A DNA stretch of 64,000 nucleotides from Lentibacillus cibarius (GTDB lineage Bacteria > Bacillota > Bacilli > Bacillales > Amphibacillaceae), in assembly GCF_005887555.1 (NCBI RefSeq), contig NZ_VCIA01000001.1:1178001-1242000 (forward strand), read 5' to 3'. The position numbers were made by a program, and so were the translations under genes. The notes beneath the pieces were generated by a model, which was not told the DNA's origin, searched no databases, and saw only the letters and a program-made list of their open reading frames with translations. Below, piece after piece: positions 1 to 64,000 of the stretch; positions within the stretch are counted from its first letter, which is position 1, and each line of letters begins with the position of its first letter.

Positions 1-327
1 CCAATTGTGGAAACATGTGGCTGGTGTTTTGTGTGCCTTGACAACCATAAAATGTTAAAGGATAAGCGTTTCAAACCACAAAAAAATATTAACAGTCATA
101 GGGAAAGGGTAATATCTTTCACAAATTGATACGCAATGTTAGGCCTTCCCTTTCCTTCCATAATGTAATAATACTATAAGTTTTCAGATACGTATAAAAT
201 ATTCCTACTTTAGTATTAGAAATGGGTGCATCGTCACACCTTTTTAGGAGATACAAATTGCCGTTGAACCCTTAGAAAAGGTCAACGGCGATTTGTATGT
301 CCATATTAATCAAACTCCCTGTTTTAG
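1..327. other. Non-coding start of window with a 3' hairpin
   Basis: I see no convincing gene here. The only clear structure is a long inverted repeat at 251-298 (atacaaat..gccgttga / tcaacggc..atttgtat). It lies just past the stop codon of the DUF1989 gene on the minus strand and probably ends its transcript. Confidence 0.5.
251..298 (-). terminator. Hairpin terminator of the DUF1989 gene
   Basis: The arms ACAAAT-GCCGTTGA and TCAACGGC-ATTTGT flank a loop of about 14 bases. The hairpin sits 30 bases downstream of the minus-strand stop at 328. It has no long T-run, so the strength of termination is uncertain. Confidence 0.55.
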
Positions 328-975
328 CTATTTTTGCTTTCGTCCAAAGCCGCTTTTGTCGTTCGACGCCATCTTCTGCATTTTTAGCGACGTCACTTTC
401 CATCCATTAACAGGCTCCATATCTTGGGAACAGGTGGAGCATGCGACAACCACTTCCTCCAATGCTTTAAGCCGGACATAATCACCGGGTTTGGATAATG
501 GTTCACTAAGCTGGTAATCTCCTGTTTGGTCCAGCACGTTATTCATAAATAAGTTGATCGGATCCGGAACTGGTTTCTCTCCCAGTCCGTACGCTGCCAG
601 AGCCTTTTGTAAATTATCGTGGCAGTTCGGGTGATCCTCTAGGCCATAGTCTACTTTATAGCGATAATAGTCACATGCTGGAAAAAAGAAATCGTGCTTG
701 CCAACCGTATCTTCTGCCAACGTCATCAGCGGCCGGCGTTTATTACTGTAGAGCGGATCACCAACCTTTAATCGAATACTGCTGAGTGACGCTCGCATAT
801 GGACAGGTGATACGAATTCATTGGAATCATTTTTATTAAAGCATACAAAATCACCGACCTGTTTCCCATCAACGTCCATAATAACCAGTTCCTCACCAGG
901 TTGTAACAGTGTGCTTCTCCCCTCATATGGTGGTATTGTTATTTCCTCTTTTATTTTCTTCTGTGTATAAGCCAC
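328..975 (-). CDS. DUF1989 (urea carboxylase-associated) family protein
   Basis: A protein of about 215 residues that I assign to the DUF1989 / 'urea carboxylase-associated' family. The family-like features are the N-terminal PPYEGRSTLL stretch, the VDGKQVGDF segment, the HPNCHDNL region and the NLFMNN motif followed by a C-terminal cysteine pair (ACSTCSQDM). These proteins occur beside urea amidolyase, aminomethyl and allantoate-type nitrogen catabolic genes, and their reaction is not established. Two GTG starts are possible. The one at 975 has AGGAG at good spacing, while the GTG at 984 overlaps that site. It lies next to the sarcosine oxidase and N-carbamoylsarcosine amidase genes, which supports a role in nitrogen release from methylated ureides. 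The precise role is an inference. Confidence 0.8.
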   Translation of the reverse strand: MAYTQKKIKEEITIPPYEGRSTLLQPGEELVIMDVDGKQVGDFVCFNKNDSNEFVSPVHMRASLSSIRLKVGDPLYSNKRRPLMTLAEDTVGKHDFFFPACDYYRYKVDYGLEDHPNCHDNLQKALAAYGLGEKPVPDPINLFMNNVLDQTGDYQLSEPLSKPGDYVRLKALEEVVVACSTCSQDMEPVNGWKVTSLKMQKMASNDKSGFGRKQK

Positions 976-1160
976 ACCTTCCACTCCTCTCTAATAATTT
1001 AAGGTTCCTTTAGTAAGGAATTGACGTAATGATTATCCTCCATCTTTGATTTCCCGATATAACCTCCCTCTTCTTTTAAAAAATTAGTTCTAATATCTGA
1101 CATTCTCTCATACCCTGCTTATATTTAGGATTTTCAAATCACAACTTCTACTTAGACTGA

Positions 1161-1190
1161 TTATAAAACTCCTTCACCTTCATGTATAAT
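1161..1190 (+). promoter_or_regulatory. Promoter upstream of soxA
   Basis: A clear -10 box TATAAT lies at 1185-1190. The preceding tcacctt and the tgTATAATgatt context repeat almost exactly in front of the LysR gene at 9306-9326. It points to the plus strand about 340 bases before soxA, so a long leader or a second promoter is likely. Confidence 0.5.
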
Positions 1191-1198
1191 GATTAAAA

Positions 1199-1216
1199 AT
1201 GATGGTATGCATCACT
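1199..1216. promoter_or_regulatory. Candidate LysR operator 1 (GATGGTATGCATCAC)
   Basis: The 15-mer at 1201-1215 matches GATGGTTTTTATCAC at 9333, which sits at the same distance from an identical TATAAT. It also resembles GATGATTTTTATCAT at 9078 and GATAGCTTTTATCAT at 1338. Four copies of one partly palindromic 15-mer, all in front of cluster genes, suggest a shared operator. Assigning it to the LysR protein at 9392 is an inference. Confidence 0.45.
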
Positions 1217-1337
1217 GTTACTGAAATCTGCAGGGGGAAAGATTAGAATATAATAATTCCATATCAATCATATTTATCCGGGGAGCTAGTACGTATTGGT
1301 AACAATGATGGCAAACCTATGCAATATCATTTTCTGA

Positions 1338-1352
1338 GATAGCTTTTATCAT
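1338..1352. promoter_or_regulatory. Candidate LysR operator 2 (GATAGCTTTTATCAT)
   Basis: The weakest of the four related 15-mers. It lies in the 340-base leader between the soxA promoter and its start codon. Confidence 0.3.
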
Positions 1353-1533
1353 TTTTAGGTATTTTACCTTCCGTTGAATGACCGCTATCATATGGGCTAA
1401 GCACATATTTTATCTAACACCACACGTAAGAATGACGGTATGGAAGAGGAGCTTCGTTTTACATGCGCACTGATGAAAACGCTTTATCAATTGAAAGATG
1501 ATTTCTATCTAATTCGTAAAGGAGAGGTGTATC

Positions 1534-2700
1534 ATGACGTCACACTATGATGTGATTGTTGTTGGAGCTGGTTCCATGGGGATGGCCGCCGGGTATTATT
1601 TAGCTAAGGAAGGAACAAAAACATTGCTCATCGATGCGTTTGATCCACCACATGAAAACGGAAGTCACAGCGGTGATACGCGGCTTATTCGCCATGCGTG
1701 CGGGGAAGGATTCGAGTATGTCCCACTTGCCATACGAGCACAGGAACTATGGGATGAACTACAAGAAAAAACATCGGAGTCTATATTCCGAAAGACAGGC
1801 GTGGTGACGTTTGGCCCTGAAGGTTCGGACTTTGTCAATCAAGCAATCGCGGGCGGACAAAAATATTCCTTGCCGATCGATACGTTTGATCATGGCGCAG
1901 ATATCAATAGACGCTGGCCAGGAATCACTGCCCCTGATGGACATTTCGGATGCTATGAACCAGAAGCAGGTGTCCTGTTCAGCGGGAATTGTATCCGTGC
2001 TTTTCGTCGGCTGGCAACGCAATCTGGCGCTGATTTAATCACAAATACACCTGTTGAGGATCTGGAAGTCTTGGAAAACACCGTGACCGTCCAAACGAAA
2101 GAAGGATCCTATACCGCTGATAAACTAATTGTCAGCGCTGGTGCGTGGAACAGAAAGCTATTATCTAAACTAAACCTTGAGTTACCGCTTCAGCCAAGTC
2201 GCCAAACAATCGGCTGGTTTGATGCCGAAGCGTCTTTATATCAAGCTGATGGATTCCCGGGCTTTTTTGTTGACTTACCAACAGGTATCTATTACGGGTT
2301 CCCAAGCATTGATGGAACAGGATTAAAGATTGGACGTTATGATGCCGGTGAGGAGCTCGATCCCGAATATATGAATCGAGAATTTGGCATTTACCCGAAA
2401 GATGAGGGAGACATCCGTGAATTTTTGGAAACGTTTATGCCTCAGGCTGCAGGCAGACTAAATGTAGGAAAGACGTGTATGTTTACCAACACACCAGACG
2501 AAAATTTCATTATTGACTTGCATCCGGAACATGCTCATGTGGCCATTGCTGCCGGATTCTCCGGTCACGGGTACAAATTTTCAAGTGTAGTCGGGGAGAT
2601 CTTAAGCCAATTAGCGACTACTGGTACAACGAATCATGATATCTCCCTCTTTTCAGCAACACGCCCAAGCTTACAAAATCAAGGAACAACAACACTTTAG
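1534..2700 (+). CDS. soxA: Monomeric sarcosine oxidase / N-methyl amino acid oxidase
   Basis: Oxidises sarcosine (N-methylglycine) to glycine, formaldehyde and hydrogen peroxide in the cytosol. The 388 residues match the usual length of the monomeric family. The N-terminus carries the FAD-binding GAGSMGMAAGYYLA dinucleotide fold. Next come SHSGDTRLIRHACGEG, which contains the Arg/His region near the flavin, and KTCMFTNTPDENFIID, in which the Cys is codon 315, the residue that holds FAD covalently in Bacillus sarcosine oxidase. The C-terminus has AGFSGHGYKFSSVVGEIL. GGAGAGG precedes the ATG at a normal distance. It is followed closely by the M20 hydrolase and sits beside N-carbamoylsarcosine amidase, whose product is sarcosine. 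N-methyltryptophan oxidase activity is the main alternative, but the context favours sarcosine. Confidence 0.9.
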   Translation: MTSHYDVIVVGAGSMGMAAGYYLAKEGTKTLLIDAFDPPHENGSHSGDTRLIRHACGEGFEYVPLAIRAQELWDELQEKTSESIFRKTGVVTFGPEGSDFVNQAIAGGQKYSLPIDTFDHGADINRRWPGITAPDGHFGCYEPEAGVLFSGNCIRAFRRLATQSGADLITNTPVEDLEVLENTVTVQTKEGSYTADKLIVSAGAWNRKLLSKLNLELPLQPSRQTIGWFDAEASLYQADGFPGFFVDLPTGIYYGFPSIDGTGLKIGRYDAGEELDPEYMNREFGIYPKDEGDIREFLETFMPQAAGRLNVGKTCMFTNTPDENFIIDLHPEHAHVAIAAGFSGHGYKFSSVVGEILSQLATTGTTNHDISLFSATRPSLQNQGTTTL

Positions 2701-2791
2701 TATAAATAACTTAGCGGCATGAGCAGACAGGGGGTGGGGTAACTTTCCCCTGTCTTAATCTATTATTCTGCCGTAATAGGAGGTAAGCTAA

Positions 2792-3925
2792 ATGGAAAAG
2801 GAAGCCATTCCATTCCTGCAAGAATTGATTCAAATTGATAGTACTAACCCGCCAGGCAACGAAAACAAGGTAACGAAAAAATTTGCCGACAGATGTGAAG
2901 AAACGGGTTTAGCTTATAACATTACAGATATTGCATCGGGGAGGAGCAATTTTCATGTCTCCTTAAAAGGGGAAGGAAAAGGTAAAGTCATTTTCTGCGG
3001 TCATATGGATACGGTTTTGGTCGGTGAACAGCCATGGGAATATGCACCTTTTTCCGGTGAACTGGTTGGTGATAAGCTATACGGACGTGGTGCCTCTGAT
3101 ATGAAAAGCGGTCTTGCGGCTATGTTTCTTGCGGTGGAATCTATTTTCCAGGAAAAGCGAGCATTGTCAAAGGAGATTGTTTTTCTGGCAACGGCCGGTG
3201 AAGAGGTGGATAGCTGTGGTGCACGCCAGTACTTACAAGATGAAGACATGCGTGATGTCGAAGCCTTAGTGATTGGTGAGCCGACAAACGAAAAAGTCAG
3301 CGTAGGACATAAAGGTGCGTTATGGGTGGAAGTGGTCACTTTCGGAAAAACAGCTCACGGATCCATGCCGGATGAAGGAATTAATGCGGTTGAATGGATG
3401 GGCCGAGTAATCCAAATCGTTGAATCGTTAAAATTAGACTGGAAGATTTCCAAGTCTCCCCTTGGTGAAAGCAGCGTTTCAGCGAATAAAATGGAAGGAG
3501 GCGTGCAAACAAACGTCATCCCTGACCGTTGCACCCTGAATATAGATATCAGAACCGTGGCTCCACAGTCCCATGAAGCATTATTTGCGGAACTGAAGCA
3601 GCGTTTACAAGATTTATTTTCTGATGAAGATGCCCCAGCATTTGAGATGCATGAACGGCTGAATCGGCCATCGATCTTGACGAATGAATCAAGTCCCATT
3701 ATTACAACGGCTTTGGAGCTGAAGGAAACGAATGCCGACGCAGTTTGCGGGGTTCCCTACTATACAGACGGAGCGGTTTTAAACCCCGAAAGCAGAATCC
3801 CCACACTGATTTATGGTCCCGGTAATGAAAAACTGGCCCACCAGCCAAATGAATATGTTGATGTGAACGCCTACTTAAGATCCATTGATTTTTATAAAAA
3901 GTTAATACTTGCTTATGCAACGTAA
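2792..3925 (+). CDS. M20 family metallohydrolase (ArgE/DapE type)
   Basis: A zinc-dependent amidohydrolase/peptidase of 377 residues. The first metal-binding motif is FCGHMDTV, followed by YGRGASDMKSG. The catalytic glutamate pair is in TAGEEVDSCGA, and the dimerisation part carries GKTAHGSMPDEGINA. The ORF ends with a conserved HQPNEYV segment. AGGAGGTAAGCTAA stands directly before the ATG. It follows soxA by 91 bases on the same strand, so the two are probably co-transcribed. Family members cleave N-acyl or N-carbamoyl amino acids and dipeptides. Here an N-acyl or N-carbamoyl sarcosine/glycine substrate would fit the neighbours, but the sequence does not settle it. Confidence 0.85.
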   Translation: MEKEAIPFLQELIQIDSTNPPGNENKVTKKFADRCEETGLAYNITDIASGRSNFHVSLKGEGKGKVIFCGHMDTVLVGEQPWEYAPFSGELVGDKLYGRGASDMKSGLAAMFLAVESIFQEKRALSKEIVFLATAGEEVDSCGARQYLQDEDMRDVEALVIGEPTNEKVSVGHKGALWVEVVTFGKTAHGSMPDEGINAVEWMGRVIQIVESLKLDWKISKSPLGESSVSANKMEGGVQTNVIPDRCTLNIDIRTVAPQSHEALFAELKQRLQDLFSDEDAPAFEMHERLNRPSILTNESSPIITTALELKETNADAVCGVPYYTDGAVLNPESRIPTLIYGPGNEKLAHQPNEYVDVNAYLRSIDFYKKLILAYAT

Positions 3926-4147
3926 TGATACAATATTTGTTCATGATGCAGGAATTCCCCACTTCAAGCGTCAGCTAAGTGGGGGGTAGTCATGTCTGCG
4001 TGTATTTCGTGATACAGGTTCGGTTCACTTCCTATGCAACAGCATGTAACATCACGCTATTCCGTTGACGCTGTAAGTATACTACTTCCTAGTTTTATAG
4101 ATTAAACGCCTTATGAATGCTTTTTAAAGATCGTTGTTGCTAAGGTA

Positions 4148-4188
4148 AAAGGCAAACACCTTTTGTTTAGGTACAGGTGCTTGCCTTT
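4148..4188 (-). terminator. Terminator of the amidase operon
   Basis: Arms aaaggcaaacacc and ggtgcttgccttt form a hairpin about 20 bases past the minus-strand stop at 4211. On the minus strand the right arm runs into TTTTACC. Confidence 0.7.
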
Positions 4189-4210
4189 CAATTTTCTTAC
4201 TTATTTTTTC

Positions 4211-4927
4211 TTATCGCACGGACTCTTCTCTCGTATCCCCCTTCTCTAGTTGAAACGGTTCGATATCATTCAGATAATCAATTACTTTTTCCAACGGATC
4301 CACGTCCCCGAATTTTGCATCAATATCAAACAGATTCCATTCGACTGCGCCAGGGACACGGTCAGCGATAGTGCCCTCGGGGACAATGGTTCGGAACCCA
4401 AGCTCAGTTGAATCCATACAAGTGTGACGTACGCAAGCACATGCGGTGGCGCCGACCACAATAAGTGTATCTACACCATGGGTCGTTAGCCAATACTGTA
4501 ATGGTGTCCCATTAAAACAACTGGCTGTCTTTTTGACAAATACTACTTCTTCTTTCTGCGGATTTAGCCTTTCATCAATGTTAATCCAGTCTTCCCCAAG
4601 CTTTAATTCGTCCAATGGGATTTTGTCTGCCCATCTACCGATATCCTGATAGCCATTCGGATTATAAGCAGTCGTACTGTGGAAAATTGGCACATTTTTC
4701 TTCCGTGCTGCATCTAACACACGACGCACATTCGGGATGACCTCTTCCATGTTTTCACAGGAGAAAGCATGCCCTGGTCTAGTCCACGCATTTGCAAGGT
4801 CGACCGTTATAATGCCTGGTTTTTTCCCATAACCGACTCGCTTCTGAAATCCACGGTCCGTATGAATTTCTCTTGCTCTTTTAAACATCTTTTTTAATAA
4901 ATCCAGATCAAACATTTCCTCTGACAT
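4211..4927 (-). CDS. N-carbamoylsarcosine amidase (isochorismatase-like hydrolase)
   Basis: Hydrolyses N-carbamoylsarcosine to sarcosine, carbon dioxide and ammonia, in the lower creatinine pathway (EC 3.5.1.59). It is a cysteine hydrolase of the isochorismatase fold, about 238 residues long. The catalytic Asp is in GIITVDLANAWTRPG. The Lys is in FVKKTASCFNGTPL. The nucleophilic Cys is near residue 168 in GATACACVRHTCMDS, preceded by the cis-peptide-type VGATA turn. The ATG at 4927 has AAAGGATG at a suitable distance, while the ATG at 4936 touches the ribosome site. It is the last gene of a minus-strand group headed by hyuA and hyuB, which would make its substrate. Biuret and other ureido amidases share the fold, so specificity rests on the context. 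Confidence 0.85.
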   Translation of the reverse strand: MSEEMFDLDLLKKMFKRAREIHTDRGFQKRVGYGKKPGIITVDLANAWTRPGHAFSCENMEEVIPNVRRVLDAARKKNVPIFHSTTAYNPNGYQDIGRWADKIPLDELKLGEDWINIDERLNPQKEEVVFVKKTASCFNGTPLQYWLTTHGVDTLIVVGATACACVRHTCMDSTELGFRTIVPEGTIADRVPGAVEWNLFDIDAKFGDVDPLEKVIDYLNDIEPFQLEKGDTREESVR

Positions 4928-5000
4928 TTCCGTCATCCTTTCAAAATTTAATTTATTTTGTGTTACACTTACACATATGCTTAAAATTCTTCTTCATTCC

Positions 5001-6770
5001 TTATTGGGTAAATAACGGCATTTCACCCCTTTGCTGCCGCATTTCATTCCGCTTCTTTTCTGTTAATTCCATATTTAACTGTCCTTTTTCAATAACAACC
5101 CCATAGTCATTTAACGCCGTTTCCACGGAAATGATTTCATCTAATACATCTTCATAAACCTTACTTGCTTGTTGTTCCAATGGATCACCGTAGCCACCGG
5201 ATGATGGAACCATAATTTTCACCGATTCCCCTGCATTAAAACGTTCGCCATTTAATTTGGAAGGGAGCTCCTCTGGCTTTGTATCCGGATTTTTAATTAA
5301 TGATGCTTCTGTCCCCGGCAAACCACCGTTATACCCCCATGGTTTCACGGTGTGTTTATCTCCCTCCATGGACATTAGTCCATCTGTCAGGAAACGGTTC
5401 CGACGGATAATCCCAAGGCCGCCTCGCGTTTTACCCGCACCACCGGTATCTTCTCTCAGTTCATACTGCTCGCATATCATGGGGGTGTGCATATCAAGGT
5501 CTTCAATCGGATTATTTCGTGTGTTCCATGAACTAAAGTCCATTGCATCCATTCCATCCTTCTCCGGGCGGCCTCTGTAAGAACCTTCATTGACTTCAAT
5601 ATATACCCAATAATTATGCTCCTCATCTAAACCAGAATACGATGCAAACTGGATGTTGGCTGCGCTCCCTGCACAGGTCCTTTCGGGTATGACTGGTGTC
5701 AATGCCTTAATAATTAAATCTGCAGCAGTGTTTACTTGATTAGCCCGACTAAAAGTAGCTGCAGGGCGGATTGGATTAAAGATACTTCCCTTCCTTGCTG
5801 TTACTTTAATTGGGCGAAACACGCCATGATTGGCCGGAACAAATTCCTCGTGTGTATAGGTATCCAGAAATATAGAACGCACCACACTGTATACCCCCAC
5901 ACATAAAGCACCGGAATAGGCAGCATTGAAAGCTGAGGCTACCTGATCTGCAGATTTGGATACATCTATTTCCAGTTCACTCCCCTGTTTAATGACATTT
6001 ACGTGTACCTTTAACTTTTCATTCAGATTGATCCCATCGTCATCAAGCCAGGACTCTGCCTCGTATTCACCATCAGGAATGTTGGAAATTTCCTTGCGCA
6101 TCATTCGTTCAGAGTAATTCATTAATTCTTCCCCAGCCGCAAGAACCGTATCTTTTCCATACTTTTCGATAAGCTCAATGAACCTTTTTGTTCCCAATCT
6201 GCAGGCAGCCACCTGTGCTTCCAGATCACCAATTACCTGGGAGGAAGTGCGTACTTTCTGTCGAATGATCTCATACAGTGTTTCATTCGGCTGTCCTTTG
6301 TCATATAACTTAACACCATTTAATACCAGACCCTCTGCATACACATCGGGAGCGTCCACGATTAAACCTGGCTGCGCACCACCTATGTCTAGATGGTGGG
6401 CCGTTGTTCCGGCATAACCAACTAACTCCCCTTTGTAAAAAATAGGTTGACTAAGGGATACATCGGGCGAATGTGACGCACCGGCATACGGATCATTGTT
6501 CCAAATGATGTCTTCTGGATGCTGATTGTCCCCTAGCACCTCCTGAAATCCTTCAATATATCCGGGAAGACATCCAAGCTGCATTGGCGTGGAATCTGAT
6601 TCGGCAAGCGTTTCTCCAAATTTGGTGAACACCCCAGCACCAAGATCCTCAGATTCTCGAATTAAAGAAGAGTAGGCCATCCGTTGCATCACATGCGACA
6701 TCTCTTTTGCAATCGTATCCAGCGCTCCTCCAATAACTTGCATGGTTACTGGATCAATTTTTTTATTCAT
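5001..6770 (-). CDS. hyuB: Hydantoinase B / oxoprolinase family, beta subunit
   Basis: The beta partner of the ATP-dependent hydantoinase. Together with HyuA it probably opens N-methylhydantoin to N-carbamoylsarcosine, using ATP. The 589 residues are normal for the family. The N-terminal part reads DPVTMQVIGGALDTIAKEM and is followed by RESEDLGAGVF. WNNDPYAGASHSPDV and the AHHLDIGG motif are typical metal-site segments. A glycine-rich end contains GGAGKTRGGLG and PSSGGYGDP. An ATG at 6770 and an upstream GTG at 6773 are both possible. It overlaps the end of hyuA by 8 bases, so the two are translationally coupled. Acetone carboxylase and 5-oxoprolinase subunits are relatives, but the amidase downstream points to a hydantoin substrate. 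Confidence 0.88.
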   Translation of the reverse strand: MNKKIDPVTMQVIGGALDTIAKEMSHVMQRMAYSSLIRESEDLGAGVFTKFGETLAESDSTPMQLGCLPGYIEGFQEVLGDNQHPEDIIWNNDPYAGASHSPDVSLSQPIFYKGELVGYAGTTAHHLDIGGAQPGLIVDAPDVYAEGLVLNGVKLYDKGQPNETLYEIIRQKVRTSSQVIGDLEAQVAACRLGTKRFIELIEKYGKDTVLAAGEELMNYSERMMRKEISNIPDGEYEAESWLDDDGINLNEKLKVHVNVIKQGSELEIDVSKSADQVASAFNAAYSGALCVGVYSVVRSIFLDTYTHEEFVPANHGVFRPIKVTARKGSIFNPIRPAATFSRANQVNTAADLIIKALTPVIPERTCAGSAANIQFASYSGLDEEHNYWVYIEVNEGSYRGRPEKDGMDAMDFSSWNTRNNPIEDLDMHTPMICEQYELREDTGGAGKTRGGLGIIRRNRFLTDGLMSMEGDKHTVKPWGYNGGLPGTEASLIKNPDTKPEELPSKLNGERFNAGESVKIMVPSSGGYGDPLEQQASKVYEDVLDEIISVETALNDYGVVIEKGQLNMELTEKKRNEMRQQRGEMPLFTQ

Positions 6771-8910
6771 CACTCGTCACCACCTCTGTAAAATTCGAAG
6801 TTTGAGATGTCCTTGTCTTTTCTTCATTCTGTGTTGCAAGCAACGTACCATGCGGTGAAACGACCACCTGCCAGTTCGGTGGAACAATTGATGTTGAATC
6901 ACGTTGAATGATGGAAGCGGGTCCTGTAATACGATCACTTGCCAATAATTTTTCTCGCTGGTAACGTGGTGTTGGCATACTTTTAATTTCTCCATTAACC
7001 TCAAAATAGGTTTGACGCTCATACATAAATGCTGTCTTAGGATTTGTTCTCCCCATTTCTTCTAACTGCGGCAGTTTAAAAGATGGTGTTTTTCCGATTG
7101 CAACAATATCCAGAGAAATGAGCTCCACCGTATTTTCGGGAAAATGATGACCATATTCCTGTTTGTGCATCGAATGGAAACCTGAAACAATCTCTTCTAT
7201 GCTTTGTTTCGTTAACTTCCCCTCCGGTATGGGCACTCTCAACTCAAAACCTTGCCCTATATAGCGACATTCGGCAATCCGTTCATACGTTATATCACCT
7301 TGACTGATTCCATCCCGAATTAGCTGATTTGCAGCTTGATCCTCCAAATCCTGCAACTGTTTACCAAGTTTAGAGACAAGGTCTTTCGAAATCGTTTCTA
7401 AACTCTCAATACAAGAAGCATTAAAATGATATTTTAAGTCACTGATTAATAAACCAGCTGAAGCCGTAATTCCAGGATAGTTCGGAACCATTACAGTCTT
7501 TGAACCAATGGTCTCCGCCAAATCTATGGAGTGAAGTGGCCCCGCCCCACCTGCTGCTAGTAATGCAAAATCTCTCGGGTCAATTCCTTTACGGACGGAG
7601 TTTTCTCGGATAGAAAGTGCCATATTGTTATTAATTATTTTTAGAATGCCAAATGCTGCTTCTTCCACGGACATATTTAATTTATCTGCTACCTTGCTCT
7701 TTATAGCTTCAGTACTTTTTTCTGGTTGAAGAGGAATTTCTCCACCAAGAAATTGCTCCGGATCCAACCTTCCCAAGACAACATTAGCATCCGTTACGCA
7801 AGGGTCCTCACCGCCCTGGCCGTAACAAGCAGGTCCTGGTGTCGATCCTGCACTTTTGGGTCCAACCCGAAATGCCCCACCAGCATCAACATAGGCAATC
7901 GAACCGCCACCGGCACCAATCGTATCAACCTCTAGCATTGGGGTAACCACTGGATAACTATTAACCTCTGCATCCCTCGGATTTACCACCCTAGGCGTTT
8001 TATCAGGGATAATGGAAATATCTGCGGAAGTGCCTCCGATATCGACACTAATTACATTTTCAATCCCGTCCAATTGTCCCCACCATGAAGCCGCAAGCAC
8101 GCCTCCCGCTGGCCCTGACTTCAATAGATTCATCGGTGTCATCGTAGCTTTTTGGGAAGATGCCATCCCGCCGGAAGACTGCATGATCTGTAGTTTCCCC
8201 TTTACGTTTGCTTCTTCAAGGGATGAAACCAGATTATCAATATACTGATTCACTTTAGGGGCAACAAAAGCGTTCATTGCTGTCGTACTGAAACGTTCAT
8301 ACTCACGTATCCTGGGGGCAACTTCACTGGATGTAAAGCATTTTATTTCCGGCCAAATCTCGTGAACGATTTCTTTTGCTCGTTTTTCATGGACATCATT
8401 AAGGAAGGAAAAAAGAAAGCCTACAATAATGACATCTACATCCTCCGCTTTCAATTTTTTCACTGCATCCCGTACTTCCTGCTCTTCTAACGGAAAACGA
8501 ATACGCCCATCTGGTGCTTGAAGTTTTTCCGTAATCGGAAGGCGGTGTCGTCGCTTCACCAAGGGGCTATCCTGCCATGGAAGACTTTGCTGAATAGAGA
8601 AGTTTTCTATCTTTTTATGACGGGCAATATGAAGAATATCACGGTAATTTCTCGTTGTGAGCATACCTACCTTCGCACCATTCCCCTCAATGGTAATATT
8701 GGTTGCAACTGTTGTTCCATGCAAAATGTACTCAACATCCTCAACGTCCACATCACTTATTTTGCAGAGTTCTTTAATTCCTTTAATAACACCAACGGAT
8801 TGATCGTGCGTTGTACTTGGGACCTTGTGCACATTAATTTTGTTTGCTAATTCATCTACTAATATCAGATCAGTAAACGTACCACCAACATCCACTCCAA
8901 CTCGAACCAT
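6763..8910 (-). CDS. hyuA: Hydantoinase A / oxoprolinase family, alpha subunit (ATP-binding)
   Basis: The ATP-binding subunit of the hydantoinase complex, about 715 residues. The N-terminus RVGVDVGGTFTDLILVDE is the sugar-kinase/actin-type phosphate loop. A second nucleotide site is VDIGGTSADISII near the middle, followed by DTIGAGGGSIAYVD and GPACYGQGG. A longer reading frame extends to 8973, but the ATG at 8910 has GAGAGGAG at ideal spacing and begins exactly at the family's usual N-terminus. The gene heads a minus-strand operon hyuA-hyuB-amidase and diverges from the LysR gene. Operator-like sites in the shared intergenic region suggest LysR control. Confidence 0.9.
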   Translation of the reverse strand: MVRVGVDVGGTFTDLILVDELANKINVHKVPSTTHDQSVGVIKGIKELCKISDVDVEDVEYILHGTTVATNITIEGNGAKVGMLTTRNYRDILHIARHKKIENFSIQQSLPWQDSPLVKRRHRLPITEKLQAPDGRIRFPLEEQEVRDAVKKLKAEDVDVIIVGFLFSFLNDVHEKRAKEIVHEIWPEIKCFTSSEVAPRIREYERFSTTAMNAFVAPKVNQYIDNLVSSLEEANVKGKLQIMQSSGGMASSQKATMTPMNLLKSGPAGGVLAASWWGQLDGIENVISVDIGGTSADISIIPDKTPRVVNPRDAEVNSYPVVTPMLEVDTIGAGGGSIAYVDAGGAFRVGPKSAGSTPGPACYGQGGEDPCVTDANVVLGRLDPEQFLGGEIPLQPEKSTEAIKSKVADKLNMSVEEAAFGILKIINNNMALSIRENSVRKGIDPRDFALLAAGGAGPLHSIDLAETIGSKTVMVPNYPGITASAGLLISDLKYHFNASCIESLETISKDLVSKLGKQLQDLEDQAANQLIRDGISQGDITYERIAECRYIGQGFELRVPIPEGKLTKQSIEEIVSGFHSMHKQEYGHHFPENTVELISLDIVAIGKTPSFKLPQLEEMGRTNPKTAFMYERQTYFEVNGEIKSMPTPRYQREKLLASDRITGPASIIQRDSTSIVPPNWQVVVSPHGTLLATQNEEKTRTSQTSNFTEVVTSDE

Positions 8911-9077
8911 TCTTAATCTCCTCTCATTTTTAGGGATAAGGCTAATACATAAGACAAAGTTTACTTTTGTCATTTAACATAGGATTTGAGCGAAATCATC
9001 ATTTGCGAATTTTAAGTTAATTAATCCCCTTGCTGAATCGTATGGCGAAAGCGGTTTCATAAATAATAATTTGAAAT

Positions 9078-9093
9078 GATGATTTTTATCATC
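9078..9093. promoter_or_regulatory. Candidate LysR operator 3 (GATGATTTTTATCATC)
   Basis: A perfect 6-bp inverted repeat with a 4-base spacer, placed 170 bases before hyuA. It shares its sequence with the three related sites near the soxA and lysR promoters. Confidence 0.5.
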
Positions 9094-9293
9094 GGGACTG
9101 ATATCCGGCAATATTCCTAGCCAGATCACTTGATTGAATAAGCTAGCCTACATCCACCACCCCCGTTGTAAATAGTGGTGCCAAAACTTTTTCCCTCTCT
9201 TGAAGAATGTCTTTTTGGTTTTTGGAATAGATTGTTGTAATTATTAGTTTTCACTATTTCAATAGTTGCAACTTGTTAAATGTTTTTAATTAT

Positions 9294-9347
9294 TATAAAA
9301 TTAAATCACCTTTTTGTATAATGATTGAAAAAGATGGTTTTTATCAC
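9294..9347 (+). promoter_or_regulatory. lysR promoter with overlapping operator 4
   Basis: TATAAT lies at 9317-9322 and the 15-mer GATGGTTTTTATCAC at 9333-9347. The tcacctt upstream and the exact 18-base offset between tgtataat and gatgg are the same as in front of soxA at 1174-1215. The operator covers the likely transcription start, which would suit autoregulation. Confidence 0.5.
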
Positions 9348-9391
9348 TATAAATGATGATTGAAGGCGAATTGCTTATCGGAGGGGTGCAA

Positions 9392-10261
9392 ATGGAAATA
9401 AAAGATTTGCTTATTTTTCAAAGTGTTGCTCACCATGGAAGCATTAGTAAGGCTGCTGACGAACTGTGTTATGTGCAATCACACGTGACTGCCAGAATAA
9501 AATCCCTGGAGTCCAATCTAAAAACAGAATTATTTCACCGACATAGCCGAGGGACAACGCTCAATTCTGAAGGAAAGAAGCTCTTGCACTACTCAGAGAA
9601 AATTCTTCTCATGCTGGATGAAATGGAAAAGGCATTTCAAGATTCCGACAATCCCTCAGGAACAGTGGAAATTGGCACAGTGGAAACGGTTATCAATCTG
9701 CCAGTCATTTTATCCGCCTATTGTAGAAACTACCCCAATGTTGATTTATCACTTATAACCGATGTTACGAAAGAACTGATCCATCAAGTTTTGAACCGAA
9801 AACTGGATGGCGCATTTGTAGCGGGTTTTGATCATCACCCAGAAATTGAACAAGTGGAAGTTTTCCAGGAAAAGCTGGTTTTAATATCAAATAATGAACA
9901 TATTTCCTTCGAGGATTTAAAAAGAAAACCACTGCTTGTTTTTAGTGAAGGATGCAGTTACCGTGCAAAGTTAGAAAACTGGCTTTATGATGAGGGCGTT
10001 ATTAATGCGAGCGTGCTGGAATTCGGCACGTTAGAAACGATTTTAGGTAGTGTTAAATCAGGGCTTGGAATTAGTCTTGTTCCACAATCCACGGTTCGTC
10101 AACTAGAACAAGATGGCGCTATCCATTGTCACAAGATTCCCGATAAATACAGCAACATATCTACTTTTTTCATTTGGCACGCAGAATCATATGTTACCTC
10201 TACGATGGAAAAGTTCATTGATACCGTCCAGGAATTTGCGGCTGTGGACTGTTCATTGTGA
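9392..10261 (+). CDS. LysR family transcriptional regulator
   Basis: A DNA-binding regulator of 289 residues. The N-terminal winged helix-turn-helix contains FQSVAHHGSISKAADEL and the recognition helix HVTARIKSLE, followed by the usual linker helix. The remainder is the effector-binding domain (VEIGTVETVINLPVIL, GFDHHPE). A longer frame begins at 9353, but the ATG at 9392 has GGAGGGG at correct spacing and starts at the conserved helix. It diverges from hyuA and shares a promoter/operator block with soxA, so it probably controls both arms of the cluster. The inducer could be N-methylhydantoin, N-carbamoylsarcosine or sarcosine, which cannot be told from the sequence. Confidence 0.88.
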   Translation: MEIKDLLIFQSVAHHGSISKAADELCYVQSHVTARIKSLESNLKTELFHRHSRGTTLNSEGKKLLHYSEKILLMLDEMEKAFQDSDNPSGTVEIGTVETVINLPVILSAYCRNYPNVDLSLITDVTKELIHQVLNRKLDGAFVAGFDHHPEIEQVEVFQEKLVLISNNEHISFEDLKRKPLLVFSEGCSYRAKLENWLYDEGVINASVLEFGTLETILGSVKSGLGISLVPQSTVRQLEQDGAIHCHKIPDKYSNISTFFIWHAESYVTSTMEKFIDTVQEFAAVDCSL

Positions 10262-10500
10262 GAGAAAGAAACTAGCTAAGAACTAGGTGTTAATGCTAAT
10301 AGCAATATAGCTTCAATTGCACATGCTTACTGGTGAAAAGCACCTGTAACAGCTGGATCCGGACGTCTATCTGATTCAAGATTCCGTGAGTCTTTTTTTG
10401 TAAACGGATTTATCCTCTATATTTATTTCCTTCAAAATGTATAACCGGAATAGGACAATCGTCACAGAACATAGGTTGTTGGTGAAAGGAATGACAGCCT

Positions 10501-11280
10501 ATGAATGACAACCCAATTACCCGACCGAATGAGCTTGTATACATCAATCTGCAATGTATCGAACCTTTTATTGACGATTTGGAAATTCCCAATAGACAGT
10601 TCAACCTTGAACAAAGGAAAATTTCCAATGAACGTGTCTCATCCATTTTACCGGAAGTGACGTTTGATCCAACAAGTGGGCATTACCTTTTATTAGGAGG
10701 ATATACAACACTTCTCGCATACCGTAGCGTACATAGCTCAAATACACTCGTACCTTGTAAAGCCTATTATCATTTAGCAGAAGATGAGTGCTATTTGCTC
10801 ACACTGGACTGGGTGTTTAAGAACAATATAACAAACTGGTACAATCGACATGACATCATAACAAAATTAACTACTGACTTTCTATATACTGAAAATGACT
10901 TGGCTGCTTTTCTAAGCAAACAAAAAAAAGATATACAACTTTACTTAGCCCCGCCATCCCACATAGAGACAGAAACCGTACACCAGCAAAAAGAAAACAT
11001 CATAAATAAAATTTACCTACAACGTTTTGTTCATAACTATAATCAAGATTACCTTGCCATTCGCATTCTTTATTTGAATCAAAATGTTACAACAGAACAG
11101 CTGACATTTATTGGTTGGTTAAGAGGAAATGGAATCAAATTTGAAGAATGTCATTTAACCTTGGAACAAGAACACCGATTGATCGACAGCGCACTAAATT
11201 TAAAACGGAATTTTTTAGACCAAATCCGGAGAACGATTAATGAAATGCGGATTCAGAATGGGGTCGAACCGATTTTTTAG
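10501..11280 (+). CDS. ParB-like domain protein of unknown function
   Basis: A 259-residue protein that I cannot name with certainty. The first third resembles the ParB/sulfiredoxin-like nuclease fold. Residues about 10-75 contain LVYINLQCIEPF, then VSSILPEVTFDPTSGHYLLLGGYTTLLAYRS, which is the place where ParB proteins carry a G-H-R/T box with LLAG. Here the arginine pair is replaced by GGYTT, so catalytic activity is doubtful. The C-terminal half is helical (QRFVHNYNQDYLAIRILYL) and could hold a helix-turn-helix. It stands alone between the creatinine cluster and OsmC. No parS site or ParA partner was seen nearby. Confidence 0.5.
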   Translation: MNDNPITRPNELVYINLQCIEPFIDDLEIPNRQFNLEQRKISNERVSSILPEVTFDPTSGHYLLLGGYTTLLAYRSVHSSNTLVPCKAYYHLAEDECYLLTLDWVFKNNITNWYNRHDIITKLTTDFLYTENDLAAFLSKQKKDIQLYLAPPSHIETETVHQQKENIINKIYLQRFVHNYNQDYLAIRILYLNQNVTTEQLTFIGWLRGNGIKFEECHLTLEQEHRLIDSALNLKRNFLDQIRRTINEMRIQNGVEPIF

Positions 11281-11664
11281 TAGTTACGAACTTTGCAAAA
11301 TCCAAATAATTACAACCATGGATGCGCTCTCGCTCGAATTGGGCATGTTCTCACCCAGGTTCGAGCGTTTATCGCAAGAGTAGTTTCAAAAAGATACAGC
11401 ACGCTTACCTACTTCTCCTTCACTCAGACGGTTATACACAGTCAAATCACTATCCCATGTAACTTCGAAAGATCATACGCAAATTGAACGTTGGGTCGCT
11501 TGGTTCCAATCATAACCCCTGCGCCAACAAAATGACGGAAAAAAACTTCCTACCTTAAGGTCCAGGTAACTTGTTCAACATTTCACAATTTATTCATGTT
11601 AATTTGATATCCTTAATGTTATGTTAAATATGTAAGGATGTTAACATCAATATTGGAGAAGGAG
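11281..11664. other. Gap with one degenerate CTCGA repeat unit
   Basis: No gene was found in these 384 bases. At 11327-11347 there is a single decayed unit (tctcgctcgaattgggc) resembling the 21-bp arrays further right. Confidence 0.4.
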
Positions 11665-12132
11665 ATGTTATGTGTCATGGCAAAGACTTCATTTAATGTG
11701 ACGGCTAATTTACATGATGGTATGCAGGTTAAAGCAAAGAGTAGAGGATTCGAGGTAGCAATTGATGAACCTAAGCAGCTTGGCGGCACCGATACCGGTA
11801 TGAATCCGGTCGAATTGATTTTAGCTGGCTTAGGTGCTTGTCAGGCTATTACCGCACGAACTTACGCAAATCAATTTAATATTAAGCTTGATGATTTCTG
11901 GGTAGAGTTGGAAGGTATCCTTGACATCGATGGCATGATGCACAAAGCGGATGTTCGTCCAGGATATAGCGATATTTCATACAATATTCATATTCAAACG
12001 GATGCTCCCAAAGACAAAGTAGAAGAATTTATTGCCTTCATTGAAAAAACCTGTCCGGTCGGCGACACATTAGCAAATCCAGTTAATGTTAAATTAAACG
12101 ATATCGTTATTGAAACACCGATAAAAAGCTGA
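11665..12132 (+). CDS. OsmC family peroxiredoxin-like protein
   Basis: A small cytosolic thiol-dependent peroxidase of the OsmC/Ohr superfamily, about 155 residues. The first catalytic Cys is in LAGLGACQAITARTYA, and the second in FIEKTCPVGDTLANPV, the two-cysteine arrangement of OsmC-type proteins. GTDTGMNPVELILAGLG is the family signature region. Two starts are possible. The ATG at 11665 has GGAG six bases upstream. The ATG at 11677 gives the more usual MAKTSFNVTANL start but has wider spacing. It appears to be a single gene and is likely involved in organic peroxide or sulfur-species detoxification. This OsmC subgroup has not been assigned a specific substrate. Confidence 0.87.
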   Translation: MLCVMAKTSFNVTANLHDGMQVKAKSRGFEVAIDEPKQLGGTDTGMNPVELILAGLGACQAITARTYANQFNIKLDDFWVELEGILDIDGMMHKADVRPGYSDISYNIHIQTDAPKDKVEEFIAFIEKTCPVGDTLANPVNVKLNDIVIETPIKS

Positions 12133-12171
12133 TATAAGTACTGCTTTTTAATACAGGGAACAGCTTCAAAA

Positions 12172-12436
12172 GGCGATATTCACCACATGACACATGGGGA
12201 AAAAGACGCATTTGGTACACATATCCAGCTAGCTCAGGAAAAACACAATGTTGACGAAATAGAACGTTATATCGAACTATACACCAGTCTTGGTCTGCCT
12301 GTATGCCTCTAGGGAGGACCTAATAAAAGTGGCTGAGCTAGCAACAGCTGAAGGCGAAACCATCCACCCAGGCCTTCAACGTCACCGCAGACAATATAAT
12401 TGATGCCATTTACATGATGCAAATCAATATGTTGCG
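12172..12436 (+). pseudogene. Remnant of glycerol dehydrogenase C-terminus
   Basis: Two consecutive reading-frame pieces resemble the last quarter of a glycerol dehydrogenase (GldA family). The first has [12 protein letters not shown] and [17 protein letters not shown], then a stop. The second, in another frame, has KVAELATAEGETIHP, then a third shift gives VTADNIIDAIYMMQINML. The His of HGEK is a metal ligand region in the family. The rest of the gene is missing and at least two frame changes are present, so this is a decayed fragment. Confidence 0.65.
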
Positions 12437-12479
12437 AAAAAAGCTTACGGATGCTATTTAGATTCACGTAAGCTTTTTT
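12437..12479. terminator. Perfect 13-bp bidirectional terminator
   Basis: aaaaaagcttacg and cgtaagctttttt pair perfectly around a 17-base loop and have T-runs on either strand. It probably ended the lost glycerol dehydrogenase transcript. Confidence 0.8.
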
Positions 12480-12978
12480 GTTGAGTGTTAATTCGCTTAT
12501 CAACACTATCAAGAAGCAACCATACGACGCAAACATTTTCAACATTTATTAAGCAAAAAGCAGGGATTACCCTTTTGCTTCGACACCATTTCACATTTTT
12601 ATTTCCCAGGAAATACTTTGGGGAAATATGTCATTTTATTACACAAATATTTTTCGGTTCCAGTCCCCCCTCCTCTAGAATCCAAATCACTGAGACAATG
12701 CTTCACGAGATCACCCTCAACTTAACGCGTTTCTTGTCATCTAGTCTTATTTCCCTGTCTATTTCTCTGTTCGTCACACGAAAAGTGTCATGCTACATAT
12801 CACATGACACTTTTACCGATTTAGATCCATTTCTTTTTTTAATCTGCATGCCAAAAGTCTACCTTGCTCCCACAGCGGAAACTGTATGGCGAAATGCTCC
12901 TCACTGTCTTCTTGAAAGTAAAAGGTTATTATTTTTTCCATAAAATGGTGGACCGAGGAACCTGTCCCCGCGGTTCAC
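12480..12978. other. Intergenic region with a hairpin and a segment shared with 27.2 kb
   Basis: No gene was found. A perfect 12-bp inverted repeat (aaaagtgtcatg / catgacactttt) lies at 12781-12814. The stretch at about 12592-12655 (attttta-tt-cccaggaaatac) resembles 27216-27280, and catgacactt recurs there too, so a diverged repeat is shared by the two gaps. Confidence 0.45.
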
Positions 12979-12980
12979 TT
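12932..12980. repeat. CCTGTCCCC repeat, copy 1
   Basis: Contains ccataaaatggtggacc and gaacctgtccccgcggttc. It abuts the stop codon of the symporter gene on the minus strand (stop 12979-12981). Confidence 0.7.
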
Positions 12981-14466
12981 ACATGCCTATAACTTGCTTT
13001 GCTTCGTCTTCCTCTACTGCGGAGGCGTTCATAACCATACTTCCGACGATGCAAATCATTGTGTTCAGGAGTAGTCCCCATAAACCGCTAGGAATGCCGA
13101 GTAAGCTGGCACCGAAGAGGGTCATAAACGAGGCTACTAATGTTCCGGCCAGCATTCCTGCAAAAACTGCTGTACGACGCAGCCAATTCCAGTACAAGCC
13201 AAGAATGAGGCCTGGAGAGATCTGAATCAGCAATTCAAATTTCAGGACAAAGATCTCGTACAACGTCCCCGGCGGAAACCAAGCGACCAAAATGAGGATG
13301 CCAACTACCACAACACCTACCAGTTTGCCGACAAGTAATTTTTTATGCTGGGAGGCGTTCGGATTAATATACCCCCCGTACAAATCGTTCGAAATGATCG
13401 ATGAGAATGTCAGTAATATGGAATCAGCTGTTGAAACGATCGCAGCAATAACACCACCAAACAACAAAATCATAGACCAATAGAAAATGATATGCTGGCT
13501 AGCGATTGCGCTTGCCATCTTTCCGACAAGCTGCTCGGATTCACCTGTCGAAAGTCCTGGAAACGCACTTATTCCGATAATCCCGATAACGAACACGACA
13601 CCAGCTGTCAAAAACGGCATCCATGCCATACGACTGAACGAACGCTTTAATGTTTTTTCACTCTTAGCCGAGAAGATACGCTGAATCGCATGCGGATAAA
13701 CAGCAGCGCCAATCCCTATCATCACAAGAAGGCTGAGCCAATTCCGCACCCCCGGGCCATCTGGAATTCCCAATTTTTCGGGGGAATAAGCCTGCATATA
13801 GTCCGCTGATGTCGGCAAACCGCCAAAATAAATAATAGATCCGATTAACAGCATGAAGACACCGACCAGTAAAGCTATTCCCTGAATCGTATCAGTATAG
13901 GCCACTGACCGCATCCCACCTAGCCAACCATAAATAATCATAATGGCGACGAAGAAAATAACACCAATTTGATACGGAATGGTTCCGCCGGTCAATCCGG
14001 ATACACCTTGGCCAATCGCTACCAGCTGTTCAAGTAAATAATTACCTAACCCATAAAGCATAAGCAATGAAGCTAAAATAGTAATCGCTTTTGATTTATA
14101 CCGCTTTTCAAACCATTGAGCAGGTGTCACCAATTTATACTTCTTACCCATTTTATAAAGCCGTGGCGCAAACAATAGATAACCCATAATAATCATAATG
14201 AAAAATGGCACAGAAACTAAATATTCAAAACCTTGCCGGTATGCAGACGGCGGATAGCCGACAACCGTATTTCCACTGTACTGTGTCGCAAAAAACGTAA
14301 AAAATAAGACCATGACGCCGAGTCCCCGACCGCCTAGGTAATATTCATCAAGACTGTTATGAATATTTTTGTTCCGCAAGTATGTAAAAATGCCGACGCC
14401 AAGCATGATTAATCCATATACAACAAGAATTAAAATCCCAGACCATCCTGAAAAGGCTAAATCCAC
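12979..14466 (-). CDS. Sodium:solute symporter family transporter
   Basis: A secondary transporter of the SSS family, 495 residues with about 13 membrane helices, using a sodium gradient. Family features are the N-terminal GIFTYLRNKNIHNSLDEYYLGGRGLG, the FFATQYSGNTVVGYPPSAYRQGF segment with sodium-site residues, and the GGMRSVAYTDTIQG motif in the middle. The GTG start has AGGAAGGAG upstream. It is one base from the end of the small membrane gene at 14468, so the two form an operon. The closest well-known pattern is a monocarboxylate or amino-acid carrier with a small accessory subunit (MctP/YodF type). The substrate is unknown. Confidence 0.88.
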   Translation of the reverse strand: MDLAFSGWSGILILVVYGLIMLGVGIFTYLRNKNIHNSLDEYYLGGRGLGVMVLFFTFFATQYSGNTVVGYPPSAYRQGFEYLVSVPFFIMIIMGYLLFAPRLYKMGKKYKLVTPAQWFEKRYKSKAITILASLLMLYGLGNYLLEQLVAIGQGVSGLTGGTIPYQIGVIFFVAIMIIYGWLGGMRSVAYTDTIQGIALLVGVFMLLIGSIIYFGGLPTSADYMQAYSPEKLGIPDGPGVRNWLSLLVMIGIGAAVYPHAIQRIFSAKSEKTLKRSFSRMAWMPFLTAGVVFVIGIIGISAFPGLSTGESEQLVGKMASAIASQHIIFYWSMILLFGGVIAAIVSTADSILLTFSSIISNDLYGGYINPNASQHKKLLVGKLVGVVVVGILILVAWFPPGTLYEIFVLKFELLIQISPGLILGLYWNWLRRTAVFAGMLAGTLVASFMTLFGASLLGIPSGLWGLLLNTMICIVGSMVMNASAVEEDEAKQVIGM

Positions 14467-14467
14467 A

Positions 14468-14719
14468 CTAATTCACTCCTTCCTGTTCATGTTCTTCTTC
14501 TTCCTCTTCCAACATCCAATGATACTTGATGACATAGGATAAAAACGCAGATAACAGCAATGAAGCTGCTATAATAAAAATCGCCCAGAGTGGCACACCA
14601 TAAACAAGCATTTCTCCAAAGCTTTCTGGAAAATACCACGGTGTTATTAATGCAATCAAGACTCCAAACACTACCCAAATTTTGCCGTTTTTGATTGGCT
14701 CTTTCTTTGGTTGACTCAT
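14468..14719 (-). CDS. Small membrane protein paired with the symporter (DUF3311-like)
   Basis: 83 residues with two hydrophobic helices (GKIWVVFGVLIALITPWYF and VPLWAIFIIAASLLLSAF) and a very acidic tail (LEEEEEEHEQE). Such proteins are encoded just before SSS symporters and are thought to support their assembly. The DUF3311 assignment rests on size, layout and the PLW motif. GGGAGGAAGAAAT precedes the ATG. Confidence 0.8.
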   Translation of the reverse strand: MSQPKKEPIKNGKIWVVFGVLIALITPWYFPESFGEMLVYGVPLWAIFIIAASLLLSAFLSYVIKYHWMLEEEEEEHEQEGVN

Positions 14720-15163
14720 ATTTCTTCCTCCCTTGTTTCCAACATTCTAATAATTTAATACATAGGGGTATAGGTGACTGTTTATTATTATCACACCTGC
14801 CTTTTCTACAATATATAATTTTCTGTCATTTCATAGCATTTTAACAGATTGTACACATTCATACAATAAAAATTTGAAAAATGGAAAGGTTTGAATATAT
14901 ATGTATGGAAGGATTGTACAAAAGAATGTAGCGGTGATCGAGTCCTTTTTGTTCGTTAGTAGACATAGCCATGTTATAACAAGGGGAAGCGATGACACTT
15001 GAACTATCTATCAAAGTTGTTTGTAAATACGTAACCCCCAGCTTGTTAATGGATACCAAACTGGGGAAATGTAAATTTTCATTGATTATTCCTAGCGTTA
15101 CTGCGGCACCAGCATTTCTACGTTTTTCCGTGTGAGGTGGACCATGGAACCTGTCCCCTCGGG
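14720..15163. other. Intergenic region, no gene seen
   Basis: AT-rich and without a credible coding frame or ribosome site. It ends with a copy of the CCTGTCCCC repeat at the 3' end of the RpiR gene. Confidence 0.5.
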
Positions 15164-15166
15164 TCA
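15132..15166. repeat. CCTGTCCCC repeat, copy 2
   Basis: Reads gaggtggaccatggaacc then tgtcccctcgggtca. The last three bases are the TGA stop of the RpiR gene on the minus strand. Confidence 0.65.
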
Positions 15167-16018
15167 ATCACGAAAGATGTCAAGCTGTTCCCATATGTTT
15201 TCCATTTTTTCAAGCCGTGCTTCTACCTCATGCATCCGTTCTTTACCGACGTGAACGATTAATGCATTAATAAGGCTGAGTGGGGCTGTGAACGAGTCGA
15301 TAAATGTCGGCATTTGACTTGATGCTGTTAAAGTAATATCGGCATATTGGATGAGTGGGGACAATAAATTATCCGTTATAACAACGGTTGTAGCCCCTTG
15401 TTCCTTTGCAAATGAAATCGTATTAATGGTACTTACCGAATAACGGGAAAAGCTGATCCCAATGACGACATCTTTATCGTTTAATTCATATAATTGCTCA
15501 GAAATATTGTCCAGTGATTCAACAAGCTCAGTATTCCCTTGAATAATTCGCAAATAATAATGAAGAAAGACGCCCAATGAAGTCGCGCTTCGATTGGCGG
15601 AAATATATATGTTTGCCGCTTTTTTTATACGATTAACAGCGCTGTAAAAAGCGTCAACATCCAGCTTTTCCATGGTAGATTGAAGGTTTTCCATATCATC
15701 CTTAAAAATTTCATAAATGCCTTGTTCTCTTCCTTCATAGACTTGGGACGACATTTTCAGCCTCTCTGTAGTTGTTAACTGCTGCTTTACAGCGTTTTGC
15801 ATATACTGTTGCAGCTCCGGATAACCGGCGTACCCCAGAAATGATGCGAAACGCACAACCGTTGCCTCGCTTACTCCGACCTTTTTTGCCAGTTTGGCTA
15901 CTGTAAAAAATGGTACGGTATTCATGTTTTCTAAGATATAAGTCGCTATTCTTTTATGTGATTTACTCATCGAGGTCATTTTTTCAGAAATATGTTGGTA
16001 TACATCATGAGAATTCAT
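15164..16018 (-). CDS. MurR/RpiR family transcriptional regulator
   Basis: 284 residues with an N-terminal helix-turn-helix of the RpiR type (YQHISEKMTSMSKSHKRIA, then AKLAKKVGVSEATVVRFA) and a C-terminal sugar-isomerase (SIS) domain that senses a phosphorylated ligand (IYISANRSATSLG and VVIGISFSRYSVSTI). A longer frame begins at 16075 but lacks a ribosome site. The ATG at 16018 has AAAGGA and starts near the conserved helix. It diverges from the class-III aminotransferase, which may be its target. Confidence 0.87.
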   Translation of the reverse strand: MNSHDVYQHISEKMTSMSKSHKRIATYILENMNTVPFFTVAKLAKKVGVSEATVVRFASFLGYAGYPELQQYMQNAVKQQLTTTERLKMSSQVYEGREQGIYEIFKDDMENLQSTMEKLDVDAFYSAVNRIKKAANIYISANRSATSLGVFLHYYLRIIQGNTELVESLDNISEQLYELNDKDVVIGISFSRYSVSTINTISFAKEQGATTVVITDNLLSPLIQYADITLTASSQMPTFIDSFTAPLSLINALIVHVGKERMHEVEARLEKMENIWEQLDIFRD

Positions 16019-16329
16019 CGTATCATAGTTCCTTTGCTTTGGATAAATGGGCCCTGTTTGCACCTTTCTGATCATTTCAAGGCGAATTGAAATATTTGTT
16101 TCAACTTATTCGGGGAAATAATACATTTATATAATAGCAGCTTTAATCCCGGTCATACAACCTTTATTAATTTTCCCGTTTGCTTTTCATGCTAGTTTGG
16201 CTTTTACTTTTTGCAATAAAAATTTCACGTTGGCAGATAAAACATTTACAAAATAGCTACTGTCGTTTATTATGTAATAAATATTTCATTTATGATTTAA
16301 TGAGAAATAATTATTACGAGGTGATTGCA

Positions 16330-17712
16330 ATGACTACGCGAACGTCAAGCAATATGAAAAAACAATACATCGCAAAAACCCAAGGGTCGAAAAACTTTGC
16401 TGAAAGTGCGAAACAAATGATGCCTGGAGGGGTTACAGCTAATATTAAATCATTCGATCCATATCCGGTTATCATGCAAAAGGGAGAAGGCGCCTACCTT
16501 TATGATGTAGACGGAAATGCGTATGTTGATTACCTTCTTTCCTATGGGGCTTTAATGCTTGGTCATGGGCACCCAGAAGTTATTACGGCTGTACAAAACC
16601 AAATCAAAGAAGACGGCACCTTTCTTTTTGGAACACCCCATCAACTTGAGTTGGAAATGGGAAAGAAAATTCAACAGCTATACCCAAGCATGGAGTTAGT
16701 ACGGTATACAAACTCCGGAACTGAAGCAACGCTTTTAGCACTCCGCATGGCGTATGCTTTTACTGGAAAACATAAGATTGCTAAATTCGAAGGGCACTAC
16801 CATGGTGGCTATGACCAAGTGTTGCTTAGTGTCAATCCACCAATAAAAAATGCCGGTCCAGCTAACCAGCCAACAGCTGTAAGTGAATCGAAAGGAATAG
16901 ATCCTTATCATGAGGAAAATACCATTGTCCTACCATTTAATGACCTTGAGGCTACGGAAGAAATACTAAAAAAGAACAAAGATGAAATTGCTACTGTCAT
17001 CACGGAGCCAATACAAGGTGGATTTATCCCTGCTACACAGTCCTTTATGGATGGATTGAGAAGAATAACGGAAGAACTGGGAATTCTACTTATTTTTGAT
17101 GAAGTAAAAACAGGTTTTCGTATAGGACTTGGTGGGGCTCAATCCTTTTATAACATAAAGCCAGATCTTACAACCTTAGGAAAAGTAGTTGGAGGGGGGT
17201 TCCCTGTAGGAATCATTGGTGGCAAAAAGGAAATTCTAGAACTCAGTGCACCATCCGCCTCCTCAGATGTGTTCGATTCCAGTCAAAGTCATCAGTCAAA
17301 GGCAAAAGATACACTTTTCCATAGCGGAACATATAATGGACATCCGACTATACTTGCTGCCGGTCTTGCAACGATTAACGTGCTGGAACAAGAGATAGAA
17401 CACGTATTTAGCATTACTAATCAATTAAAACAAGGGATTTGTGAATTATTTGGTAAATATGGCATTAGTATGCAAACAGTCGGCGTAGGATCTATTTTTA
17501 ATGTTGTGATCACCGAAAAGGAAACGATCAATCATTATCGTGATCTCCAACAATCTGATTTTGCTTTAAGAAGAGAATTAGATTTAGGCTTACTTACACA
17601 AGGCATCTACACAAAGCCATTAAATCGCTATAGCATCGCAACCGTTCATGGACAGAGAGAAGTAAATCAGACACTCGAAGCCTATGAAAAAGTCTTGTCT
17701 GAATTGATTTAA
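16330..17712 (+). CDS. Class-III aminotransferase, glutamate-1-semialdehyde mutase-like
   Basis: A PLP-dependent enzyme of 460 residues. The N-terminal segment FAESAKQMMPGGVTANIKSF and GAYLYDVDGNAYVDYLLSYG are typical of the glutamate-1-semialdehyde aminomutase group. Other hallmarks are NSGTEATLLALRMA (phosphate site), FEGHYHGGYDQ, IFDEVKTGFR and the PLP lysine in TLGKVVGGGFPVG. The frame is open to 16180, but the ATG at 16330 has GAGGTGAT upstream and fits the family. It is unlikely to be the haem enzyme HemL because it is away from hem genes and diverges from an RpiR regulator. It more likely handles an amino-acid or amine substrate that cannot be named here. Confidence 0.85.
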   Translation: MTTRTSSNMKKQYIAKTQGSKNFAESAKQMMPGGVTANIKSFDPYPVIMQKGEGAYLYDVDGNAYVDYLLSYGALMLGHGHPEVITAVQNQIKEDGTFLFGTPHQLELEMGKKIQQLYPSMELVRYTNSGTEATLLALRMAYAFTGKHKIAKFEGHYHGGYDQVLLSVNPPIKNAGPANQPTAVSESKGIDPYHEENTIVLPFNDLEATEEILKKNKDEIATVITEPIQGGFIPATQSFMDGLRRITEELGILLIFDEVKTGFRIGLGGAQSFYNIKPDLTTLGKVVGGGFPVGIIGGKKEILELSAPSASSDVFDSSQSHQSKAKDTLFHSGTYNGHPTILAAGLATINVLEQEIEHVFSITNQLKQGICELFGKYGISMQTVGVGSIFNVVITEKETINHYRDLQQSDFALRRELDLGLLTQGIYTKPLNRYSIATVHGQREVNQTLEAYEKVLSELI

Positions 17713-17745
17713 AGTTATTAGCACCTCCAAGGCCGTAAAAATAAG

Positions 17746-17801
17746 TGCGCCTCCGAACCATCTCCTTCGACAGGGATCGCTCAGAGGCGCATTTTATTTT
17801 T
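17746..17801 (+). terminator. Terminator after the aminotransferase
   Basis: tgcgcctc and gaggcgca flank a 30-base loop and are followed by ttttattttt. Confidence 0.7.
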
Positions 17802-17943
17802 GATGCAGATTTCCAGCCAGGATTTGAGAAATTCAAGAATGCCGGATTTGCAACTTCTTGTAAAATTGCCTTCCACTCATTATACTCTAGTTATTGCCTA
17901 TATCATTTATTTAAATAAGAAAAAGGATGGTTGAACTTAACTT

Positions 17944-18786
17944 ATGCATACAAAAGCAATCGCACTGGATATGGATGGTACGTTTCTTGATGCGTATAAT
18001 ACAGTTGATTCGAAACTAATTCAACTTATTGGTGACTTGCGTGCCAAAGATTATCACATTTTTTTAGCAACGGGGCGAACCATAACAGAGATATACGATG
18101 TAGTGCCTAACGATTTTAAAGTAGATGGAATTGTAACAGCTAATGGCATGATCAGCTATAAAGGAAACACAAAAATTGCGCAACATACACTGGACTCAGC
18201 ATTAATTAATAAAGCAGTAGCACACGCTAGAGCAAATAATATATACTATGAAATCCACCCAGCGGAAGGGAAGCGTTTCGCAGTTAAAAAGGATTTTCCA
18301 ACCTTCACTGCAGAATTGAACAAAGAAAAAGCCGAGACACTTTCCGCTAATGAATATCACTCACGTATAAATGCACTTGAAAAAGAAATAACGTGGGTGG
18401 AAGAGATTACGTATGAGGATATCATAAAGGTTTACTTTTTTAGCATGGACGCCGGGATAATAAATGAGTGGAAAAACTATTTGAATCAGTTAAAGCAGGA
18501 AAAACCGTTCACAACTTCTTCCTCTTCCCTGCACAACGTTGAAATCATGGTTGATAATGTATCGAAAGCAACCGGGATTCAACTATTACTTGATGAATAT
18601 AATATTTCCCCAAACGAACTAATGGCTGTAGGGGATGCAGAAAATGATCTGCCAATGTTTGATCTCGCGGCACATGCTGTCGCCATGAAAAATGCGCATG
18701 AAAACATCAAAGCAGTGGCTGATGAGGTCACCGAATACACCCATAATGAGAATGGTCTATATCATTATTTGAATGAAGAATTGTAG
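17944..18786 (+). CDS. Cof-type HAD-IIB phosphatase
   Basis: A 280-residue haloacid-dehalogenase-superfamily hydrolase of the Cof/YwpJ class, which removes phosphate from sugar or nucleotide phosphates. Motif I is ALDMDGTFLDA with the two catalytic Asp residues. Motif II is FLATGRTITE. The cap domain fills about residues 80-190. Motif IV is VGDAENDLPMFDLA, followed by VAMKNAHENIKAVAD, which is diagnostic of this subfamily. The ribosome site is weak (AAGGATGG at long distance). It is a single gene closed by a strong hairpin. Confidence 0.88.
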   Translation: MHTKAIALDMDGTFLDAYNTVDSKLIQLIGDLRAKDYHIFLATGRTITEIYDVVPNDFKVDGIVTANGMISYKGNTKIAQHTLDSALINKAVAHARANNIYYEIHPAEGKRFAVKKDFPTFTAELNKEKAETLSANEYHSRINALEKEITWVEEITYEDIIKVYFFSMDAGIINEWKNYLNQLKQEKPFTTSSSSLHNVEIMVDNVSKATGIQLLLDEYNISPNELMAVGDAENDLPMFDLAAHAVAMKNAHENIKAVADEVTEYTHNENGLYHYLNEEL

Positions 18787-18810
18787 AGGTGCCAACGTAT
18801 ACAATTAAAA

Positions 18811-18849
18811 AACTTGGCATTCACAACGTCTTATTGTGAATGCCAAGTT
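18811..18849. terminator. Bidirectional hairpin between HAD and BCCT genes
   Basis: aacttggcattcaca and tgtgaatgccaagtt pair perfectly over 15 bases. It lies between convergent genes and has A/T-rich flanks on both sides. Confidence 0.8.
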
Positions 18850-18855
18850 AATCTT

Positions 18856-18902
18856 ATTTTTTCCATAAAATGGTGGACCAGTGAACCTGTCCCCGCGGTT
18901 CA
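18856..18902. repeat. CCTGTCCCC repeat, copy 3
   Basis: Reads ttttttccataaaatgg, then tggaccagtgaacctg, then tccccgcggttca. Its last three bases form the TGA stop of the BCCT gene on the minus strand. Confidence 0.7.
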
Positions 18903-20435
18903 CAAGTTCTGTTCTTTGAAAAGCGTCCGGCAGACACGCGGTGCGCCCCAGAATGTAGTCAGCATTAGTAAGGATACGGGAACGGCCGTCACTACAATAA
19001 AGGATTGCAGCGCATTGATACTGGATTCACCAATGGATATCAGGACAGTCGCTACAAGTCCCATGAGGAATGCCCAGAAAACGCGCAACCATTTAGACGG
19101 GTCGCCATGTCCGGTAATGGCCATTGAAATCGTAAGCGCCATCGAATCGGTCGTTGTCAGAACGAAGATAATGGTTGTCACCAGCAAAAGAAAACCGATA
19201 ATCGTGCCAAGTGGCAATTGTTGCGCAATAGCAATCATCGCTGCTGGCTGACCGCCCTCGTTAAAGGGTCCCGATACAGCGCCCGGATTCTTCATCTCCT
19301 CAGAAATCCCTGTTCCACCGACGATGGTAAACCAGAATGTCGTGACAACAGGAGCAATAACCGCAACGGCAGTCACAATCTCCCGGATGGTGCGTCCACG
19401 GGAAATACGGCTAACAAACATTGCCATCATCGGTCCATAACCCAGGAACCAGGCAAAGAAAAAGACCGTCCATCCGCCGAGCCAGCTGAGATCACTGCGG
19501 TAGGTGTTCATCGTGATGAAGTTTTCAACATAAAGACCAAATGATTCCAAATACGAGTTAAATATAAACATCGCCGGGCCAAGTACAAGAATAACAATAA
19601 CTAGAATAATAGATAAAATCACATTATAACTGCTCATAAGCTGAATCCCTCTGTGAATACCGGTGGCTGCAGAAATCCCAGCTGCAATGACAAGGACAGC
19701 AATAATGATGATTTGGACCGTTAAATTATTCGGTGCGCCGAACAAACTGCTCAGTCCATAACCTGCCTGCAAACCAAGAAAACCGATCGGCCCAATCGTA
19801 CCAGCCGCTACAGAGAGAACTGAAAATACGTCGACTATGGCGCCAAACACACTTTTTTTCTGCATTATTTTATCACCGAAAATCGGATACAACAACGCTC
19901 TTGGTTTTAGCGGTGCACCACGATGATAATGGGCATACATCAGAACAAACGTCCCAAGTGTACCTAGTATTGCCCAGGCAAGAAAGCCCCAATCAATGAA
20001 ACTGGTAGCAAGCGCGGGTGCCACTGCCTCAGACGTACCAGCCTCTATACCAGGAAAATGCGGCGGTACCGTTAAAAAGTGACTTAATGGTTCTGCAGCG
20101 GCCCAAAATACCCCACCTGCTGCCAGCAATGTACACATAATAATTGAAATCCACTTAAAATTGCTCATTTCGGGTTTATCCAGCTTCCCTAAGCGGATGT
20201 TCCCAAATTTCGAATACCCTAGATATAAAGCAATAAAAAATGTTCCTAACATAAGAAATTGATAAATAGGTCCAAAATAAGTCGCGGACAGATTAAATAA
20301 ATAATTCACACTGTCTGTAACCATACCCTTACTAATCAAAGCGAGGATCACAAACACTAGCAATGCTCCACCACTTAGAATAAGTACAGTCTTGTCAATA
20401 GTTTGACCATTCTTACGCTTACTTGAATTCGCCAA
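18900..20435 (-). CDS. BCCT family betaine/carnitine/choline transporter
   Basis: A secondary carrier for trimethylammonium compounds (glycine betaine, choline, carnitine), 511 residues with 12 membrane helices. Seen in the sequence are the N-terminal SNFKWISIIMCTLLAAGGVFWAAAEPLSHF, with the tryptophan-rich region of helices 2-3, and FFFAWFLGYGPMMAMFVSRISRGRTIRE, the BCCT signature in helix 8. TTG is the start, with GGAGGAATTTATTT before it. It is monocistronic. Such carriers serve osmoprotection, in keeping with the OpuAC-type proteins elsewhere in the window. The exact ligand and coupling ion are not determined. Confidence 0.92.
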   Translation of the reverse strand: MANSSKRKNGQTIDKTVLILSGGALLVFVILALISKGMVTDSVNYLFNLSATYFGPIYQFLMLGTFFIALYLGYSKFGNIRLGKLDKPEMSNFKWISIIMCTLLAAGGVFWAAAEPLSHFLTVPPHFPGIEAGTSEAVAPALATSFIDWGFLAWAILGTLGTFVLMYAHYHRGAPLKPRALLYPIFGDKIMQKKSVFGAIVDVFSVLSVAAGTIGPIGFLGLQAGYGLSSLFGAPNNLTVQIIIIAVLVIAAGISAATGIHRGIQLMSSYNVILSIILVIVILVLGPAMFIFNSYLESFGLYVENFITMNTYRSDLSWLGGWTVFFFAWFLGYGPMMAMFVSRISRGRTIREIVTAVAVIAPVVTTFWFTIVGGTGISEEMKNPGAVSGPFNEGGQPAAMIAIAQQLPLGTIIGFLLLVTTIIFVLTTTDSMALTISMAITGHGDPSKWLRVFWAFLMGLVATVLISIGESSINALQSFIVVTAVPVSLLMLTTFWGAPRVCRTLFKEQNL

Positions 20436-20769
20436 AAATAAATTCCTCCTAAAGTTTGAACACTCACATCATTTACGTTTGTGAGTGCTCATTAATAAAT
20501 AATACGAATCACATATTTTGTTACGATACATGGTTTACGGAAGCTTGTCAAGTTTAATTTCGAATTATTTGATTGTTTTGTTTTACTTGAGAGACTGACG
20601 TGTGTACAATTCAACAATGAGTGGAAAAACTTTTGTTATCGGTTAAAAAGGGAGAATGGTAAGCATCATTGGTGTTAGCGTTCCTCCGTCCTTTTGGTGA
20701 AGTTTAGCTCATTTACTTCCCACCGTAATTCTTGTTAAACGATGGACCAAGGAACCTGTCCCTGTGGTT
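20436..20769. other. BCCT upstream region
   Basis: This gap must hold the BCCT promoter on the minus strand, but I could not pick one box pair with confidence. It ends in a CCTGTCCCC repeat. Confidence 0.4.
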
Positions 20770-20772
20770 CTA
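20740..20772. repeat. CCTGTCCCC repeat, copy 4
   Basis: Reads gatggaccaaggaacctg, then tccctgtggttcta. Its end contains the TAG stop of the small gene on the minus strand. Confidence 0.65.
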
Positions 20773-20985
20773 TTCGCTGTCGAGCACCTTGCCGAACTTG
20801 TCTTCATATAATTCGCGAATCCATACTTTGACAGGTGCTTTCCATGACTGCTGTGGTGATGGAATGTTTTTTATCAAACTTTTCGGCTTCAAACCGAGAT
20901 CCTTCGCCATTCGTACATCGGCTTGATTGAGTCGGCATCGTTTCTTAGCCTCTGCCCAACCTGTGTTTTTCTTACTTTTCCCCAT
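20770..20985 (-). CDS. Small conserved hypothetical protein
   Basis: 71 residues, basic and probably cytosolic. The core KKRCRLNQADVRMAKDLG followed by LKPKSLIKNIPSP and WKAPVKVWIRELYE looks conserved, and I recall similar short unannotated proteins in other Gram-positive bacteria. No known domain is visible. GGAGGTACATTCA stands before the ATG at 20985, better than the upstream start at 21000. Confidence 0.75.
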   Translation of the reverse strand: MGKSKKNTGWAEAKKRCRLNQADVRMAKDLGLKPKSLIKNIPSPQQSWKAPVKVWIRELYEDKFGKVLDSE

Positions 20986-21080
20986 TGAATGTACCTCCAT
21001 ATATTTTAGGATGTGTATTGTTTACTACTGATTTTGCTAACTGTTATATCACTTATTGGCCGATTAAAAATGACAAGACC

Positions 21081-21122
21081 TTTTTATAAAATGGTAGCCC
21101 AAAGAGCCTGTCCCCGCGGTTC
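21081..21122. repeat. CCTGTCCCC repeat, copy 5
   Basis: Reads tttttataaaatggtagccc, then aaagagcctgtccccgcgg. It is followed at once by copy 6, so the two are tandem. Confidence 0.6.
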
Positions 21123-21153
21123 TTGAAATAGTGGCCCAAGGAGCTTGTCCCCT
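21123..21153. repeat. CCTGTCCCC repeat, copy 6 (degenerate)
   Basis: Reads gaaatagtggcccaagg, then agcttgtcccctc. It is a partial copy next to copy 5, upstream of ykuK. Confidence 0.5.
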
Positions 21154-21233
21154 CATATTCACAACCCTTTCCCGCATACCATAAAATAAAGGTAGAAGCA
21201 GATTTCTTTATTAAGAAAGTGGGATGAACACAC

Positions 21234-21770
21234 ATGGGAAATGATTCAGATAACCACTATCATTTTCAAAATCTGCAGGAGAGTTACATGACATTTAATC
21301 AGGTTTTTGAACATATTGCAACATTCATGCGTTCACAACCTACAGGAAATCATCGTCTCATCGTAGGGACTGATTCACAAGTTCACCCTAAAAAAACCAT
21401 TTTCATCACTGGAATTGTCATCCGTAATAAAGGAAAAGGTGTATGGGCATGTATACGAAAAGTGATTATCCCAAGAAAAATGACGCATTTGCACGAGCGA
21501 ATGTCTTATGAAATGTCCCTATCAGAAGAGATTGTTTCCTTATTTACAGAGGAAAAGAAAAAACAACTAATCAATATCGTCCTCCCTCATATTTATCAAG
21601 GAGCCTCATTCAAGATGGAAGGGCATATTGATATTGGAGCTGGAACAAAGAATAAAACACGTAAATTCGTTAATGAAATGGTTAATCGTATGGAGGCAAT
21701 TGGAGTCGAACCAAAAATCAAACCGGATGCTTTCGTAGCATCAAGTTATGCTAATCGTTATACTAAATAA
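21234..21770 (+). CDS. ykuK: YkuK family RNase H-like protein
   Basis: 178 residues matching the YkuK/DUF458 family, which has a ribonuclease H-like fold. The segment HRLIVGTDSQVHPKKTIFIT contains the acidic residue of the first strand, and HIDIGAGTKNKTRKFVNEM and PDAFVASSYANRYTK are the conserved central and C-terminal parts. The cellular role is not established. It is a single gene. The ribosome site is weak. Confidence 0.88.
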   Translation: MGNDSDNHYHFQNLQESYMTFNQVFEHIATFMRSQPTGNHRLIVGTDSQVHPKKTIFITGIVIRNKGKGVWACIRKVIIPRKMTHLHERMSYEMSLSEEIVSLFTEEKKKQLINIVLPHIYQGASFKMEGHIDIGAGTKNKTRKFVNEMVNRMEAIGVEPKIKPDAFVASSYANRYTK

Positions 21771-21831
21771 TTGATGGCATGCCTGACCCCTATACCATTC
21801 AGAAACCTTTCGAACACGGCAGTCCCAAGCG

Positions 21832-22281
21832 CTATATACTTTGTGTGAAAAAGTCAAAGCCGAGTGCGGTTGTGATTCCGAAAATAGCAACCCATACAGC
21901 AATGCCTACTCCTATCCAAATGCTCATTGCCCGCTTGGATGCGCCTAGTGCCATACCAATAAAGGCGGCAATATGGGTCCCGATTAACAATGGTCCAAGC
22001 AACCCGAGACCAGCCAAACCATACTTATGGAAAAACGCAACTGCTCGGCGGCTGCCTTTGGAGGATTCTTTCCCTTTTGCTTCCCGCCTCCTGACATACC
22101 AGCGTTTTAATTGATCGAACCCGAAGATCACCACCAGCACCGAGAGCATATTGCCCATAAACGCTACAACCATGACCAAAAACGGCGCCAACCCCCACAC
22201 AATCCCTGCCGGCACCACCGCAATCACTTCCAGCCAGGGCACCGCTGCACCCAAAAATATAAGCATATACTTATAAACCAC
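21832..22281 (-). CDS. Small multidrug export family membrane protein
   Basis: About 149 residues with four hydrophobic segments. The first, MLIFLGAAVPWLEVIAVVP, with Glu in the membrane, and the central GLGLLGPLLIGTHIAAFIGMALGAS are features of the 'small multi-drug export' family (PF06695). A GTG start at 22281 with GAGGAGGG upstream is favoured over the longer frame to 22332. Function as an exporter is by family name only. Confidence 0.78.
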   Translation of the reverse strand: MVYKYMLIFLGAAVPWLEVIAVVPAGIVWGLAPFLVMVVAFMGNMLSVLVVIFGFDQLKRWYVRRREAKGKESSKGSRRAVAFFHKYGLAGLGLLGPLLIGTHIAAFIGMALGASKRAMSIWIGVGIAVWVAIFGITTALGFDFFTQSI

Positions 22282-22348
22282 CCAGCATCCCTCCTCATTA
22301 TCAACGTGCAAGGCACCCAAACACCTAAACAATGCTAATTACATTTGA

Positions 22349-23758
22349 TTATTTTCTGCCTCTAGCAGGCTGTTTGTCTTTTTTTAGAAAAAGGGAGAAA
22401 AGCAATCCTGTCACCGCAAACACAAAAGCAACGAAAAAGGCGGTTTTCACACCAAGCAAGTAAGCAGCGGGATTTATAGCTTCAGATCCGGATTCAACAT
22501 TGCTGATAAACGAAATAATAAACGTTAAGCCGAGCGATCCTCCAAACTGTCGGGCTGTATTAACAACCGCCGTCCCGTGTGGAATCAAATCATCAGGCAA
22601 CGCATTGATACCCGCAGTCATGATAGGCATATTAATTAATCCAACACCGGCCATGGCAAGCATGAATAAAACCATCGTGATAGCGAAAGGCGTATCGAGA
22701 CCAAGGATAAAATGAAATCCGAGCGTACTTAAGCAAAGCAACATAAAACCGATAATCGCAATGATTTTACCGCCATATTTATCAAACAAATTTCCGGCAA
22801 ACAACGACATGGCAGCAAGTGTCAACGCCCCGGGCATCACAATCAGGCCACCGAAAAAGGCTGATAATTGCTGGGCGTTCTGCACATACATCGGCAGCAT
22901 CGTTTCAGTCGATATAAGTAAACTGAAAGCCAGGATTGAAATGAACGCAACCAGGGCGAAAACAGGTACTTTAAGCACACGGAGTTCCAGAATAGGTGTC
23001 GGAAGCCGCAGCTGTCGAATCGCAAATAAAGCCAGTGCCACCCCGCCTGCAATTAAGCTGGCTAGCGTTGCCGGGTCAGTTATTCCGCCCTCCTCTACTT
23101 GGTTGAAAGCATAAAGCAAGCCGCCGAAACCAATCGTCGACAATAAAATGGATAAGAAATCGATTTCTGTTTTTCGCTGTTCCGTAATATTGCGCATAAA
23201 TAAGAAAACCAATAACAGAATACAGGCTGCAATCGGAAGGGTTACCAGGAACAAAGCACGCCAGTTAAAATAGTTAACCAACACACCGGATATAGGCGGA
23301 CCAATTGCCGGCGCAACGTTAATCACAAGCCCTGCCAGCCCCATCGCAAACCCTCTTTTTTCCCTAGGATACATCAGAAACAAAATCGTCTGCATGAGTG
23401 GGATCATAATGCCGGAGCCCATTCCCTGGAAAACGCGCCCCACCAGCAAAATAGGAAAAGAAGGTGCCACCAGCCCGATTAAAGTACCCACCGCAAACAG
23501 GGACATGGCACCCATCATTAAATGTCGTGTTTTAAATGTATCAATAAAATAAGCCGTGATCGGGATGAGAACGGCAATCGTCAACATATAGACAGTTGTC
23601 AGCCACTGCACATCCGTTGAGTCAATGGCAAACTCCTCCATGATTTTTGGAAACGCCGTAATAAGCAGAAACTGCGTCAGAACAGATAAAAAAGATGCCG
23701 ATAATGTAATCGCCACAATTAAACGTCTATGAAAACGTGATAGATTCATTGAATTCAT
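22349..23758 (-). CDS. MFS drug transporter, DHA2 (EmrB/QacA) family
   Basis: A proton-coupled multidrug exporter of 469 residues with 14 predicted membrane helices. Motif A-like sequence appears as GALTLAAMSLFAGNLFDKYGGK in the second half, motif C-like sequence as LVINVAPAIGPPISGVLV, and VGRVFQGMGSGIMIPL is typical of the EmrB/QacA branch. The ATG at 23758 follows AGAGGGGGGCAGGTGG; an ATG nine bases later is also possible. It diverges from nothing close. The 21-bp array begins 130 bases upstream. Substrates are unknown. Confidence 0.9.
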   Translation of the reverse strand: MNSMNLSRFHRRLIVAITLSASFLSVLTQFLLITAFPKIMEEFAIDSTDVQWLTTVYMLTIAVLIPITAYFIDTFKTRHLMMGAMSLFAVGTLIGLVAPSFPILLVGRVFQGMGSGIMIPLMQTILFLMYPREKRGFAMGLAGLVINVAPAIGPPISGVLVNYFNWRALFLVTLPIAACILLLVFLFMRNITEQRKTEIDFLSILLSTIGFGGLLYAFNQVEEGGITDPATLASLIAGGVALALFAIRQLRLPTPILELRVLKVPVFALVAFISILAFSLLISTETMLPMYVQNAQQLSAFFGGLIVMPGALTLAAMSLFAGNLFDKYGGKIIAIIGFMLLCLSTLGFHFILGLDTPFAITMVLFMLAMAGVGLINMPIMTAGINALPDDLIPHGTAVVNTARQFGGSLGLTFIISFISNVESGSEAINPAAYLLGVKTAFFVAFVFAVTGLLFSLFLKKDKQPARGRK

Positions 23759-23889
23759 CCACCTGCCCCCCTCTGCATAAAAAACTCTTATCATACCATA
23801 CTACACGCCAAATGATGTAACTTCAATCAACTGCCTTTTCCATTCTTAGTCACTCTCCCTTACGTCACAGGGTCGATGTTTGCCCGTGA

Positions 23890-24445
23890 ACCGTTGATAT
23901 TCCTTGCTGATGTGTTGATGCTTGCCGCTAATCCGTCGATGTTGACTGCTAATCCGTTGATGGTTGCCGCTCTTCCGTCGATGTTGACTGCTAATCCGTC
24001 GATGGTTGCCGCTCATCCGTCGATGTTGACTGCTAATCCGTTGATGGTTGCCGTTAATCCGTCGATGTTGACTGCTAATCCGTTGATGGTTGCCGTTAAT
24101 CCGTCGATGTTGACTGCTAATCCGTCGATGTTGACTGCTAATCCGTTGATGTTGACTGCTAATCCGTCGATGTTGACTGCTAATCCGTCGATGTTGACTG
24201 CTAATCCGTTGATGGTTGCCGTTAATCCGTCGATGTTGACTGCTCATCCGTTGATGTTGATTGCTAATCCGTTGATGGTTGCCGTTAATCCGTCGATGTT
24301 GACTGCTCATCCGTCGATGTTGACTGCTAATCCGTTGATGTTGACTGCTAATCCGTTGATGTTGACTGCTAATCCGTCGATGTTGACTGCTAATCCGTTG
24401 ATGGTTGCCGTTAATCCGTCGATGTTCCTTGCTGATGTGTCGCTA
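23890..24445. repeat. 21-bp tandem array, type A (about 25 units)
   Basis: About 25 head-to-tail units of 21 bp. The consensus is gatgttgactgctaatccgt plus c or t, alternating with a variant gatggttgccgttaatccg plus t or c. The array is bounded on both sides by a variant unit containing ttccttgctgatgtgt. Because 21 is a multiple of 3 and the units lack stops, both strands stay open (NPSMLTA repeats on plus, SSQHRRI on minus). Neither frame has a ribosome site, so I regard the array as non-coding. Confidence 0.9.
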
Positions 24446-24636
24446 CAACCCTTAGCGCTGTCCGACTAAATACGGAACGTCTTGTGACGACGCCGGCGTT
24501 AGTAAGTCATGTGCGTCGCAAATTTATTTCGCGACGTCCTGTCGTAACACCTGTACTAGTACGCCGGAGCCGGATGTAGCTGAATTGGTACTTCAGTTGG
24601 CCTCAGTAACCAGAATCTATAAATTTCTACATAAAA
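24446..24636. other. Spacer between array and tRNA
   Basis: No gene is seen. Several cgacg/cgtcg short inverted motifs are present (for example cttgtgacgacgccggcg). Confidence 0.4.
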
Positions 24637-24639
24637 AAC

Positions 24640-24676
24640 TAAAAAACTTGAACCACAGTGGATTCAAGTTTTTTTC
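24640..24676. terminator. Terminator of the tRNA-Pro gene
   Basis: aaaacttgaa and ttcaagtttt form a hairpin with T-runs on both strands, just past the 3' end of the tRNA on the minus strand. Confidence 0.75.
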
Positions 24677-24679
24677 CTA

Positions 24680-24753
24680 TCGGGATGACAGGAATTGAAC
24701 CTGCGACCCCTAGCACCCCATGCTAGTGCTCTACCAAGCTGAGCTACATCCCG
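24680..24753 (-). tRNA. tRNA-Pro, anticodon GGG
   Basis: A 7-bp acceptor stem (CGGGATG / CATCCCG), the D-arm TAGCTCAGCTTGGTAGAGC, an anticodon stem CTAGC/GCTAG around the loop ATGGGGT, which gives anticodon GGG, and the T-arm GTCGCAGGTTCAATTCCTG. The body resembles other Bacillus tRNA-Pro genes. CCA is not encoded. It reads proline codons CCC and CCT. Confidence 0.93.
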
Positions 24754-24847
24754 TCCAATCGACTATAAACATTATAGGAAAAATTAGATATGAAAACAAT
24801 AGAGACGTTTTGAGATAAAAGTTTCATAGAAATGAGGTATGCGGTCG

Positions 24848-25112
24848 AAAGCGTTGGGCGGATCTCGTTTGAGTTCGGGCGAGCATCACTCGAGTTGGCG
24901 TGCGCGTCGCTCGAGTTCGGGTGCCTGTCTCTCAAGTGGGGCGGGCTGTCGCTCGAGTTGGCGTGCCTGTCGCTCGAGTTCGGGTGCGCGTCGCTCGAGT
25001 TCGGGTGCCTGTCGCTCGAGTTCGGGTGCGCGTCGCTCGAGTTGGCGTGTTTGTCGCTCGGGTTGGGGCGTGCGTCACTCAAATGGGGCGGGCTCTCACT
25101 CAAGTGCGACAC
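24848..25112. repeat. 21-bp CTCGAG array, site 1 (about 13 units)
   Basis: Units of constant GTCGCTCGAGTT plus nine variable G-rich bases (for example cgggtgcgc, ggcgtgcct). The constant half holds an XhoI site. The outer units are degenerate (ctcaagtgg, cactcaaatg). It is the largest of about 12 such sites in this window and lies beside tRNA-Pro. Confidence 0.9.
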
Positions 25113-25182
25113 ACTGTCCTGTTCGGCTAGACGTACATCCCTGTTGAAATATCCTCAACCTATTACCTTGCCCATAATGGAC

Positions 25183-25219
25183 GATTTTCGGCGGCGGCCG
25201 AAAATCATCTTTTGGATAG
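25183..25219. repeat. GATTTTCGG hairpin repeat, copy 1
   Basis: gattttcggcgg and cggccgaaaatc form a near-perfect stem, followed by the conserved tail atcttttggata. It lies near the end of array site 1. Confidence 0.75.
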
Positions 25220-25358
25220 GTCAAACCCATCTCAGCTGTAAGAAAATTCACCCAATTCCGCCCTCCCATTTCCAAATGGACTTTGGGCGGATTTTAGGAT
25301 GAGATTTAATTTTGGCGATTTATTTGGTATACACCATGTTTACTAAGACACAATCACC

Positions 25359-26288
25359 CTAGTGAACTTTCAGCACAATCTTTCCGCGCGCGTGACCGGT
25401 GGCACTCATGCGGTGACCTTCCTTCACATCTGACAAGTTCATTACGTGCTCGACAACCGGTTTGATTTTTTCCGATTCGAGTAGTTCGGCGATTTTCGCA
25501 AGCGTTTTTCCGTCTCTTCCCATCGATACTTGATAGGCGTTCACCTCATAGTCATTCGCCAATTGTTCATCCGGGGCCGTTGTTGTGGATGTGAGGCGTC
25601 CGCCTTTTTTCAGCACTTTGAAACTGCGGTTTTGAACGTCGCCTCCTAATGTATCCAGAACGATATCCACTGGGGAAAGCACATCTTCAAAATTCTCTTC
25701 TTCATAATTAATGACTTGATCGGCGCCAAGCTGCTTGAGGAAATCAACGTTTTTGCCGCTTCCGGTTGTCGCGACCCAGCAGCCATAAGCTTTGGCCAAT
25801 TGGATAGCGAAACTGCCAACACCACCGGGTCCCCCTTGAATGAAGACGCGTTCACCTGCAGTCATTTTGGCCACATCCACAAGACACGTCCACGCCGTCA
25901 GCCCAACTAGTGGAATGGAAGCAGCCTCTTCAAATGTCAGATTGCGCGGCTTTTTCGCCACCATATTTTCATCAACCGCCACATATTCCGCATAGGTGCC
26001 GTTTCGCATCATATCCGGACTTGAATAGACTTCATCTCCAACCGAGAATTTGCTGACATCCGACCCAATCTTTTTTACGACACCTGCTGCATCCCAGCCA
26101 ATAATCAGCGGAAATTCATAGGGAATCGCTTGCTGTAGATAGCCTTCACGTATTTGCCAATCAACCGGGTTGACCGAAGTTGCCTTAATTTCTATCAATA
26201 TATCGTTCGGTTTCAGCTCAGGCTCATCAATTTCCGTATAGTTCAAGACATCCGCATGCCCATATTGTTCCATAACAATTGCTTTCAT
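25359..26288 (-). CDS. NADP-dependent oxidoreductase, zinc-independent MDR (quinone reductase) family
   Basis: 309 residues of the medium-chain dehydrogenase/reductase superfamily. The GroES-like N-terminal half contains NPVDWQIREGYLQQAIPYEFP and IIGWDAAGVVKKIGSDV. The cofactor fold has the glycine motif VFIQGGPGGVGSFAIQLAK. It lacks the structural zinc cysteines, as quinone-reductase-type members do. The ATG at 26288 has AAAGGATGG upstream. Probable reaction: NADPH-dependent reduction of a quinone or enone. The substrate is unknown. Confidence 0.88.
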   Translation of the reverse strand: MKAIVMEQYGHADVLNYTEIDEPELKPNDILIEIKATSVNPVDWQIREGYLQQAIPYEFPLIIGWDAAGVVKKIGSDVSKFSVGDEVYSSPDMMRNGTYAEYVAVDENMVAKKPRNLTFEEAASIPLVGLTAWTCLVDVAKMTAGERVFIQGGPGGVGSFAIQLAKAYGCWVATTGSGKNVDFLKQLGADQVINYEEENFEDVLSPVDIVLDTLGGDVQNRSFKVLKKGGRLTSTTTAPDEQLANDYEVNAYQVSMGRDGKTLAKIAELLESEKIKPVVEHVMNLSDVKEGHRMSATGHARGKIVLKVH

Positions 26289-26401
26289 TTTATTCCATCC
26301 TTTCTTCAAGCTAATTGAAAAACAATTCCAAAAACTCCTAACTCCCAGTATAGCTATTTCCTATGAAGCATTCAAGTTTTTGAACTCGAGAAGGGATGGT
26401 T

Positions 26402-26508
26402 ATCGAGTGGCGGTGCGTGTCGCTCGAATTCGAGTGCCTGTCGCTCGGGCCGCGCGACTTTTCCCATTTTCGCGCGAGTTCGCACGTCGCTCGAGTTGGG
26501 CTGCTTGT
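26402..26508. repeat. CTCGAG repeat, site 2 (degenerate)
   Basis: Several units (gtgtcgctcgaattcgagtg, gtcgctcgggcc, gtcgctcgagttgggc) with imperfect spacing. It ends five bases before the stop of the PAP2 phosphatase gene. Confidence 0.65.
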
Positions 26509-26513
26509 CACAT

Positions 26514-27221
26514 CTAACCATTTGCCGCATCACGACTGCGGCTTTTTCTAGGTTGCAAACGAAAGATTTTTATACCGTAACGGGTTAGCGGATACAAAAA
26601 TCTTGAACATCTTTTCATCAAAAGGCCTGACGCTACTCCAATAACAAGGCTTCCTAAAATATCTGTCGGCCAGTGAACACCGGTATAAACCCTTGAAAAC
26701 ATTACAAGAATAGCAAAGATCGTAAATGTTCGGCTGATCCATTTATTCTGTCCCCAGGCTGCTGACGCAAAGCCAACACTTCCCGATGCATGGTTACTAG
26801 GAAAAGATGCATCTCCTTGATGTGGTATCAATTGATTAAAACTATCCGGCGGTAACGTTACAAACGGGCGCTGACGAAACCAAATATGGATAATAATAAA
26901 ATTAATTACAATAGCAAGGACACCGGAAAAAAAGGCGACAACCAGCGTGTGTCTGGATTGCGGCTTCGATCTTGGCAGCACAAACCAAAATAGTATAAAA
27001 AGGAGCCCATACACTTCAATAGCATGCTGGGAAATGAGCATCATTACATGGTCGATCCATGCTACATGTCCTGATAAGCTATTGATTGCATGATAGATTA
27101 TTTTATCAAAAGCATTCACGTTTTGCTTCACCAGCTTTCTTATCTTAATTTTAAGACTTAATAAGTACCCTCTTATCTTGTAATTCGCTAGTCCATCTAT
27201 TAAATTGACACGCTTTGACAT
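26514..27221 (-). CDS. PAP2 family phosphatase, undecaprenyl-diphosphatase-like
   Basis: A membrane lipid phosphatase of up to 235 residues, similar to BcrC-type undecaprenyl-diphosphatases that recycle the cell-wall lipid carrier. The three catalytic motifs are visible: a K/R site in IWFRQRPFVTLPP, the PSNHASG motif, and SRVYTGVHWPTDILG with the catalytic His. Five or six helices are present. The N-terminal 35 residues (MSKRVNLIDGLANYKIRG) are unusual and have no good ribosome site. A GTG about 40 codons in would give a more typical length, so the start is uncertain. Confidence 0.85.
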   Translation of the reverse strand: MSKRVNLIDGLANYKIRGYLLSLKIKIRKLVKQNVNAFDKIIYHAINSLSGHVAWIDHVMMLISQHAIEVYGLLFILFWFVLPRSKPQSRHTLVVAFFSGVLAIVINFIIIHIWFRQRPFVTLPPDSFNQLIPHQGDASFPSNHASGSVGFASAAWGQNKWISRTFTIFAILVMFSRVYTGVHWPTDILGSLVIGVASGLLMKRCSRFLYPLTRYGIKIFRLQPRKSRSRDAANG

Positions 27222-28151
27222 TTTTATTGCCCAGGAAATATTTCAGCACACTATGTCACTTTATTGTTCAAAAATCCTCCCTTACACGACACTACATGAC
27301 ACTTTACCACAATAAGATTTTTCGTGCCTGCGGATGGGGGAGGGAAAAATAACAAGCATTCTATCTACCCGAATGAAGCTGGGGAGCCTGAGTCAGGATT
27401 AGTAACATGTTAAATGACCGTAAACAGCCACGACAAGAAACAAAATCATGCCCAAGCCCCATGATGAAATAAGTGGCCAATCATACGCCAAACCAATTGC
27501 CACCACGAAACAACTCAAACCATCCAAATCTTTCACCAATCACGTCGAGCATATCCACTAAACGATTCGAAACATAGGCAACACCTACAATACAAGATGC
27601 AGCAGTCCATCAGTGTTGTTTTCTCCCCCTACTAATTGTTAGTTGAACAAATTAGGAATAAGACGACCTCGTTAAGATGTGCTTAAACCCATTAATGACA
27701 CTGTAATAGCCTCCCAAGCAAACACCCGGGAGCAATGGCAATCCATTTGAAATAGAACCACCTGTTAGATGAAAGTGATTGTTTCTTACCACAGAAATAA
27801 TTCACTTACACTAACATTTTTGCATAAGGTGAATATATATCACCAAAGAAAAAGTGTCAAATGATTATGAAATGAACTCAATATTACAGATGTTTACGGT
27901 TGGAACGTTATTTTGCTTGCGGTATGGTTCTTTTTCATTTTTCGTGGGTTTTATTAATAGAGAAATGATCTTACTGGTGGGTCTTCAGGTTTGGCGGAAC
28001 TACTTATGAGGTTATTGTTGTAAATAATTGCGCACACCAGTTCGCTTAATGTGGTAATAGGAACATCGGGGATTTTCACTCGAGCTGAGGGCGCGCCCCA
28101 CCCGAGTTCCGCACCTTCATCCTGGGTGCATCACCTGCCATTTGCATTCAC
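27222..28151. other. Long gap with a possible membrane-protein remnant
   Basis: 930 bases with no intact gene. On the minus strand around 27400-27545 a short open stretch ends in WGLGMILFLVVAVYG followed by a stop. With a frame change it is preceded by VIGERFGWFELF, which looks like the decayed end of a membrane protein. The stretch at 27216-27310 resembles 12592-12815. A weak CTCGAG repeat lies near the right end. Confidence 0.35.
28077..28117. repeat. CTCGAG repeat, site 3 (weak)
   Basis: Two decayed units (cactcgagctgagggcgcg and cacccgagttccgcacc), next to the 3' end of the FAD monooxygenase gene. Confidence 0.45.
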
Positions 28152-29342
28152 TTAAACAAAAACGTCAGCCTGCGAAAAAGCCACGATTTTGGAATAAATG
28201 GGAACACGGTATTTCGAAATACGAATCGGGATGCAAGCAAAATGGATGCAATATTCAATAAATGGGAACACGGTATTTCGAAATCCAATCAATAATGGAT
28301 GCTGCCATTGCGCGGCTCGTCCGATTTGTCGCGAAAGCTTGATGACTTTTTTTGCTTTTTTTACACGTTTCGCATCATAACGTGACAAAGCCCTCGATAT
28401 GGAGGTTTCCTCATTGATTGCGCGCATGAGTTCATAAGCATCTTCAATCGCTTGTCCAGCACCTTGGCCCATATTCGGTGTCGTCGCATGAGCCGCATCG
28501 CCCAATAAACATACACGTCCGTATACAAAGGAATCGAGCGGTTGCATATCATATATATCATGATGTAAAAAGAAAGCATCCTCGGTTTCACGGATCAACC
28601 GCTCTACCGTAGAAGAAAAATGCGCAAACAACCGCGCTGTCTTGCCTTTATCCAAACGCGCATAGTAGTGATCTCCCTCATCCGCATTGACACACGCAAA
28701 CCAGTACACATTCCCGTCATGAAGCGGTGCCCACCCGAATCGACCATGTGCAGACCAAGCTTCCGACGATATGTGCGGCATAACATCACCCTTATTTTTC
28801 GTAATCCCACGCCAACACGTATAACCTGCGTAACGTGGCCGGCTGTCTGGTAATAACGTTTGGCGAAAAATCGAATGAATGCCATCCGCAGCAATAACGT
28901 AATCAACTTCATAAGTGGTGTTATCCTGGAAAGTAAGGGTGACATGATCGTCGTGTTGCACAAAGTCCGTTACCTGTTTATCAAAATGAAAATAATCCGG
29001 TTCGACCGCACGAAATAACGCTTCATGCAAATCCGCCCGATGAATCGTCACCGTCTCCTCACCAAAGCGCTTCTTTAATAGAGAAAAGTCAATCCGATTC
29101 ATCACGTCTAGCTTGTCATTTAAAAACCGCTGTTCCTGAAGCGGCATTCCGACCTTTGCCACATCTTCCTTTACCCCCATTCGATCTAAGGCAAGCATCG
29201 CGTTACTGCCTAGTCCAAGGCCGGCACCGAGGGGCTTAAACGAACGGGCCCGCTCGAATACATGCACCTTTATCCCCAAGTTATGCAGACCTGCCGCTAA
29301 TGCAAGTCCACCAATACCGCCGCCAATAATCGCTAGCGTCAT
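28152..29342 (-). CDS. FAD-dependent monooxygenase with altered C-terminus
   Basis: 396 residues of the class-A flavoprotein hydroxylase family (salicylate hydroxylase/UbiH/urate hydroxylase group). The N-terminal FAD motif is LAIIGGGIGGLALAAGLHNLG. The DG motif is VDYVIAADGIHS. The GD motif is VCLLGDAAHATTPNMGQGAGQAIEDA. GGAGG precedes the ATG. The 3' end is odd: a 28-base sequence occurs twice at a spacing of 64 bases (28193-28220 and 28257-28284). Because 64 is not a multiple of 3, the frame changes after the duplication. Without the insert the frame would end PKSWLFRRLTFLFK and stop at 28148-28150. The present end is a different 40-residue tail. The substrate cannot be assigned. Confidence 0.87.
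   Translation of the reverse strand: MTLAIIGGGIGGLALAAGLHNLGIKVHVFERARSFKPLGAGLGLGSNAMLALDRMGVKEDVAKVGMPLQEQRFLNDKLDVMNRIDFSLLKKRFGEETVTIHRADLHEALFRAVEPDYFHFDKQVTDFVQHDDHVTLTFQDNTTYEVDYVIAADGIHSIFRQTLLPDSRPRYAGYTCWRGITKNKGDVMPHISSEAWSAHGRFGWAPLHDGNVYWFACVNADEGDHYYARLDKGKTARLFAHFSSTVERLIRETEDAFFLHHDIYDMQPLDSFVYGRVCLLGDAAHATTPNMGQGAGQAIEDAYELMRAINEETSISRALSRYDAKRVKKAKKVIKLSRQIGRAAQWQHPLLIGFRNTVFPFIEYCIHFACIPIRISKYRVPIYSKIVAFSQADVFV
28193..28284. repeat. Direct repeat within the 3' end of the monooxygenase
   Basis: Two copies of aataaatgggaacacggt plus atttcgaaat, at 28193-28220 and 28257-28284, are separated by 36 bases. The 64-base offset shifts the reading frame of the gene end. Confidence 0.85.
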
Positions 29343-29416
29343 CTAATCAACCTCCAGCGCGTTCGTTTCTATCACATAATGGATGAAGAAAATCGTGACG
29401 TAGCCATAACATCCCT

Positions 29417-30532
29417 TCATGAACGACCATAAGACATACCAAAGAATTGACCGGATTGAACCATTTGCCGGACTTTTTCTAAACGAGCCGACTCATACTT
29501 TTCCAACCCCTTCAACGCCGCATGTCCCTGTACACCTTTGGCAACACATTTGCCTAACTCGGCCGCATCATTTAACGATTCATTAAACCCACTGGCTGTG
29601 ATGGGTGCAGGTACATGTCCGGCATCGCCAACCAAAGCAATGCGTCCTTTCACAAGTTGGTCGGGCACGTATTCTTTGATAGGAATTCCAGTAAGATCGC
29701 GTGTTTCAATCGCATGAAGTGTTGTGGATAGCCATGGCTCGGGCCATCTGACAGAAGCTTGTTCGGCCAGTTCATTCAGTGTCTGTTCCGGAATATCCGC
29801 TCCCTTAAGCGAATGCTTGACAACTGTTCCTTCTACACATCCGAGCTGACGTAACAAATCCGTTCGTGTGTTATCGTAAAACGTGCATCCAACTCGCCGA
29901 TCCCCAGAACCTGAAGTACCATCCTTCTCGCGCATGACAGACCCGAAGAAAAAGCCACCATTAATGCCTTGGAGCATTGTAACCCCTGAATCATGATCAT
30001 CAGGTCGAATATGTTCGGGTAAATCATTCTCATTTATAGCAGCAAACCACACCATGTACCCCGCAAACGTTGCATCCGGTTTGTGAGGTGCCACATGACG
30101 CCGAACCAGACTGCGGTGACCGTCCGCACCAACGACCATATCACCGCGAACCGTCTCTCCTGTATCCGTCACCACCCAGGCGGCGTCATCGTCCTGATCC
30201 ACCATTTCAACACGCGTGTTAAAATGTATATCAATACTGGAGTAGGATTGGGCTTCTGTACGCAAACTAGACTCAATCGATGACCAAAGCTGTATCGACT
30301 TTTTCCCACCCGAAGCCAGCTTCCGTAATAATGTTGCCGTTTTTGTACGGTCAAATAGGCCGCCGTCCACTTGCAAACCAGCTCCAGTGGGTCGTTGTTC
30401 TCCGGCTTTTTCTAAAATCGTCACCTGCAGCCCAACGCGTGCAAGCGCAATGCCTGTCATCAATCCGGAAAGCGATGCACCGACAATAACAGCAGACCCG
30501 CCCGTACTAGGCTCCTCAGTTGGTCTTTTCAC
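29417..30532 (-). CDS. FAD-dependent monooxygenase (second, divergent)
   Basis: A class-A flavin hydroxylase of 371 residues. FAD motif AVIVGASLSGLMTGIALARVG, DG motif GDMVVGADGHRSLVRRH, and GD motif RIALVGDAGHVPAPITASGFNESLNDAAEL. It has a GTG start with GGGGGGATATTTT upstream. It is on the same strand as the 28152 gene, 74 bases away, so the two may be one operon. The sequences are only distantly related, so they are not a recent duplication. Pyridine, urate or aromatic hydroxylation are all possible. The substrate is unknown. Confidence 0.85.
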   Translation of the reverse strand: MKRPTEEPSTGGSAVIVGASLSGLMTGIALARVGLQVTILEKAGEQRPTGAGLQVDGGLFDRTKTATLLRKLASGGKKSIQLWSSIESSLRTEAQSYSSIDIHFNTRVEMVDQDDDAAWVVTDTGETVRGDMVVGADGHRSLVRRHVAPHKPDATFAGYMVWFAAINENDLPEHIRPDDHDSGVTMLQGINGGFFFGSVMREKDGTSGSGDRRVGCTFYDNTRTDLLRQLGCVEGTVVKHSLKGADIPEQTLNELAEQASVRWPEPWLSTTLHAIETRDLTGIPIKEYVPDQLVKGRIALVGDAGHVPAPITASGFNESLNDAAELGKCVAKGVQGHAALKGLEKYESARLEKVRQMVQSGQFFGMSYGRS

Positions 30533-30891
30533 AAAATATCCCCCCAGTTTTTTAATAATGGCGTAACGTGTGCCAGATCCTTCATAACCCCTCTAATAAT
30601 TGGCATGTCGAAAATGAGGGATGAAAGGATGCCCGTCATTCAATTATAGCAAATACGTAAGGGAACGGAAGAATGAAAGGTGCCTGTTGTCACTTCCCGA
30701 AATATGGGGTGGTATGATATACGAGGAATAGATGGTTAAATCGTGCCATTTGGCTGAGGTACACTTTTCTTTTACAATAAAAACACCACCTTGTTGCAGT
30801 GGTGTTTTTACAGAAAGTGACTGGCACCTAAGCCTTGCTTAAATTAAGGAATTATTTCTCCTTGTATAACTTTTCCCGTATCACGTATGCA
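30533..30891. other. Gap with a terminator
   Basis: No gene found. A terminator hairpin is listed at 30781-30810, and a partial end (gtgactggcacc) of the palindromic repeat lies near 30818-30829. Confidence 0.45.
30781..30810 (+). terminator. Hairpin terminator
   Basis: aaacaccac and gtggtgttt pair around a 9-base loop and are followed by a short T-run. Confidence 0.65.
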
Positions 30892-31653
30892 TTAAATAGC
30901 TGTCCAGCCGCCATCTACTTTTAATGTATCTCCAGTAATAAATCTACTGATATCTGAGGAAAGATATAACACTGCTCCGGCTACATCATCAGCATCAGCT
31001 AGTTTACCTAATGGAATTCTTTCATATACATCACGTTCAAAGGCTTTATCTTCAAACATGTTTTCTGTTAGCTCTGTCTTAATGAACGTTGGAGCGACAG
31101 CATTTACATTTAAATGATGTTCTGCCCATTCTACCGCAAGTGCTTTTGTTAATTGGACCATTCCCCCTTTACTAGAGCAATAAGATGCACGATTCCAATA
31201 ACCGACAAATGCCATCTGTGAAGCAATGTTAACGATCTTACCACTTTCCTTGGGTATCATATATTCTGCAGCTTTTTGGCTACAAAAAAACGTCGCTTTT
31301 AAATTAGTATCGAGCACTTGGTCCCAATCTTGTTCGGTTATTTCAAGTGCGGGTTTTGTAATATTAATCCCAGCATTATTTACTAACACGTCCAACGCAC
31401 CCATTCGATTGACAGCTTCATCAACCATTGCACTTACTTCATTCATATTTTTTAAGTCTGCTGAGATGTAAGAACACGCTGCATGATAATTCTTAAGTTC
31501 ATTTGTAGCTTGAATTAGTGCCGATTCATTTCTCCCGACAATCACTACTTTGGAACCATGCTCTGCAAAAGCCAGGGCGATGCTTTTTCCTATCCCCTTA
31601 CTTCCTCCTGTAACAATAACTGATTTATTTTTAAGGTCCGAAAAATATTTCAT
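30892..31653 (-). CDS. SDR family NAD(P)-dependent oxidoreductase
   Basis: A short-chain dehydrogenase of 253 residues. The cofactor motif is VTGGSKGIGKSIALAFAEHG. The NNAGI motif is in DVLVNNAGINITKPAL. The catalytic Ser lies in VNIASQMAFVGYWN, and the Tyr/Lys pair is YCSSKGGMVQLTK. The C-terminus SSDISRFITGDTLKVDGGWTAI is the usual substrate-loop end. AGAAAGGAG precedes the ATG at a rather long distance. The substrate is unknown, and glucose or 3-oxoacyl reductase labels would be guesses. Confidence 0.9.
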   Translation of the reverse strand: MKYFSDLKNKSVIVTGGSKGIGKSIALAFAEHGSKVVIVGRNESALIQATNELKNYHAACSYISADLKNMNEVSAMVDEAVNRMGALDVLVNNAGINITKPALEITEQDWDQVLDTNLKATFFCSQKAAEYMIPKESGKIVNIASQMAFVGYWNRASYCSSKGGMVQLTKALAVEWAEHHLNVNAVAPTFIKTELTENMFEDKAFERDVYERIPLGKLADADDVAGAVLYLSSDISRFITGDTLKVDGGWTAI

Positions 31654-31792
31654 TACTTGAGATGGCTCCTTTCTGAATTCAGTCTTTACTCAAACTGGAT
31701 TTTCGTAAAATCATAAACAAGATGGTAAATTCTCTCTTCACCATTCTACTAAAATAGTAAAAATATTGCTAAGAAACCGCTAAGGGGAGGTG

Positions 31793-31863
31793 GCTCTCGC
31801 TCGAGTTGGGGGGCACGTCGCTCGAGTGGCGGGGGCTTTCGCTCGAGTGCGGGGCGGGTCGCC
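31793..31863. repeat. CTCGAG array, site 4 (3-4 units)
   Basis: Units cgctcgagttggggggc, cgctcgagtggcggggg and cgctcgagtgcggggcg. It stands about 40 bases past the stop of the deaminase gene. Confidence 0.7.
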
Positions 31864-31903
31864 TGACCGCAGCACTCTCACAAAGCCCCAAACCTTCCAA
31901 AAA

Positions 31904-32356
31904 TTATTGCCGCTCATACCAAAGCTGCATTGGATTTTTCCGATCAGTTTGTAATGACACTTGCTCCATCAAAATGGATCGGTCAGCGTCGGATTTATTC
32001 ATTTCTTTATAGATTTTTTCCCATTCATCCATTCCTACGCTGGTCATTTCTTCAATGGAGTTATAATAATAAACATTATCAATCCCCGCTGCATATATGG
32101 CTGTCAGACACATGGAACAAGGTTCGCCGCTTGTATACATAATGTACCCGGAAAAATCATTCGTCTGCAATTGGTCCTGTGCCTTCCGAATCGCCAAAAT
32201 CTCCGCATGACCCGTTACATCATATGTTTTTTGTTCTCCCGCTGCTGCTTCTGAGACAGCTTTCCCGTCTTTAACAAGCACTGCGCCAAACGGGATGCGA
32301 CCTTCGCGAACATTTTCCTCCGCCAGTTCGACTGCTCTATCCATGAATTGATCCAT
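31904..32356 (-). CDS. Nucleoside/nucleobase deaminase (CMP/dCMP deaminase fold)
   Basis: A zinc deaminase of about 150 residues. The first zinc motif is GHAEILAIR with the catalytic Glu. The second is SGEPCSMCLTAIYAAGI, the PCxxC motif. Such proteins deaminate guanine, cytosine or adenosine. The C-terminus (NPMQLWYERQ) resembles the guanine-deaminase (GuaD) form of Bacillus. If so, the window would have two unrelated guanine deaminases (see 61728). The ATG at 32356 has AAAGGAAGG at good spacing, and two earlier in-frame starts exist. Confidence 0.85.
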   Translation of the reverse strand: MDQFMDRAVELAEENVREGRIPFGAVLVKDGKAVSEAAAGEQKTYDVTGHAEILAIRKAQDQLQTNDFSGYIMYTSGEPCSMCLTAIYAAGIDNVYYYNSIEEMTSVGMDEWEKIYKEMNKSDADRSILMEQVSLQTDRKNPMQLWYERQ

Positions 32357-32440
32357 ATTCATCCTTCCTTTCATTATTCTATTTTTACTTTATCCCATTT
32401 TATACAAATATTCCATTTATCATTCCCCCGCTAGTAAATG

Positions 32441-32477
32441 CGTGTCGCTCGAGTTGAGCCGCCTGTCGATCGAGTTA
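32441..32477. repeat. CTCGAG array, site 5 (2 units)
   Basis: Two units, gtgtcgctcgagttgagcc and gcctgtcgatcgagttaa, in the promoter region of the GbsR-type gene. Confidence 0.6.
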
Positions 32478-32601
32478 ATACAATATATTTGAAATACAAA
32501 TTTGACAGATTACCCTTTACTCTATATAATACAAACTATATTGTTCAATACATTCTATACATATTGAACAAATTGACTTTTGCTGAAGGGAGGCATGGTC
32601 G

Positions 32602-33192
32602 ATGGACGAGAAAAATGATGACCTCCAGCGAATTGAAGCATCGCGGGACATTTTAAGTAGTGCTATTGCTCAAACCATGGTCATCTATGGTGTGACACCA
32701 TCTGTCGGAAGAATTTACAGTACGCTCTATTTCGCGGATAGGCCTCTTAATCTTGATGAAATCAAAGACGAGGTGGCGATGAGCAAAGGAAGCGTAAGCA
32801 CGGGGCTGCGCGAGTTGCTTGATACGGAAATGGTCATTAAGGTTTGGAAAAAAGGGGATCGAAAGGATCATTTTATTGCAGAAAAGGACTTTTTCCGAAA
32901 TTTCTTCGCCTTTTTTGTAAAAATGTTGCGGCAAGAGCGGAATATTATCTCGCGGGCGAATGAACAAGTAGAAGACACACTACAGGAAATAGCAGCCAAT
33001 GGGGAGTCAGAAGAAGCAAGAGAAATGGCTCAAAAAGATCTGGCCGATATACAGCAGACCAATATTTATTTTGATTGGACGCTAAGACTGGCTAATGCGC
33101 TGGAATCCGGCGATATATACAATTTTATCCCAAAACACAATCAAGAAGGTGATGACACTGGACACAACAAAAACAGCTCTAATCATAATTGA
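32602..33192 (+). CDS. GbsR/MarR-type transcriptional regulator
   Basis: 196 residues of the GbsR-like family of winged-helix regulators, which sense choline or glycine betaine and repress uptake or synthesis genes. Visible parts are QTMVIYGVTPSVGRIYSTLYF, the recognition helix MSKGSVSTGLRELLDTEMV and the wing WKKGDRKDHFIAEKDFF, followed by a long coiled C-terminus. GGGAGGCATGGTCG precedes the ATG. It overlaps the following hydrolase gene by about 40 bases and probably controls it together with the betaine-binding protein gene. Confidence 0.88.
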   Translation: MDEKNDDLQRIEASRDILSSAIAQTMVIYGVTPSVGRIYSTLYFADRPLNLDEIKDEVAMSKGSVSTGLRELLDTEMVIKVWKKGDRKDHFIAEKDFFRNFFAFFVKMLRQERNIISRANEQVEDTLQEIAANGESEEAREMAQKDLADIQQTNIYFDWTLRLANALESGDIYNFIPKHNQEGDDTGHNKNSSNHN

Positions 33193-33847
33193 CATGCAAA
33201 ATGAAAGTCAGTTTGGTATTCATGGCGTCGATAACATAGTCGATTCGACCAGCAAGTTAATAGCCGAATGTCGCAAACACAACATCCCTATTATTTATAC
33301 GCGGCAAATTAACCGCCTAGACGCGGTAGGATTATCCAAACAAGAACCCTTAAATCAAGATGACGAGCCTGTATTTTATCATAGTGGCACCGATGCAATC
33401 GACATCATCGACGCCATTCAACCAGAAAGCCATGATATTGTCATCGATAAATATCGCTGGAGCGGCTTTTACCAGACGGATTTAGATTTGATTTTAAGAA
33501 GCATGGGCATTAAACATATCATCCTGGGCGGTGTGGTTACCGACGGCTGTGTGATGACCTCCGTTTTCGACGCCTACTTCCGGGATTATCAAGTAAATCT
33601 GGTAAAAGACATTTGCGGCGCAACGAATGAAGGCGCGCACATGAGCTCAATTTTAACGATGGCCAATTGGATTTATAACCTCGCCATTTTTAATTCGTCC
33701 GAAATGATTAAAAAACTTTCCGGACAGACCTATACTTTCTGGGAATCGACATATCCGGACCAGTTACAATTCACACCGGAGAATTTGCGTGACGTTTTTG
33801 CCCGTCTCGACCAGGAAACACAACCTTCGCAACAGGGCGCGGATTAA
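33152..33847 (+). CDS. Cysteine hydrolase of the isochorismatase family
   Basis: 231 residues of the isochorismatase-like fold. The catalytic Asp is in ALIIIDMQNESQFG. The Lys is in IVIDKYRWSGFYQTDLD. The nucleophilic Cys is in LGGVVTDGCVMTSVFDAYF, preceded by the cis-peptide VVT. It starts inside the end of the regulator gene and is followed 34 bases later by the binding-protein gene. In this context it could release ammonia or a carboxylate from an imported quaternary-amine compound, but the substrate is not known. Confidence 0.85.
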   Translation: MTLDTTKTALIIIDMQNESQFGIHGVDNIVDSTSKLIAECRKHNIPIIYTRQINRLDAVGLSKQEPLNQDDEPVFYHSGTDAIDIIDAIQPESHDIVIDKYRWSGFYQTDLDLILRSMGIKHIILGGVVTDGCVMTSVFDAYFRDYQVNLVKDICGATNEGAHMSSILTMANWIYNLAIFNSSEMIKKLSGQTYTFWESTYPDQLQFTPENLRDVFARLDQETQPSQQGAD

Positions 33848-33880
33848 GATACAAAAAAATTAGAGGAGGATAACCGCATA

Positions 33881-34812
33881 ATGAAGAACATAAAATTTCT
33901 AGCATTTACTATACTTTTCATGCTTACTATGGTATTAGCAGCATGTGGCGGTAATGATGAAACATCAGAAAATAACTCAGGCGATAAGGCGGACGATGGT
34001 AAACTCGAATTAGGCCAAGAAGAGATCACCATCCCTTATGTCTCCTGGCCATCCGCTGTTGCCAGTTCAAACGTGATTAAGGTGCACTTGAAAAACAAGG
34101 ATATGACGTTAATTTAAAACAAGTTAACTCCGGTGCCATGTATACAGGGATTGCTGATAAATCAGCTGACTCATCTGTATGTATATGGCTGCCAAATACA
34201 GACAAAGAGTATTGGAAAAAATATAAAGAGGACATAGAAATGCTTGGCCCCAATGTGGAGGGAACCCCACTCGGACTCGTCGTGCCAAAGTATATGGAAG
34301 ATGTGAACTCAATCAAAGATTTAGCCAACAACACCAATTCGGTAGGAGATAAAACCGAATGGACCATTACCGGTATCGAGCCCGGCTCCGGTCAAATGGA
34401 AGTAACAAAAGAACAAGTCATGAAAGAATATGGATTAGATGATTGGACGTTACAAGCAAGTTCCTCCGCAGCCATGGCCACACAACTGGGTGAAGCTATC
34501 AAGAATGAGGAACCAATTGTTGTTACGCTCTGGTCACCGCATTGGTCTTTTTCAAAATGGGACTTGAAATACTTGGACGATCCGAAAAATGCATACGGCG
34601 ATTCAGACGATATTAATACAGTCGTACGTCAAGGATTAAAAGAAGATGCACCAAGAGCCTATGAAATTCTCGATCAATTCGGATTAACCAAAGACCAACT
34701 AGCAAGCGTCATGGTTAAAATCAATAATGGCATGGACCCAGCAAAAGCCGCGCAAGAATGGGTAGATAATAACGAGGACATTGTTAACGAATGGTTTAAA
34801 AATGTAAAATAA
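33881..34812 (+). pseudogene. opuAC: Glycine betaine-type ABC substrate-binding lipoprotein, frameshifted
   Basis: Should encode a secreted lipoprotein of about 310 residues (OpuAC family) that captures glycine betaine or a related compound. The first part has a signal peptide with lipobox (MVLAACGG). It stops at 34117 after leaving the true frame near 34080. The rest continues in another frame from GALEKQGYDVNLKQVNSG to NEWFKNVK. Adding one base at 34080 restores SNVIKGALEKQGYDV, so a single-base deletion (aaa to aa) explains it. The ribosome site GAGGAGG is intact. No permease or ATPase gene is adjacent. This could also be a sequencing error. Confidence 0.85.
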
Positions 34813-34822
34813 CCCTTTGGTA

Positions 34823-34869
34823 AAATTCGCCATAGGAGGCTTTAAGGCTTTCTATGGCGAATTTCTTTT
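34823..34869 (+). terminator. Terminator of the binding-protein gene
   Basis: aaattcgccatag and ctatggcgaattt pair perfectly over 13 bases and are followed by cttttt. Confidence 0.85.
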
Positions 34870-34887
34870 TACGAATATTTAATGGTG

Positions 34888-34925
34888 GATTTTCGGCGGC
34901 TGCCGAAAATCATCTTTTTGGATAT
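34888..34925. repeat. GATTTTCGG hairpin repeat, copy 2
   Basis: gattttcggcgg and tgccgaaaatc with tail atctttttggatatg. It is followed directly by array site 6. Confidence 0.75.
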
Positions 34926-34931
34926 GGGTGT

Positions 34932-35050
34932 GCTGCTCGAGTTGGGGTGTGTGTCGCTCGAGTGGCGCGGACTGTCGCCCGAGTTGATGGTCGTATCGAT
35001 CGATTTCCGCTCCACCTCGATCGAGTTCAGCCTCCTGTCGCTCGGGATGC
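34932..35050. repeat. CTCGAG array, site 6
   Basis: About five partly decayed units (gctcgagttggggtgtgt, gtcgctcgagtggcgcgg, gtcgcccgagttgatgg, cctcgatcgagttcagcc, gtcgctcgggatgcg). Confidence 0.7.
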
Positions 35051-35067
35051 GCGGTTGATAAATGGTA

Positions 35068-35104
35068 GATTTTCGGCGGTGGCGGAAAAACATCTTTTTG
35101 GATA
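35068..35104. repeat. GATTTTCGG hairpin repeat, copy 3
   Basis: gattttcggcggtggcgg followed by aaaaacatctttttggata. It lies after array site 6 and before site 7. Confidence 0.65.
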
Positions 35105-35108
35105 TGCG

Positions 35109-35146
35109 AATTTCGCTCGATTCGGCGTACCTGTCGATCAAGGACG
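35109..35146. repeat. CTCGAG repeat, site 7 (weak)
   Basis: Decayed units tttcgctcgattcggcg and acctgtcgatcaagg. Confidence 0.4.
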
Positions 35147-35245
35147 TACGTGTCAAACGCATCTATTCACGAATTCTTTCTCAGCCATCCTCCTTTAGCG
35201 CAACGAGAAAGCACCATATAAGTCGGCCATTACAGGCTTCTAGCT

Positions 35246-35542
35246 TTACGATTCTTTTTCGGTCAGTTCGAGTTTAAAATCCCCAACGGCTCCCGGCTCG
35301 TATAAATTGGTGATGGACGTTGAATAGTTGGTAATGACTGCGGAAAATTCCAGATTCTTATCGGGAACCTTTACAATAAAATCATTCTCATATAATAAAG
35401 TTGTTACATCATGATACATGTCGTGCGTCACTTTAAAATCAAAATTTAATTTTGTCCGCAATTGTCCATTCTTCATGATCGATTCTGCCCGAACGTTAGA
35501 CGCAATTAGCTCCATATCATTAATAATGATTGTTTGCTTCAT
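35246..35542 (-). CDS. DUF3219 family protein
   Basis: 98 residues, predicted to be a small beta-rich cytosolic protein. It fits the DUF3219 (YkvR-like) family by size and by the ends TIIINDMELIASN and NLYEPGAVGDFKLELTEKE. No function is known. The ATG at 35542 has AAGGTGAG upstream. Confidence 0.65.
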   Translation of the reverse strand: MKQTIIINDMELIASNVRAESIMKNGQLRTKLNFDFKVTHDMYHDVTTLLYENDFIVKVPDKNLEFSAVITNYSTSITNLYEPGAVGDFKLELTEKES

Positions 35543-35709
35543 GTGCTCACCTTCTTCCATTATATTCATCGTTTACCGTAACAAAAATAACTAATGGTTG
35601 CCACGTTTAGAATAATAATCCATTAGTGAAAAGATGAGTCGAATACAACTTCGAGTGGTAACAAGTATCTAACTTGTTGTTACTAGAATTAGACGCCTAA
35701 TTAATAGTA

Positions 35710-35746
35710 GATTTTCGGCCCCTGCCGAAAATCATCTTTTAGATAG
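35710..35746. repeat. GATTTTCGG hairpin repeat, copy 4
   Basis: gattttcggccc and tgccgaaaatc with tail atcttttagatag. Array site 8 begins about 20 bases later. Confidence 0.7.
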
Positions 35747-35765
35747 CGGGGGTGTTGGGGCGGGT

Positions 35766-35820
35766 GCGTCGCTCGAGTGCGGCGGGTTGTCGCTCGAGTT
35801 GAGGTGACTGTCGCTCGACC
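35766..35820. repeat. CTCGAG array, site 8
   Basis: Three units (gcgtcgctcgagtgcggcgg, gtcgctcgagttgaggtg, gtcgctcgacctg), ending about 12 bases before the stop of the LysR gene. Confidence 0.7.
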
Positions 35821-35831
35821 TGCTCCCCCCC

Positions 35832-36722
35832 TCACACCCCGCTCACACCATTCCCCCCCAACAAAAACGCTGCAAAATCCGTAACTATTTCCTTCTCATA
35901 ACGCCTGTTTTTCTGAACCATCCAGAAGTCTCTTGTTAAATGAAAGTCCTTAATAGGGATCTCACGCAGGGTGTTGTATGCTAGTTCTTTTTGGACGGTT
36001 AATTTGGGTAGGATACTTGTGCCTAGTCCTTCTTCTACGGCACTTTTGCTGCCGAGTTCCATGGCGTTTTCTATTTTTTCCAGAACGTGATGTTGGTTTA
36101 ATGATTCCTCCACAATTTGCCGAGTCCCTGATTCTTTCTCCCTCCAAATCATCTTTTCTTCTGGTATTTCATTTATTTGAATGGCTTCCCGATTTCCCCA
36201 GCGATGATTGGAAGCAGTGACTAAAATTAATTCATCATCGGCAAATTTCCTCTGTTTATAGACGTTCTCAGGAACAACACCTTCCACGAGTGCCATGTCA
36301 ATAGCCTTCTTCTCCAATTTTTCGAGCATGAGTGGTGTATTTCCAATCGACAAATGAAATTGAACTAGGGGGTACGACTGTTTAAACTGGCGGATTAACG
36401 CAGGCAGCAAATATTCCCCAATGGTCAAACTGGCACCGACATATAAGGACGTTTCCCGTTTCCCGAGATGTTCCTGCATTTTTTCGTGCGCCTCTTGGTG
36501 AACGGCTAAAAGTTCCTTCGCATATGGGTAAAGAAGTTCTCCAGCTTTGGTTAATTTCAGCGCCCCTTCCTCTCGATCAAACAGGGTGGTTCCATAACTA
36601 TCCTCAAGTTGTCGAATTTGTTTCGTTACTGCGGGTTGCGTTACATACCCGAGTTCTGCCGCCTTAGTAATGCTCCCCTTTTCAACCACACGGCAAAACA
36701 TCCGGAAATTTTCAATATTCAA
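35832..36722 (-). CDS. LysR family transcriptional regulator
   Basis: 296 residues. The N-terminal helix-turn-helix reads FCRVVEKGSITKAAELGYVT with recognition helix PAVTKQIRQLEDSYG. The effector domain starts at TSLYVGASLTIGEYLLPALI. The start is TTG, with GGTGGTAGG upstream. It diverges from the TauE-family exporter gene across a 166-base gap and probably controls it. CysL and similar sulfur regulators share the layout, but the ligand is unknown. Confidence 0.88.
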   Translation of the reverse strand: MNIENFRMFCRVVEKGSITKAAELGYVTQPAVTKQIRQLEDSYGTTLFDREEGALKLTKAGELLYPYAKELLAVHQEAHEKMQEHLGKRETSLYVGASLTIGEYLLPALIRQFKQSYPLVQFHLSIGNTPLMLEKLEKKAIDMALVEGVVPENVYKQRKFADDELILVTASNHRWGNREAIQINEIPEEKMIWREKESGTRQIVEESLNQHHVLEKIENAMELGSKSAVEEGLGTSILPKLTVQKELAYNTLREIPIKDFHLTRDFWMVQKNRRYEKEIVTDFAAFLLGGNGVSGV

Positions 36723-36888
36723 TTCCTACCACCTCGTTCCTATCGTTCTCTCACCTGCGTACCATTCTATCACAACCAGACCGGCGTTCATTCCTTTTTG
36801 TTATAGGGGATAACATATACTGATTTCATTTATTTAGTAAACCATGAGAAGATGGAGAAAAGATAAACATAAGAAGGAGGCCATTTTA

Positions 36889-37662
36889 GTGGATATAGGC
36901 ACTGGCATTTTGCTCCTTGTCATCGGGATTATTGCAGGGGGCTACGGTACGATTGTCGGGGCAGGCGGAGGGTTCATTTTTGTTCCGGCATTACTTATTT
37001 TATTAGATATAGATCCGGTGATTGCCGCTGGATCGGGATTAGTCATCGTTCTCATCAATTCACTCACTGGTGTCATCGGGTATGCCAAACAGAAACGAAT
37101 TGACTATAGAATTGCCCTGACCATTGGCATCAGCGCCTTCCCGGGAGCATTGCTGGGTGTGTGGCTGTTGCGTGTCTATTCTTCTCAGTATTTTTACATT
37201 ATTTTCGCAACCATCTTGGTCGGACTTGGTATCTTTCTGCTCAGCAAAAATGCACCGACTAAAAAGAAGAAAGCAGCATCCGACGAACCCACCAACAAAC
37301 CAGCAGCTATCTATGATAAGTGGTTCGTCCCGCTTGGCCTGCTCATGGGCGTCTTGTCCAGCTATTTAGGAATCGGCGGCGGATGGCTGTTGGTACCGAT
37401 CCTTGTGTACTTGTTTCAAGTGCCCACACACCAAGCAACCGCTACATCGCTTCTGTCACTATGTCTTTATTCGACAGTAGGCGTCATCACGCAAATCTAT
37501 TATGGCAATATTGACTGGATGGCTGTGATCTTCGGAGGTACCGGTATCATTGTTGGAGCTAACTTAGGTGTTATTATTTCAAAGCGGCTTTCCGGCAGAG
37601 TGGTCATGCAAATGCTCTCTGTGCTGCTGATTATTATTGGAATCAGGATGTATTTTCAGTAG
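36889..37662 (+). CDS. TauE/SafE family sulfite/anion exporter
   Basis: A membrane protein of 257 residues with about eight helices in two repeats. The first repeat contains GTIVGAGGGFIFVPALLILL and the second YLGIGGGWLLVPILVYLF, the two GGG-F/W-x-VP motifs of the family. The GTG start at 36889 has AAGGAGG eight bases upstream, which is better than the longer frame to 36844. Members export sulfite, sulfoacetate or other organosulfur anions. The divergent LysR regulator fits this. Confidence 0.88.
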   Translation: MDIGTGILLLVIGIIAGGYGTIVGAGGGFIFVPALLILLDIDPVIAAGSGLVIVLINSLTGVIGYAKQKRIDYRIALTIGISAFPGALLGVWLLRVYSSQYFYIIFATILVGLGIFLLSKNAPTKKKKAASDEPTNKPAAIYDKWFVPLGLLMGVLSSYLGIGGGWLLVPILVYLFQVPTHQATATSLLSLCLYSTVGVITQIYYGNIDWMAVIFGGTGIIVGANLGVIISKRLSGRVVMQMLSVLLIIIGIRMYFQ

Positions 37663-37665
37663 ATA

Positions 37666-37712
37666 GGTGCCAGGCACTTATACAATTCAGAATTGTGTAT
37701 GTGCCTGGCACT
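37666..37712. repeat. GTGCCAGGCAC palindrome, copy 1
   Basis: ggtgccaggcac and gtgcctggcact flank a core acaattcagaattgt. It lies between convergent genes and may end both transcripts. Confidence 0.85.
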
Positions 37713-37720
37713 TAAAATGC

Positions 37721-38758
37721 TTATTTTATTGCTTTTTCCACTTCCTCTGCTACATCATCCGGAACCCATTCTGTCCAGATGTCAGTATGTTTGTTCATCC
37801 ACCATGTGGCGGCTTCCTTGGCATTTGCGTCATTATCATTCATATAGACAAGCGCCTCATTGGTCAATTTGTTGCTAGTCTGATAGTTTTTAAGGACTTT
37901 GACAGCATCTGGGGCTGTTTCCGCTAATTCTGCATTTATGGCGATCGGTACATCTTGATCTGGAAATGCCGTGCCATAATTTTTCTCCCACGTTTCTTTA
38001 TCATATTCCGGTTCCTCGAGAAGTGTCATATCGTATTTTCCTAACACCCAGCTTGGGGAATAGGCGTAACCAATCCAAGGTTCACCTGCTTCATAAGCTT
38101 TTGTCAGGGACACATTCAAGCCAGTGCCTGAGCCCGGATCTACATATTTAAAGGTATTAGAAAGGTTATATGTTTCCATTTTTTGCTCAAATGCTTTTGC
38201 CGCTCCCCACATAGACGGCGCACCGATAATTTCGCCTTTCTTATTAGAAGATTTCGCGAACACATCTTTATATTTCGGCAAATCGTTGATCGACTTCAAA
38301 TCTGGTGCCATGGGCTCAATACCACGTTCCTCATCACCTTCAATCACATAAGTAGGGACAAAATAACCGCGCTTGGTATCACCAAAGTTAATGCCAACTT
38401 GTTTGACCTTTCCGTCGTCGAGTGCCTCATCATAGGCGTCACCCATCTTATCTCCCCATATTTCCATCGTTACATCAATATCGCCATTTTGCAGTCCTTT
38501 TAACCCAATAGACATGGATGCGGTGGTTACTTTGGTTTGATAATCATATCCTTCTTCCAAAATGGTCGCAGCGACTTGATTGTGGAAGCGAATACTGTTC
38601 CAGCCCAGATCAGAGAAGACAATCTTATCTTTCGTAGCCTGGCTTTCGTCACCTTCACTGTTAGCATTCGTTTCCGACCCACAGGCTGCTAGTAATATTA
38701 CTGCAACAACACTTGTGAATAACAACATAGGTCTGAGCATTTTTATACATTTCATCAT
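37721..38758 (-). CDS. opuAC: Glycine betaine-type ABC substrate-binding lipoprotein
   Basis: A lipid-anchored binding protein of 345 residues for a quaternary ammonium compound. The signal peptide ends in LLAACGS (lipobox). The mature part has the OpuAC domain: LGWNSIRFHNQVAATILEEGY, GDIDVTMEIWGDKM and the ligand region GYAYSPSWVLGKYDMTLLEEP with aromatic residues suited to a trimethylammonium box. The C-terminus EWVPDDVAEEVEKAIK is close to that of the paralogue at 50773. No permease or ATPase gene is nearby, so it probably works with a distant transporter. It ends beside a palindromic repeat. Confidence 0.88.
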   Translation of the reverse strand: MMKCIKMLRPMLLFTSVVAVILLAACGSETNANSEGDESQATKDKIVFSDLGWNSIRFHNQVAATILEEGYDYQTKVTTASMSIGLKGLQNGDIDVTMEIWGDKMGDAYDEALDDGKVKQVGINFGDTKRGYFVPTYVIEGDEERGIEPMAPDLKSINDLPKYKDVFAKSSNKKGEIIGAPSMWGAAKAFEQKMETYNLSNTFKYVDPGSGTGLNVSLTKAYEAGEPWIGYAYSPSWVLGKYDMTLLEEPEYDKETWEKNYGTAFPDQDVPIAINAELAETAPDAVKVLKNYQTSNKLTNEALVYMNDNDANAKEAATWWMNKHTDIWTEWVPDDVAEEVEKAIK

Positions 38759-38865
38759 TAAAAAACATCATCCTTTGCTTCATTGAGTAGTTTTGTTTTC
38801 ATATAGTTGGTTTTTTGCAAGTCCGATGGAAAGTAACACGTACGGGATTGATCCACGTGTATCAC

Positions 38866-40095
38866 TCATACCAACATGCGTTGCACTTTTTTCAATGCCA
38901 TACTTTCATCTGCCAAGGCTTCCGGATCGACGGCTTTTTGCTGCTGAATCATCCGTCTCGCAGGCAAGGCGTTTTTCGGTTGATTACAAATAAACGCGGC
39001 CTTGACGATATGCTGCTCATCTAAGTAAAAGTAAGTGAACGCATTCGCCTCGATTGATCCGCGTAAAACGGTTTGGGCCCATTCCTTTGCATGCCCGAAA
39101 TATTGGAAACGGCTGCCGTGTTGATCCGACCAAAAGTACGGTGTATACGTATAGGGGGCCGATTGCGGCTGTAGTAAGTTTTTGGCGACCGTCTTGGCAT
39201 GATTGACAGCATGATCCCAATGTTCCACATGAACAGGTATTCCGTTATACGGCCATGACGTACAGTCCCCCGCCGCATAAATATCAGGGACCGATGTTTC
39301 GCCATATTCATTGACAGTATAACCACCATCAATATGTATTTGTGGGTGCGAAACTTCCGTGTTCGGTGTCACCCCTACACCGATGATGACCGCTTGGCAC
39401 GGAATTCGCCTCCCGCCGGCAGTCACTGCTTCTTCCACCATGGCGTCCCCGTTAAACTGCGTGACAGAATCATTTGTAATCACATTGACACCATTACTGC
39501 GGTGCAAATCCAGAAAATACTCCGATACTTGCCGGCCGACGACATTTTCCATCGGGTACGCGGATCTTTCCACGATGGTCACGTCGATTCCTAACTGTTT
39601 CAGCGAAGAAGCAAGTTCGGCTCCAATAAAACCAGCCCCGATAATAACGGCCTCTTTCACATGTTGCATATGTTGTTTCATCGCGATGGCATCGGCCATT
39701 TGTCGTAAGTAAAAAATGCCTTGAAGATCATCGCCCTCAATCGACAGTGTGCGCAGTTTCGATCCTGTCGCAAGCATGAGTTTGTCCCATGCATAGGAAG
39801 AACCATCTTTGGTATCGATGGTTTTACGAACGGGATCGATGGCTGTCACCTCCACACCGAGCTTCAAATCGATGTCCAATCGTTCATAGGTCTCAGGGTC
39901 TCGTAATAAAATATTTGCTTCATCCATTTCCCCGGTTATCCATTCCTTCGATAACGGCGGGCGGTCATAAGGCATCTGGCTGTCGCTATCTAGCAGCACA
40001 ATCCGGCCTTGATAACCTTCTTTTCGCAAGCTTTCGGCGGCATGAACGCCCGCGATTCCCGCTCCAACAATGACTGTTGTATCTGCATCAGACAT
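38866..40095 (-). CDS. FAD-dependent ferredoxin reductase
   Basis: Transfers electrons from NAD(P)H to a Rieske-type ferredoxin. 409 residues with an FAD motif TTVIVGAGIAGVHAAESLRKEG, an NAD motif VIIGAGFIGAELASSLKQLG and a second FAD motif VPDIYAAGDCTSWP. The C-terminal domain ends DESMALKKVQRMLV. The ATG at 40095 has GGGGGAG upstream and lies one base past the stop of the Rieske ferredoxin gene, so both are translated together. It is the last gene of the five-gene operon from 43439. This reductase class serves ring-hydroxylating oxygenases. Confidence 0.9.
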   Translation of the reverse strand: MSDADTTVIVGAGIAGVHAAESLRKEGYQGRIVLLDSDSQMPYDRPPLSKEWITGEMDEANILLRDPETYERLDIDLKLGVEVTAIDPVRKTIDTKDGSSYAWDKLMLATGSKLRTLSIEGDDLQGIFYLRQMADAIAMKQHMQHVKEAVIIGAGFIGAELASSLKQLGIDVTIVERSAYPMENVVGRQVSEYFLDLHRSNGVNVITNDSVTQFNGDAMVEEAVTAGGRRIPCQAVIIGVGVTPNTEVSHPQIHIDGGYTVNEYGETSVPDIYAAGDCTSWPYNGIPVHVEHWDHAVNHAKTVAKNLLQPQSAPYTYTPYFWSDQHGSRFQYFGHAKEWAQTVLRGSIEANAFTYFYLDEQHIVKAAFICNQPKNALPARRMIQQQKAVDPEALADESMALKKVQRMLV

Positions 40096-40096
40096 C

Positions 40097-40450
40097 TTAT
40101 TCTCCCCCTTCATAGCGAACCCATACGGATCCGTCAGCCTCGATCGCTTCATAGACTTGCAGCGGGGTTTCCGCCGGTCCTTCCAGCACGGAACCGTCAC
40201 GAATATCGAAACAGGCAAAATGCAATGGACACGTTAGACACGTTCCATCCAGATCACCGTCGACCAACTCAGCATACGCATGCGTGCATATCCCTTCCAC
40301 GGCATAAACCTTTCCATCGCCCCGGCCGACAATGATTGTTTCATCACCTACCTCACATTCCATGAGGTCATCCTCTTCAAGTTCGGAACTTGAACATACG
40401 TAAATATAAGTGTCGTCTAAAGTGGGGTTTGCCCCTTCTGTATGTTCCAT
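40097..40450 (-). CDS. Rieske [2Fe-2S] ferredoxin (first)
   Basis: A soluble electron carrier of about 117 residues. The cluster ligands are in CTHAYAELV and CLTCPLHFACFDIRDG, the C-x-H...C-x2-H pattern. The acidic N-terminus (SSSELEEDDLMECEVGDE) is typical of oxygenase ferredoxins. The ATG at 40450 follows GAGGGTGAT. It probably passes electrons from the adjacent ferredoxin reductase to an oxygenase, but no oxygenase is encoded in this operon. Confidence 0.88.
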   Translation of the reverse strand: MEHTEGANPTLDDTYIYVCSSSELEEDDLMECEVGDETIIVGRGDGKVYAVEGICTHAYAELVDGDLDGTCLTCPLHFACFDIRDGSVLEGPAETPLQVYEAIEADGSVWVRYEGGE

Positions 40451-40492
40451 GGTTATCACCCTCGTGTTTTATTCTATATTGCTTAACCATCC

Positions 40493-41956
40493 CTAAAACC
40501 AATTAGCTGGCTCCGGTTTCAAGTTTCGGAAAATATGCTTCGTTTCCTGATATTCTTCCAGCCCTGTTTTGCCGAGTTCACGACCGATTCCGGACTGTTT
40601 AAAGCCACCCCATGGTGCTTGCGGGAAGTACAAGTTCACGTCGTTGATCCAAACTGTGCCCATCCGCATCTTGACCACACAACGTTGAGCTTTGGCAATA
40701 TCGTTTGTGAAAACACCACCGGCAAGACCGTAAATGGAATCGTTAGCAAGGTGGATCGCTTCTTCTTCCGTCGCGAATGTTTCCACGGTAATCACCGGAC
40801 CAAAGCCTTCATCCTGCACAACGCTCATGTCGGTCGTGCAATTCGTCAATACGGTCGGCAGGTAGAAAAAGCCATGCTGCAGTTCCGGATCGTCGGGCTT
40901 TTCGCCACCGACAGCAACCGTTGCCCCTTCTTTTTTTCCGTTCTCGACATAATCAACCACTTTTGCTAAATGTTCTTTAGATATGAGCGGGCCCATTTGC
41001 GTTGCTTCATCAAAACCGCTGCCAAGCTTGATTTTCTTCACGCGTTTAACGAGCTCCCTAACAAAATCATCATGCATGCTTTCCTCTACAATGAGGCGCG
41101 TGCCCGCTGAACAGATTTGCCCAGCATGGAAAAATACCGCATTCATCGCCTGGTCGACAGCGGTGTCAAAGTCGGCATCGGCAAAAATAATATTCGGATT
41201 TTTACCGCCCAGTTCCAATGCCAAATTTTTTACATTCGAACTGGCTGCCTGCATAATCCGTTTGCCTGTTTCGATGCCACCTGTAAACGAAATCAAATCC
41301 ACATCGTCACTAGCCGATAACTTGGCACCGACGGAATTGCCGGAACCAAGCACGAGATTGACAACACCTGCTGGAACGCCAGCCTCTTCCATTAATTCGA
41401 ATACTTTCACCGACGTAAGCGGCGTAATCTCGCTTGGCTTCATGACAAGTGTGTTACCTGCTGCCAGTGCCGGGGCCAATTTCCATGAAGCCTGCAATAA
41501 TGGGTAGTTCCACGGTGTAATCTGCCCGCAGACGCCGACAGGTTCATGAACGACCCTGCTTGTGGCATTGGCAATAGGCGATGCAATGATTTCGCCGCCG
41601 TCTTTGTCCGCCATTTCCGCAAAGTAATGGAAAACACCGGCAATATCATCCATATCAACGCGACTTTCTTCAACGGTTTTACCGGTATCAAGTGATTCAA
41701 GCTCGGCTAATTCTTCACGGTCACGTTCAATTAATGTCGCAATGTCATGAACCTTTTTGCCGCGGTCACGAGCAGGCCAATGTGACCATTCTCCATGGTC
41801 AAAGGCCTCTCGAGCGGCTGCAATCGCCAATGTCGCATCCTTCTCATTGCCTTCTGCTACCGTTGCAATGACTTCTTGATTATAAGGATTAATAATTTCT
41901 CTTGTTTCTCCTGAACAGGCTTCAACCCATTCACCGTTCATAAACATCTTTTTCAT
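40493..41956 (-). CDS. Aldehyde dehydrogenase family protein (betaine-aldehyde type)
   Basis: NAD(P)-dependent oxidation of an aldehyde to an acid. 487 residues. The cofactor region is TPWNYPLLQASWKLAPALAAGN. The catalytic Glu is in LELGGKNPNIIF, and the catalytic Cys in FFHAGQICSAGTRLIVEE. The conserved end is APWGGFKQSGIGRELG. GAGGTGAACGT precedes the ATG. It belongs to the betaine-aldehyde/2-hydroxymuconic-semialdehyde branch. In this operon it may oxidise an aldehyde made by oxygenase-dependent cleavage of the substrate. Confidence 0.88.
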   Translation of the reverse strand: MKKMFMNGEWVEACSGETREIINPYNQEVIATVAEGNEKDATLAIAAAREAFDHGEWSHWPARDRGKKVHDIATLIERDREELAELESLDTGKTVEESRVDMDDIAGVFHYFAEMADKDGGEIIASPIANATSRVVHEPVGVCGQITPWNYPLLQASWKLAPALAAGNTLVMKPSEITPLTSVKVFELMEEAGVPAGVVNLVLGSGNSVGAKLSASDDVDLISFTGGIETGKRIMQAASSNVKNLALELGGKNPNIIFADADFDTAVDQAMNAVFFHAGQICSAGTRLIVEESMHDDFVRELVKRVKKIKLGSGFDEATQMGPLISKEHLAKVVDYVENGKKEGATVAVGGEKPDDPELQHGFFYLPTVLTNCTTDMSVVQDEGFGPVITVETFATEEEAIHLANDSIYGLAGGVFTNDIAKAQRCVVKMRMGTVWINDVNLYFPQAPWGGFKQSGIGRELGKTGLEEYQETKHIFRNLKPEPANWF

Positions 41957-41985
41957 ACGTTCACCTCATGCATCCTCAGGCAGAT

Positions 41986-42342
41986 TCATTTGTATAGAAC
42001 TACATGTTCATCCTCAATTGTCACGTTGAAACTGCGTAATTTTTTTTCAGGTTCAGCTAGCATACAGCCGTCATTTTTGATGTCATATTCAAGCCCATGC
42101 CATGGACAGCGAAGAATTTCACCGTCTCTAATATATTCATAGTTTCCGTGAATATCCGTCCGTTTCGTATCGCCGCATAACGCACCTTCAGAAAGCGGTG
42201 CACCCTGATGCAGGCACCGATTGGCATAAGCGTAAAATTCACCGTCTTTTGTGCGGCAAACAACAACCGGAATTTTTCCTAATGACGCGCTTCTCATCTT
42301 GCCCGGCTCAATATCTTCTTTTTTACATACAACTTCTCTCAT
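41986..42342 (-). CDS. Rieske [2Fe-2S] ferredoxin (second)
   Basis: 118 residues. The ligands are in RCLHQGAPLSEG and ILRCPWHGLEYDIKNDG, the C-x-H...C-x2-H pattern. It is clearly different from the ferredoxin at 40097. The start overlaps the end of the amidohydrolase gene by four bases, which indicates coupled translation. It could be an electron carrier or a small oxygenase component. Confidence 0.88.
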   Translation of the reverse strand: MREVVCKKEDIEPGKMRSASLGKIPVVVCRTKDGEFYAYANRCLHQGAPLSEGALCGDTKRTDIHGNYEYIRDGEILRCPWHGLEYDIKNDGCMLAEPEKKLRSFNVTIEDEHVVLYK

Positions 42343-43439
42343 GTTAGAACACTCCCTTGCATTTGTGGCAATTTAGGGTAAGAAGCCCTCGCGTTTTCGG
42401 CGTAGATTTTTTCCTCTAACGTTTCACCAAGTTTAGGAAGTGCCTCAAGTGGTGAATCATAATCCCAATGCGGATAATCCGTTGCAAAACAGACCATATC
42501 TTCTGACCCCATTTGATCCATATACTGCATAAATTCTTTCTCGGTCATTTCTTCTACAGGCTGTGTTGTAAAACGAACATGCTCCTGCATGATGCGGCTC
42601 GGCATCCGTTTGACCCAAGGAATCTCATGACGAAGTTCCTTATACTGCTGATCCATCTTTTTCATCAAATGCGGGGCGTGCGTGAATCCGCCCTCGATCA
42701 TAATAAGGCTCAAACCAGGGAATTTATCAAACACACCGTTAAACACCATGTTGGAAACTTCAATCATATGCGCCGTTGGTAACATCGTATGCCACTCGAT
42801 AAAATAACGCGGCCAGCCTCCAAAATGCGTAGGTGGCTCATTATGATGCATACCAATCGATAAATTGTGCCGCTCAGCCGCTTCAAAAATCGGATGGTAA
42901 TAGGGGTCTCCCCACGACCGGGTATCAATCGGAAGCAGGATTTGCACCATTTTCGGATGCGAGCCAACCCGTTCAATCTCACGAACCGCTTGCTGTGGAT
43001 CCTGCGCCGCAATATGTACTGAACCATATAAACGGTCATCCTTTTCAAGCCAATTTTCAATCTGCCAATTGTTATAAGCAGTCGCTAAAGCAGCACCCAT
43101 TTCGTACCAACCGTGCATAGATGACGGAGATGGATCCAAGGCTCCCGTTAAAATGCCATACTCATGCCCCTCCGCATCGAGTAATTGTTCTTGCATAAAC
43201 GCGAGATCTGTTCCGGCAGCCCCACCATCTGGAGTTACAGCATCTGCCCGATCCACACCAGCAACCGTTGGCTGTGTATACGGCATGTGTTTTTCCTGTA
43301 TCCAGTGGTTATCTGTTATATACCGCCTCCACGGATTATCTAAATAAGGGACAAGTTCTGCATAAGTCGCCCTTTCGTGAATATCGGTGTCGATGATACG
43401 ACGCTGTTTCTTTCCTTTTTTAATTGATTTTTGCGCCAT
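42339..43439 (-). CDS. Metal-dependent amidohydrolase (ACMSD-like)
   Basis: A TIM-barrel hydrolase/decarboxylase of 366 residues from the amidohydrolase-2 family, related to aminocarboxymuconate-semialdehyde decarboxylase. Metal ligands appear in IIDTDIHERATYAELVPYL, in SIGMHHNEPP (second histidines), and in FATDYPHWDYDSPLEAL with the terminal Asp. GGAGTAATTTAAAA precedes the ATG. It heads a five-gene operon with two Rieske ferredoxins, an aldehyde dehydrogenase and a ferredoxin reductase. This suggests a pathway that hydrolyses or decarboxylates a ring-derived compound. The substrate is not known. Confidence 0.85.
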   Translation of the reverse strand: MAQKSIKKGKKQRRIIDTDIHERATYAELVPYLDNPWRRYITDNHWIQEKHMPYTQPTVAGVDRADAVTPDGGAAGTDLAFMQEQLLDAEGHEYGILTGALDPSPSSMHGWYEMGAALATAYNNWQIENWLEKDDRLYGSVHIAAQDPQQAVREIERVGSHPKMVQILLPIDTRSWGDPYYHPIFEAAERHNLSIGMHHNEPPTHFGGWPRYFIEWHTMLPTAHMIEVSNMVFNGVFDKFPGLSLIMIEGGFTHAPHLMKKMDQQYKELRHEIPWVKRMPSRIMQEHVRFTTQPVEEMTEKEFMQYMDQMGSEDMVCFATDYPHWDYDSPLEALPKLGETLEEKIYAENARASYPKLPQMQGSVLT

Positions 43440-43744
43440 TTTTAAATTACTCCTTTTTTTCTTTTATAAAAGACTATTAAATTCCGTTGAACAACCTTAC
43501 AAAACATTTCCATGCGCATGAACTAAAATATAGTTTACAAAAAGCGATTTAACCCTGACAAAGCCGATTTCAAGAACTGAGAAGCTTCAGTGACACTCAG
43601 TGAGCTTCAGTGAAGGTCAGTGAGCTTTTTTCTCCAAATTTGTTTTTTTACTACCAATATAGTGAAAAATAGCACTTTCATTGGTATGGCAGGGATTGAA
43701 GGGGTGTAGAGGAATATAGGTGGAATGTGTGTTTTATAGATGGT
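43440..43744. other. Upstream region of the amidohydrolase operon
   Basis: A promoter for the minus-strand operon must lie here. A TTGTCA ... TAAACT pair with 18-base spacing (about 43521-43555) is a weak candidate. A short tandem repeat of cagtgagcttcagtga lies at about 43595-43627. Confidence 0.35.
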
Positions 43745-43778
43745 AGATTTTCGGTGGCTACCGAAAATCATCTTTTGT
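43745..43778. repeat. GATTTTCGG hairpin repeat, copy 5
   Basis: gattttcggtggc and taccgaaaatc with tail atcttttg. The two stem changes (g-g to t-a) are compensatory. Array site 9 follows after about 25 bases. Confidence 0.75.
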
Positions 43779-43802
43779 TGAGGGGGTTGTTGGGGTGGGT
43801 GC

Positions 43803-43882
43803 GTCGCTCGAGTTGCGCACCCTGTCGCTCGAGTGCGGGCGGCTGTCGCTCGAGTTGGGGTGCGCGTCGCTCGAGTTTGGGG
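43803..43882. repeat. CTCGAG array, site 9 (left of the IS)
   Basis: Four units (gtcgctcgagttgcgcac, gtcgctcgagtgcgggcgg, gtcgctcgagttggggtgc, gtcgctcgagtttggggg). The array is broken by the IS3 element, and site 10 on the far side looks like its continuation. Confidence 0.85.
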
Positions 43883-43929
43883 GCATGAACATGACCCTGT
43901 CAAATAGACAGCATAAAAAACGTGCAGAA

Positions 43930-44802
43930 TTATGCTGTTTTTAACCGATATTCGACTGGACTCATTTCCAGTTTGTTTTGTAGTCGATTATTGTTAAAAT
44001 AGTGCATATAGGCGTCTATTGCGTTTTTAATGTCAACCAAAGTTTCCATCTTGTAGAAACAAGGTGCTTCTGTCTTGAAATGGCTGAAGAAATTTTCAAC
44101 GCAAGCATTGTCCCAACAATTACCTCTACGGGACATGGATTGGGTGATGCCCATTTCCTTCAGACGCAGCTTATATCCGGGATTTGTGAACTGGATGCCC
44201 TGATCGCTATGCAGGATGGCACCTTTCTCAAATCCCCTTTTTTGTAATTTATTTAAGGCTTCATAGACCAGTTCAGTTGATTGATTGGTATCCATGGAAT
44301 ACGCTACGATTTCACTATTAAATAAATCCTTTATGGCGCATACATAAAGCCAGGGATGATGGCTTCCTTTAACCGGAACATATGTGATATCCACACCCAT
44401 TTTAATGCCGGGCCTTAAAGCTTTAAAATCACGATCCAGAACATTCGGTATGTTCCCATAAGGCTGACGCCCGCCTTTTTTACGTTTTCTCCGGATTTGG
44501 CAACGTAAACCATATTTTTTCATCACGCGTGAGATACACTTTTCATTAACAATCATGTGATAGGAACGTTTAAATTCCTTTTTGATACGCTCACGTCCAA
44601 ATGTTCCACCATGTTTTCGATAAATCTCTAAGATCTTCTGGTAAAGCTCCTCGTCTTTCTTGTCCTGTTCATAGCTTTCCTTACGGGATTTCCATCTGTA
44701 ATAGCCAGAACGAGAAACAGAAGTAACGCCAACTAGTTTCGCTATTGGATACACGCCCTCATATTCTCGTATAAATTCAAATTCAGCCTGTTTACGCCTC
44801 AC
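43930..44802 (-). CDS. IS3-family transposase OrfB (DDE integrase)
   Basis: 290 residues with an HTH-21 region (YPIAKLVGVTSVSRSGYYRW), then the rve integrase core. The DDE residues are seen in MGVDITYVPVKG (first Asp), ILHSDQGIQFTNPGY (second Asp) and SRRGNCWDNACVENFFSHFK (Glu). The C-terminus RLQNKLEMSPVEYRLKTA is typical. It overlaps OrfA by four bases. In this family OrfA-OrfB is made by -1 frameshifting. It appears intact and potentially active. Confidence 0.93.
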   Translation of the reverse strand: MRRKQAEFEFIREYEGVYPIAKLVGVTSVSRSGYYRWKSRKESYEQDKKDEELYQKILEIYRKHGGTFGRERIKKEFKRSYHMIVNEKCISRVMKKYGLRCQIRRKRKKGGRQPYGNIPNVLDRDFKALRPGIKMGVDITYVPVKGSHHPWLYVCAIKDLFNSEIVAYSMDTNQSTELVYEALNKLQKRGFEKGAILHSDQGIQFTNPGYKLRLKEMGITQSMSRRGNCWDNACVENFFSHFKTEAPCFYKMETLVDIKNAIDAYMHYFNNNRLQNKLEMSPVEYRLKTA

Positions 44803-45095
44803 CTCCTTTGGAGATCCAATAACTTTTTTAAATACTTCACCTCTAATTTCAGAGACTCATTCTCTTCTTCAAGAGAACGCTCCCGGCCACGATGATGATC
44901 TTTCGTTTTGGCACCACGATGGTCCTTTAAGGCTTCATAACCGCCCTTCAGAACTTGATCACGCCATTCGTAAATGCGGTTACGATGCGTTAGGTCATAT
45001 TCCTTTACCAATCGGCTGGAGGGGTACCCCTCCATAAACTTCTTAACAACATCCACCTTATCGTCATATGAATACTTTTTCAGTTTCTTCCCCAT
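44799..45095 (-). CDS. IS3-family transposase OrfA
   Basis: 98 residues with a helix-turn-helix (GYPSSRLVKEYDLTHRNRIYEW) and a C-terminal leucine-rich coiled coil (RERSLEEENESLKLEVKYLK). It binds the ends of the element. It is followed by OrfB in another frame. Confidence 0.92.
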   Translation of the reverse strand: MGKKLKKYSYDDKVDVVKKFMEGYPSSRLVKEYDLTHRNRIYEWRDQVLKGGYEALKDHRGAKTKDHHRGRERSLEEENESLKLEVKYLKKLLDLQRR

Positions 45096-45177
45096 AAATC
45101 ATCGCCTCCCCATAATCAAATTAACATATATGGTTGCACGATTTTAACGTTGTCTACTTTATGGGTACAATATCATG

Positions 45178-45297
45178 CGCGTCGCTCGAGTTTGGGTGGG
45201 TGTCGCTCGAGTTGGCGTGTGTGTCGCTCGAGTTTGGGCCGCTGTCGCTCGAGTTTGGGCCGCTGTCGCTCGAGTTGGGCCGCCTGTCGCTCGAGTT
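45178..45297. repeat. CTCGAG array, site 10 (right of the IS)
   Basis: Six units (gtcgctcgagtttgggtgg, gtcgctcgagttggcgtgt, gtcgctcgagtttgggccg twice, gtcgctcgagttgggccg and a final one). The last gagTTA merges with the stop codon of the gene at 45296. Confidence 0.88.
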
Positions 45298-45784
45298 ACT
45301 GGCAGAGCACTACAATCTGGTAAGGTGTGGTCTGGGCCGGGATGCTTTTGGTTGAAGGGCCGTAGACGACGACTAAATGGTGGCCGGCGGGATCTTCCAT
45401 AAAGGCTTGCCCGTTGGTTGTCACAATCTGGGTAGAAAAATCCAGATTTAATGCTAGCCAATTGTCCTCGCTTACAAGTTGTGTATCAAAATAACTCACT
45501 TTCACTTGGCGGTCGGCATGCTCTTTTACCATGACAAGGGCTGGGTATTGAGGTGGGTAAATCATGATCATCGGTGCGTTGGCATCGTAATAACCGGTTA
45601 CAATATCGCCAACAGCCATCATCTCCTGATTGAGAACATACGTATCCGGACTCACGATAAAACGAGCTAGAACACCTTCTTCATTTTGCAGCTCAAACAT
45701 TTGTACACAACCATCTCGAAAATCACCGCTTGCAACATTCTGAATGCCGATAACTCTGCCAGTAAACGATCCAAAAGAAATCAT
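45296..45784 (-). CDS. Conserved hypothetical protein
   Basis: 162 residues, predicted to be mainly beta strand, without signal peptide or membrane segment. The start MISFGSFTGRVIGIQN, the segment YPPQYPALVMVKE and the end GPSTKSIPAQTTPYQIVVLC look conserved, and I recall similar unnamed proteins in Bacillus and Clostridium. No function is known. AAAGGGGCGACAGC precedes the ATG. Its stop codon lies at the boundary of a CTCGAG array. Confidence 0.7.
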   Translation of the reverse strand: MISFGSFTGRVIGIQNVASGDFRDGCVQMFELQNEEGVLARFIVSPDTYVLNQEMMAVGDIVTGYYDANAPMIMIYPPQYPALVMVKEHADRQVKVSYFDTQLVSEDNWLALNLDFSTQIVTTNGQAFMEDPAGHHLVVVYGPSTKSIPAQTTPYQIVVLCQ

Positions 45785-46194
45785 GCTGTCGCCCCTTTTC
45801 TTTAAAATGGTCTACAGCATAATATGCACGGTGCCAGGCACTGACACTATTCAGAATTGTGTCAGTGCCTGGCACCTAAAATACCTGGCACCTAAAATAA
45901 TCGGACCAAGTTGCATCCTTGTAATTCGATCAAGTCCATCCTTCCGTTTGAGGGTTGCAGTCAGGCCATAAATATAGGTTATTTCTGCTTTTTTCAACAC
46001 AAATTTATGATTTGACCGTCCAGAACTTCACAGCGATTCCCATTATCTCATGCTGCATATTCTTTATATGTCACATCATTTTGGTTTCCATTCGCAGCAC
46101 CCATAGAGGATACTCCTTCAGATCCATCAACTGATTGCACCACATCACTTCCGTTAAAGACAACCGTCTCCCCACTGAACTACAGTATTTATCC
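45785..46194. other. Gap with a palindrome and a gene fragment
   Basis: Besides the palindrome at 45830 there is a partial copy end (acctggcacc, 45882-45892). On the minus strand at about 46070-46190 an open fragment reads ETVVFNGSDVVQSVDGSEG and SSMGAANGNQNDVTYKEYAA, then stops. No start precedes it, so it may be the tail of a lost gene. Confidence 0.35.
45830..45876. repeat. GTGCCAGGCAC palindrome, copy 2
   Basis: ggtgccaggcactgacac, ttcagaattgtgtcagtg and cctggcacc. It lies upstream of the hypothetical gene at 45296. Confidence 0.85.
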
Positions 46195-46956
46195 TTAATA
46201 AGCACTCCATCCAGCGTCAGCAGCCAGTGTAACACCATTCACGTATGCAGATTCTTCGGATGCAAAAAATAGCGCAATATTAGCAATATCACCCACCGTT
46301 CCTGCTCTAGGCATTAAGTTTGTTCCACGTGTGGCTGCTTCCATACCAAATGTGTCAACATTATCCATGGACGCAGAAAAACCTGTTTGCACTTGCGCCG
46401 GGGCAATCGCATTACAGCGGATATTTTCCGGTCCGTAATGGGATGCGACGTTTTTCGTCATCCCCACCACTGCATGTTTGACAGCCGTGTACGCCAGACC
46501 ACCGCGGCCTCCAGTCAGACCAGTAATTGATGCCATATTGACGATCGTTCCTCTGCCGTTTTCCTGAAAATGGGGGATGACTTTTCGCATAGCATACATC
46601 ACACCATTCAAGTTGATATTAATAACTCGATCCCAAGTATCATCCTTAACATTGGCCGCCGCTTGCATATTATCTCCGACGCCAGCATTGTTCACCAAAA
46701 TATCTACCCGTCCAAATCGTTCAATCGCCTTATCAACCATTTGATCCACCTCAGCACTGACAGCAACATTCACTTTGACGCCCATTGCTTCATGGCCATC
46801 ATCGGTCAGTTCTGAGACTGTTTGATTCATAGCCTCTTCCGCAAAATCCGCGATAATGACCTTAGCCCCCTCTTTTGCATAAGCAGTAGCAATCTCTTTC
46901 CCTATCCCGCTGCCACTTCCAGTCACAATCGCTACCTTGTTTTCAAGTCGTCTCAT
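46195..46956 (-). CDS. SDR family NAD(P)-dependent oxidoreductase
   Basis: 253 residues of the classical short-chain dehydrogenase family. The cofactor motif is VTGSGSGIGKEIATAYAKEG, then DILVNNAGVGD. The catalytic Ser is in VNMASITGLTGGRG, and the Tyr-x3-Lys pair in AYTAVKHAVVGMTK. AGAAGGAG precedes the ATG. Monocistronic, as far as seen. The substrate is unknown. Confidence 0.9.
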   Translation of the reverse strand: MRRLENKVAIVTGSGSGIGKEIATAYAKEGAKVIIADFAEEAMNQTVSELTDDGHEAMGVKVNVAVSAEVDQMVDKAIERFGRVDILVNNAGVGDNMQAAANVKDDTWDRVININLNGVMYAMRKVIPHFQENGRGTIVNMASITGLTGGRGGLAYTAVKHAVVGMTKNVASHYGPENIRCNAIAPAQVQTGFSASMDNVDTFGMEAATRGTNLMPRAGTVGDIANIALFFASEESAYVNGVTLAADAGWSAY

Positions 46957-47020
46957 CCGTTATCGCTCCTTCTAAAAAATGGTTTAGGATTCCCCCCTAT
47001 TCTATCATCTGAATTCCAGA

Positions 47021-47066
47021 GTGCCAGGCACTGACACTATTCAGAATTGTGTATGTGCCTGGCACC
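47021..47066. repeat. GTGCCAGGCAC palindrome, copy 3
   Basis: gtgccaggcactgacact, attcagaattgtgtatgtg and cctggcacc. It lies between the SDR gene start and the end of the next gene. Confidence 0.85.
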
Positions 47067-47070
47067 ACCC

Positions 47071-48210
47071 TCATCGTCTTTTTAACATATGATTGACCCC
47101 TTCTAAATCAAACGGCATGTGCAACTGACTTTTAGCCCATTGCTTCATATGGTCATAATCCGGATGATCCGGGTCGTCCATAATCCTCAGAAATTCCAGG
47201 TATCCTCCCTCGCCGCCAACATCCTCTGGTGGTGCGTCGCCTTCTCCATCCAGACAGACAGGATGGTTGTAAGAATAGTTATCTACCACATCGGTCACAT
47301 CAATTTGGTGACGCCAATCATCACCAAAGTCGTAAACGTAGATCATCCGCTTCATTTCAGGAAGGTAATCCGACAGTCTGATGCCAGTTTCCATTTTCTT
47401 TGGAATCTCTTCTGAATAGGCAAACGCTTCCTCATTGTCAACGAGATGAACAACCGCTTTCGTGCCATCCGCCTTTATCCCCGGGTGATTTCGATTAAGA
47501 GGTACGTCTGTTTTCTGATCGGCAAACACAAAAAATTCATGTAGATGGTGATCCCACCAGTTAAAGGCCACCTGCAATATGTCATGCAACCGTGGGAAAG
47601 TCCGGTTCAAAGGTACCATTAACCGGCGCCAGACTTCCTTCTCTTCCAGCAACAGCCGTACATGCATTTCCACAGCCTTTACACTGAAAATCTCCGTGCC
47701 TGAAAACTGCCGCAGCTCTTCATACAGTACCTCATTTGGATAAATATAATCGCCACTTCCATTGCCGGCCAACAGACGACTGGCTCGCACACTTACATCC
47801 GGTTGAATCAATTGTTCCGTATTTATTTCATCTTCATAAATCGTCACTTCACGACAAATGCGACTCAACCTGGCAACCAGACTGCGATTTTTCGTTTTAG
47901 TGAATTGAACCTCTCCCGATTGAGCCAGATAATCTTCAATTACATGGTCCTTTATGCCTTCTTCACGCCAGACCATTCGTATAGCCTGGGCAAACAATGA
48001 ACCCATCCGGGAAAAGTCTTTTGCCCGGACGCCATATAACACAATCGTATATTGACTTTTATCATGCATAAAAACAACCGACTGCCTGCGATTCATCCGA
48101 ACCACATTGGCATGCCAAGAAAAAAGTGCTTCCTCTTCCACCTGTTCTGTCATTGTTTCAGACCGTACCTTCAAATGGTCACGCATTTTTTTGGTGCTAT
48201 GTATGAACAT
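47071..48210 (-). CDS. DUF6933 plus plasmid pRiA4b ORF-3-like two-domain protein
   Basis: 379 residues in two parts. Residues 1-170 (MFIHSTKKMRDHLKV...) look like the DUF6933-type N-terminal domain. The second half matches the pRiA4b ORF-3 family, with EVWRRLMVPLNRTFPRLHDIL, WWDHHLHEFFV, YVYDFGDDWRHQIDV and the acidic GEGDAPPEDVGGEGGYLEFL. AAGGAG precedes the ATG. No enzymatic role is established. The DDWRH and DVGG segments are the conserved core of the family. Confidence 0.8.
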   Translation of the reverse strand: MFIHSTKKMRDHLKVRSETMTEQVEEEALFSWHANVVRMNRRQSVVFMHDKSQYTIVLYGVRAKDFSRMGSLFAQAIRMVWREEGIKDHVIEDYLAQSGEVQFTKTKNRSLVARLSRICREVTIYEDEINTEQLIQPDVSVRASRLLAGNGSGDYIYPNEVLYEELRQFSGTEIFSVKAVEMHVRLLLEEKEVWRRLMVPLNRTFPRLHDILQVAFNWWDHHLHEFFVFADQKTDVPLNRNHPGIKADGTKAVVHLVDNEEAFAYSEEIPKKMETGIRLSDYLPEMKRMIYVYDFGDDWRHQIDVTDVVDNYSYNHPVCLDGEGDAPPEDVGGEGGYLEFLRIMDDPDHPDYDHMKQWAKSQLHMPFDLEGVNHMLKRR

Positions 48211-48356
48211 GATTGAATCTCCTTAACTTATAATTGGTTAGAAAAAGTTGAAACCGGTGAAAGGAATCAACTATTTAAACACGACTTTCCGCAGCACTGT
48301 TTATATGTTCATTCACCCTATTACTTACTGGAGCAATTATTCCGGCGTTATGCACG

Positions 48357-48403
48357 GTGCCAGGCACTGACACTATTCAGAATTGTGTATGTGCCTGGCA
48401 CCA
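48357..48403. repeat. GTGCCAGGCAC palindrome, copy 4
   Basis: ggtgccaggcactgacac, tattcagaattgtgtatg and tgcctggcacc. It overlaps the last codons of the symporter gene at 48373 and codes for its C-terminal ARHIHNSE. Confidence 0.85.
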
Positions 48404-49785
48404 AGCAATCCTATTACGGCTATGAAGCAGACACCTGCAAGAAGCAAAATACCTGCCCATAACCCTTGATGGACAAGAAAGCCAAACATAATTGGAAACA
48501 TTATAAATCCAACAACTAAATTGAATGAGTATCCCATAGAGAACTCTGATAATACTGGGGATTTAAAACTAGGGTCACACATTTTAAGTAACAATAAACC
48601 GGAAATAAACACTCCAGTACTGGTGCCAAATATGGCAATGCCTTTTTCAAACCAGTATTCATCAAATAATTTTTTGCTTAGCCAATAGGCGCCTGCTAGC
48701 GTTAAGCCTCCAATAACAACAATCATAATTATAAACGGAACAATATATGCTAGGGCGGATTGAATCGGAAGACTAGCTATGGCGGCTACAACAGCATAAT
48801 CCGTAAATAAACTAGCTATTTTAGACTTCACTTGCCTATCGACTAGCCAATCTAATTTTAACAGACACATCATCCCCCATACACCATACATAACAACGAT
48901 GGCATAAGCCCAAATCGGCACATTCGAGATGAATGGTACATTAAAATATTTAACCAGTGATAGGAGACCATAGGCCAATCCACTTCCACCCAATATCAGC
49001 GCCGTGTGAAACGTCAGGACATCAATGGAGGAACTTAATGTTGTTTCTTTTCCAAAACTATTTTGTTGATAAGGATCCCTTTGAACGCCAATACGCTCCT
49101 CTTTTGGGAATTTGCCCGGCCCTAATAAGTAATTTGTATAACCCTTCCTTGCTGCATAATTAATCATCATAACGCCGATTAAAATGCCTCCAACGATGCC
49201 AACAGTAGCTGAGGTCACAGTTAGTCCCTGTGCCACTTCCCAATATGGTAGGTTCATTGATTTTAAAAGACTACCAATAACGCCAGCTGTCCCATGTCCT
49301 CCAGAAAAGCCTGCTTCAACCTCCGTTCCAAAAGTTGCATAAACGTCACCCAACAAACCCAATTTTTCTAAAACATATCGAATGACCAACCCTAGCAATT
49401 GTTGACCTTGTGATATGAAAACAAGAACTAAAAACATGACTAACATATTCATGCCTGTATTCATCTTCTTTTTTTCTTGACTGTTGGTGGTGCTGGCATT
49501 TTGAGTGTCCTTATTTTTCTGCTTAAATCGAATACCCAGCGGTACTGTAGCAACAACAGGAACAATCAAAATTCCGGGCAATAGCGCGTAAATATCCATC
49601 CAATCCTGTGGTATCGGCAATGGCGCATATGTCCCCCATAATATTGGCCCCAAGAGTAAGCCAACAAAACCGCCGATAACCGAAGCCGGTAAAAAAACAG
49701 ATTGAATAAATGTCACTTTCGCCCTAATGAACGTGCCAACCAATAATAATCCGCTTAAAACAGAAAAACTGATTAATAAATCCAA
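48373..49785 (-). CDS. GltS-like sodium/glutamate symporter family protein
   Basis: 470 residues with about 11-12 helices. It resembles the sodium:glutamate symporter (ESS/GltS) family: an N-terminal SGLLLVGTFIRAKVTFIQSV, the glycine-rich GFSGGHGTAGVIGSLLKSM segment, and the second-half IFGTSTGVFISGLLLLKMCDP. The start is TTG with GGGGAGGGATTTT upstream. The C-terminus ends in ARHIHNSE, encoded by a palindromic repeat, so the native end has probably been replaced. The substrate is not certain. Confidence 0.82.
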   Translation of the reverse strand: MDLLISFSVLSGLLLVGTFIRAKVTFIQSVFLPASVIGGFVGLLLGPILWGTYAPLPIPQDWMDIYALLPGILIVPVVATVPLGIRFKQKNKDTQNASTTNSQEKKKMNTGMNMLVMFLVLVFISQGQQLLGLVIRYVLEKLGLLGDVYATFGTEVEAGFSGGHGTAGVIGSLLKSMNLPYWEVAQGLTVTSATVGIVGGILIGVMMINYAARKGYTNYLLGPGKFPKEERIGVQRDPYQQNSFGKETTLSSSIDVLTFHTALILGGSGLAYGLLSLVKYFNVPFISNVPIWAYAIVVMYGVWGMMCLLKLDWLVDRQVKSKIASLFTDYAVVAAIASLPIQSALAYIVPFIIMIVVIGGLTLAGAYWLSKKLFDEYWFEKGIAIFGTSTGVFISGLLLLKMCDPSFKSPVLSEFSMGYSFNLVVGFIMFPIMFGFLVHQGLWAGILLLAGVCFIAVIGLLGARHIHNSE

Positions 49786-49860
49786 AAAATCCCTCCCCTA
49801 GTAACAGTAAACCAAATCGATATGACTGATAGAAAACACTATAAAAAGATATTAACAAAA

Positions 49861-49907
49861 GGTGCCAGGCACGTACACAATTCTGAATAGTATACGTGCC
49901 TGGCACC
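49861..49907. repeat. GTGCCAGGCAC palindrome, copy 5
   Basis: ggtgccaggcacgtacac, aattctgaatagtatacgtg and cctggcacc. It lies in the divergent gap between the symporter and the next plus-strand gene. Confidence 0.85.
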
Positions 49908-49961
49908 TAAGGCGTATACTATAGGTAGCATGGAATCATATTTTAGAAGGGGAAATAACCT

Positions 49962-50348
49962 ATGAACGTGTTGAAGCAGGAAAACTTTGTACGTTGTGTG
50001 TTGCCGGGCGTCCCGCTTCCACTGGGCAAAACTGGCGATTATCTGGTCCACTATTTCAAGGAAAATTACAATATTAATATTGAATATCTCGATGCAGCGA
50101 AGACCTTGTCGGGATATGGCGCAAGAGGGGGAAGGATTGATCAAATCTTCAATGTTAAAGAAGACAGTATAGATACGTTCGATCGTATTAAATCCGAGAT
50201 AGGCGCTCTTTATGCAAAGGAAGTCGTGCGAAATAAAGCGCACCACGTCTACATGGAGCGTGTCTATTTAAGGTACTTTAAACGAATTGAGGATGAACTG
50301 CTCAAGACAGGAGAAATATCGGACGAAGATGTTTATCAAACGCTATGA
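49962..50348 (+). CDS. Hypothetical protein
   Basis: 128 residues, soluble and without a recognised domain. The sequence has a basic centre (TLSGYGARGGRIDQIFNVKE) and an amphipathic C-terminus (YFKRIEDELLKTGEISDE). AAGGGGAAATAACCT precedes the ATG, so it looks genuine. The stop codon (tga) is joined directly to palindrome copy 6. Confidence 0.6.
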   Translation: MNVLKQENFVRCVLPGVPLPLGKTGDYLVHYFKENYNINIEYLDAAKTLSGYGARGGRIDQIFNVKEDSIDTFDRIKSEIGALYAKEVVRNKAHHVYMERVYLRYFKRIEDELLKTGEISDEDVYQTL

Positions 50349-50386
50349 AGTGCCAGGCACCCAAACAATTCTGAATTGTTTGGGCG
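50349..50386. repeat. GTGCCAGGCAC palindrome, copy 6 (right end lost)
   Basis: agtgccaggcacccaaac and aattctgaattgtttggg are present, but the right gtgcctggcac arm is replaced by array site 11. It starts at the stop of the gene at 49962. Confidence 0.75.
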
Positions 50387-50390
50387 GGCC

Positions 50391-50602
50391 TCTGTCGCTC
50401 GAGTTTGGGTGGGTGTCGCTCGAGTTGAGGTGCGTGTCGCTCGAGTTGAGTGCGTGTCGCTCGAGTTGGCGGGCGCGTCGCTCGAGTTGAGGTGCGTGTC
50501 GCTCGAGTTGGCGGGCGCGTCGCTCGAGTTGAGTGCGTGTCGCTCGAGTTGGCGGGCGCGTCGCTCGAGTTGAGGTGCGTGTCGCTCGAGTGGGGATGCT
50601 TT
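50391..50602. repeat. CTCGAG array, site 11 (10 units)
   Basis: Ten units of GTCGCTCGAGTT plus ttgggtggg, gaggtgcgt, gagtgcgt or ggcgggcgc. The gaggtgcgt, ggcgggcgc and gagtgcgt units recur as a higher-order pattern of two or three, which shows duplication of blocks. Two units are 20 rather than 21 bases. Confidence 0.9.
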
Positions 50603-50672
50603 TCGTATAGCCCACGAGCAGCAAATCTATTGAGTTGATTCATCCGGAGGGCCAGGCACAAAAACAAAAAGA

Positions 50673-50702
50673 AGCTGCCATACCAAAAGTGGTATAACAG
50701 CT
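50673..50702 (-). terminator. Terminator of the binding-protein gene at 50773
   Basis: agctgccatacca and tggtataacagct pair with a 4-base loop. On the minus strand they are followed by ttctttttgttttt. A split palindrome flanks it: a left arm (gccaggcac) at 50651 and right half at 50729-50756. Confidence 0.75.
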
Positions 50703-50728
50703 CCTTAAACAAATATCACCCGACAAAA

Positions 50729-50756
50729 ATTCAGAATTGTGTATGTGCCTGGCACC
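50729..50756. repeat. GTGCCAGGCAC palindrome, half copy
   Basis: Only attcagaattgtgtatgtg and cctggcacc remain. The matching left arm may be the gccaggcac at 50651, with the terminator hairpin between. Confidence 0.6.
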
Positions 50757-50772
50757 ACCTAAATTGCACCAC

Positions 50773-51756
50773 CTAAATCGCTTCTTTCACTTTATCGGCT
50801 ACTTCTTCGGGTACCCATTCGGTCCAAAGTGCTTCTTGTTCTTTTAGAAATTTGATAGCTGCTTCATGTGCGGATGCATCTTCCTTTTGCATATAGTTGA
50901 GTGCATCATTCGCGATCTTACTGGACGTTTGATAGTTTTTGAGGAATTCAGTAACCTCAGGTGCTCGTTCGGGCAGGCTTTTGTGTGAGATAATTTCGAC
51001 ATCCTGAGTTGCAAGCGCCGATAATGGTGTATCTTTTTCCTCGAGTAATGGCGTCATATCATATTTTCCCATTACCCAGTTTGGTTCATAGTTGTACCCG
51101 ATCCACGGTTCACCATTTTTATACGCATCAGCCAGCGAAGCATTAATTGCTGCTTCGGAACCCGGACGGAAATAATTGTAGTGCTCGTCCAGACCGTACA
51201 CTTTCAACGTTTCGAATGTCAACTCGCTGACTTCCCATCCTGGAATAGCCCCGATGATGCGGCCTTTTTTCTTATCTTCCGGATCCTGAAACAAATCCTT
51301 ATAGTCAGCTAAATCCGGAATATTCTTTAAACCAGGCGCCATCGGTTCAATTCCTCTTTCCGGGTCACCCTCAATGACATATGTAGGCACATACAGGCCT
51401 TGATAGTTATCATCAAAGTTGACCGACAGTTTAACATAATCGCCGCTTTCCATCCCATCATGATAAGCTTCCTTATTATTTTGCTTCCATAGCTCCATAT
51501 GGACATCAATATCCCCTTGACGGAGGCCGGTTAATATGGCAGCTGCTGAGCCCTTCCGCTGTTCTGTCTCATAGCCATAACCCTCCTGAATGATGGTCCC
51601 GGCAACTTCATTATGGAAACGAAGACTGGCCCAACTCTCATCCGCAAAAATAATCGGTTCTTTTTCGTTACCGGATGCCTTACCGCTACATCCGCCAAGA
51701 ATCATCATAGCAATCAGTAATAGAATTCCGCTAAATACTAGTGATTTTTGTTTCAA
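50773..51756 (-). CDS. opuAC: Glycine betaine-type ABC substrate-binding lipoprotein
   Basis: 327 residues, paralogue of the gene at 37721 with the same layout. The signal peptide ends in ILGGCSG (lipobox). Shared segments include ESWASLRFHNEVAGTIIQEGY, GDIDVHMELWKQN, GYNYEPNWVMGKYDMTPLLEE and WTEWVPEEVADKVKEAI. The start is TTG with TAGGAGGAGTTTT upstream. No permease or ATPase gene lies beside it. The two genes differ in detail and may bind different quaternary amines. Confidence 0.88.
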   Translation of the reverse strand: MKQKSLVFSGILLLIAMMILGGCSGKASGNEKEPIIFADESWASLRFHNEVAGTIIQEGYGYETEQRKGSAAAILTGLRQGDIDVHMELWKQNNKEAYHDGMESGDYVKLSVNFDDNYQGLYVPTYVIEGDPERGIEPMAPGLKNIPDLADYKDLFQDPEDKKKGRIIGAIPGWEVSELTFETLKVYGLDEHYNYFRPGSEAAINASLADAYKNGEPWIGYNYEPNWVMGKYDMTPLLEEKDTPLSALATQDVEIISHKSLPERAPEVTEFLKNYQTSSKIANDALNYMQKEDASAHEAAIKFLKEQEALWTEWVPEEVADKVKEAI

Positions 51757-52137
51757 AAAAACTCCTCCTATTGTTTTGGGTTGACTAGCTGGTAATAAGC
51801 TGCATGCGAACGGTTCTGTAAATATTCAAGATCCCTAGCTTTTTCCTAGTTCCAATATGTAACGAATGCTTTCCCATCTCCTTCCATCTGCATTAATCAT
51901 AGACCAAACAGAAAAATCAAACAACCGCCTAATCGCATATCATAAAGCCGAAAACAAGAGAATACACAAGCTTATCCACAGCTAAAAACAAAAAACAACA
52001 AAAAATCAGGAATTTCAGCGTGCCAGGCACCCACACAATTCAGAATGTGTGGGTGCCTGGCACTTAATGACCATGTTTGACGTAATATCTACTGAGGAAT
52101 AACATTTAAGACAAATGAAAGAAAGGATGTGGTAAGG
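51757..52137. other. Gap with palindrome copy 7
   Basis: No gene was found. The only structured element is the palindrome at 52020. Confidence 0.45.
52020..52063. repeat. GTGCCAGGCAC palindrome, copy 7
   Basis: gtgccaggcacccacaca, attcagaatgtgtgggtg and cctggcac. It lacks three bases of the core. Confidence 0.85.
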
Positions 52138-52491
52138 ATGATCAACGTGACCACCCAAAAAAACAGCTCCATTATTGAAATAGTCATCAACGGAAAATTC
52201 GACGAGACCGATATCAACACTTTCGAAGAGGCGATCAGGCAAAAAATCACCGAACAGGAACCGGTGAATTTGCTGATTACTGCTAAAAATATGGAAGGCG
52301 TTACGCTAAGAGGAATCGTGGAAAGTCTGAAAATGTTTCGGTACTTAAAAAGCATAAAAAAAGCGGCAGTGATCACAGACCAAACCTGGGTTAAAATTGA
52401 TGCCAAACTGGAAAATCTCCTACCGGGCATAAAAATTGATTATTTCACCCCTGATCATGCCAAAGCAGCTTGCGAGTGGTTGGAAGATTAG
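52138..52491 (+). CDS. SpoIIAA-like (STAS-fold) protein, first copy
   Basis: About 117 residues of the SpoIIAA-like family (PF11964). Strand and helix layout agree: IIEIVINGKFDETDINTFEEA, EPVNLLITAKNMEGVTL, FRYLKSIKKAAVITDQ and LLPGIKIDYFTPDHAKAACEW. It is similar to the second copy at 56721 (shared 'DINTFEEA/DLKTFEEA', 'LKSI-K-AVI-D' and 'LIPG/LLPG'). Function unknown. These proteins are often involved in stress or lipid/peroxide responses, but that is not shown here. Confidence 0.78.
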   Translation: MINVTTQKNSSIIEIVINGKFDETDINTFEEAIRQKITEQEPVNLLITAKNMEGVTLRGIVESLKMFRYLKSIKKAAVITDQTWVKIDAKLENLLPGIKIDYFTPDHAKAACEWLED

Positions 52492-52493
52492 TA

Positions 52494-52540
52494 AGTGCCA
52501 GGCACCTAAACAATTCTGAATTGTGCAAGTGCCTGGCACC
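52494..52540. repeat. GTGCCAGGCAC palindrome, copy 8
   Basis: agtgccaggcacctaaac, aattctgaattgtgcaagtg and cctggcacc. It begins two bases after the stop of the SpoIIAA-like gene. Confidence 0.88.
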
Positions 52541-52625
52541 ATGCCTCTTAATTAACAGAACTCACCACGCCTCTTAGCAATGCGGACCAAGGTGGGTCTT
52601 TTTTATATTTTGGGGGAGATTTAAA

Positions 52626-53090
52626 TTGAGCCCTTCAGAAAGACACATTAAAAAACCTAAAACATATAAGCAACAAATAGATATCCTGAAGAATAGGAAT
52701 TTAATTATTAATAACGTTGAAGAAGCCGTCACGTTTTTAAAAAGAGTGAACTATTATAGGTTTTCCGCGTATGGTCTTACACTGAAGCAAAAAGAGAATA
52801 GCGATTTATTTTTAGACGGCGTCACATTTCATCAAATAAAAATGGTTTATATTTTTGATCAAAAACTCCGAGAATTACTAATATCTCAATTAGAACCCGT
52901 TGAGATTGAATTTCGTTCTAAGATTGCTTATCACCACGCCCACAAATTTAGCGCTCTTGGATATAAAGATTCCGCTAATTTCAAGGACGAATCGATGCAC
53001 ACAAAGTTTTTAGGGGAACTCTACCAACAGATTGATAAGAGCAAAAAAGAACTCTTAGTTAATAAGTGCCAGGCACCTAAACAATTCTGA
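52626..53090 (+). pseudogene. Abi family abortive-infection protein, truncated
   Basis: An Abi_2 (AbiD/AbiF) family gene cut short by palindrome copy 9. The first 147 residues are family-like (KPKTYKQQIDILKNRNLII, FLKRVNYYRFSAYGLTLKQ, IKMVYIFDQKLRELLISQLE and EIEFRSKIAYHHAHKF). Intact proteins are about 300 residues, so half is missing. The last residues CQAPKQF are encoded by the repeat. A TTG start has GGGGGAG upstream. Such proteins stop phage growth by killing or arresting the cell. This copy is probably inactive. Confidence 0.85.
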
Positions 53091-53111
53091 ATTGTGCAAG
53101 TGCCTGGCACC
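53064..53111. repeat. GTGCCAGGCAC palindrome, copy 9 (in the Abi gene)
   Basis: agtgccaggcacctaaac, aattctgaattgtgcaag and tgcctggcacc, almost the same as copy 8, 570 bases away. It forms the new end of the Abi reading frame. Confidence 0.88.
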
Positions 53112-53114
53112 TGG

Positions 53115-53642
53115 TTACAACAAAAATCCTCCATATACTAATGCTCCGGCTATGACAAATGCTGGGTGAATTTTTACTCGCTCCATTAACACATAACTTA
53201 CAACTAAAATCAATATCGTTTGTATTAATCCGATTCCGTGGTAGGATTGCGCAAAAAAACGCCAGGCCATTACCCCGAGCAGTACCGCAATAACCGGTCG
53301 TACATATAGGGTCATTCGTTTTACTTTAGGAGATTCTTTATACTTAAAAAGAATGCCTAACAAAACAAGCATTAAAATCAACGATGGCGCGACCGTTGCA
53401 AACACACCAACGAACGCGCCCGGAACGCCAGCTACATCATATCCAATATAGCCAGCCATTTTAGTCGCAATTGGTCCCGGCAACGAATTACTGAGTGCCA
53501 ATACTTCACTGAATTCCTGAACAGACATCCAGCCAAACCGCTGCACCACTTCATTTTCGACTAAAGGTATGGAAGCAGGACCACCTCCATAGCCTAAAAT
53601 TCCCGGGATAAAAAAGGCCACAAAAATGTTCCAATAAATCAT
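53115..53642 (-). CDS. Chromate transporter (CHR), single-domain, YwrA/YwrB type
   Basis: A membrane protein of about 175 residues, one half of a two-gene chromate/sulfate-type antiporter. Family motifs: FVAFFIPGILGYGGGPASIPLVENEVV, EFSEVLALSNSLPGPIATKMAGYIGYDVAG and GAFVGVFATVAPSLI. The ATG at 53642 overlaps the stop of the partner by four bases. The longer frame to 53807 runs through the partner gene. It is the last gene of a ggt-chr-chr group, matching the B. subtilis ywrA-ywrD set. Physiological substrate unknown. Confidence 0.9.
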   Translation of the reverse strand: MIYWNIFVAFFIPGILGYGGGPASIPLVENEVVQRFGWMSVQEFSEVLALSNSLPGPIATKMAGYIGYDVAGVPGAFVGVFATVAPSLILMLVLLGILFKYKESPKVKRMTLYVRPVIAVLLGVMAWRFFAQSYHGIGLIQTILILVVSYVLMERVKIHPAFVIAGALVYGGFLL

Positions 53643-54223
53643 GATGACGAAACACCTTCTTTTTGCTTTTGACGTTCTTTGGATTTGTCGGTATCTTTTT
53701 GTACTAACGCTATAATTAATAATGCAGCGATGACGATTCCGGGATGAATGCCAATCAACTCGAGTAATACAACAACAAGCCCTGCCATAAGTACAGTTTT
53801 CGTCCATCCCATACCTTTACCGGCTTTTCCAATAAACTGCCAGGTCAGCACTGCCAGCATAACACCAACAACGGGAACAACTGCTGCTGTCATCCCTTGC
53901 ACCCAATCATAATCTTTAATAGAAGATAACGATGCGAGCAGCGTTATCATTAACACAATTGTTGGTAAAATGCTGGCTAATACAGCATTGATCATTCCCC
54001 AAAAGCCTGTAACACGATAACCGATATACCCTGCAAGCTTTGTGGCAATAGGTCCTGGCAGCGTGTTTCCCAGTGCAAGGATATCACCGAATTCTTCACT
54101 TGTTACCCATTTATACTTATCTACAACCTCTTTGTGTATTAAAGGAATAGAGCCCGGGCCGCCACCGTACCCGAGCATCCCTACACGAAAAAAGGCTATA
54201 AACAGATTCCATTGTGTCCGCAT
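53639..54223 (-). CDS. Chromate transporter (CHR), single-domain, partner
   Basis: 194 residues, similar to its neighbour, which suggests an old duplication. Motifs: FIAFFRVGMLGYGGGPGSIPLIHKEVVDKY, EFGDILALGNTLPGPIATKLAGYIGYRVTG and MINAVLASILPTIVLM. A short charged tail (KDTDKSKERQKQKEGV) is present. It starts 27 bases past the GGT-like gene, so it is part of the same transcript. The two half-size proteins are thought to act together. Confidence 0.9.
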   Translation of the reverse strand: MRTQWNLFIAFFRVGMLGYGGGPGSIPLIHKEVVDKYKWVTSEEFGDILALGNTLPGPIATKLAGYIGYRVTGFWGMINAVLASILPTIVLMITLLASLSSIKDYDWVQGMTAAVVPVVGVMLAVLTWQFIGKAGKGMGWTKTVLMAGLVVVLLELIGIHPGIVIAALLIIALVQKDTDKSKERQKQKEGVSSS

Positions 54224-54250
54224 AATGAACTACTCCCAGATGTTAATTTT

Positions 54251-55864
54251 TTACCAGCAGGCAACTGTTCCGTCTGTTCGCGATTCTGTTCCGCCAACCA
54301 AAACACCTGATTCCGGATCGCGCCAAATCATCTGCCCGCGCCCAAAACTGTTCGGTTCAAGCTGCATGGTAATATCGTGTCCTTTTTCAGCAAGTTCCTG
54401 TGCGATATGATGCGGAAAACTATGTTCCACCTCGACTTTTTTATCTTTTAACCACTGCCACCTTGGTGCATCTAAAGCGGCTTGCGGGTTCAGGCCGAAA
54501 TCAATTGTGTTCATCATTACTTGCACGTGTCCCTGCGGCTGCATAAATCCGCCCATCACACCAAAAGGGCCAACAGGTTGCTGATCTTTTGTTAGAAAAC
54601 CCGGAATAATCGTATGATACGTCCGTTTCCCGCCTGCCAGCGCGTTAACATGGTCTGGATTCATCGAGAAGTTATGCCCCCTATTTTGCAATGCAATGCC
54701 TGTTCCAGGTACAACCAGCCCTGAACCAAAACCCATGTAATTACTTTGAATAAAGGAAACCATATTCCCTTCATTATCAGCAGTTGCCAAGTAAACAGTA
54801 CCGCTCATCGCTGGTTCTCCAGCTTCCGGCTGCAGCGCATCATCCGTGATTAGATTCCGGCGTGCCTCACCGTACTCGTCACACAATATATCATCACTTG
54901 AACAATACATGTGCTTTTCTTCTGTGATATGTTCCTCTCCGTCTGCAAAAGCGAGTTTCATAGCTTCTATTTGTTTATGATAAGTAGAAACAGATTCCTT
55001 TTCATTAAACGTAAATCCTTTTAATATGTTTAATGCCTGAAGAGCAACAATCCCCTGCCCGTTAGGTGGTATCTCCCATACATCATACCCGCGATAATTT
55101 ACCTTAATAGGATCAACCCAGTCAGGCTGGTGAGCAGCCAGATCATCATATGTGAGAAATCCGTTGTTTTCATTTGAAAAGCTGCTAATCTTTTCAGCTA
55201 ATTCTCCGCGATAGAAAGATTCAGCACCTGTCTCCGCAATCGAACGCAATGTTTCTGCATGATCAAGAGACGACCAAATCTCTCCGGCTTCTGGTGCACG
55301 GCCCTTTGGCGCAAACGTCTGAAACCATTCTGTAAAAATGGAATCGGTAAGATGCTCACTAAAATTTTTATATGCCTTTTTCCAATACTTGCTTAACGTC
55401 GGAGAAACCGGAAAACCTTCTTCCGCATACTGTATGGCCGGTTGCAATACCTCATTTAAAGCAAGTTTACCAAAACGTTCAGATAGCGCTGCCCAAGCCC
55501 CCGGCGCGCCTGGCACTGTTACAGGAGTCCATCCATACTTCGGGATCTCCTCGAAACCCGCTTCTTTTACCGCATCAATCGATATGCTTTCCGGCGACCG
55601 GCCGCTGGAATTTAACCCGTAAAGGTCCCCTTTCATCCAGACGAGTGCAAATGCATCCCCGCCGATACCATTCGAGGTAGGCTCGACTACTGTAAGACAA
55701 GCCGCTGTTGCAATCGCAGCATCAACTGCATTTCCGCCCTTTTTAAGTATCTCCAAACCCGCTTGAGAAGCCAATGGTTGGGATGTAGCTACCATACCGT
55801 TTTTGGCATAGGTAGCGTTGCGCTTTACATGATATGGATAAGACTGATTGTGAAATGACATCAT
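54251..55864 (-). CDS. ywrD: Gamma-glutamyltransferase family protein (YwrD-like)
   Basis: 537 residues, the usual length of an unprocessed GGT. It cleaves itself before the catalytic Thr to give large and small subunits. The nucleophilic Thr is near residue 356 in GTVYLATADNEGNMVSFIQS. Other family parts are AKNGMVATSQPLASQAGLEIL, KGGNAVDAAIATAACLTVVEPTSNGIGGDAF, VPGAPGAWAAL and PNGQGIVALQAL. There is no signal peptide, as in YwrD, so it is probably cytosolic. The neighbouring CHR and Lrp genes are the same as in B. subtilis ywrA-D. Substrate: glutathione or other gamma-glutamyl compounds. Confidence 0.9.
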   Translation of the reverse strand: MMSFHNQSYPYHVKRNATYAKNGMVATSQPLASQAGLEILKKGGNAVDAAIATAACLTVVEPTSNGIGGDAFALVWMKGDLYGLNSSGRSPESISIDAVKEAGFEEIPKYGWTPVTVPGAPGAWAALSERFGKLALNEVLQPAIQYAEEGFPVSPTLSKYWKKAYKNFSEHLTDSIFTEWFQTFAPKGRAPEAGEIWSSLDHAETLRSIAETGAESFYRGELAEKISSFSNENNGFLTYDDLAAHQPDWVDPIKVNYRGYDVWEIPPNGQGIVALQALNILKGFTFNEKESVSTYHKQIEAMKLAFADGEEHITEEKHMYCSSDDILCDEYGEARRNLITDDALQPEAGEPAMSGTVYLATADNEGNMVSFIQSNYMGFGSGLVVPGTGIALQNRGHNFSMNPDHVNALAGGKRTYHTIIPGFLTKDQQPVGPFGVMGGFMQPQGHVQVMMNTIDFGLNPQAALDAPRWQWLKDKKVEVEHSFPHHIAQELAEKGHDITMQLEPNSFGRGQMIWRDPESGVLVGGTESRTDGTVACW

Positions 55865-56144
55865 AGAATTTCCCCCTCGTTTAAATGAACCAACTTTCTA
55901 ACTATTTAAATTACAGCCATCATATCGAAATGCTAGTGAAATGTCAATATCAAACCATCATAAGTTAACCGTTAAAACATAATGGCTTTCATATTTAAAG
56001 TTGATTACATTAATCTACACATATATGATACCTTTCCTTGGGGATTATAGAAATAGTTTACAGTGGCATCCTTTTGCTTATGCAGTTATTTTGCTATACT
56101 TAATTGTACAAATACTTTAATAAATTCAGAAGGAGCTTAACTCC

Positions 56145-56603
56145 ATGAAAAGTGATTACTTTGATGAAATAGATAAAATAATCATTAATGAACTGGTGGA
56201 TGACGGCAGAATATCGTATGTGGAATTAGCTGAAAAAGTAGGTTTGTCAAGAGTTGCTGTAAAAGATCGCATTAATAATCTTAAAAGTAAAGGAGTTATC
56301 GAAAAGTTTACTGTAGTGGTCAATTCTGAAAAGTTCGGTAAAAAGGTATCTGCATTTTTCGAAGTTGATGTCGAACCAATGCAGCTTCAAAAAGTAGCGC
56401 AAAATTTAGCCGATAACCCGGCTGTGGCCAGTATTTATCAAATGACAGGCCCAAGTACGCTGCATATGCATGTATTAGTGGAAGATTTTAAGATGCTCGA
56501 GACATTTATCAACGACGAGCTCTATTCAGTAGAAGGAATTACACGAGTAGAAAGTTCCGTCATTTTAAAACGATTTAAAAGCAGGAATGGATTTAAATTG
56601 TAA
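56145..56603 (+). CDS. ywrC: Lrp/AsnC family regulator (YwrC-like)
   Basis: 152 residues with an N-terminal helix-turn-helix (IDKIIINELVDDGRISYVEL, then VGLSRVAVKDRINNLKSKGV) and a RAM-type ligand domain (FEVDVEPMQLQKVAQNL, GPSTLHMHVLVEDF). AAGGAGCTTAACTCC precedes the ATG. A likely -10 box TATACT lies about 55 bases upstream. It diverges from ywrD, the arrangement expected for a local regulator of the ywrD-chr transcript. Its stop codon is next to palindrome copy 10. Confidence 0.88.
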   Translation: MKSDYFDEIDKIIINELVDDGRISYVELAEKVGLSRVAVKDRINNLKSKGVIEKFTVVVNSEKFGKKVSAFFEVDVEPMQLQKVAQNLADNPAVASIYQMTGPSTLHMHVLVEDFKMLETFINDELYSVEGITRVESSVILKRFKSRNGFKL

Positions 56604-56648
56604 GTGCCAGGCACCCGAACAATTCAGAATTGTGTGTGCCCGGTACTT
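56603..56648. repeat. GTGCCAGGCAC palindrome, copy 10
   Basis: gtgccaggcacccgaac, aattcagaattgtgtgtg and cccggtactt. It touches the stop of ywrC. Confidence 0.8.
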
Positions 56649-56720
56649 GTATGTTTCATTTCCTATGTAAAGTGGAAGGCTATTACAAAAGTGAATCTTG
56701 AACAGGAAAGGATGTCACAG

Positions 56721-57074
56721 ATGCTTGAAATAAAAGGTGAGAAAAAAGGCGAAATGTTGGAAGTGACGACTGAGGGTACGGCAACACAGGACGACTTAAA
56801 AACATTTGAGGAGGCTTTAAAGGCTAAGAAGCTCCAGGAGGAACCCCTCAACATTTTATTTATTTTCAAGAACATTGAAGGTAACACCAAAGAAGCGCTA
56901 CCGAGAGCCTGGAAAATCGTTACCCATCTAAAAAGCATAAATAAAAGCGCCATTGTAGCAGACGAGACGTTTATGGGCCTGAACGAAAAGATTGAAAAGC
57001 TCATACCAGGTGTAGAAGTAGCTCAGTATCCACTGCAAGAACTGGAAGCGGCGAGAGATTGGCTTCGCGAATAA
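56721..57074 (+). CDS. SpoIIAA-like (STAS-fold) protein, second copy
   Basis: About 117 residues, related to the gene at 52138. Segments: EGTATQDDLKTFEEALKAKKL, EEPLNILFIFKNIEGNT, THLKSINKSAIVADETF and KLIPGVEVAQYPLQELEAARDW. The frame is open back to 56604, but AGGAAAGG before the ATG at 56721 is the real ribosome site. The earlier part codes through palindrome copy 10. Its stop codon is part of copy 11. Unknown function. Confidence 0.78.
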   Translation: MLEIKGEKKGEMLEVTTEGTATQDDLKTFEEALKAKKLQEEPLNILFIFKNIEGNTKEALPRAWKIVTHLKSINKSAIVADETFMGLNEKIEKLIPGVEVAQYPLQELEAARDWLRE

Positions 57075-57120
57075 GTGCCAGGCACCCGAACAATTCAGAA
57101 TTGTGCAAGTGCCTGGCACC
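57074..57120. repeat. GTGCCAGGCAC palindrome, copy 11
   Basis: agtgccaggcacccgaac, aattcagaattgtgcaagtg and cctggcacc. It lies between convergent genes and codes for the last residues (CQALAQF) of the minus-strand gene at 57095. Confidence 0.88.
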
Positions 57121-57793
57121 CTCTTACCTGGGGAGGATATAAATAAGTCGTTTGGGACGAGGCAACATGAACCAGTGGATCTCTTGTTTCGGGAGTGATC
57201 GCGAGCAAGTTGTTCTGTTTGATGTTGTACCGGGCTTCAGATAGACGCCACGGCATGTGGGAAATCGTTGCCTTCACTATGTGCTTTCCTTTGATCGTGT
57301 AAAAATGATACCGCTCCGTAAGCCAGTGCGCCAATGTGTGCTTCTCCGGAGTAAAACGTTCGGATGACGGATAAACATGTGCTGAAAATCGTCCGAATGA
57401 ATCGCCATTGGTTTGTTTCATCCTGAACGACGTCCGGCTCCCGCCATCGAAATAGGCGTGCTGATAAGGAAGCGACAGCAACCATCGAGCTCCCAGCACT
57501 GACAGCTTGCTGTTCGTGTACACTGTAAGAAAATAAACGGCCGGTTCCTCGTAAAAACGAATATACGTGCGCACATTCACCTGCGAGAGTGAACTGAGAG
57601 AAAATAAGCCAGAACCCCAGCGCAAATGGCTTCGAGGCGAACGGAAAAGAACAATGCTCACCCACGCCCGGCCATGAAATGTATCCAGTTGAAACGGCTC
57701 CGGCACGAGCGATCTTAACACATCATACGGTACCGGCCAGTGCATGAATATAGGATTTTCCCAATATTGGACCCCTATCCACGGCCTCTTCAT
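57095..57793 (-). CDS. DUF2071 (YqjF) family protein
   Basis: About 232 residues of the DUF2071/YqjF family, an acetoacetate-decarboxylase-like fold with no known reaction. The start MKRPWIGVQYWENPIFMHWP is typical, as are PYDVLRSLVPEPFQLDTFHG and WVSIVLFRSPRS. GAGGAGG precedes the ATG at 57793. The frame to 57961 is open because it reads through palindrome copy 12. The C-terminus GCQALAQF comes from copy 11, so the native stop was probably lost. Confidence 0.85.
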   Translation of the reverse strand: MKRPWIGVQYWENPIFMHWPVPYDVLRSLVPEPFQLDTFHGRAWVSIVLFRSPRSHLRWGSGLFSLSSLSQVNVRTYIRFYEEPAVYFLTVYTNSKLSVLGARWLLSLPYQHAYFDGGSRTSFRMKQTNGDSFGRFSAHVYPSSERFTPEKHTLAHWLTERYHFYTIKGKHIVKATISHMPWRLSEARYNIKQNNLLAITPETRDPLVHVASSQTTYLYPPQVRGCQALAQF

Positions 57794-57887
57794 AGTGCAG
57801 CCTCCTCTATTCCGCCTAGCAGGAATCGTCATAAAGCTCCAATTTGCAATTAATATAACACATGAGTACCATCTTGGAAAATGTTTA

Positions 57888-57934
57888 AGTGCCAGGCACA
57901 TACACAATTCTGAATTGTGTTCGTGCCTGGCACT
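57888..57934. repeat. GTGCCAGGCAC palindrome, copy 12
   Basis: agtgccaggcacatacac, aattctgaattgtgttcgtg and cctggcact. It lies about 95 bases upstream of the DUF2071 gene. Confidence 0.88.
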
Positions 57935-57943
57935 CGAATGATT

Positions 57944-57985
57944 CTGTCGCTCGAGTTGCACGCTCTCTCGCTCAAGTTCGGATTA
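57944..57985. repeat. CTCGAG repeat, site 12 (2 units)
   Basis: Two units (ctgtcgctcgagttgcacg and ctctcgctcaagttcgg), placed ten bases after palindrome copy 12. Confidence 0.6.
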
Positions 57986-58188
57986 ATGCTATCCCTTTTT
58001 ACATTTTATGGAAGTTGTATACCCACTCCTACCGGGGGAGATCCCGCTTTCATACTATTATTCCCCCATTAAGAAGTCGTTCTGGTCGGTAAGCTAAACA
58101 CAGTCATCCTTCTCAACATCTGGACGGGGATCCTAATAATCTGTTATAACTAGACTAGTTGACTATAGATAATGAAAGAAGGATAGAT

Positions 58189-58818
58189 ATGAGAAGGGAT
58201 TTAGTTTTTCGGTGGCTTTTCTTTTTTATTGGTCTATTGGTCTTGGGGCTTGGCGTTGCTTTGACTATCAAAGGGCAGCGGTTTGGTGTGGGGTCCTGGG
58301 ATGTGTTGCATGTGGGCTTGTTTAAGCAGCTTGGGTTATCTATTGGGCTCTGGTCCATTATTATGGGTATCCTTATTGTTACAGCTTCTTCTATCGGTTT
58401 ACGCGAGCTGCCCAAAATCGGCACATTTGCTAATCTAACGTCAGTCGGCTTATTTATCGACTTTTTTAATTGGCTCATTCCCGACCCCCATACGTTTCTC
58501 ATGCAATTTATCGCCTTTATTCTTGGCGTGATACTTCTAGCGATCGGCTGTGGCATCTATATTTCGGCGGATTTAGGCGCAGGCCCCCGGGATACAGTAA
58601 TGCTTCTGTTGTCGGAAAAGCTAAATTGGAGCATTACTTTTGCACGGACCTTTATGGAAATAGTTGTCGCTGTCGCAGGTTTTCTATTAGGCGGGCCAAT
58701 CGGCGTAGGGACCGTTATCATCACCTTTGCCCTTGGACCAATCATTCAAGTTTCTCTCGGGTACAGCAAAAAAGTTCTGCATCACCAACTAGAGTGCCAG
58801 GCACCCGCACAATTCTGA
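58189..58818 (+). CDS. yczE: YczE-type membrane protein
   Basis: 209 residues with five or six helices, YczE/YyaS family. It matches RWLFFFIGLLVLGLGVALTI, GVGSWDVLHVGLFKQLGLSIG, the glycine-rich GCGIYISADLGAGPRDTVML and the repeat GPIGVGTVIITFALGPIIQ. GAAGGATAGAT precedes the ATG at 58189. In B. subtilis YczE supports antibiotic (bacillaene/surfactin type) synthesis by an unknown mechanism. Here no such genes are near. The end CQAPAQF is encoded by palindrome copy 13. Confidence 0.8.
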   Translation: MRRDLVFRWLFFFIGLLVLGLGVALTIKGQRFGVGSWDVLHVGLFKQLGLSIGLWSIIMGILIVTASSIGLRELPKIGTFANLTSVGLFIDFFNWLIPDPHTFLMQFIAFILGVILLAIGCGIYISADLGAGPRDTVMLLLSEKLNWSITFARTFMEIVVAVAGFLLGGPIGVGTVIITFALGPIIQVSLGYSKKVLHHQLECQAPAQF

Positions 58819-58840
58819 ATTGTTTGGGTGCCTGGCACTT
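58793..58840. repeat. GTGCCAGGCAC palindrome, copy 13
   Basis: agtgccaggcacccgcac, aattctgaattgtttgggtg and cctggcactta. It joins the ends of two convergent genes: it codes for the tail of yczE, and its final TTA is the stop codon of the minus-strand Rieske gene. Confidence 0.9.
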
Positions 58841-59819
58841 ATTTCTTTGGTATGGTGCCGTTTTCGATTCCTAATTCGTCCAGCCATCTCCGGTAAGCGA
58901 TTGTGAGCGCATCTGATTTTAGATGCATTTCTGCTTGCAGGTCTAATGGGAGGAGTTCCGGCTTTTGACTTTCGACCACATCTAAGTCCTGATAAAAAAT
59001 CGTATCCTGAAATTCTCTGAATGGCTCGTCCGGCTGATCCAAATCATAATTTCTCGTCAGAAGCATAAAGACCCTGCATTGCTCGTGGTCTTCCTGATTG
59101 ACAACCGTTAAAATCGTAAATTCCTCATTCGATCCTTCTGCTGTTTTCGTGAATCGTGCAACAGTAGGACTCAAAATCTCATACACATAGTCCGTATAAC
59201 CACCTTTGGACCGACCGTCAGCATTTGGTTGGTAAACGGGAATTTTACTTGTAATGAAGCGGCCATCGATAAATTCTACATTATAATCGACTATTTCAGC
59301 ATGATCAGCATCCCCAAGCATGCCTTCATGAACAAACATTAAATGGGATACATCAATGAAATTTTCGATAATTCTTGGCGCATTGGCTTGCACTTCATAG
59401 GAACCGCAAATGATGGTACGGTAACCTTCTTTATCATATTCCGGATACGTAATCAGTGGAGTTGGTTCATCCCCAAGATTCACCCAGATAAGACCAAGAT
59501 ATTCCTGACAATGATAAACAGTTGCTTTTGCTTTCCTAGGGATGGGCCGTTCACATGGCAGTGCAGGAATCTTCACACATGTTCCTTCTGAATTATACTC
59601 CCATGCGTGATACGCACATACTAGATTCCCATCGACTACTTTTCCCAATGAGAGAGCGGCTCCCCGGTGAATACATAAATCTTTGAAAGCATGGACGCCT
59701 TTCTCATTTCGGAAAATAACCACCCTTTCCCCGAGCACGTATACCTGTTTCGGATCGTGCTGCAGCTCCTCCGCTTTGCATACAGGATGCCATTCATTCC
59801 ATAACTTATCTTGATGCAT
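58839..59819 (-). CDS. Rieske non-heme iron oxygenase, alpha-type subunit (HpxD-like)
   Basis: A ring-hydroxylating oxygenase of about 326 residues. The Rieske [2Fe-2S] ligands are in CIHRGAALSLGKVVDGN and LVCAYHAWEYN (C-x-H...C-x2-H). The catalytic iron site is NFIDVSHLMFVHEGMLGDADH with the Asp and two His. AGGAGGAATTATT precedes the ATG. The gene lies 80 bases downstream of the NCS2 permease, so it is probably in the same riboswitch-controlled operon, beside guanine deaminase. In Klebsiella, hpxD/hpxE encode an oxygenase that turns hypoxanthine into xanthine. That is the best analogue, but this function is an inference. Its electron partner may be the ferredoxins and reductase at 38.9-42.3 kb. 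A demethylase is another possibility. Confidence 0.85.
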   Translation of the reverse strand: MHQDKLWNEWHPVCKAEELQHDPKQVYVLGERVVIFRNEKGVHAFKDLCIHRGAALSLGKVVDGNLVCAYHAWEYNSEGTCVKIPALPCERPIPRKAKATVYHCQEYLGLIWVNLGDEPTPLITYPEYDKEGYRTIICGSYEVQANAPRIIENFIDVSHLMFVHEGMLGDADHAEIVDYNVEFIDGRFITSKIPVYQPNADGRSKGGYTDYVYEILSPTVARFTKTAEGSNEEFTILTVVNQEDHEQCRVFMLLTRNYDLDQPDEPFREFQDTIFYQDLDVVESQKPELLPLDLQAEMHLKSDALTIAYRRWLDELGIENGTIPKK

Positions 59820-59900
59820 AATAATTCCTCCTTGTTTTGTTAGGACTGGGCGAGACGGCACTTTTAACTTTAGGACAGTAGAAGCGCTGATACACCCGTC

Positions 59901-61262
59901 TTACTTGTTCACGCCGATTGGGATTACTTTGTTGTCTTGCTTTTTCTCCGGGAGCACGAAATTAAGTACTAATGCTGCGATTGCTCCAACGGCTGTACCT
60001 GAAGAAACAAAGTAAGTTACTAGATTGGGAAGTTGCTCTGCTATATCAGCAGGGATTAGAACAGCAGCTAATGCGAGCATAATCGGAACACCAACTACGA
60101 GCATATTTCGCTCCGTAAATGGGGCATTTTTTACGACTTTCAACCCATTCATCATAATGACCACACAGAGAATGGCGAACACACCATTAATAACGGGAGC
60201 AGGAATACTGGCAATACCATTCATCAACTTGGGCATCATTCCCAGCGCCATTAGAATAGCACCACCGGCAATAATGGGTCTGCGGCTTTTTACACCCGTA
60301 ATGGCAATGACCCCGGCATTGGAGGAATATCCAGTGACAGGTGTTCCACCGAAAAAGGATCCGATGAAGCATCCCAGTCCTTCGCCGAATGCTCCTCCGT
60401 TCAACCGCTTCTCACCAAGCTTTTCGTCCGCCACCTCGCCAACGGTAAACCATGTGCCTGTTGTTTCAATCATGATAATCAAATAAATGGCAAGCATAAT
60501 GAGTATGGCGTCTAAGTCAAACGTCGGTGTGCCAAATGCATATATACTCGGCAACGCAAACCACGGAACATCGCCAACAGAGGAAAAGTCTGTCATGTCA
60601 AAGAAGTAAGCAACCAATGTGCCAATTCCCAATGCCGATATGACCGAAGCTACTTTCATAAATCTAAATTTTGTTTGCACACTTTCACCGACATACATAC
60701 AAATAATAAGAATCGCCGCCGTAATGAAGGCAACAAGAATATTTAACTGAAAACTGCCTGGAGCCGTATAGATGGAATTAATCGCACTGGGCATCAGGGA
60801 AATCCCAACCACAACAATGACCGTACCCGCAACAATTGGTGGGATAAATTTTAGTACAAGCCTGCTAAATAGTTTTAAAGGCCTGCCAAGTATCGAAATC
60901 AACAGCGCGCCAGGAATCAGACTGCCAATCATTGCACCTATCCCGGATGTTGTTCCAATTGTCGCCAATGCACTTATAGGAACGAAAGATGGCCCTTGCA
61001 TCACCGGCAGTTTCATGGCAAAACCAGCCTGAATAATGGTCGCAATCCCGCAAGCAATAAATGTCATTTGCACCAATAACGCACTGTCGGCTACAGAAAA
61101 TGATAATAACCCCGCCAAAATGAGTGGAGGAATGAACAGATCCATTGCAAGTACATGCTGCAATCCGACAAAGATAGATTTCCCGACAGAAATAGCTGCA
61201 TCCCTGTCCTGTGGTTCCACCTGATTCATCTCAATTTCCTTATCTCTGGCTGTTTGATGCAT
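59901..61262 (-). CDS. NCS2 family purine (xanthine/uracil-type) permease
   Basis: A proton-coupled nucleobase carrier of about 453 residues with 14 membrane segments (NCS2/xanthine-uracil permease family). The N-terminal motif is FVGLQHVLAMDLFIPPLILA. The family signature is AYLIIMIETTGTWFTVGEVA plus GGTPVTGYSSNAGVIAITG, with Glu and Gly residues that bind the purine. The frame is open to 61427, but the ATG at 61262 has GGGAGG upstream. A guanine riboswitch and terminator precede it on the same strand. Guanine, xanthine or urate is the likely substrate. Confidence 0.9.
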   Translation of the reverse strand: MHQTARDKEIEMNQVEPQDRDAAISVGKSIFVGLQHVLAMDLFIPPLILAGLLSFSVADSALLVQMTFIACGIATIIQAGFAMKLPVMQGPSFVPISALATIGTTSGIGAMIGSLIPGALLISILGRPLKLFSRLVLKFIPPIVAGTVIVVVGISLMPSAINSIYTAPGSFQLNILVAFITAAILIICMYVGESVQTKFRFMKVASVISALGIGTLVAYFFDMTDFSSVGDVPWFALPSIYAFGTPTFDLDAILIMLAIYLIIMIETTGTWFTVGEVADEKLGEKRLNGGAFGEGLGCFIGSFFGGTPVTGYSSNAGVIAITGVKSRRPIIAGGAILMALGMMPKLMNGIASIPAPVINGVFAILCVVIMMNGLKVVKNAPFTERNMLVVGVPIMLALAAVLIPADIAEQLPNLVTYFVSSGTAVGAIAALVLNFVLPEKKQDNKVIPIGVNK

Positions 61263-61328
61263 TCGATAATTCCTCCCATGAATGGTCTTGTAGTTGGTGA
61301 AAGCGAATGTCGGCGGTGGTACAGGTAT

Positions 61329-61378
61329 AAAAAAGCCCGGGACACACGCTTCCCTATAAGAAAGCATGTATCCCGGGG
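61329..61378 (-). terminator. Intrinsic terminator of the riboswitch
   Basis: On the minus strand CCCGGGATACATGCTTTC and GGAAGCGTGTGTCCCGGG form a long stem with a six-base loop, followed by cttttttat. It lies between the aptamer and the permease gene, so it is the off-state hairpin of the riboswitch. Confidence 0.85.
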
Positions 61379-61440
61379 ACTCGTAACCATAATAAGAATA
61401 GCATCTAATATAAAAATTAGACGTCACCGGACTTGCTTTC

Positions 61441-61503
61441 CATAGTCAGTTTATTTACGGTAAACTGGTAGAAACTTGCAGGCCATATCCCCGCTATTAT
61501 ATG
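61441..61503 (-). promoter_or_regulatory. Guanine (purine-class) riboswitch aptamer
   Basis: The minus-strand RNA has all the purine aptamer parts: P1 CATA...TATG, the TATAAT junction, P2 GCGGG/CCTGC with loop GATATGG, the central AAGTTTCTACC, and P3 AGTTTA/TAAACT with loop CCGTAAA. The ligand-specific base in the last junction (GACTATG) is C, which pairs with guanine rather than adenine. Ligand binding should favour the terminator at 61329-61378 and lower permease expression. The length of 63 bases is typical. Confidence 0.93.
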
Positions 61504-61527
61504 AAAAACATGATATTGTTTGTCTTT

Positions 61528-61555
61528 AGTATATCATCCATTTTTCAAGACACAA
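61528..61555 (-). promoter_or_regulatory. Promoter of the riboswitch transcript
   Basis: On the minus strand TTGTGT (61550-61555) and TATACT (61528-61533) are spaced by 16 bases. The -10 box ends 25 bases before the aptamer, as expected for a riboswitch leader. Confidence 0.6.
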
Positions 61556-61727
61556 GTAGTTTTTAAAATAAATTTTCCCTCATCCACTTCAAAACATCCC
61601 AAATCCCTTGTCACTGATGCATTTGGAATAGCATAATTTGAATCATTCCACTCTGGACTTCCTCTTGTCGTTCCCTTATAATGGCTACTATAATTTATAA
61701 AACACGAACAATAAGGTGGATTGTATG

Positions 61728-63101
61728 ATGAATTATTCGAAAGTATTTCAAGGGACTGCATTTACGAGCAAATCAGCTAAGGAAATAAATATATTAAAAG
61801 ACTACCTCTTTTGCCTTGATGATCGGGGGATGATTGCAAAAATTGTTTCCCCGGAAGATGACGAGTACAACGCTATGATCCAGGAATACCAAGATAAAGA
61901 TTATTTTCACCGTCTCAAAGAAGGAGAATACTTTCTGCCTGGATTTATTGATTTACACATCCATGCACCGCAATGGGCACAGTCTGGTACAGCGTTGGAC
62001 CTCCCCTTATATGATTGGTTGCATACGTACACTTTTCCACTGGAAGCTAAATTCGCTGATAGAACCTTTGCCAGAAAAGTCTATGAAGATCTTGTCCATA
62101 CATTATTAAAAAACGGAACAACGACCGGCTTATACTTTGCCACCGTACATAAAGAAGCCAGCTATCTGCTAGCTGAAATATGTGCAGATCAAGGACAGCG
62201 CGGGTTAGTTGGTAAAGTGGTTGCAGATGACCCGCAACAAAACCCCGACTATTACAGAGATTCCGACGCAGCAACAGCACTAGCCGAGACAGAAGAATTT
62301 ATTCTAGATGTAAAGGAACTGGCAAAGAAAACCAAGCAAGGTGTTTATCCTGTTGTAACCCCAAGATTTATCCCAAGCTGTACGGACGAAGCATTACAAG
62401 GATTGGGGGAGCTAGCGGCCAAATACGATACACACATTCAATCACATTGCAGCGAAAGTGATTGGGAACACGGCCATGTCAAAGAAAGATGCCATAAAAC
62501 GGATGCATCCGCACTAAATGAGTTCGGATTATTACAGGACAAATCCATCATGGCGCACTCGGTATTCTTGGAAGATAACGATGTGGACCTTTTTGCCGAA
62601 ACTGGGACAGCGATCGGACATTGTCCACTGTCTAATGCCTATTTTGCGAATGCAGTTCTGCCCCTCGCCCATTTCCATTCCCAAGGCGTGGATATTGGCC
62701 TCGGAACTGACATTTCAGCCGGTGCAGCGCCAAGTCTCTATGATAATGCCAAGCAAGCAGTGGTATCTTCCCGTATGCTGGAAGATGGTGTAGACACCTC
62801 TCTTTCTCCCGAGACACGAGGCGTGGACGGATCACGTATTACGATTAATGAAGCCTTTTACTTTGCCACAGCCGGGGGTGGGAAAAGCCTGAGTCTCCCA
62901 ATCGGACTTCTTGAAGAGAATTATGCATGGGATGTACAAATTGTAGACACAAACGCTGGAGCAAATAAACTTCCTATTTTTGATGAGAATGAAGATTTAT
63001 ACGATGTGTTTCAAAAAATGATGTATTTAGTAAAACCGGACAACATCCGTGAAGTTTGGGTACAGGGTGAGAAAGTAGTGAGTCAGGGAGACGGCTCTTG
63101 A
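61728..63101 (+). CDS. guaD: Guanine deaminase (amidohydrolase type)
   Basis: Zinc enzyme that deaminates guanine to xanthine, about 457 residues. The metal-binding motif FLPGFIDLHIHAPQWAQSGT contains the HxH pair, IQSHCSESDWE and IMAHSVFLEDND have further His ligands, and GLGTDISAGAAPSLYDNAK has the catalytic Asp. DLPLYDWLHTYTFPLEAKF is the family's substrate region. AAGGTGG precedes the start. The ATG at 61728 is favoured over the ATG at 61725 or the upstream GTG. It diverges from the riboswitch-controlled permease and oxygenase, forming a purine catabolism module. Confidence 0.92.
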   Translation: MNYSKVFQGTAFTSKSAKEINILKDYLFCLDDRGMIAKIVSPEDDEYNAMIQEYQDKDYFHRLKEGEYFLPGFIDLHIHAPQWAQSGTALDLPLYDWLHTYTFPLEAKFADRTFARKVYEDLVHTLLKNGTTTGLYFATVHKEASYLLAEICADQGQRGLVGKVVADDPQQNPDYYRDSDAATALAETEEFILDVKELAKKTKQGVYPVVTPRFIPSCTDEALQGLGELAAKYDTHIQSHCSESDWEHGHVKERCHKTDASALNEFGLLQDKSIMAHSVFLEDNDVDLFAETGTAIGHCPLSNAYFANAVLPLAHFHSQGVDIGLGTDISAGAAPSLYDNAKQAVVSSRMLEDGVDTSLSPETRGVDGSRITINEAFYFATAGGGKSLSLPIGLLEENYAWDVQIVDTNAGANKLPIFDENEDLYDVFQKMMYLVKPDNIREVWVQGEKVVSQGDGS

Positions 63102-63112
63102 CTGGAGGTGCG

Positions 63113-63150
63113 ACTAGTGCCCCAGGTGCACACGCAATTGTGAATTGTGT
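63113..63150. repeat. GTGCCAGGCAC palindrome, decayed copy
   Basis: agtgccccaggtgcacacg and caattgtgaattgtgtgtg resemble the palindrome with several changes. A loose right end (gtgcctggcactt) lies at 63202-63214. Confidence 0.5.
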
Positions 63151-63228
63151 GTGCGTGGGGGTTGGTTTTTCGCCCCATATTTGAATTATTAGAATTGTTC
63201 CGGTGCCTGGCACTTGTGTCGCCCAACA

Positions 63229-63270
63229 AGAAAATATCCCATATCGCTTTTAAGTGCGATACGGGATATT
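63229..63270 (-). terminator. Terminator of the small gene at 63301
   Basis: aatatcccatatcgc and gcgatacgggatatt pair with one mismatch. On the minus strand a T-rich stretch follows. It is 30 bases past the stop codon. Confidence 0.65.
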
Positions 63271-63300
63271 TCCAAAAGTAATTTTATTTATATATGGGAG

Positions 63301-63486
63301 CTAAATCTTTGCTGGTTCTCTCATTTTATTTTTATTTTCCCGAAACTCTCGAACGCGTTTTTCAGCTTTCTCATATTCAGAGGCGCTGAAATTGCATGCA
63401 TTTTCACGATATTGAGATCCAAATTCTTTTGCTTCCCTTGGACCCCTTTTATTCATTTTTTGTCGCAATCGCTCATTCATGTTCAT
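63301..63486 (-). CDS. Small basic protein of unknown function
   Basis: 61 residues, charged and probably mostly helical: MNMNERLRQKMNKRGPREAK, then FGSQYRENACNFSASEYEKA and EKRVREFRENKNK. It has a strong ribosome site (GGGAGGTAAGAAT) and a terminator after its stop, so it looks genuine. No domain is recognised. A nucleic-acid-binding or spore-type small protein are guesses only. Confidence 0.65.
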   Translation of the reverse strand: MNMNERLRQKMNKRGPREAKEFGSQYRENACNFSASEYEKAEKRVREFRENKNKMREPAKI

Positions 63487-63534
63487 ATTCTTACCTCCCT
63501 TTTAGTTATATTATACCCTAAAGACTAAGTCCTC

Positions 63535-63580
63535 AGTGCCAGGCACACAAACAATACTGAATTGCGTGTACCTAGCACTT
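63535..63580. repeat. GTGCCAGGCAC palindrome, copy 14 (variant)
   Basis: agtgccaggcacacaaac, aatactgaattgcgtgta and cctagcactt. It carries several changes relative to the others. Confidence 0.7.
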
Positions 63581-63636
63581 GGTTTAGCACTATAGCGTGT
63601 GGGGTTGATCCCCAGTATACAACACAAAGGTCACCC

Positions 63637-63810
63637 ATGCCCTGGAAACGGGAGGGACGTCCTTTATTTGACGCTTACTTTCCTAATGGAAGCAGTTGGA
63701 GCCACCCCTATACTTCTTCTTCCCAAAACCCGTTCACACACAAACGCTTTATTCCTGTGGATGAACAAGGGAACTGGGAATTTTGGGGTCCCGCCACACT
63801 AGAAAAATAA
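63637..63810 (+). CDS. Short hypothetical protein
   Basis: 57 residues (MPWKREGRPLFDAYFPNGSS..., ending FWGPATLEK) rich in aromatic residues and proline. AAAGGT precedes the ATG. The frame is open upstream through the palindrome. It may be a small real gene or the tail of a truncated one. I do not recognise it. Confidence 0.35.
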   Translation: MPWKREGRPLFDAYFPNGSSWSHPYTSSSQNPFTHKRFIPVDEQGNWEFWGPATLEK

Positions 63811-63872
63811 ATTTGAGCAGATTCAATGATCACTTCATACGATAAGCAGAACAGTCGAACAACAAACGAAAG

Positions 63873-64000
63873 TTATCTTGATTTAAAAGAGATATATGTT
63901 CGTTCAATAAAGTCTAAAAAACTTTCTTTTTCAAAGTCATATGCATGAAGTCCATCTTCACAAAACTGAAGGTGTATAGCATCCCGATTTTTATTTAACC
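63873..64000 (-). CDS. Partial gene, C-terminus only
   Basis: The last 42 residues of a minus-strand gene that begins beyond the window. They read LNKNRDAIHLQFCEDGLHAY then DFEKESFLDFIERTYISFKS and end in a TAA at 63873-63875. The composition looks coding, but the piece is too short to name. Confidence 0.55.
   Translation of the reverse strand, partial: LNKNRDAIHLQFCEDGLHAYDFEKESFLDFIERTYISFKSR

Follow-up and report, generated by a model that had tools for sequence, protein, structure and literature searches.

A predicted guanine-I riboswitch before an NCS2 permease and a Rieske oxygenase in Lentibacillus cibarius: a possible purine salvage operon

Organization of the locus

The window analysed here is a stretch of 64,000 nt from Lentibacillus cibarius (assembly GCF_005887555.1, contig NZ_VCIA01000001.1, forward-strand positions 1,178,001-1,242,000), and all coordinates below are positions within it. 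The cassette genes lie on the minus strand, and the features of the locus are as follows.

61423..61524, minus strand: guanine-class (purine) riboswitch aptamer, full-length RF00167 match (82.8 bits, E 2.2e-13)
61427..61447, minus strand: P1 3' strand, proposed from duplex energy as antiterminator with the terminator 5' arm
61336..61377, minus strand: intrinsic terminator with 19-bp stem and six-U tail (hairpin plus U tract), predicted OFF expression platform
59901..61262, minus strand: NCS2 purine permease, 453 aa (PF00860, 245 bits)
58839..59819, minus strand: Rieske non-heme iron oxygenase, 326 aa (PF00355, 80.5 bits; PF19112, 89.1 bits)
61725..63101, plus strand: guanine deaminase, divergent (TIGR02967, 397.4 bits, cut-off 375.4)
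58794..58838, no strand: interspersed palindromic repeat, directly 3' of the Rieske stop

The layout given in a preliminary description stands: a guanine-class aptamer with C at the ligand position (J3-1 reads GACUA), a terminator behind it, an NCS2 permease followed 80 bases on by a Rieske oxygenase (the gap is 81 nt and contains a GGAGG site), and a divergent guanine deaminase, which scores over its cut-off. The feature end given there, 61503, leaves out about 20 nt of the RF00167 match at full length, and the deaminase may start at GTG 61716 instead of 61725. The Rieske protein has 326 aa from its ATG and 340 aa from the GTG start of the ORF listing, and the palindromic repeat is a possible 3' end of the transcript. 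On the minus strand the permease-Rieske gap has no terminator-like or promoter-like site, and we infer that the two genes are co-transcribed. Two promoter-like sites, both weak consensus matches, lie on the minus strand inside the permease gene (60493-60520 and 60151-60178), and a second promoter is therefore possible; with both strands counted, the scan gave 13 such sites, where shuffles give 7.0 +/- 2.7. The two-gene operon holds no gene for formaldehyde use.

The riboswitch and its regulon

The cassette aptamer scores far above the RF00167 gathering score of 37 bits, and its core, GUUUCUACC together with GACUA, has C74 and U51 and no insertion in J2-3 or J3-1. U51, C74 and the junction insertions are the criteria that separate guanine-I from xanthine-II aptamers (PMC9295807). 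Judged by its sequence, the aptamer is of guanine-I rather than xanthine-II type, and guanine binding is predicted. The antiterminator duplex reaches -19.7 kcal/mol, while 200 letter shuffles of the arm give -9.1 +/- 2.8 with none as low. In 15 of 23 leaders no more than 5% of shuffles attain the duplex energy, and the remaining 8 fail this mark, L006 and L009 clearly. From the terminator and the antiterminator, the platform is predicted to be an OFF switch: without guanine the P1 3' strand would pair with the terminator 5' arm and transcription would continue, and with guanine bound P1 would be held, the terminator would form, and permease and Rieske would both be off. The control by guanine proposed in the preliminary description thus gains support from the aptamer class and from the predicted platform.

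The genome has four other purine aptamers of the same RF00167 family. Each carries C at the ligand position, and they precede xpt-pbuX, guaA, an AzgA-like permease and purE. Since these are the genes under the other four switches, we read the Rieske as a supply enzyme, and it is reasonably likely that it works in the salvage direction.

Conservation and distribution of the cassette

Aptamer, permease and Rieske occur in the same order in 21 of 21 close loci, and their association is beyond chance. The aptamers in these loci were found by pattern, and cmscan of six of the 21 together with locus L084 confirmed 7 of 7. Permease and Rieske genes overlap by 14 nt in five of the 21, guanine deaminase stands at the same place in 17, and a megaplasmid copy in Niallia taxi has both aptamer and Rieske. 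The hosts are salt-tolerant Bacillus relatives. Among 60 genomes searched, the permease orthologue (E 1e-120) is found only in the own genome and the clade-1 (cassette-type) Rieske is absent from the 59 others, while within the genus the Rieske is present in one of 12 genomes; permease and Rieske therefore seem to have been gained together.

The Rieske oxygenase and its sister clade

The protein has the CxH...CxxH cluster, the 2-His-1-Asp iron site and the bridging Asp of a Rieske non-heme iron oxygenase. C50, H52, C69, H72, D157, H160, H165 and D279 are invariant in all 83 clade-1 and clade-2 sequences; from the alignment, we take the first four to be the cluster and the last four to be the iron site with its bridging Asp. 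Q272 and K226 are likewise invariant, in 23/23 clade-1 and 60/60 clade-2 sequences, and Q272 aligns with a Gln of NdmB and an Asn of NdmA. By both sequence and fold, the nearest solved relatives are SxtDIOX (GxtA)/SxtT, followed by NdmB/NdmA.

The sister Rieskes of clade 2 stand behind AtzT-like importers of the guanine-binding type or in xanthine dehydrogenase/urate operons. In 41 of 58 clade-2 loci a Bmp-type importer gene is directly upstream of the Rieske, and one of these Bmp proteins is closest to AtzT, which is reported to bind guanine at 110 nM (PMC6834077). At L059 the gene directly upstream is of NMT1 type, not Bmp, and NMT1/THI5-like importers precede the Rieske in both L022 and L059. 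Xanthine dehydrogenase genes adjoin the Rieske in 21 of the 58 loci. In the P. rigui locus (L077) the Rieske immediately precedes OHCU decarboxylase, HIU hydrolase, allantoinase and allantoate deiminase, and the genes for Rieske and uricase are neighbours in L069 and L073. None of the counted purine-gene clusters is present in 12 of the 58 loci or in L022, though purine genes did turn up in L077 and L054 on closer inspection. Purine-class aptamers over the gathering score are absent from the 21 of 58 clade-2 loci that were scanned and from L022, and no NMT1 riboswitch over gathering lies near the Pantoea Rieskes (L082). The link of the family to purines is strong, and this sister-gene context, with NdmA/NdmB among the nearest solved relatives, makes it very likely that the cassette Rieske acts on a purine, as the preliminary description had supposed.

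The permease and the redox partners

The cassette permease scores 362.6 bits against TIGR03173 (pbuX), below the cut-off of 414.15, and the PbuX of the same genome scores 554.4 bits. Gln408 is the UapA residue in contact with xanthine at N1-H and C2=O (PMC4837479). In the alignment the cassette motif YSSNAG has Ser at this position, PbuX of the same genome retains the Gln, and the position is Ser/Thr in all 120 listed of 802 permease homologues. We rejected the Ser/Thr motif as a mark of the cassette, as it is also found in 34 of 34 permease homologues at 54-58%, which need not have a Rieske beside them. For one of these the source gives the name 'uric acid permease PucK', and the motif may therefore mark a urate-type permease.

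Of the carriers at 38.9-42.3 kb, suggested earlier for assay with the Rieske, the ferredoxin at 40097-40459 was searched for in the 20 other cassette genomes. Matches came from 17 of them, all weak (best E 3.3e-8, 26-46% over parts), and it was rejected as a conserved partner. A Pantoea VanB-type reductase, used as query, matches the own genome weakly and in part (best E 6.5e-7) and has some match in 20 of 21 genomes, near full-length only in G010 (34%); with nearly all matches partial, it was rejected as well. Ferredoxin and/or reductase genes stand near the sister Rieskes of L031, L054 and L078. Because such genes adjoin a few sister Rieskes, a possible electron supply is a general 4Fe-4S ferredoxin together with a ferredoxin reductase of the thioredoxin-reductase-like kind.

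Which reaction on which purine

Taken together, our reading, with slightly less than even confidence, is that the two genes form a purine salvage operon under a guanine-I OFF riboswitch, and that its Rieske most likely N-demethylates. The NCS2 permease would import a purine base, maybe one unlike plain xanthine at the N1/C2 edge; the Rieske would convert it by oxidation into xanthine or guanine, with oxidative N-demethylation as the most likely mode; Xpt and GuaA of the same regulon would convert these to GMP, and guanine deaminase would interconnect xanthine and guanine. The probable role of the Rieske is to make an unusual purine usable once it has been imported. For the reaction itself, N-demethylation is a tentative assignment, falling somewhat short of an even chance.

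The main rival is an HpxD-like hydroxylation, in which genomes that lack xanthine dehydrogenase would use the Rieske to oxidise imported hypoxanthine to xanthine and perhaps further to urate; we consider it unlikely. Its product would feed Xpt or nitrogen use. It has a precedent in Klebsiella HpxDE (PMC7373994), and xpt belongs to the same regulon. With a MoCoBD_1 match as marker for molybdenum (xanthine) dehydrogenase, the own genome has no such protein, in line with this rival. The same holds for Terrilactibacillus (G027) and Bacillus sp. 03113 (G031), each with three Rieskes in the loci examined, with OHCU decarboxylase and HIU hydrolase, with ferredoxin and/or reductase genes near some Rieskes, and with no MoCoBD_1 or uricase match and no HpxO over cut-off (a search without positive control). 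However, the absence is not a rule across cassette genomes. MoCoBD_1 is missing from 152 of 199 genomes searched, own included, and it occurs in 0 of 7 cassette carriers and in 47 of 192 other genomes, with seven carriers too few to establish an anticorrelation; in the wider set, 7 of 21 cassette genomes have it. On these figures, and with xanthine dehydrogenase genes beside 21 of 58 clade-2 Rieskes, the earlier suggestion that the Rieske acts in place of a molybdenum dehydrogenase is not supported as a general rule, and a hypoxanthine-to-xanthine step by the Rieske would be redundant in those genomes and loci because the dehydrogenase is present. In addition, hypoxanthine would already be usable via a phosphoribosyltransferase, and the permease lacks the xanthine-contacting Gln.

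It is improbable that the Rieske replaces uricase and turns imported urate into 5-hydroxyisourate. The gene order in P. rigui would suit this, as would OHCU decarboxylase without uricase (PF01014) in 15 of 25 clade-2 or intermediate genomes and 4 of 21 clade-1 genomes. HpxO over cut-off is found in 0 of 46 genomes but also in 0 of 14 control genomes, so that the search has no positive control; on these terms 19 of the 46 have OHCU decarboxylase without uricase or HpxO over cut-off. Against it, OHCU decarboxylase is absent from the own genome and 17 of 21 clade-1 genomes, a guanine OFF switch suits supply rather than urate breakdown, uricase adjoins the Rieske in L069 and L073, a flavoprotein in L103, L111 and L118 is another candidate oxidase, and many genomes have HpxO-like proteins below the cut-off. 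The FAD monooxygenase at 28152-29342 in the window was rejected as HpxO (257.6 bits against a cut-off of 500). Least probable of all is a non-purine substrate, such as guanidinium or another heterocycle, with the permease link as operon hitch-hiking: the best sequence and fold matches, SxtDIOX/SxtT, do belong to the saxitoxin pathway, where the substrate is not a free base, but the neighbours, though of different kinds, recur as purine genes, namely NCS2 with the guanine switch, AtzT-like Bmp, xanthine dehydrogenase, OHCU decarboxylase, and guanine and adenosine deaminases.

Relation to known systems and meaning

The cassette switch shares with guanine-I riboswitches (RF00167, OFF, as before xpt-pbuX) the aptamer core, C at the ligand position, U51 and a terminator platform, and differs in having an oxygenase as the second gene under its control. 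Purine-sensing RNAs before genes called dioxygenases, tied to purine oxidation, are known with different aptamers: xanthine-I (NMT1) riboswitches are translational and occur in Proteobacteria (PMC7373994), and xanthine-II riboswitches, with U51G, junction insertions and a predicted ON mode, occur in Firmicutes with a tested example in Paenibacillus (PMC9295807). The earlier view that a purine-regulated Rieske in Bacillaceae is not known to be described must be narrowed accordingly; in the open-access literature searched we found no guanine-I OFF switch with permease and Rieske. The methylxanthine N-demethylases NdmA/NdmB differ in host, regulation and operon, and demethylase activity is putative here. 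SxtT and GxtA (SxtDIOX) are biosynthetic hydroxylases of a tricyclic guanidinium compound, whereas the cassette context is purine uptake. Klebsiella HpxD/HpxE is likewise a Rieske-type enzyme in purine oxidation, likened by description and not by sequence.

A narrow literature search for methylguanine with Rieske or demethylase gave only unrelated papers, and we know of no enzyme for the recovery of modified bases in these bacteria. A split of the purine Rieske branch in Firmicutes, with the cassette demethylating modified purines, such as methylguanines from RNA turnover, for GMP salvage and the sisters replacing xanthine dehydrogenase and uricase, is a doubtful extension of our reading. What emerges is an uncharacterised Rieske family whose gene contexts, of several kinds, link it to purines, with a small set of substrates named. 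Should the cassette enzyme prove to be a salvage demethylase, the recovery of modified bases would come under a guanine switch; and the sisters, if they stand in for xanthine dehydrogenase and uricase, would supply the missing steps in genomes that have OHCU decarboxylase without uricase or HpxO over the cut-off.

Layout and conservation of the cassette

The permease-Rieske cassette is real and conserved, and its control by guanine is predicted from sequence. It is transcribed from the minus strand at 58.8-61.5 kb, in the order aptamer, terminator, NCS2 permease, Rieske:

61423-61524, minus strand, full-length purine aptamer (RF00167, 82.8 bits)
61336-61377, minus strand, intrinsic terminator, 19-bp
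59901-61262, minus strand, NCS2 permease
58839-59819, minus strand, Rieske oxygenase, 326 aa

The permease and the Rieske are spaced by 81 nt with a GGAGG site, and no minus-strand terminator-like or promoter-like site is found in this gap; the permease gene itself contains two weak promoter-like sites on this strand. The divergent guanine deaminase scores above its curated cut-off. The window also carries, within 37667-63570, a palindromic interspersed repeat of about 45 nt (GTGCCAGGCAC ... GTGCCTGGCAC), whose exact left arm is present at 14 sites; it lies at the 3' ends of some ORFs, where it provides the last codons, and one copy is immediately 3' of the Rieske stop.

A Rieske profile built from 27 proteins gave the best 80 of at least 472 loci, among which 21 (L002-L021 and L023) have at least 77% identity, and all 21 show aptamer, permease and Rieske in the same order. 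The divergent guanine deaminase is present in 17 of them. In five of the 21 the permease and Rieske genes share a 14-nt overlap; in the remaining 16 they are spaced by 2-202 nt. By pattern search, the aptamer is found in 22 of 81 loci, the one outside the close set being L036, about 7 kb away from a Rieske of the sister clade (clade 2). Of the carriers, six of the close 21 and L084 from Niallia taxi were run through cmscan and all seven pass; no aptamer is detected in L022 (66% identity). The L084 copy, with aptamer and Rieske, is borne on the 1.4-Mb megaplasmid pMEGANia.

On the whole, the cassette is rare in relatives. The close Rieske type (clade 1) occurs in 7 of 199 relatives' genomes, own genome counted, and in 1 of 12 within the genus; the permease orthologue occurs in 1 of 60 genomes, a set with no cassette carrier besides our own. 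Joint gain is the simplest reading.

Riboswitch class and predicted switching

Because the window aptamer carries a C where the ligand binds, a U at position 51 and insertion-free junctions, it is classed by sequence as guanine-I and not xanthine-II, following the criteria in PMC9295807. We folded the sequence downstream of the aptamer in 23 leaders (window, the 21 close loci and L084), and all have a hairpin ahead of a run of at least four U, that of L006 being weak and doubtful. In 15 of the 23, the predicted duplex between the P1 3' strand and the terminator 5' arm is matched by no more than 5% of 200 letter shuffles; the window duplex has -19.7 kcal/mol versus -9.1 ± 2.8 kcal/mol for its shuffles. 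The predicted arrangement is the usual guanine OFF layout. Own genome has five purine aptamers, each with C at the ligand position. The other four lie ahead of xpt-pbuX, guaA, purE and a permease that we take to be AzgA-like (no NCBIfam match at E 1e-60); all are supply genes, and therefore the Rieske unit is read as supply.

Permease substrate

The window permease scores below the xanthine permease cut-off and shares 30% identity with own PbuX, via whose motif it was aligned to UapA. At the place we presume equivalent to UapA Gln408, judging by the NCS2 signature, all 120 homologues among the matches listed (of 802) have Ser or Thr. In UapA, Gln408 makes contact with N1-H and C2=O of xanthine, and published accounts term it irreplaceable (PMC4837479, PMC4162363). 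This suggests that the substrate may be altered at N1/C2, or that the permease may be of the urate type.

Neighbourhoods of the sister clade

Clade 2 comprises 58 loci at 47-55% identity among the best 80 of at least 472, mostly from Paenibacillus and Cohnella. A Bmp-family binding protein gene is immediately upstream of the Rieske in 41 of the 58, and xanthine dehydrogenase subunit genes lie within 6.5 kb in 21, the neighbour clusters being named by scanning one or two members each; a pucD from such a neighbourhood scores 880 bits versus a cut-off of 784. The counted purine clusters are absent near the Rieske in 12 of the 58 and in L022. No purine-class RNA over gathering is found in the 21 clade-2 loci scanned.

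Individual loci show these neighbours at length. L069 and L073 have the order xanthine dehydrogenase, Bmp, Rieske, uricase, HIU hydrolase, allantoate deiminase. In L077, amidohydrolase, Rieske and OHCU decarboxylase are followed by HIU hydrolase, allantoinase, allantoate deiminase and a PucG-like aminotransferase, where HIU hydrolase, allantoinase and PucG are presumptive names. L078 has nucleoside hydrolase, adenosine deaminase, NCS2 permeases and an 8-oxoguanine-deaminase-like protein (under cut-off) interspersed with three Rieskes, and L022 and L059 have NMT1/THI5-like importers upstream. The best solved relative of the L079 Bmp protein is AtzT, which is reported to bind guanine with a KD of 110 nM (PMC6834077). 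In the FastTree tree, clade 1 groups with L022 (support 1.0), and the two join a group including L031, L054 and L078 (support 0.92).

Molybdenum enzyme and urate-pathway genes

MoCoBD_1, uricase, OHCU decarboxylase and HpxO were searched in 46 genomes, namely 21 of clade 1 (including G017, which has Rieskes of both clades) and 25 others (24 of clade 2 and G020, the genome of L022). The MoCoBD_1 and uricase searches did not take in L007 and L078. MoCoBD_1, which takes in further molybdenum enzymes besides xanthine dehydrogenase, is found in 7 of the 21 and 23 of the 25; the corresponding numbers are 0 and 10 for uricase, and 4 and 25 for OHCU decarboxylase. Three clade-1 genomes (L100-L102) have a complete puc-type gene set. 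HpxO over cut-off is found in none of the 46, nor does any control genome pass that cut-off, and HpxO-like proteins under it are common. In the window, 28152-32374 holds one such FAD monooxygenase, with another FAD monooxygenase and a small deaminase of TadA-like type nearby.

From these tallies, 19 of the 46 genomes have OHCU decarboxylase but neither uricase nor HpxO over cut-off. In three of the 19 (L103, L111, L118) a flavoprotein is inside the cluster, a candidate for another urate oxidase. It has about 478 aa, and its gene either separates those of OHCU decarboxylase and HIU hydrolase or adjoins them, uricase being missing there; the L111 copy has a weak ArsO-type match. G027 and G031 have no match for MoCoBD_1 or uricase, and do have OHCU decarboxylase and HIU hydrolase. 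Rieskes in the examined loci number three per genome (two in L031 and one in L112, at 6735-7811; two in L054 and one in L066). A 4Fe-4S ferredoxin is near the G027/G031 Rieskes (L031), and thioredoxin-reductase-like proteins under the TIGR01292 cut-off are near those of L031 and L054.

The preliminary description had the Rieske oxidise a purine in place of a molybdenum dehydrogenase. The purine link is borne out; replacement as a rule is not upheld, because 152 of 199 genomes have no MoCoBD_1 in any case, and a third of the cassette genomes do have it. Among the carriers it pointed to at 38.9-42.3 kb, the ferredoxin at 40097-40459 has only weak matches in other cassette genomes. The run at 38866-43439 itself comprises an amidohydrolase, two small Rieske ferredoxins, a betaine-aldehyde-type dehydrogenase (TIGR01804, over cut-off) and an HcaD-like reductase (under cut-off), with an OpuAC binding protein next at 37721; no oxygenase alpha subunit is found among its scanned ORFs.

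Relation to known systems

We found no published account of a guanine riboswitch with a Rieske cassette in the open-access literature. Xanthine-I (NMT1) RNAs of Proteobacteria are reported ahead of dioxygenases, Rieske enzymes among them (PMC7373994), and Firmicutes xanthine-II RNAs are often ahead of dioxygenase-named, allantoinase and xanthine dehydrogenase genes (PMC9295807). The window cassette likewise has a purine-sensing RNA ahead of an oxygenase gene, but differs from xanthine-II in its guanine-I type aptamer. Most likely, the cassette Rieske is a salvage step acting on a modified purine.
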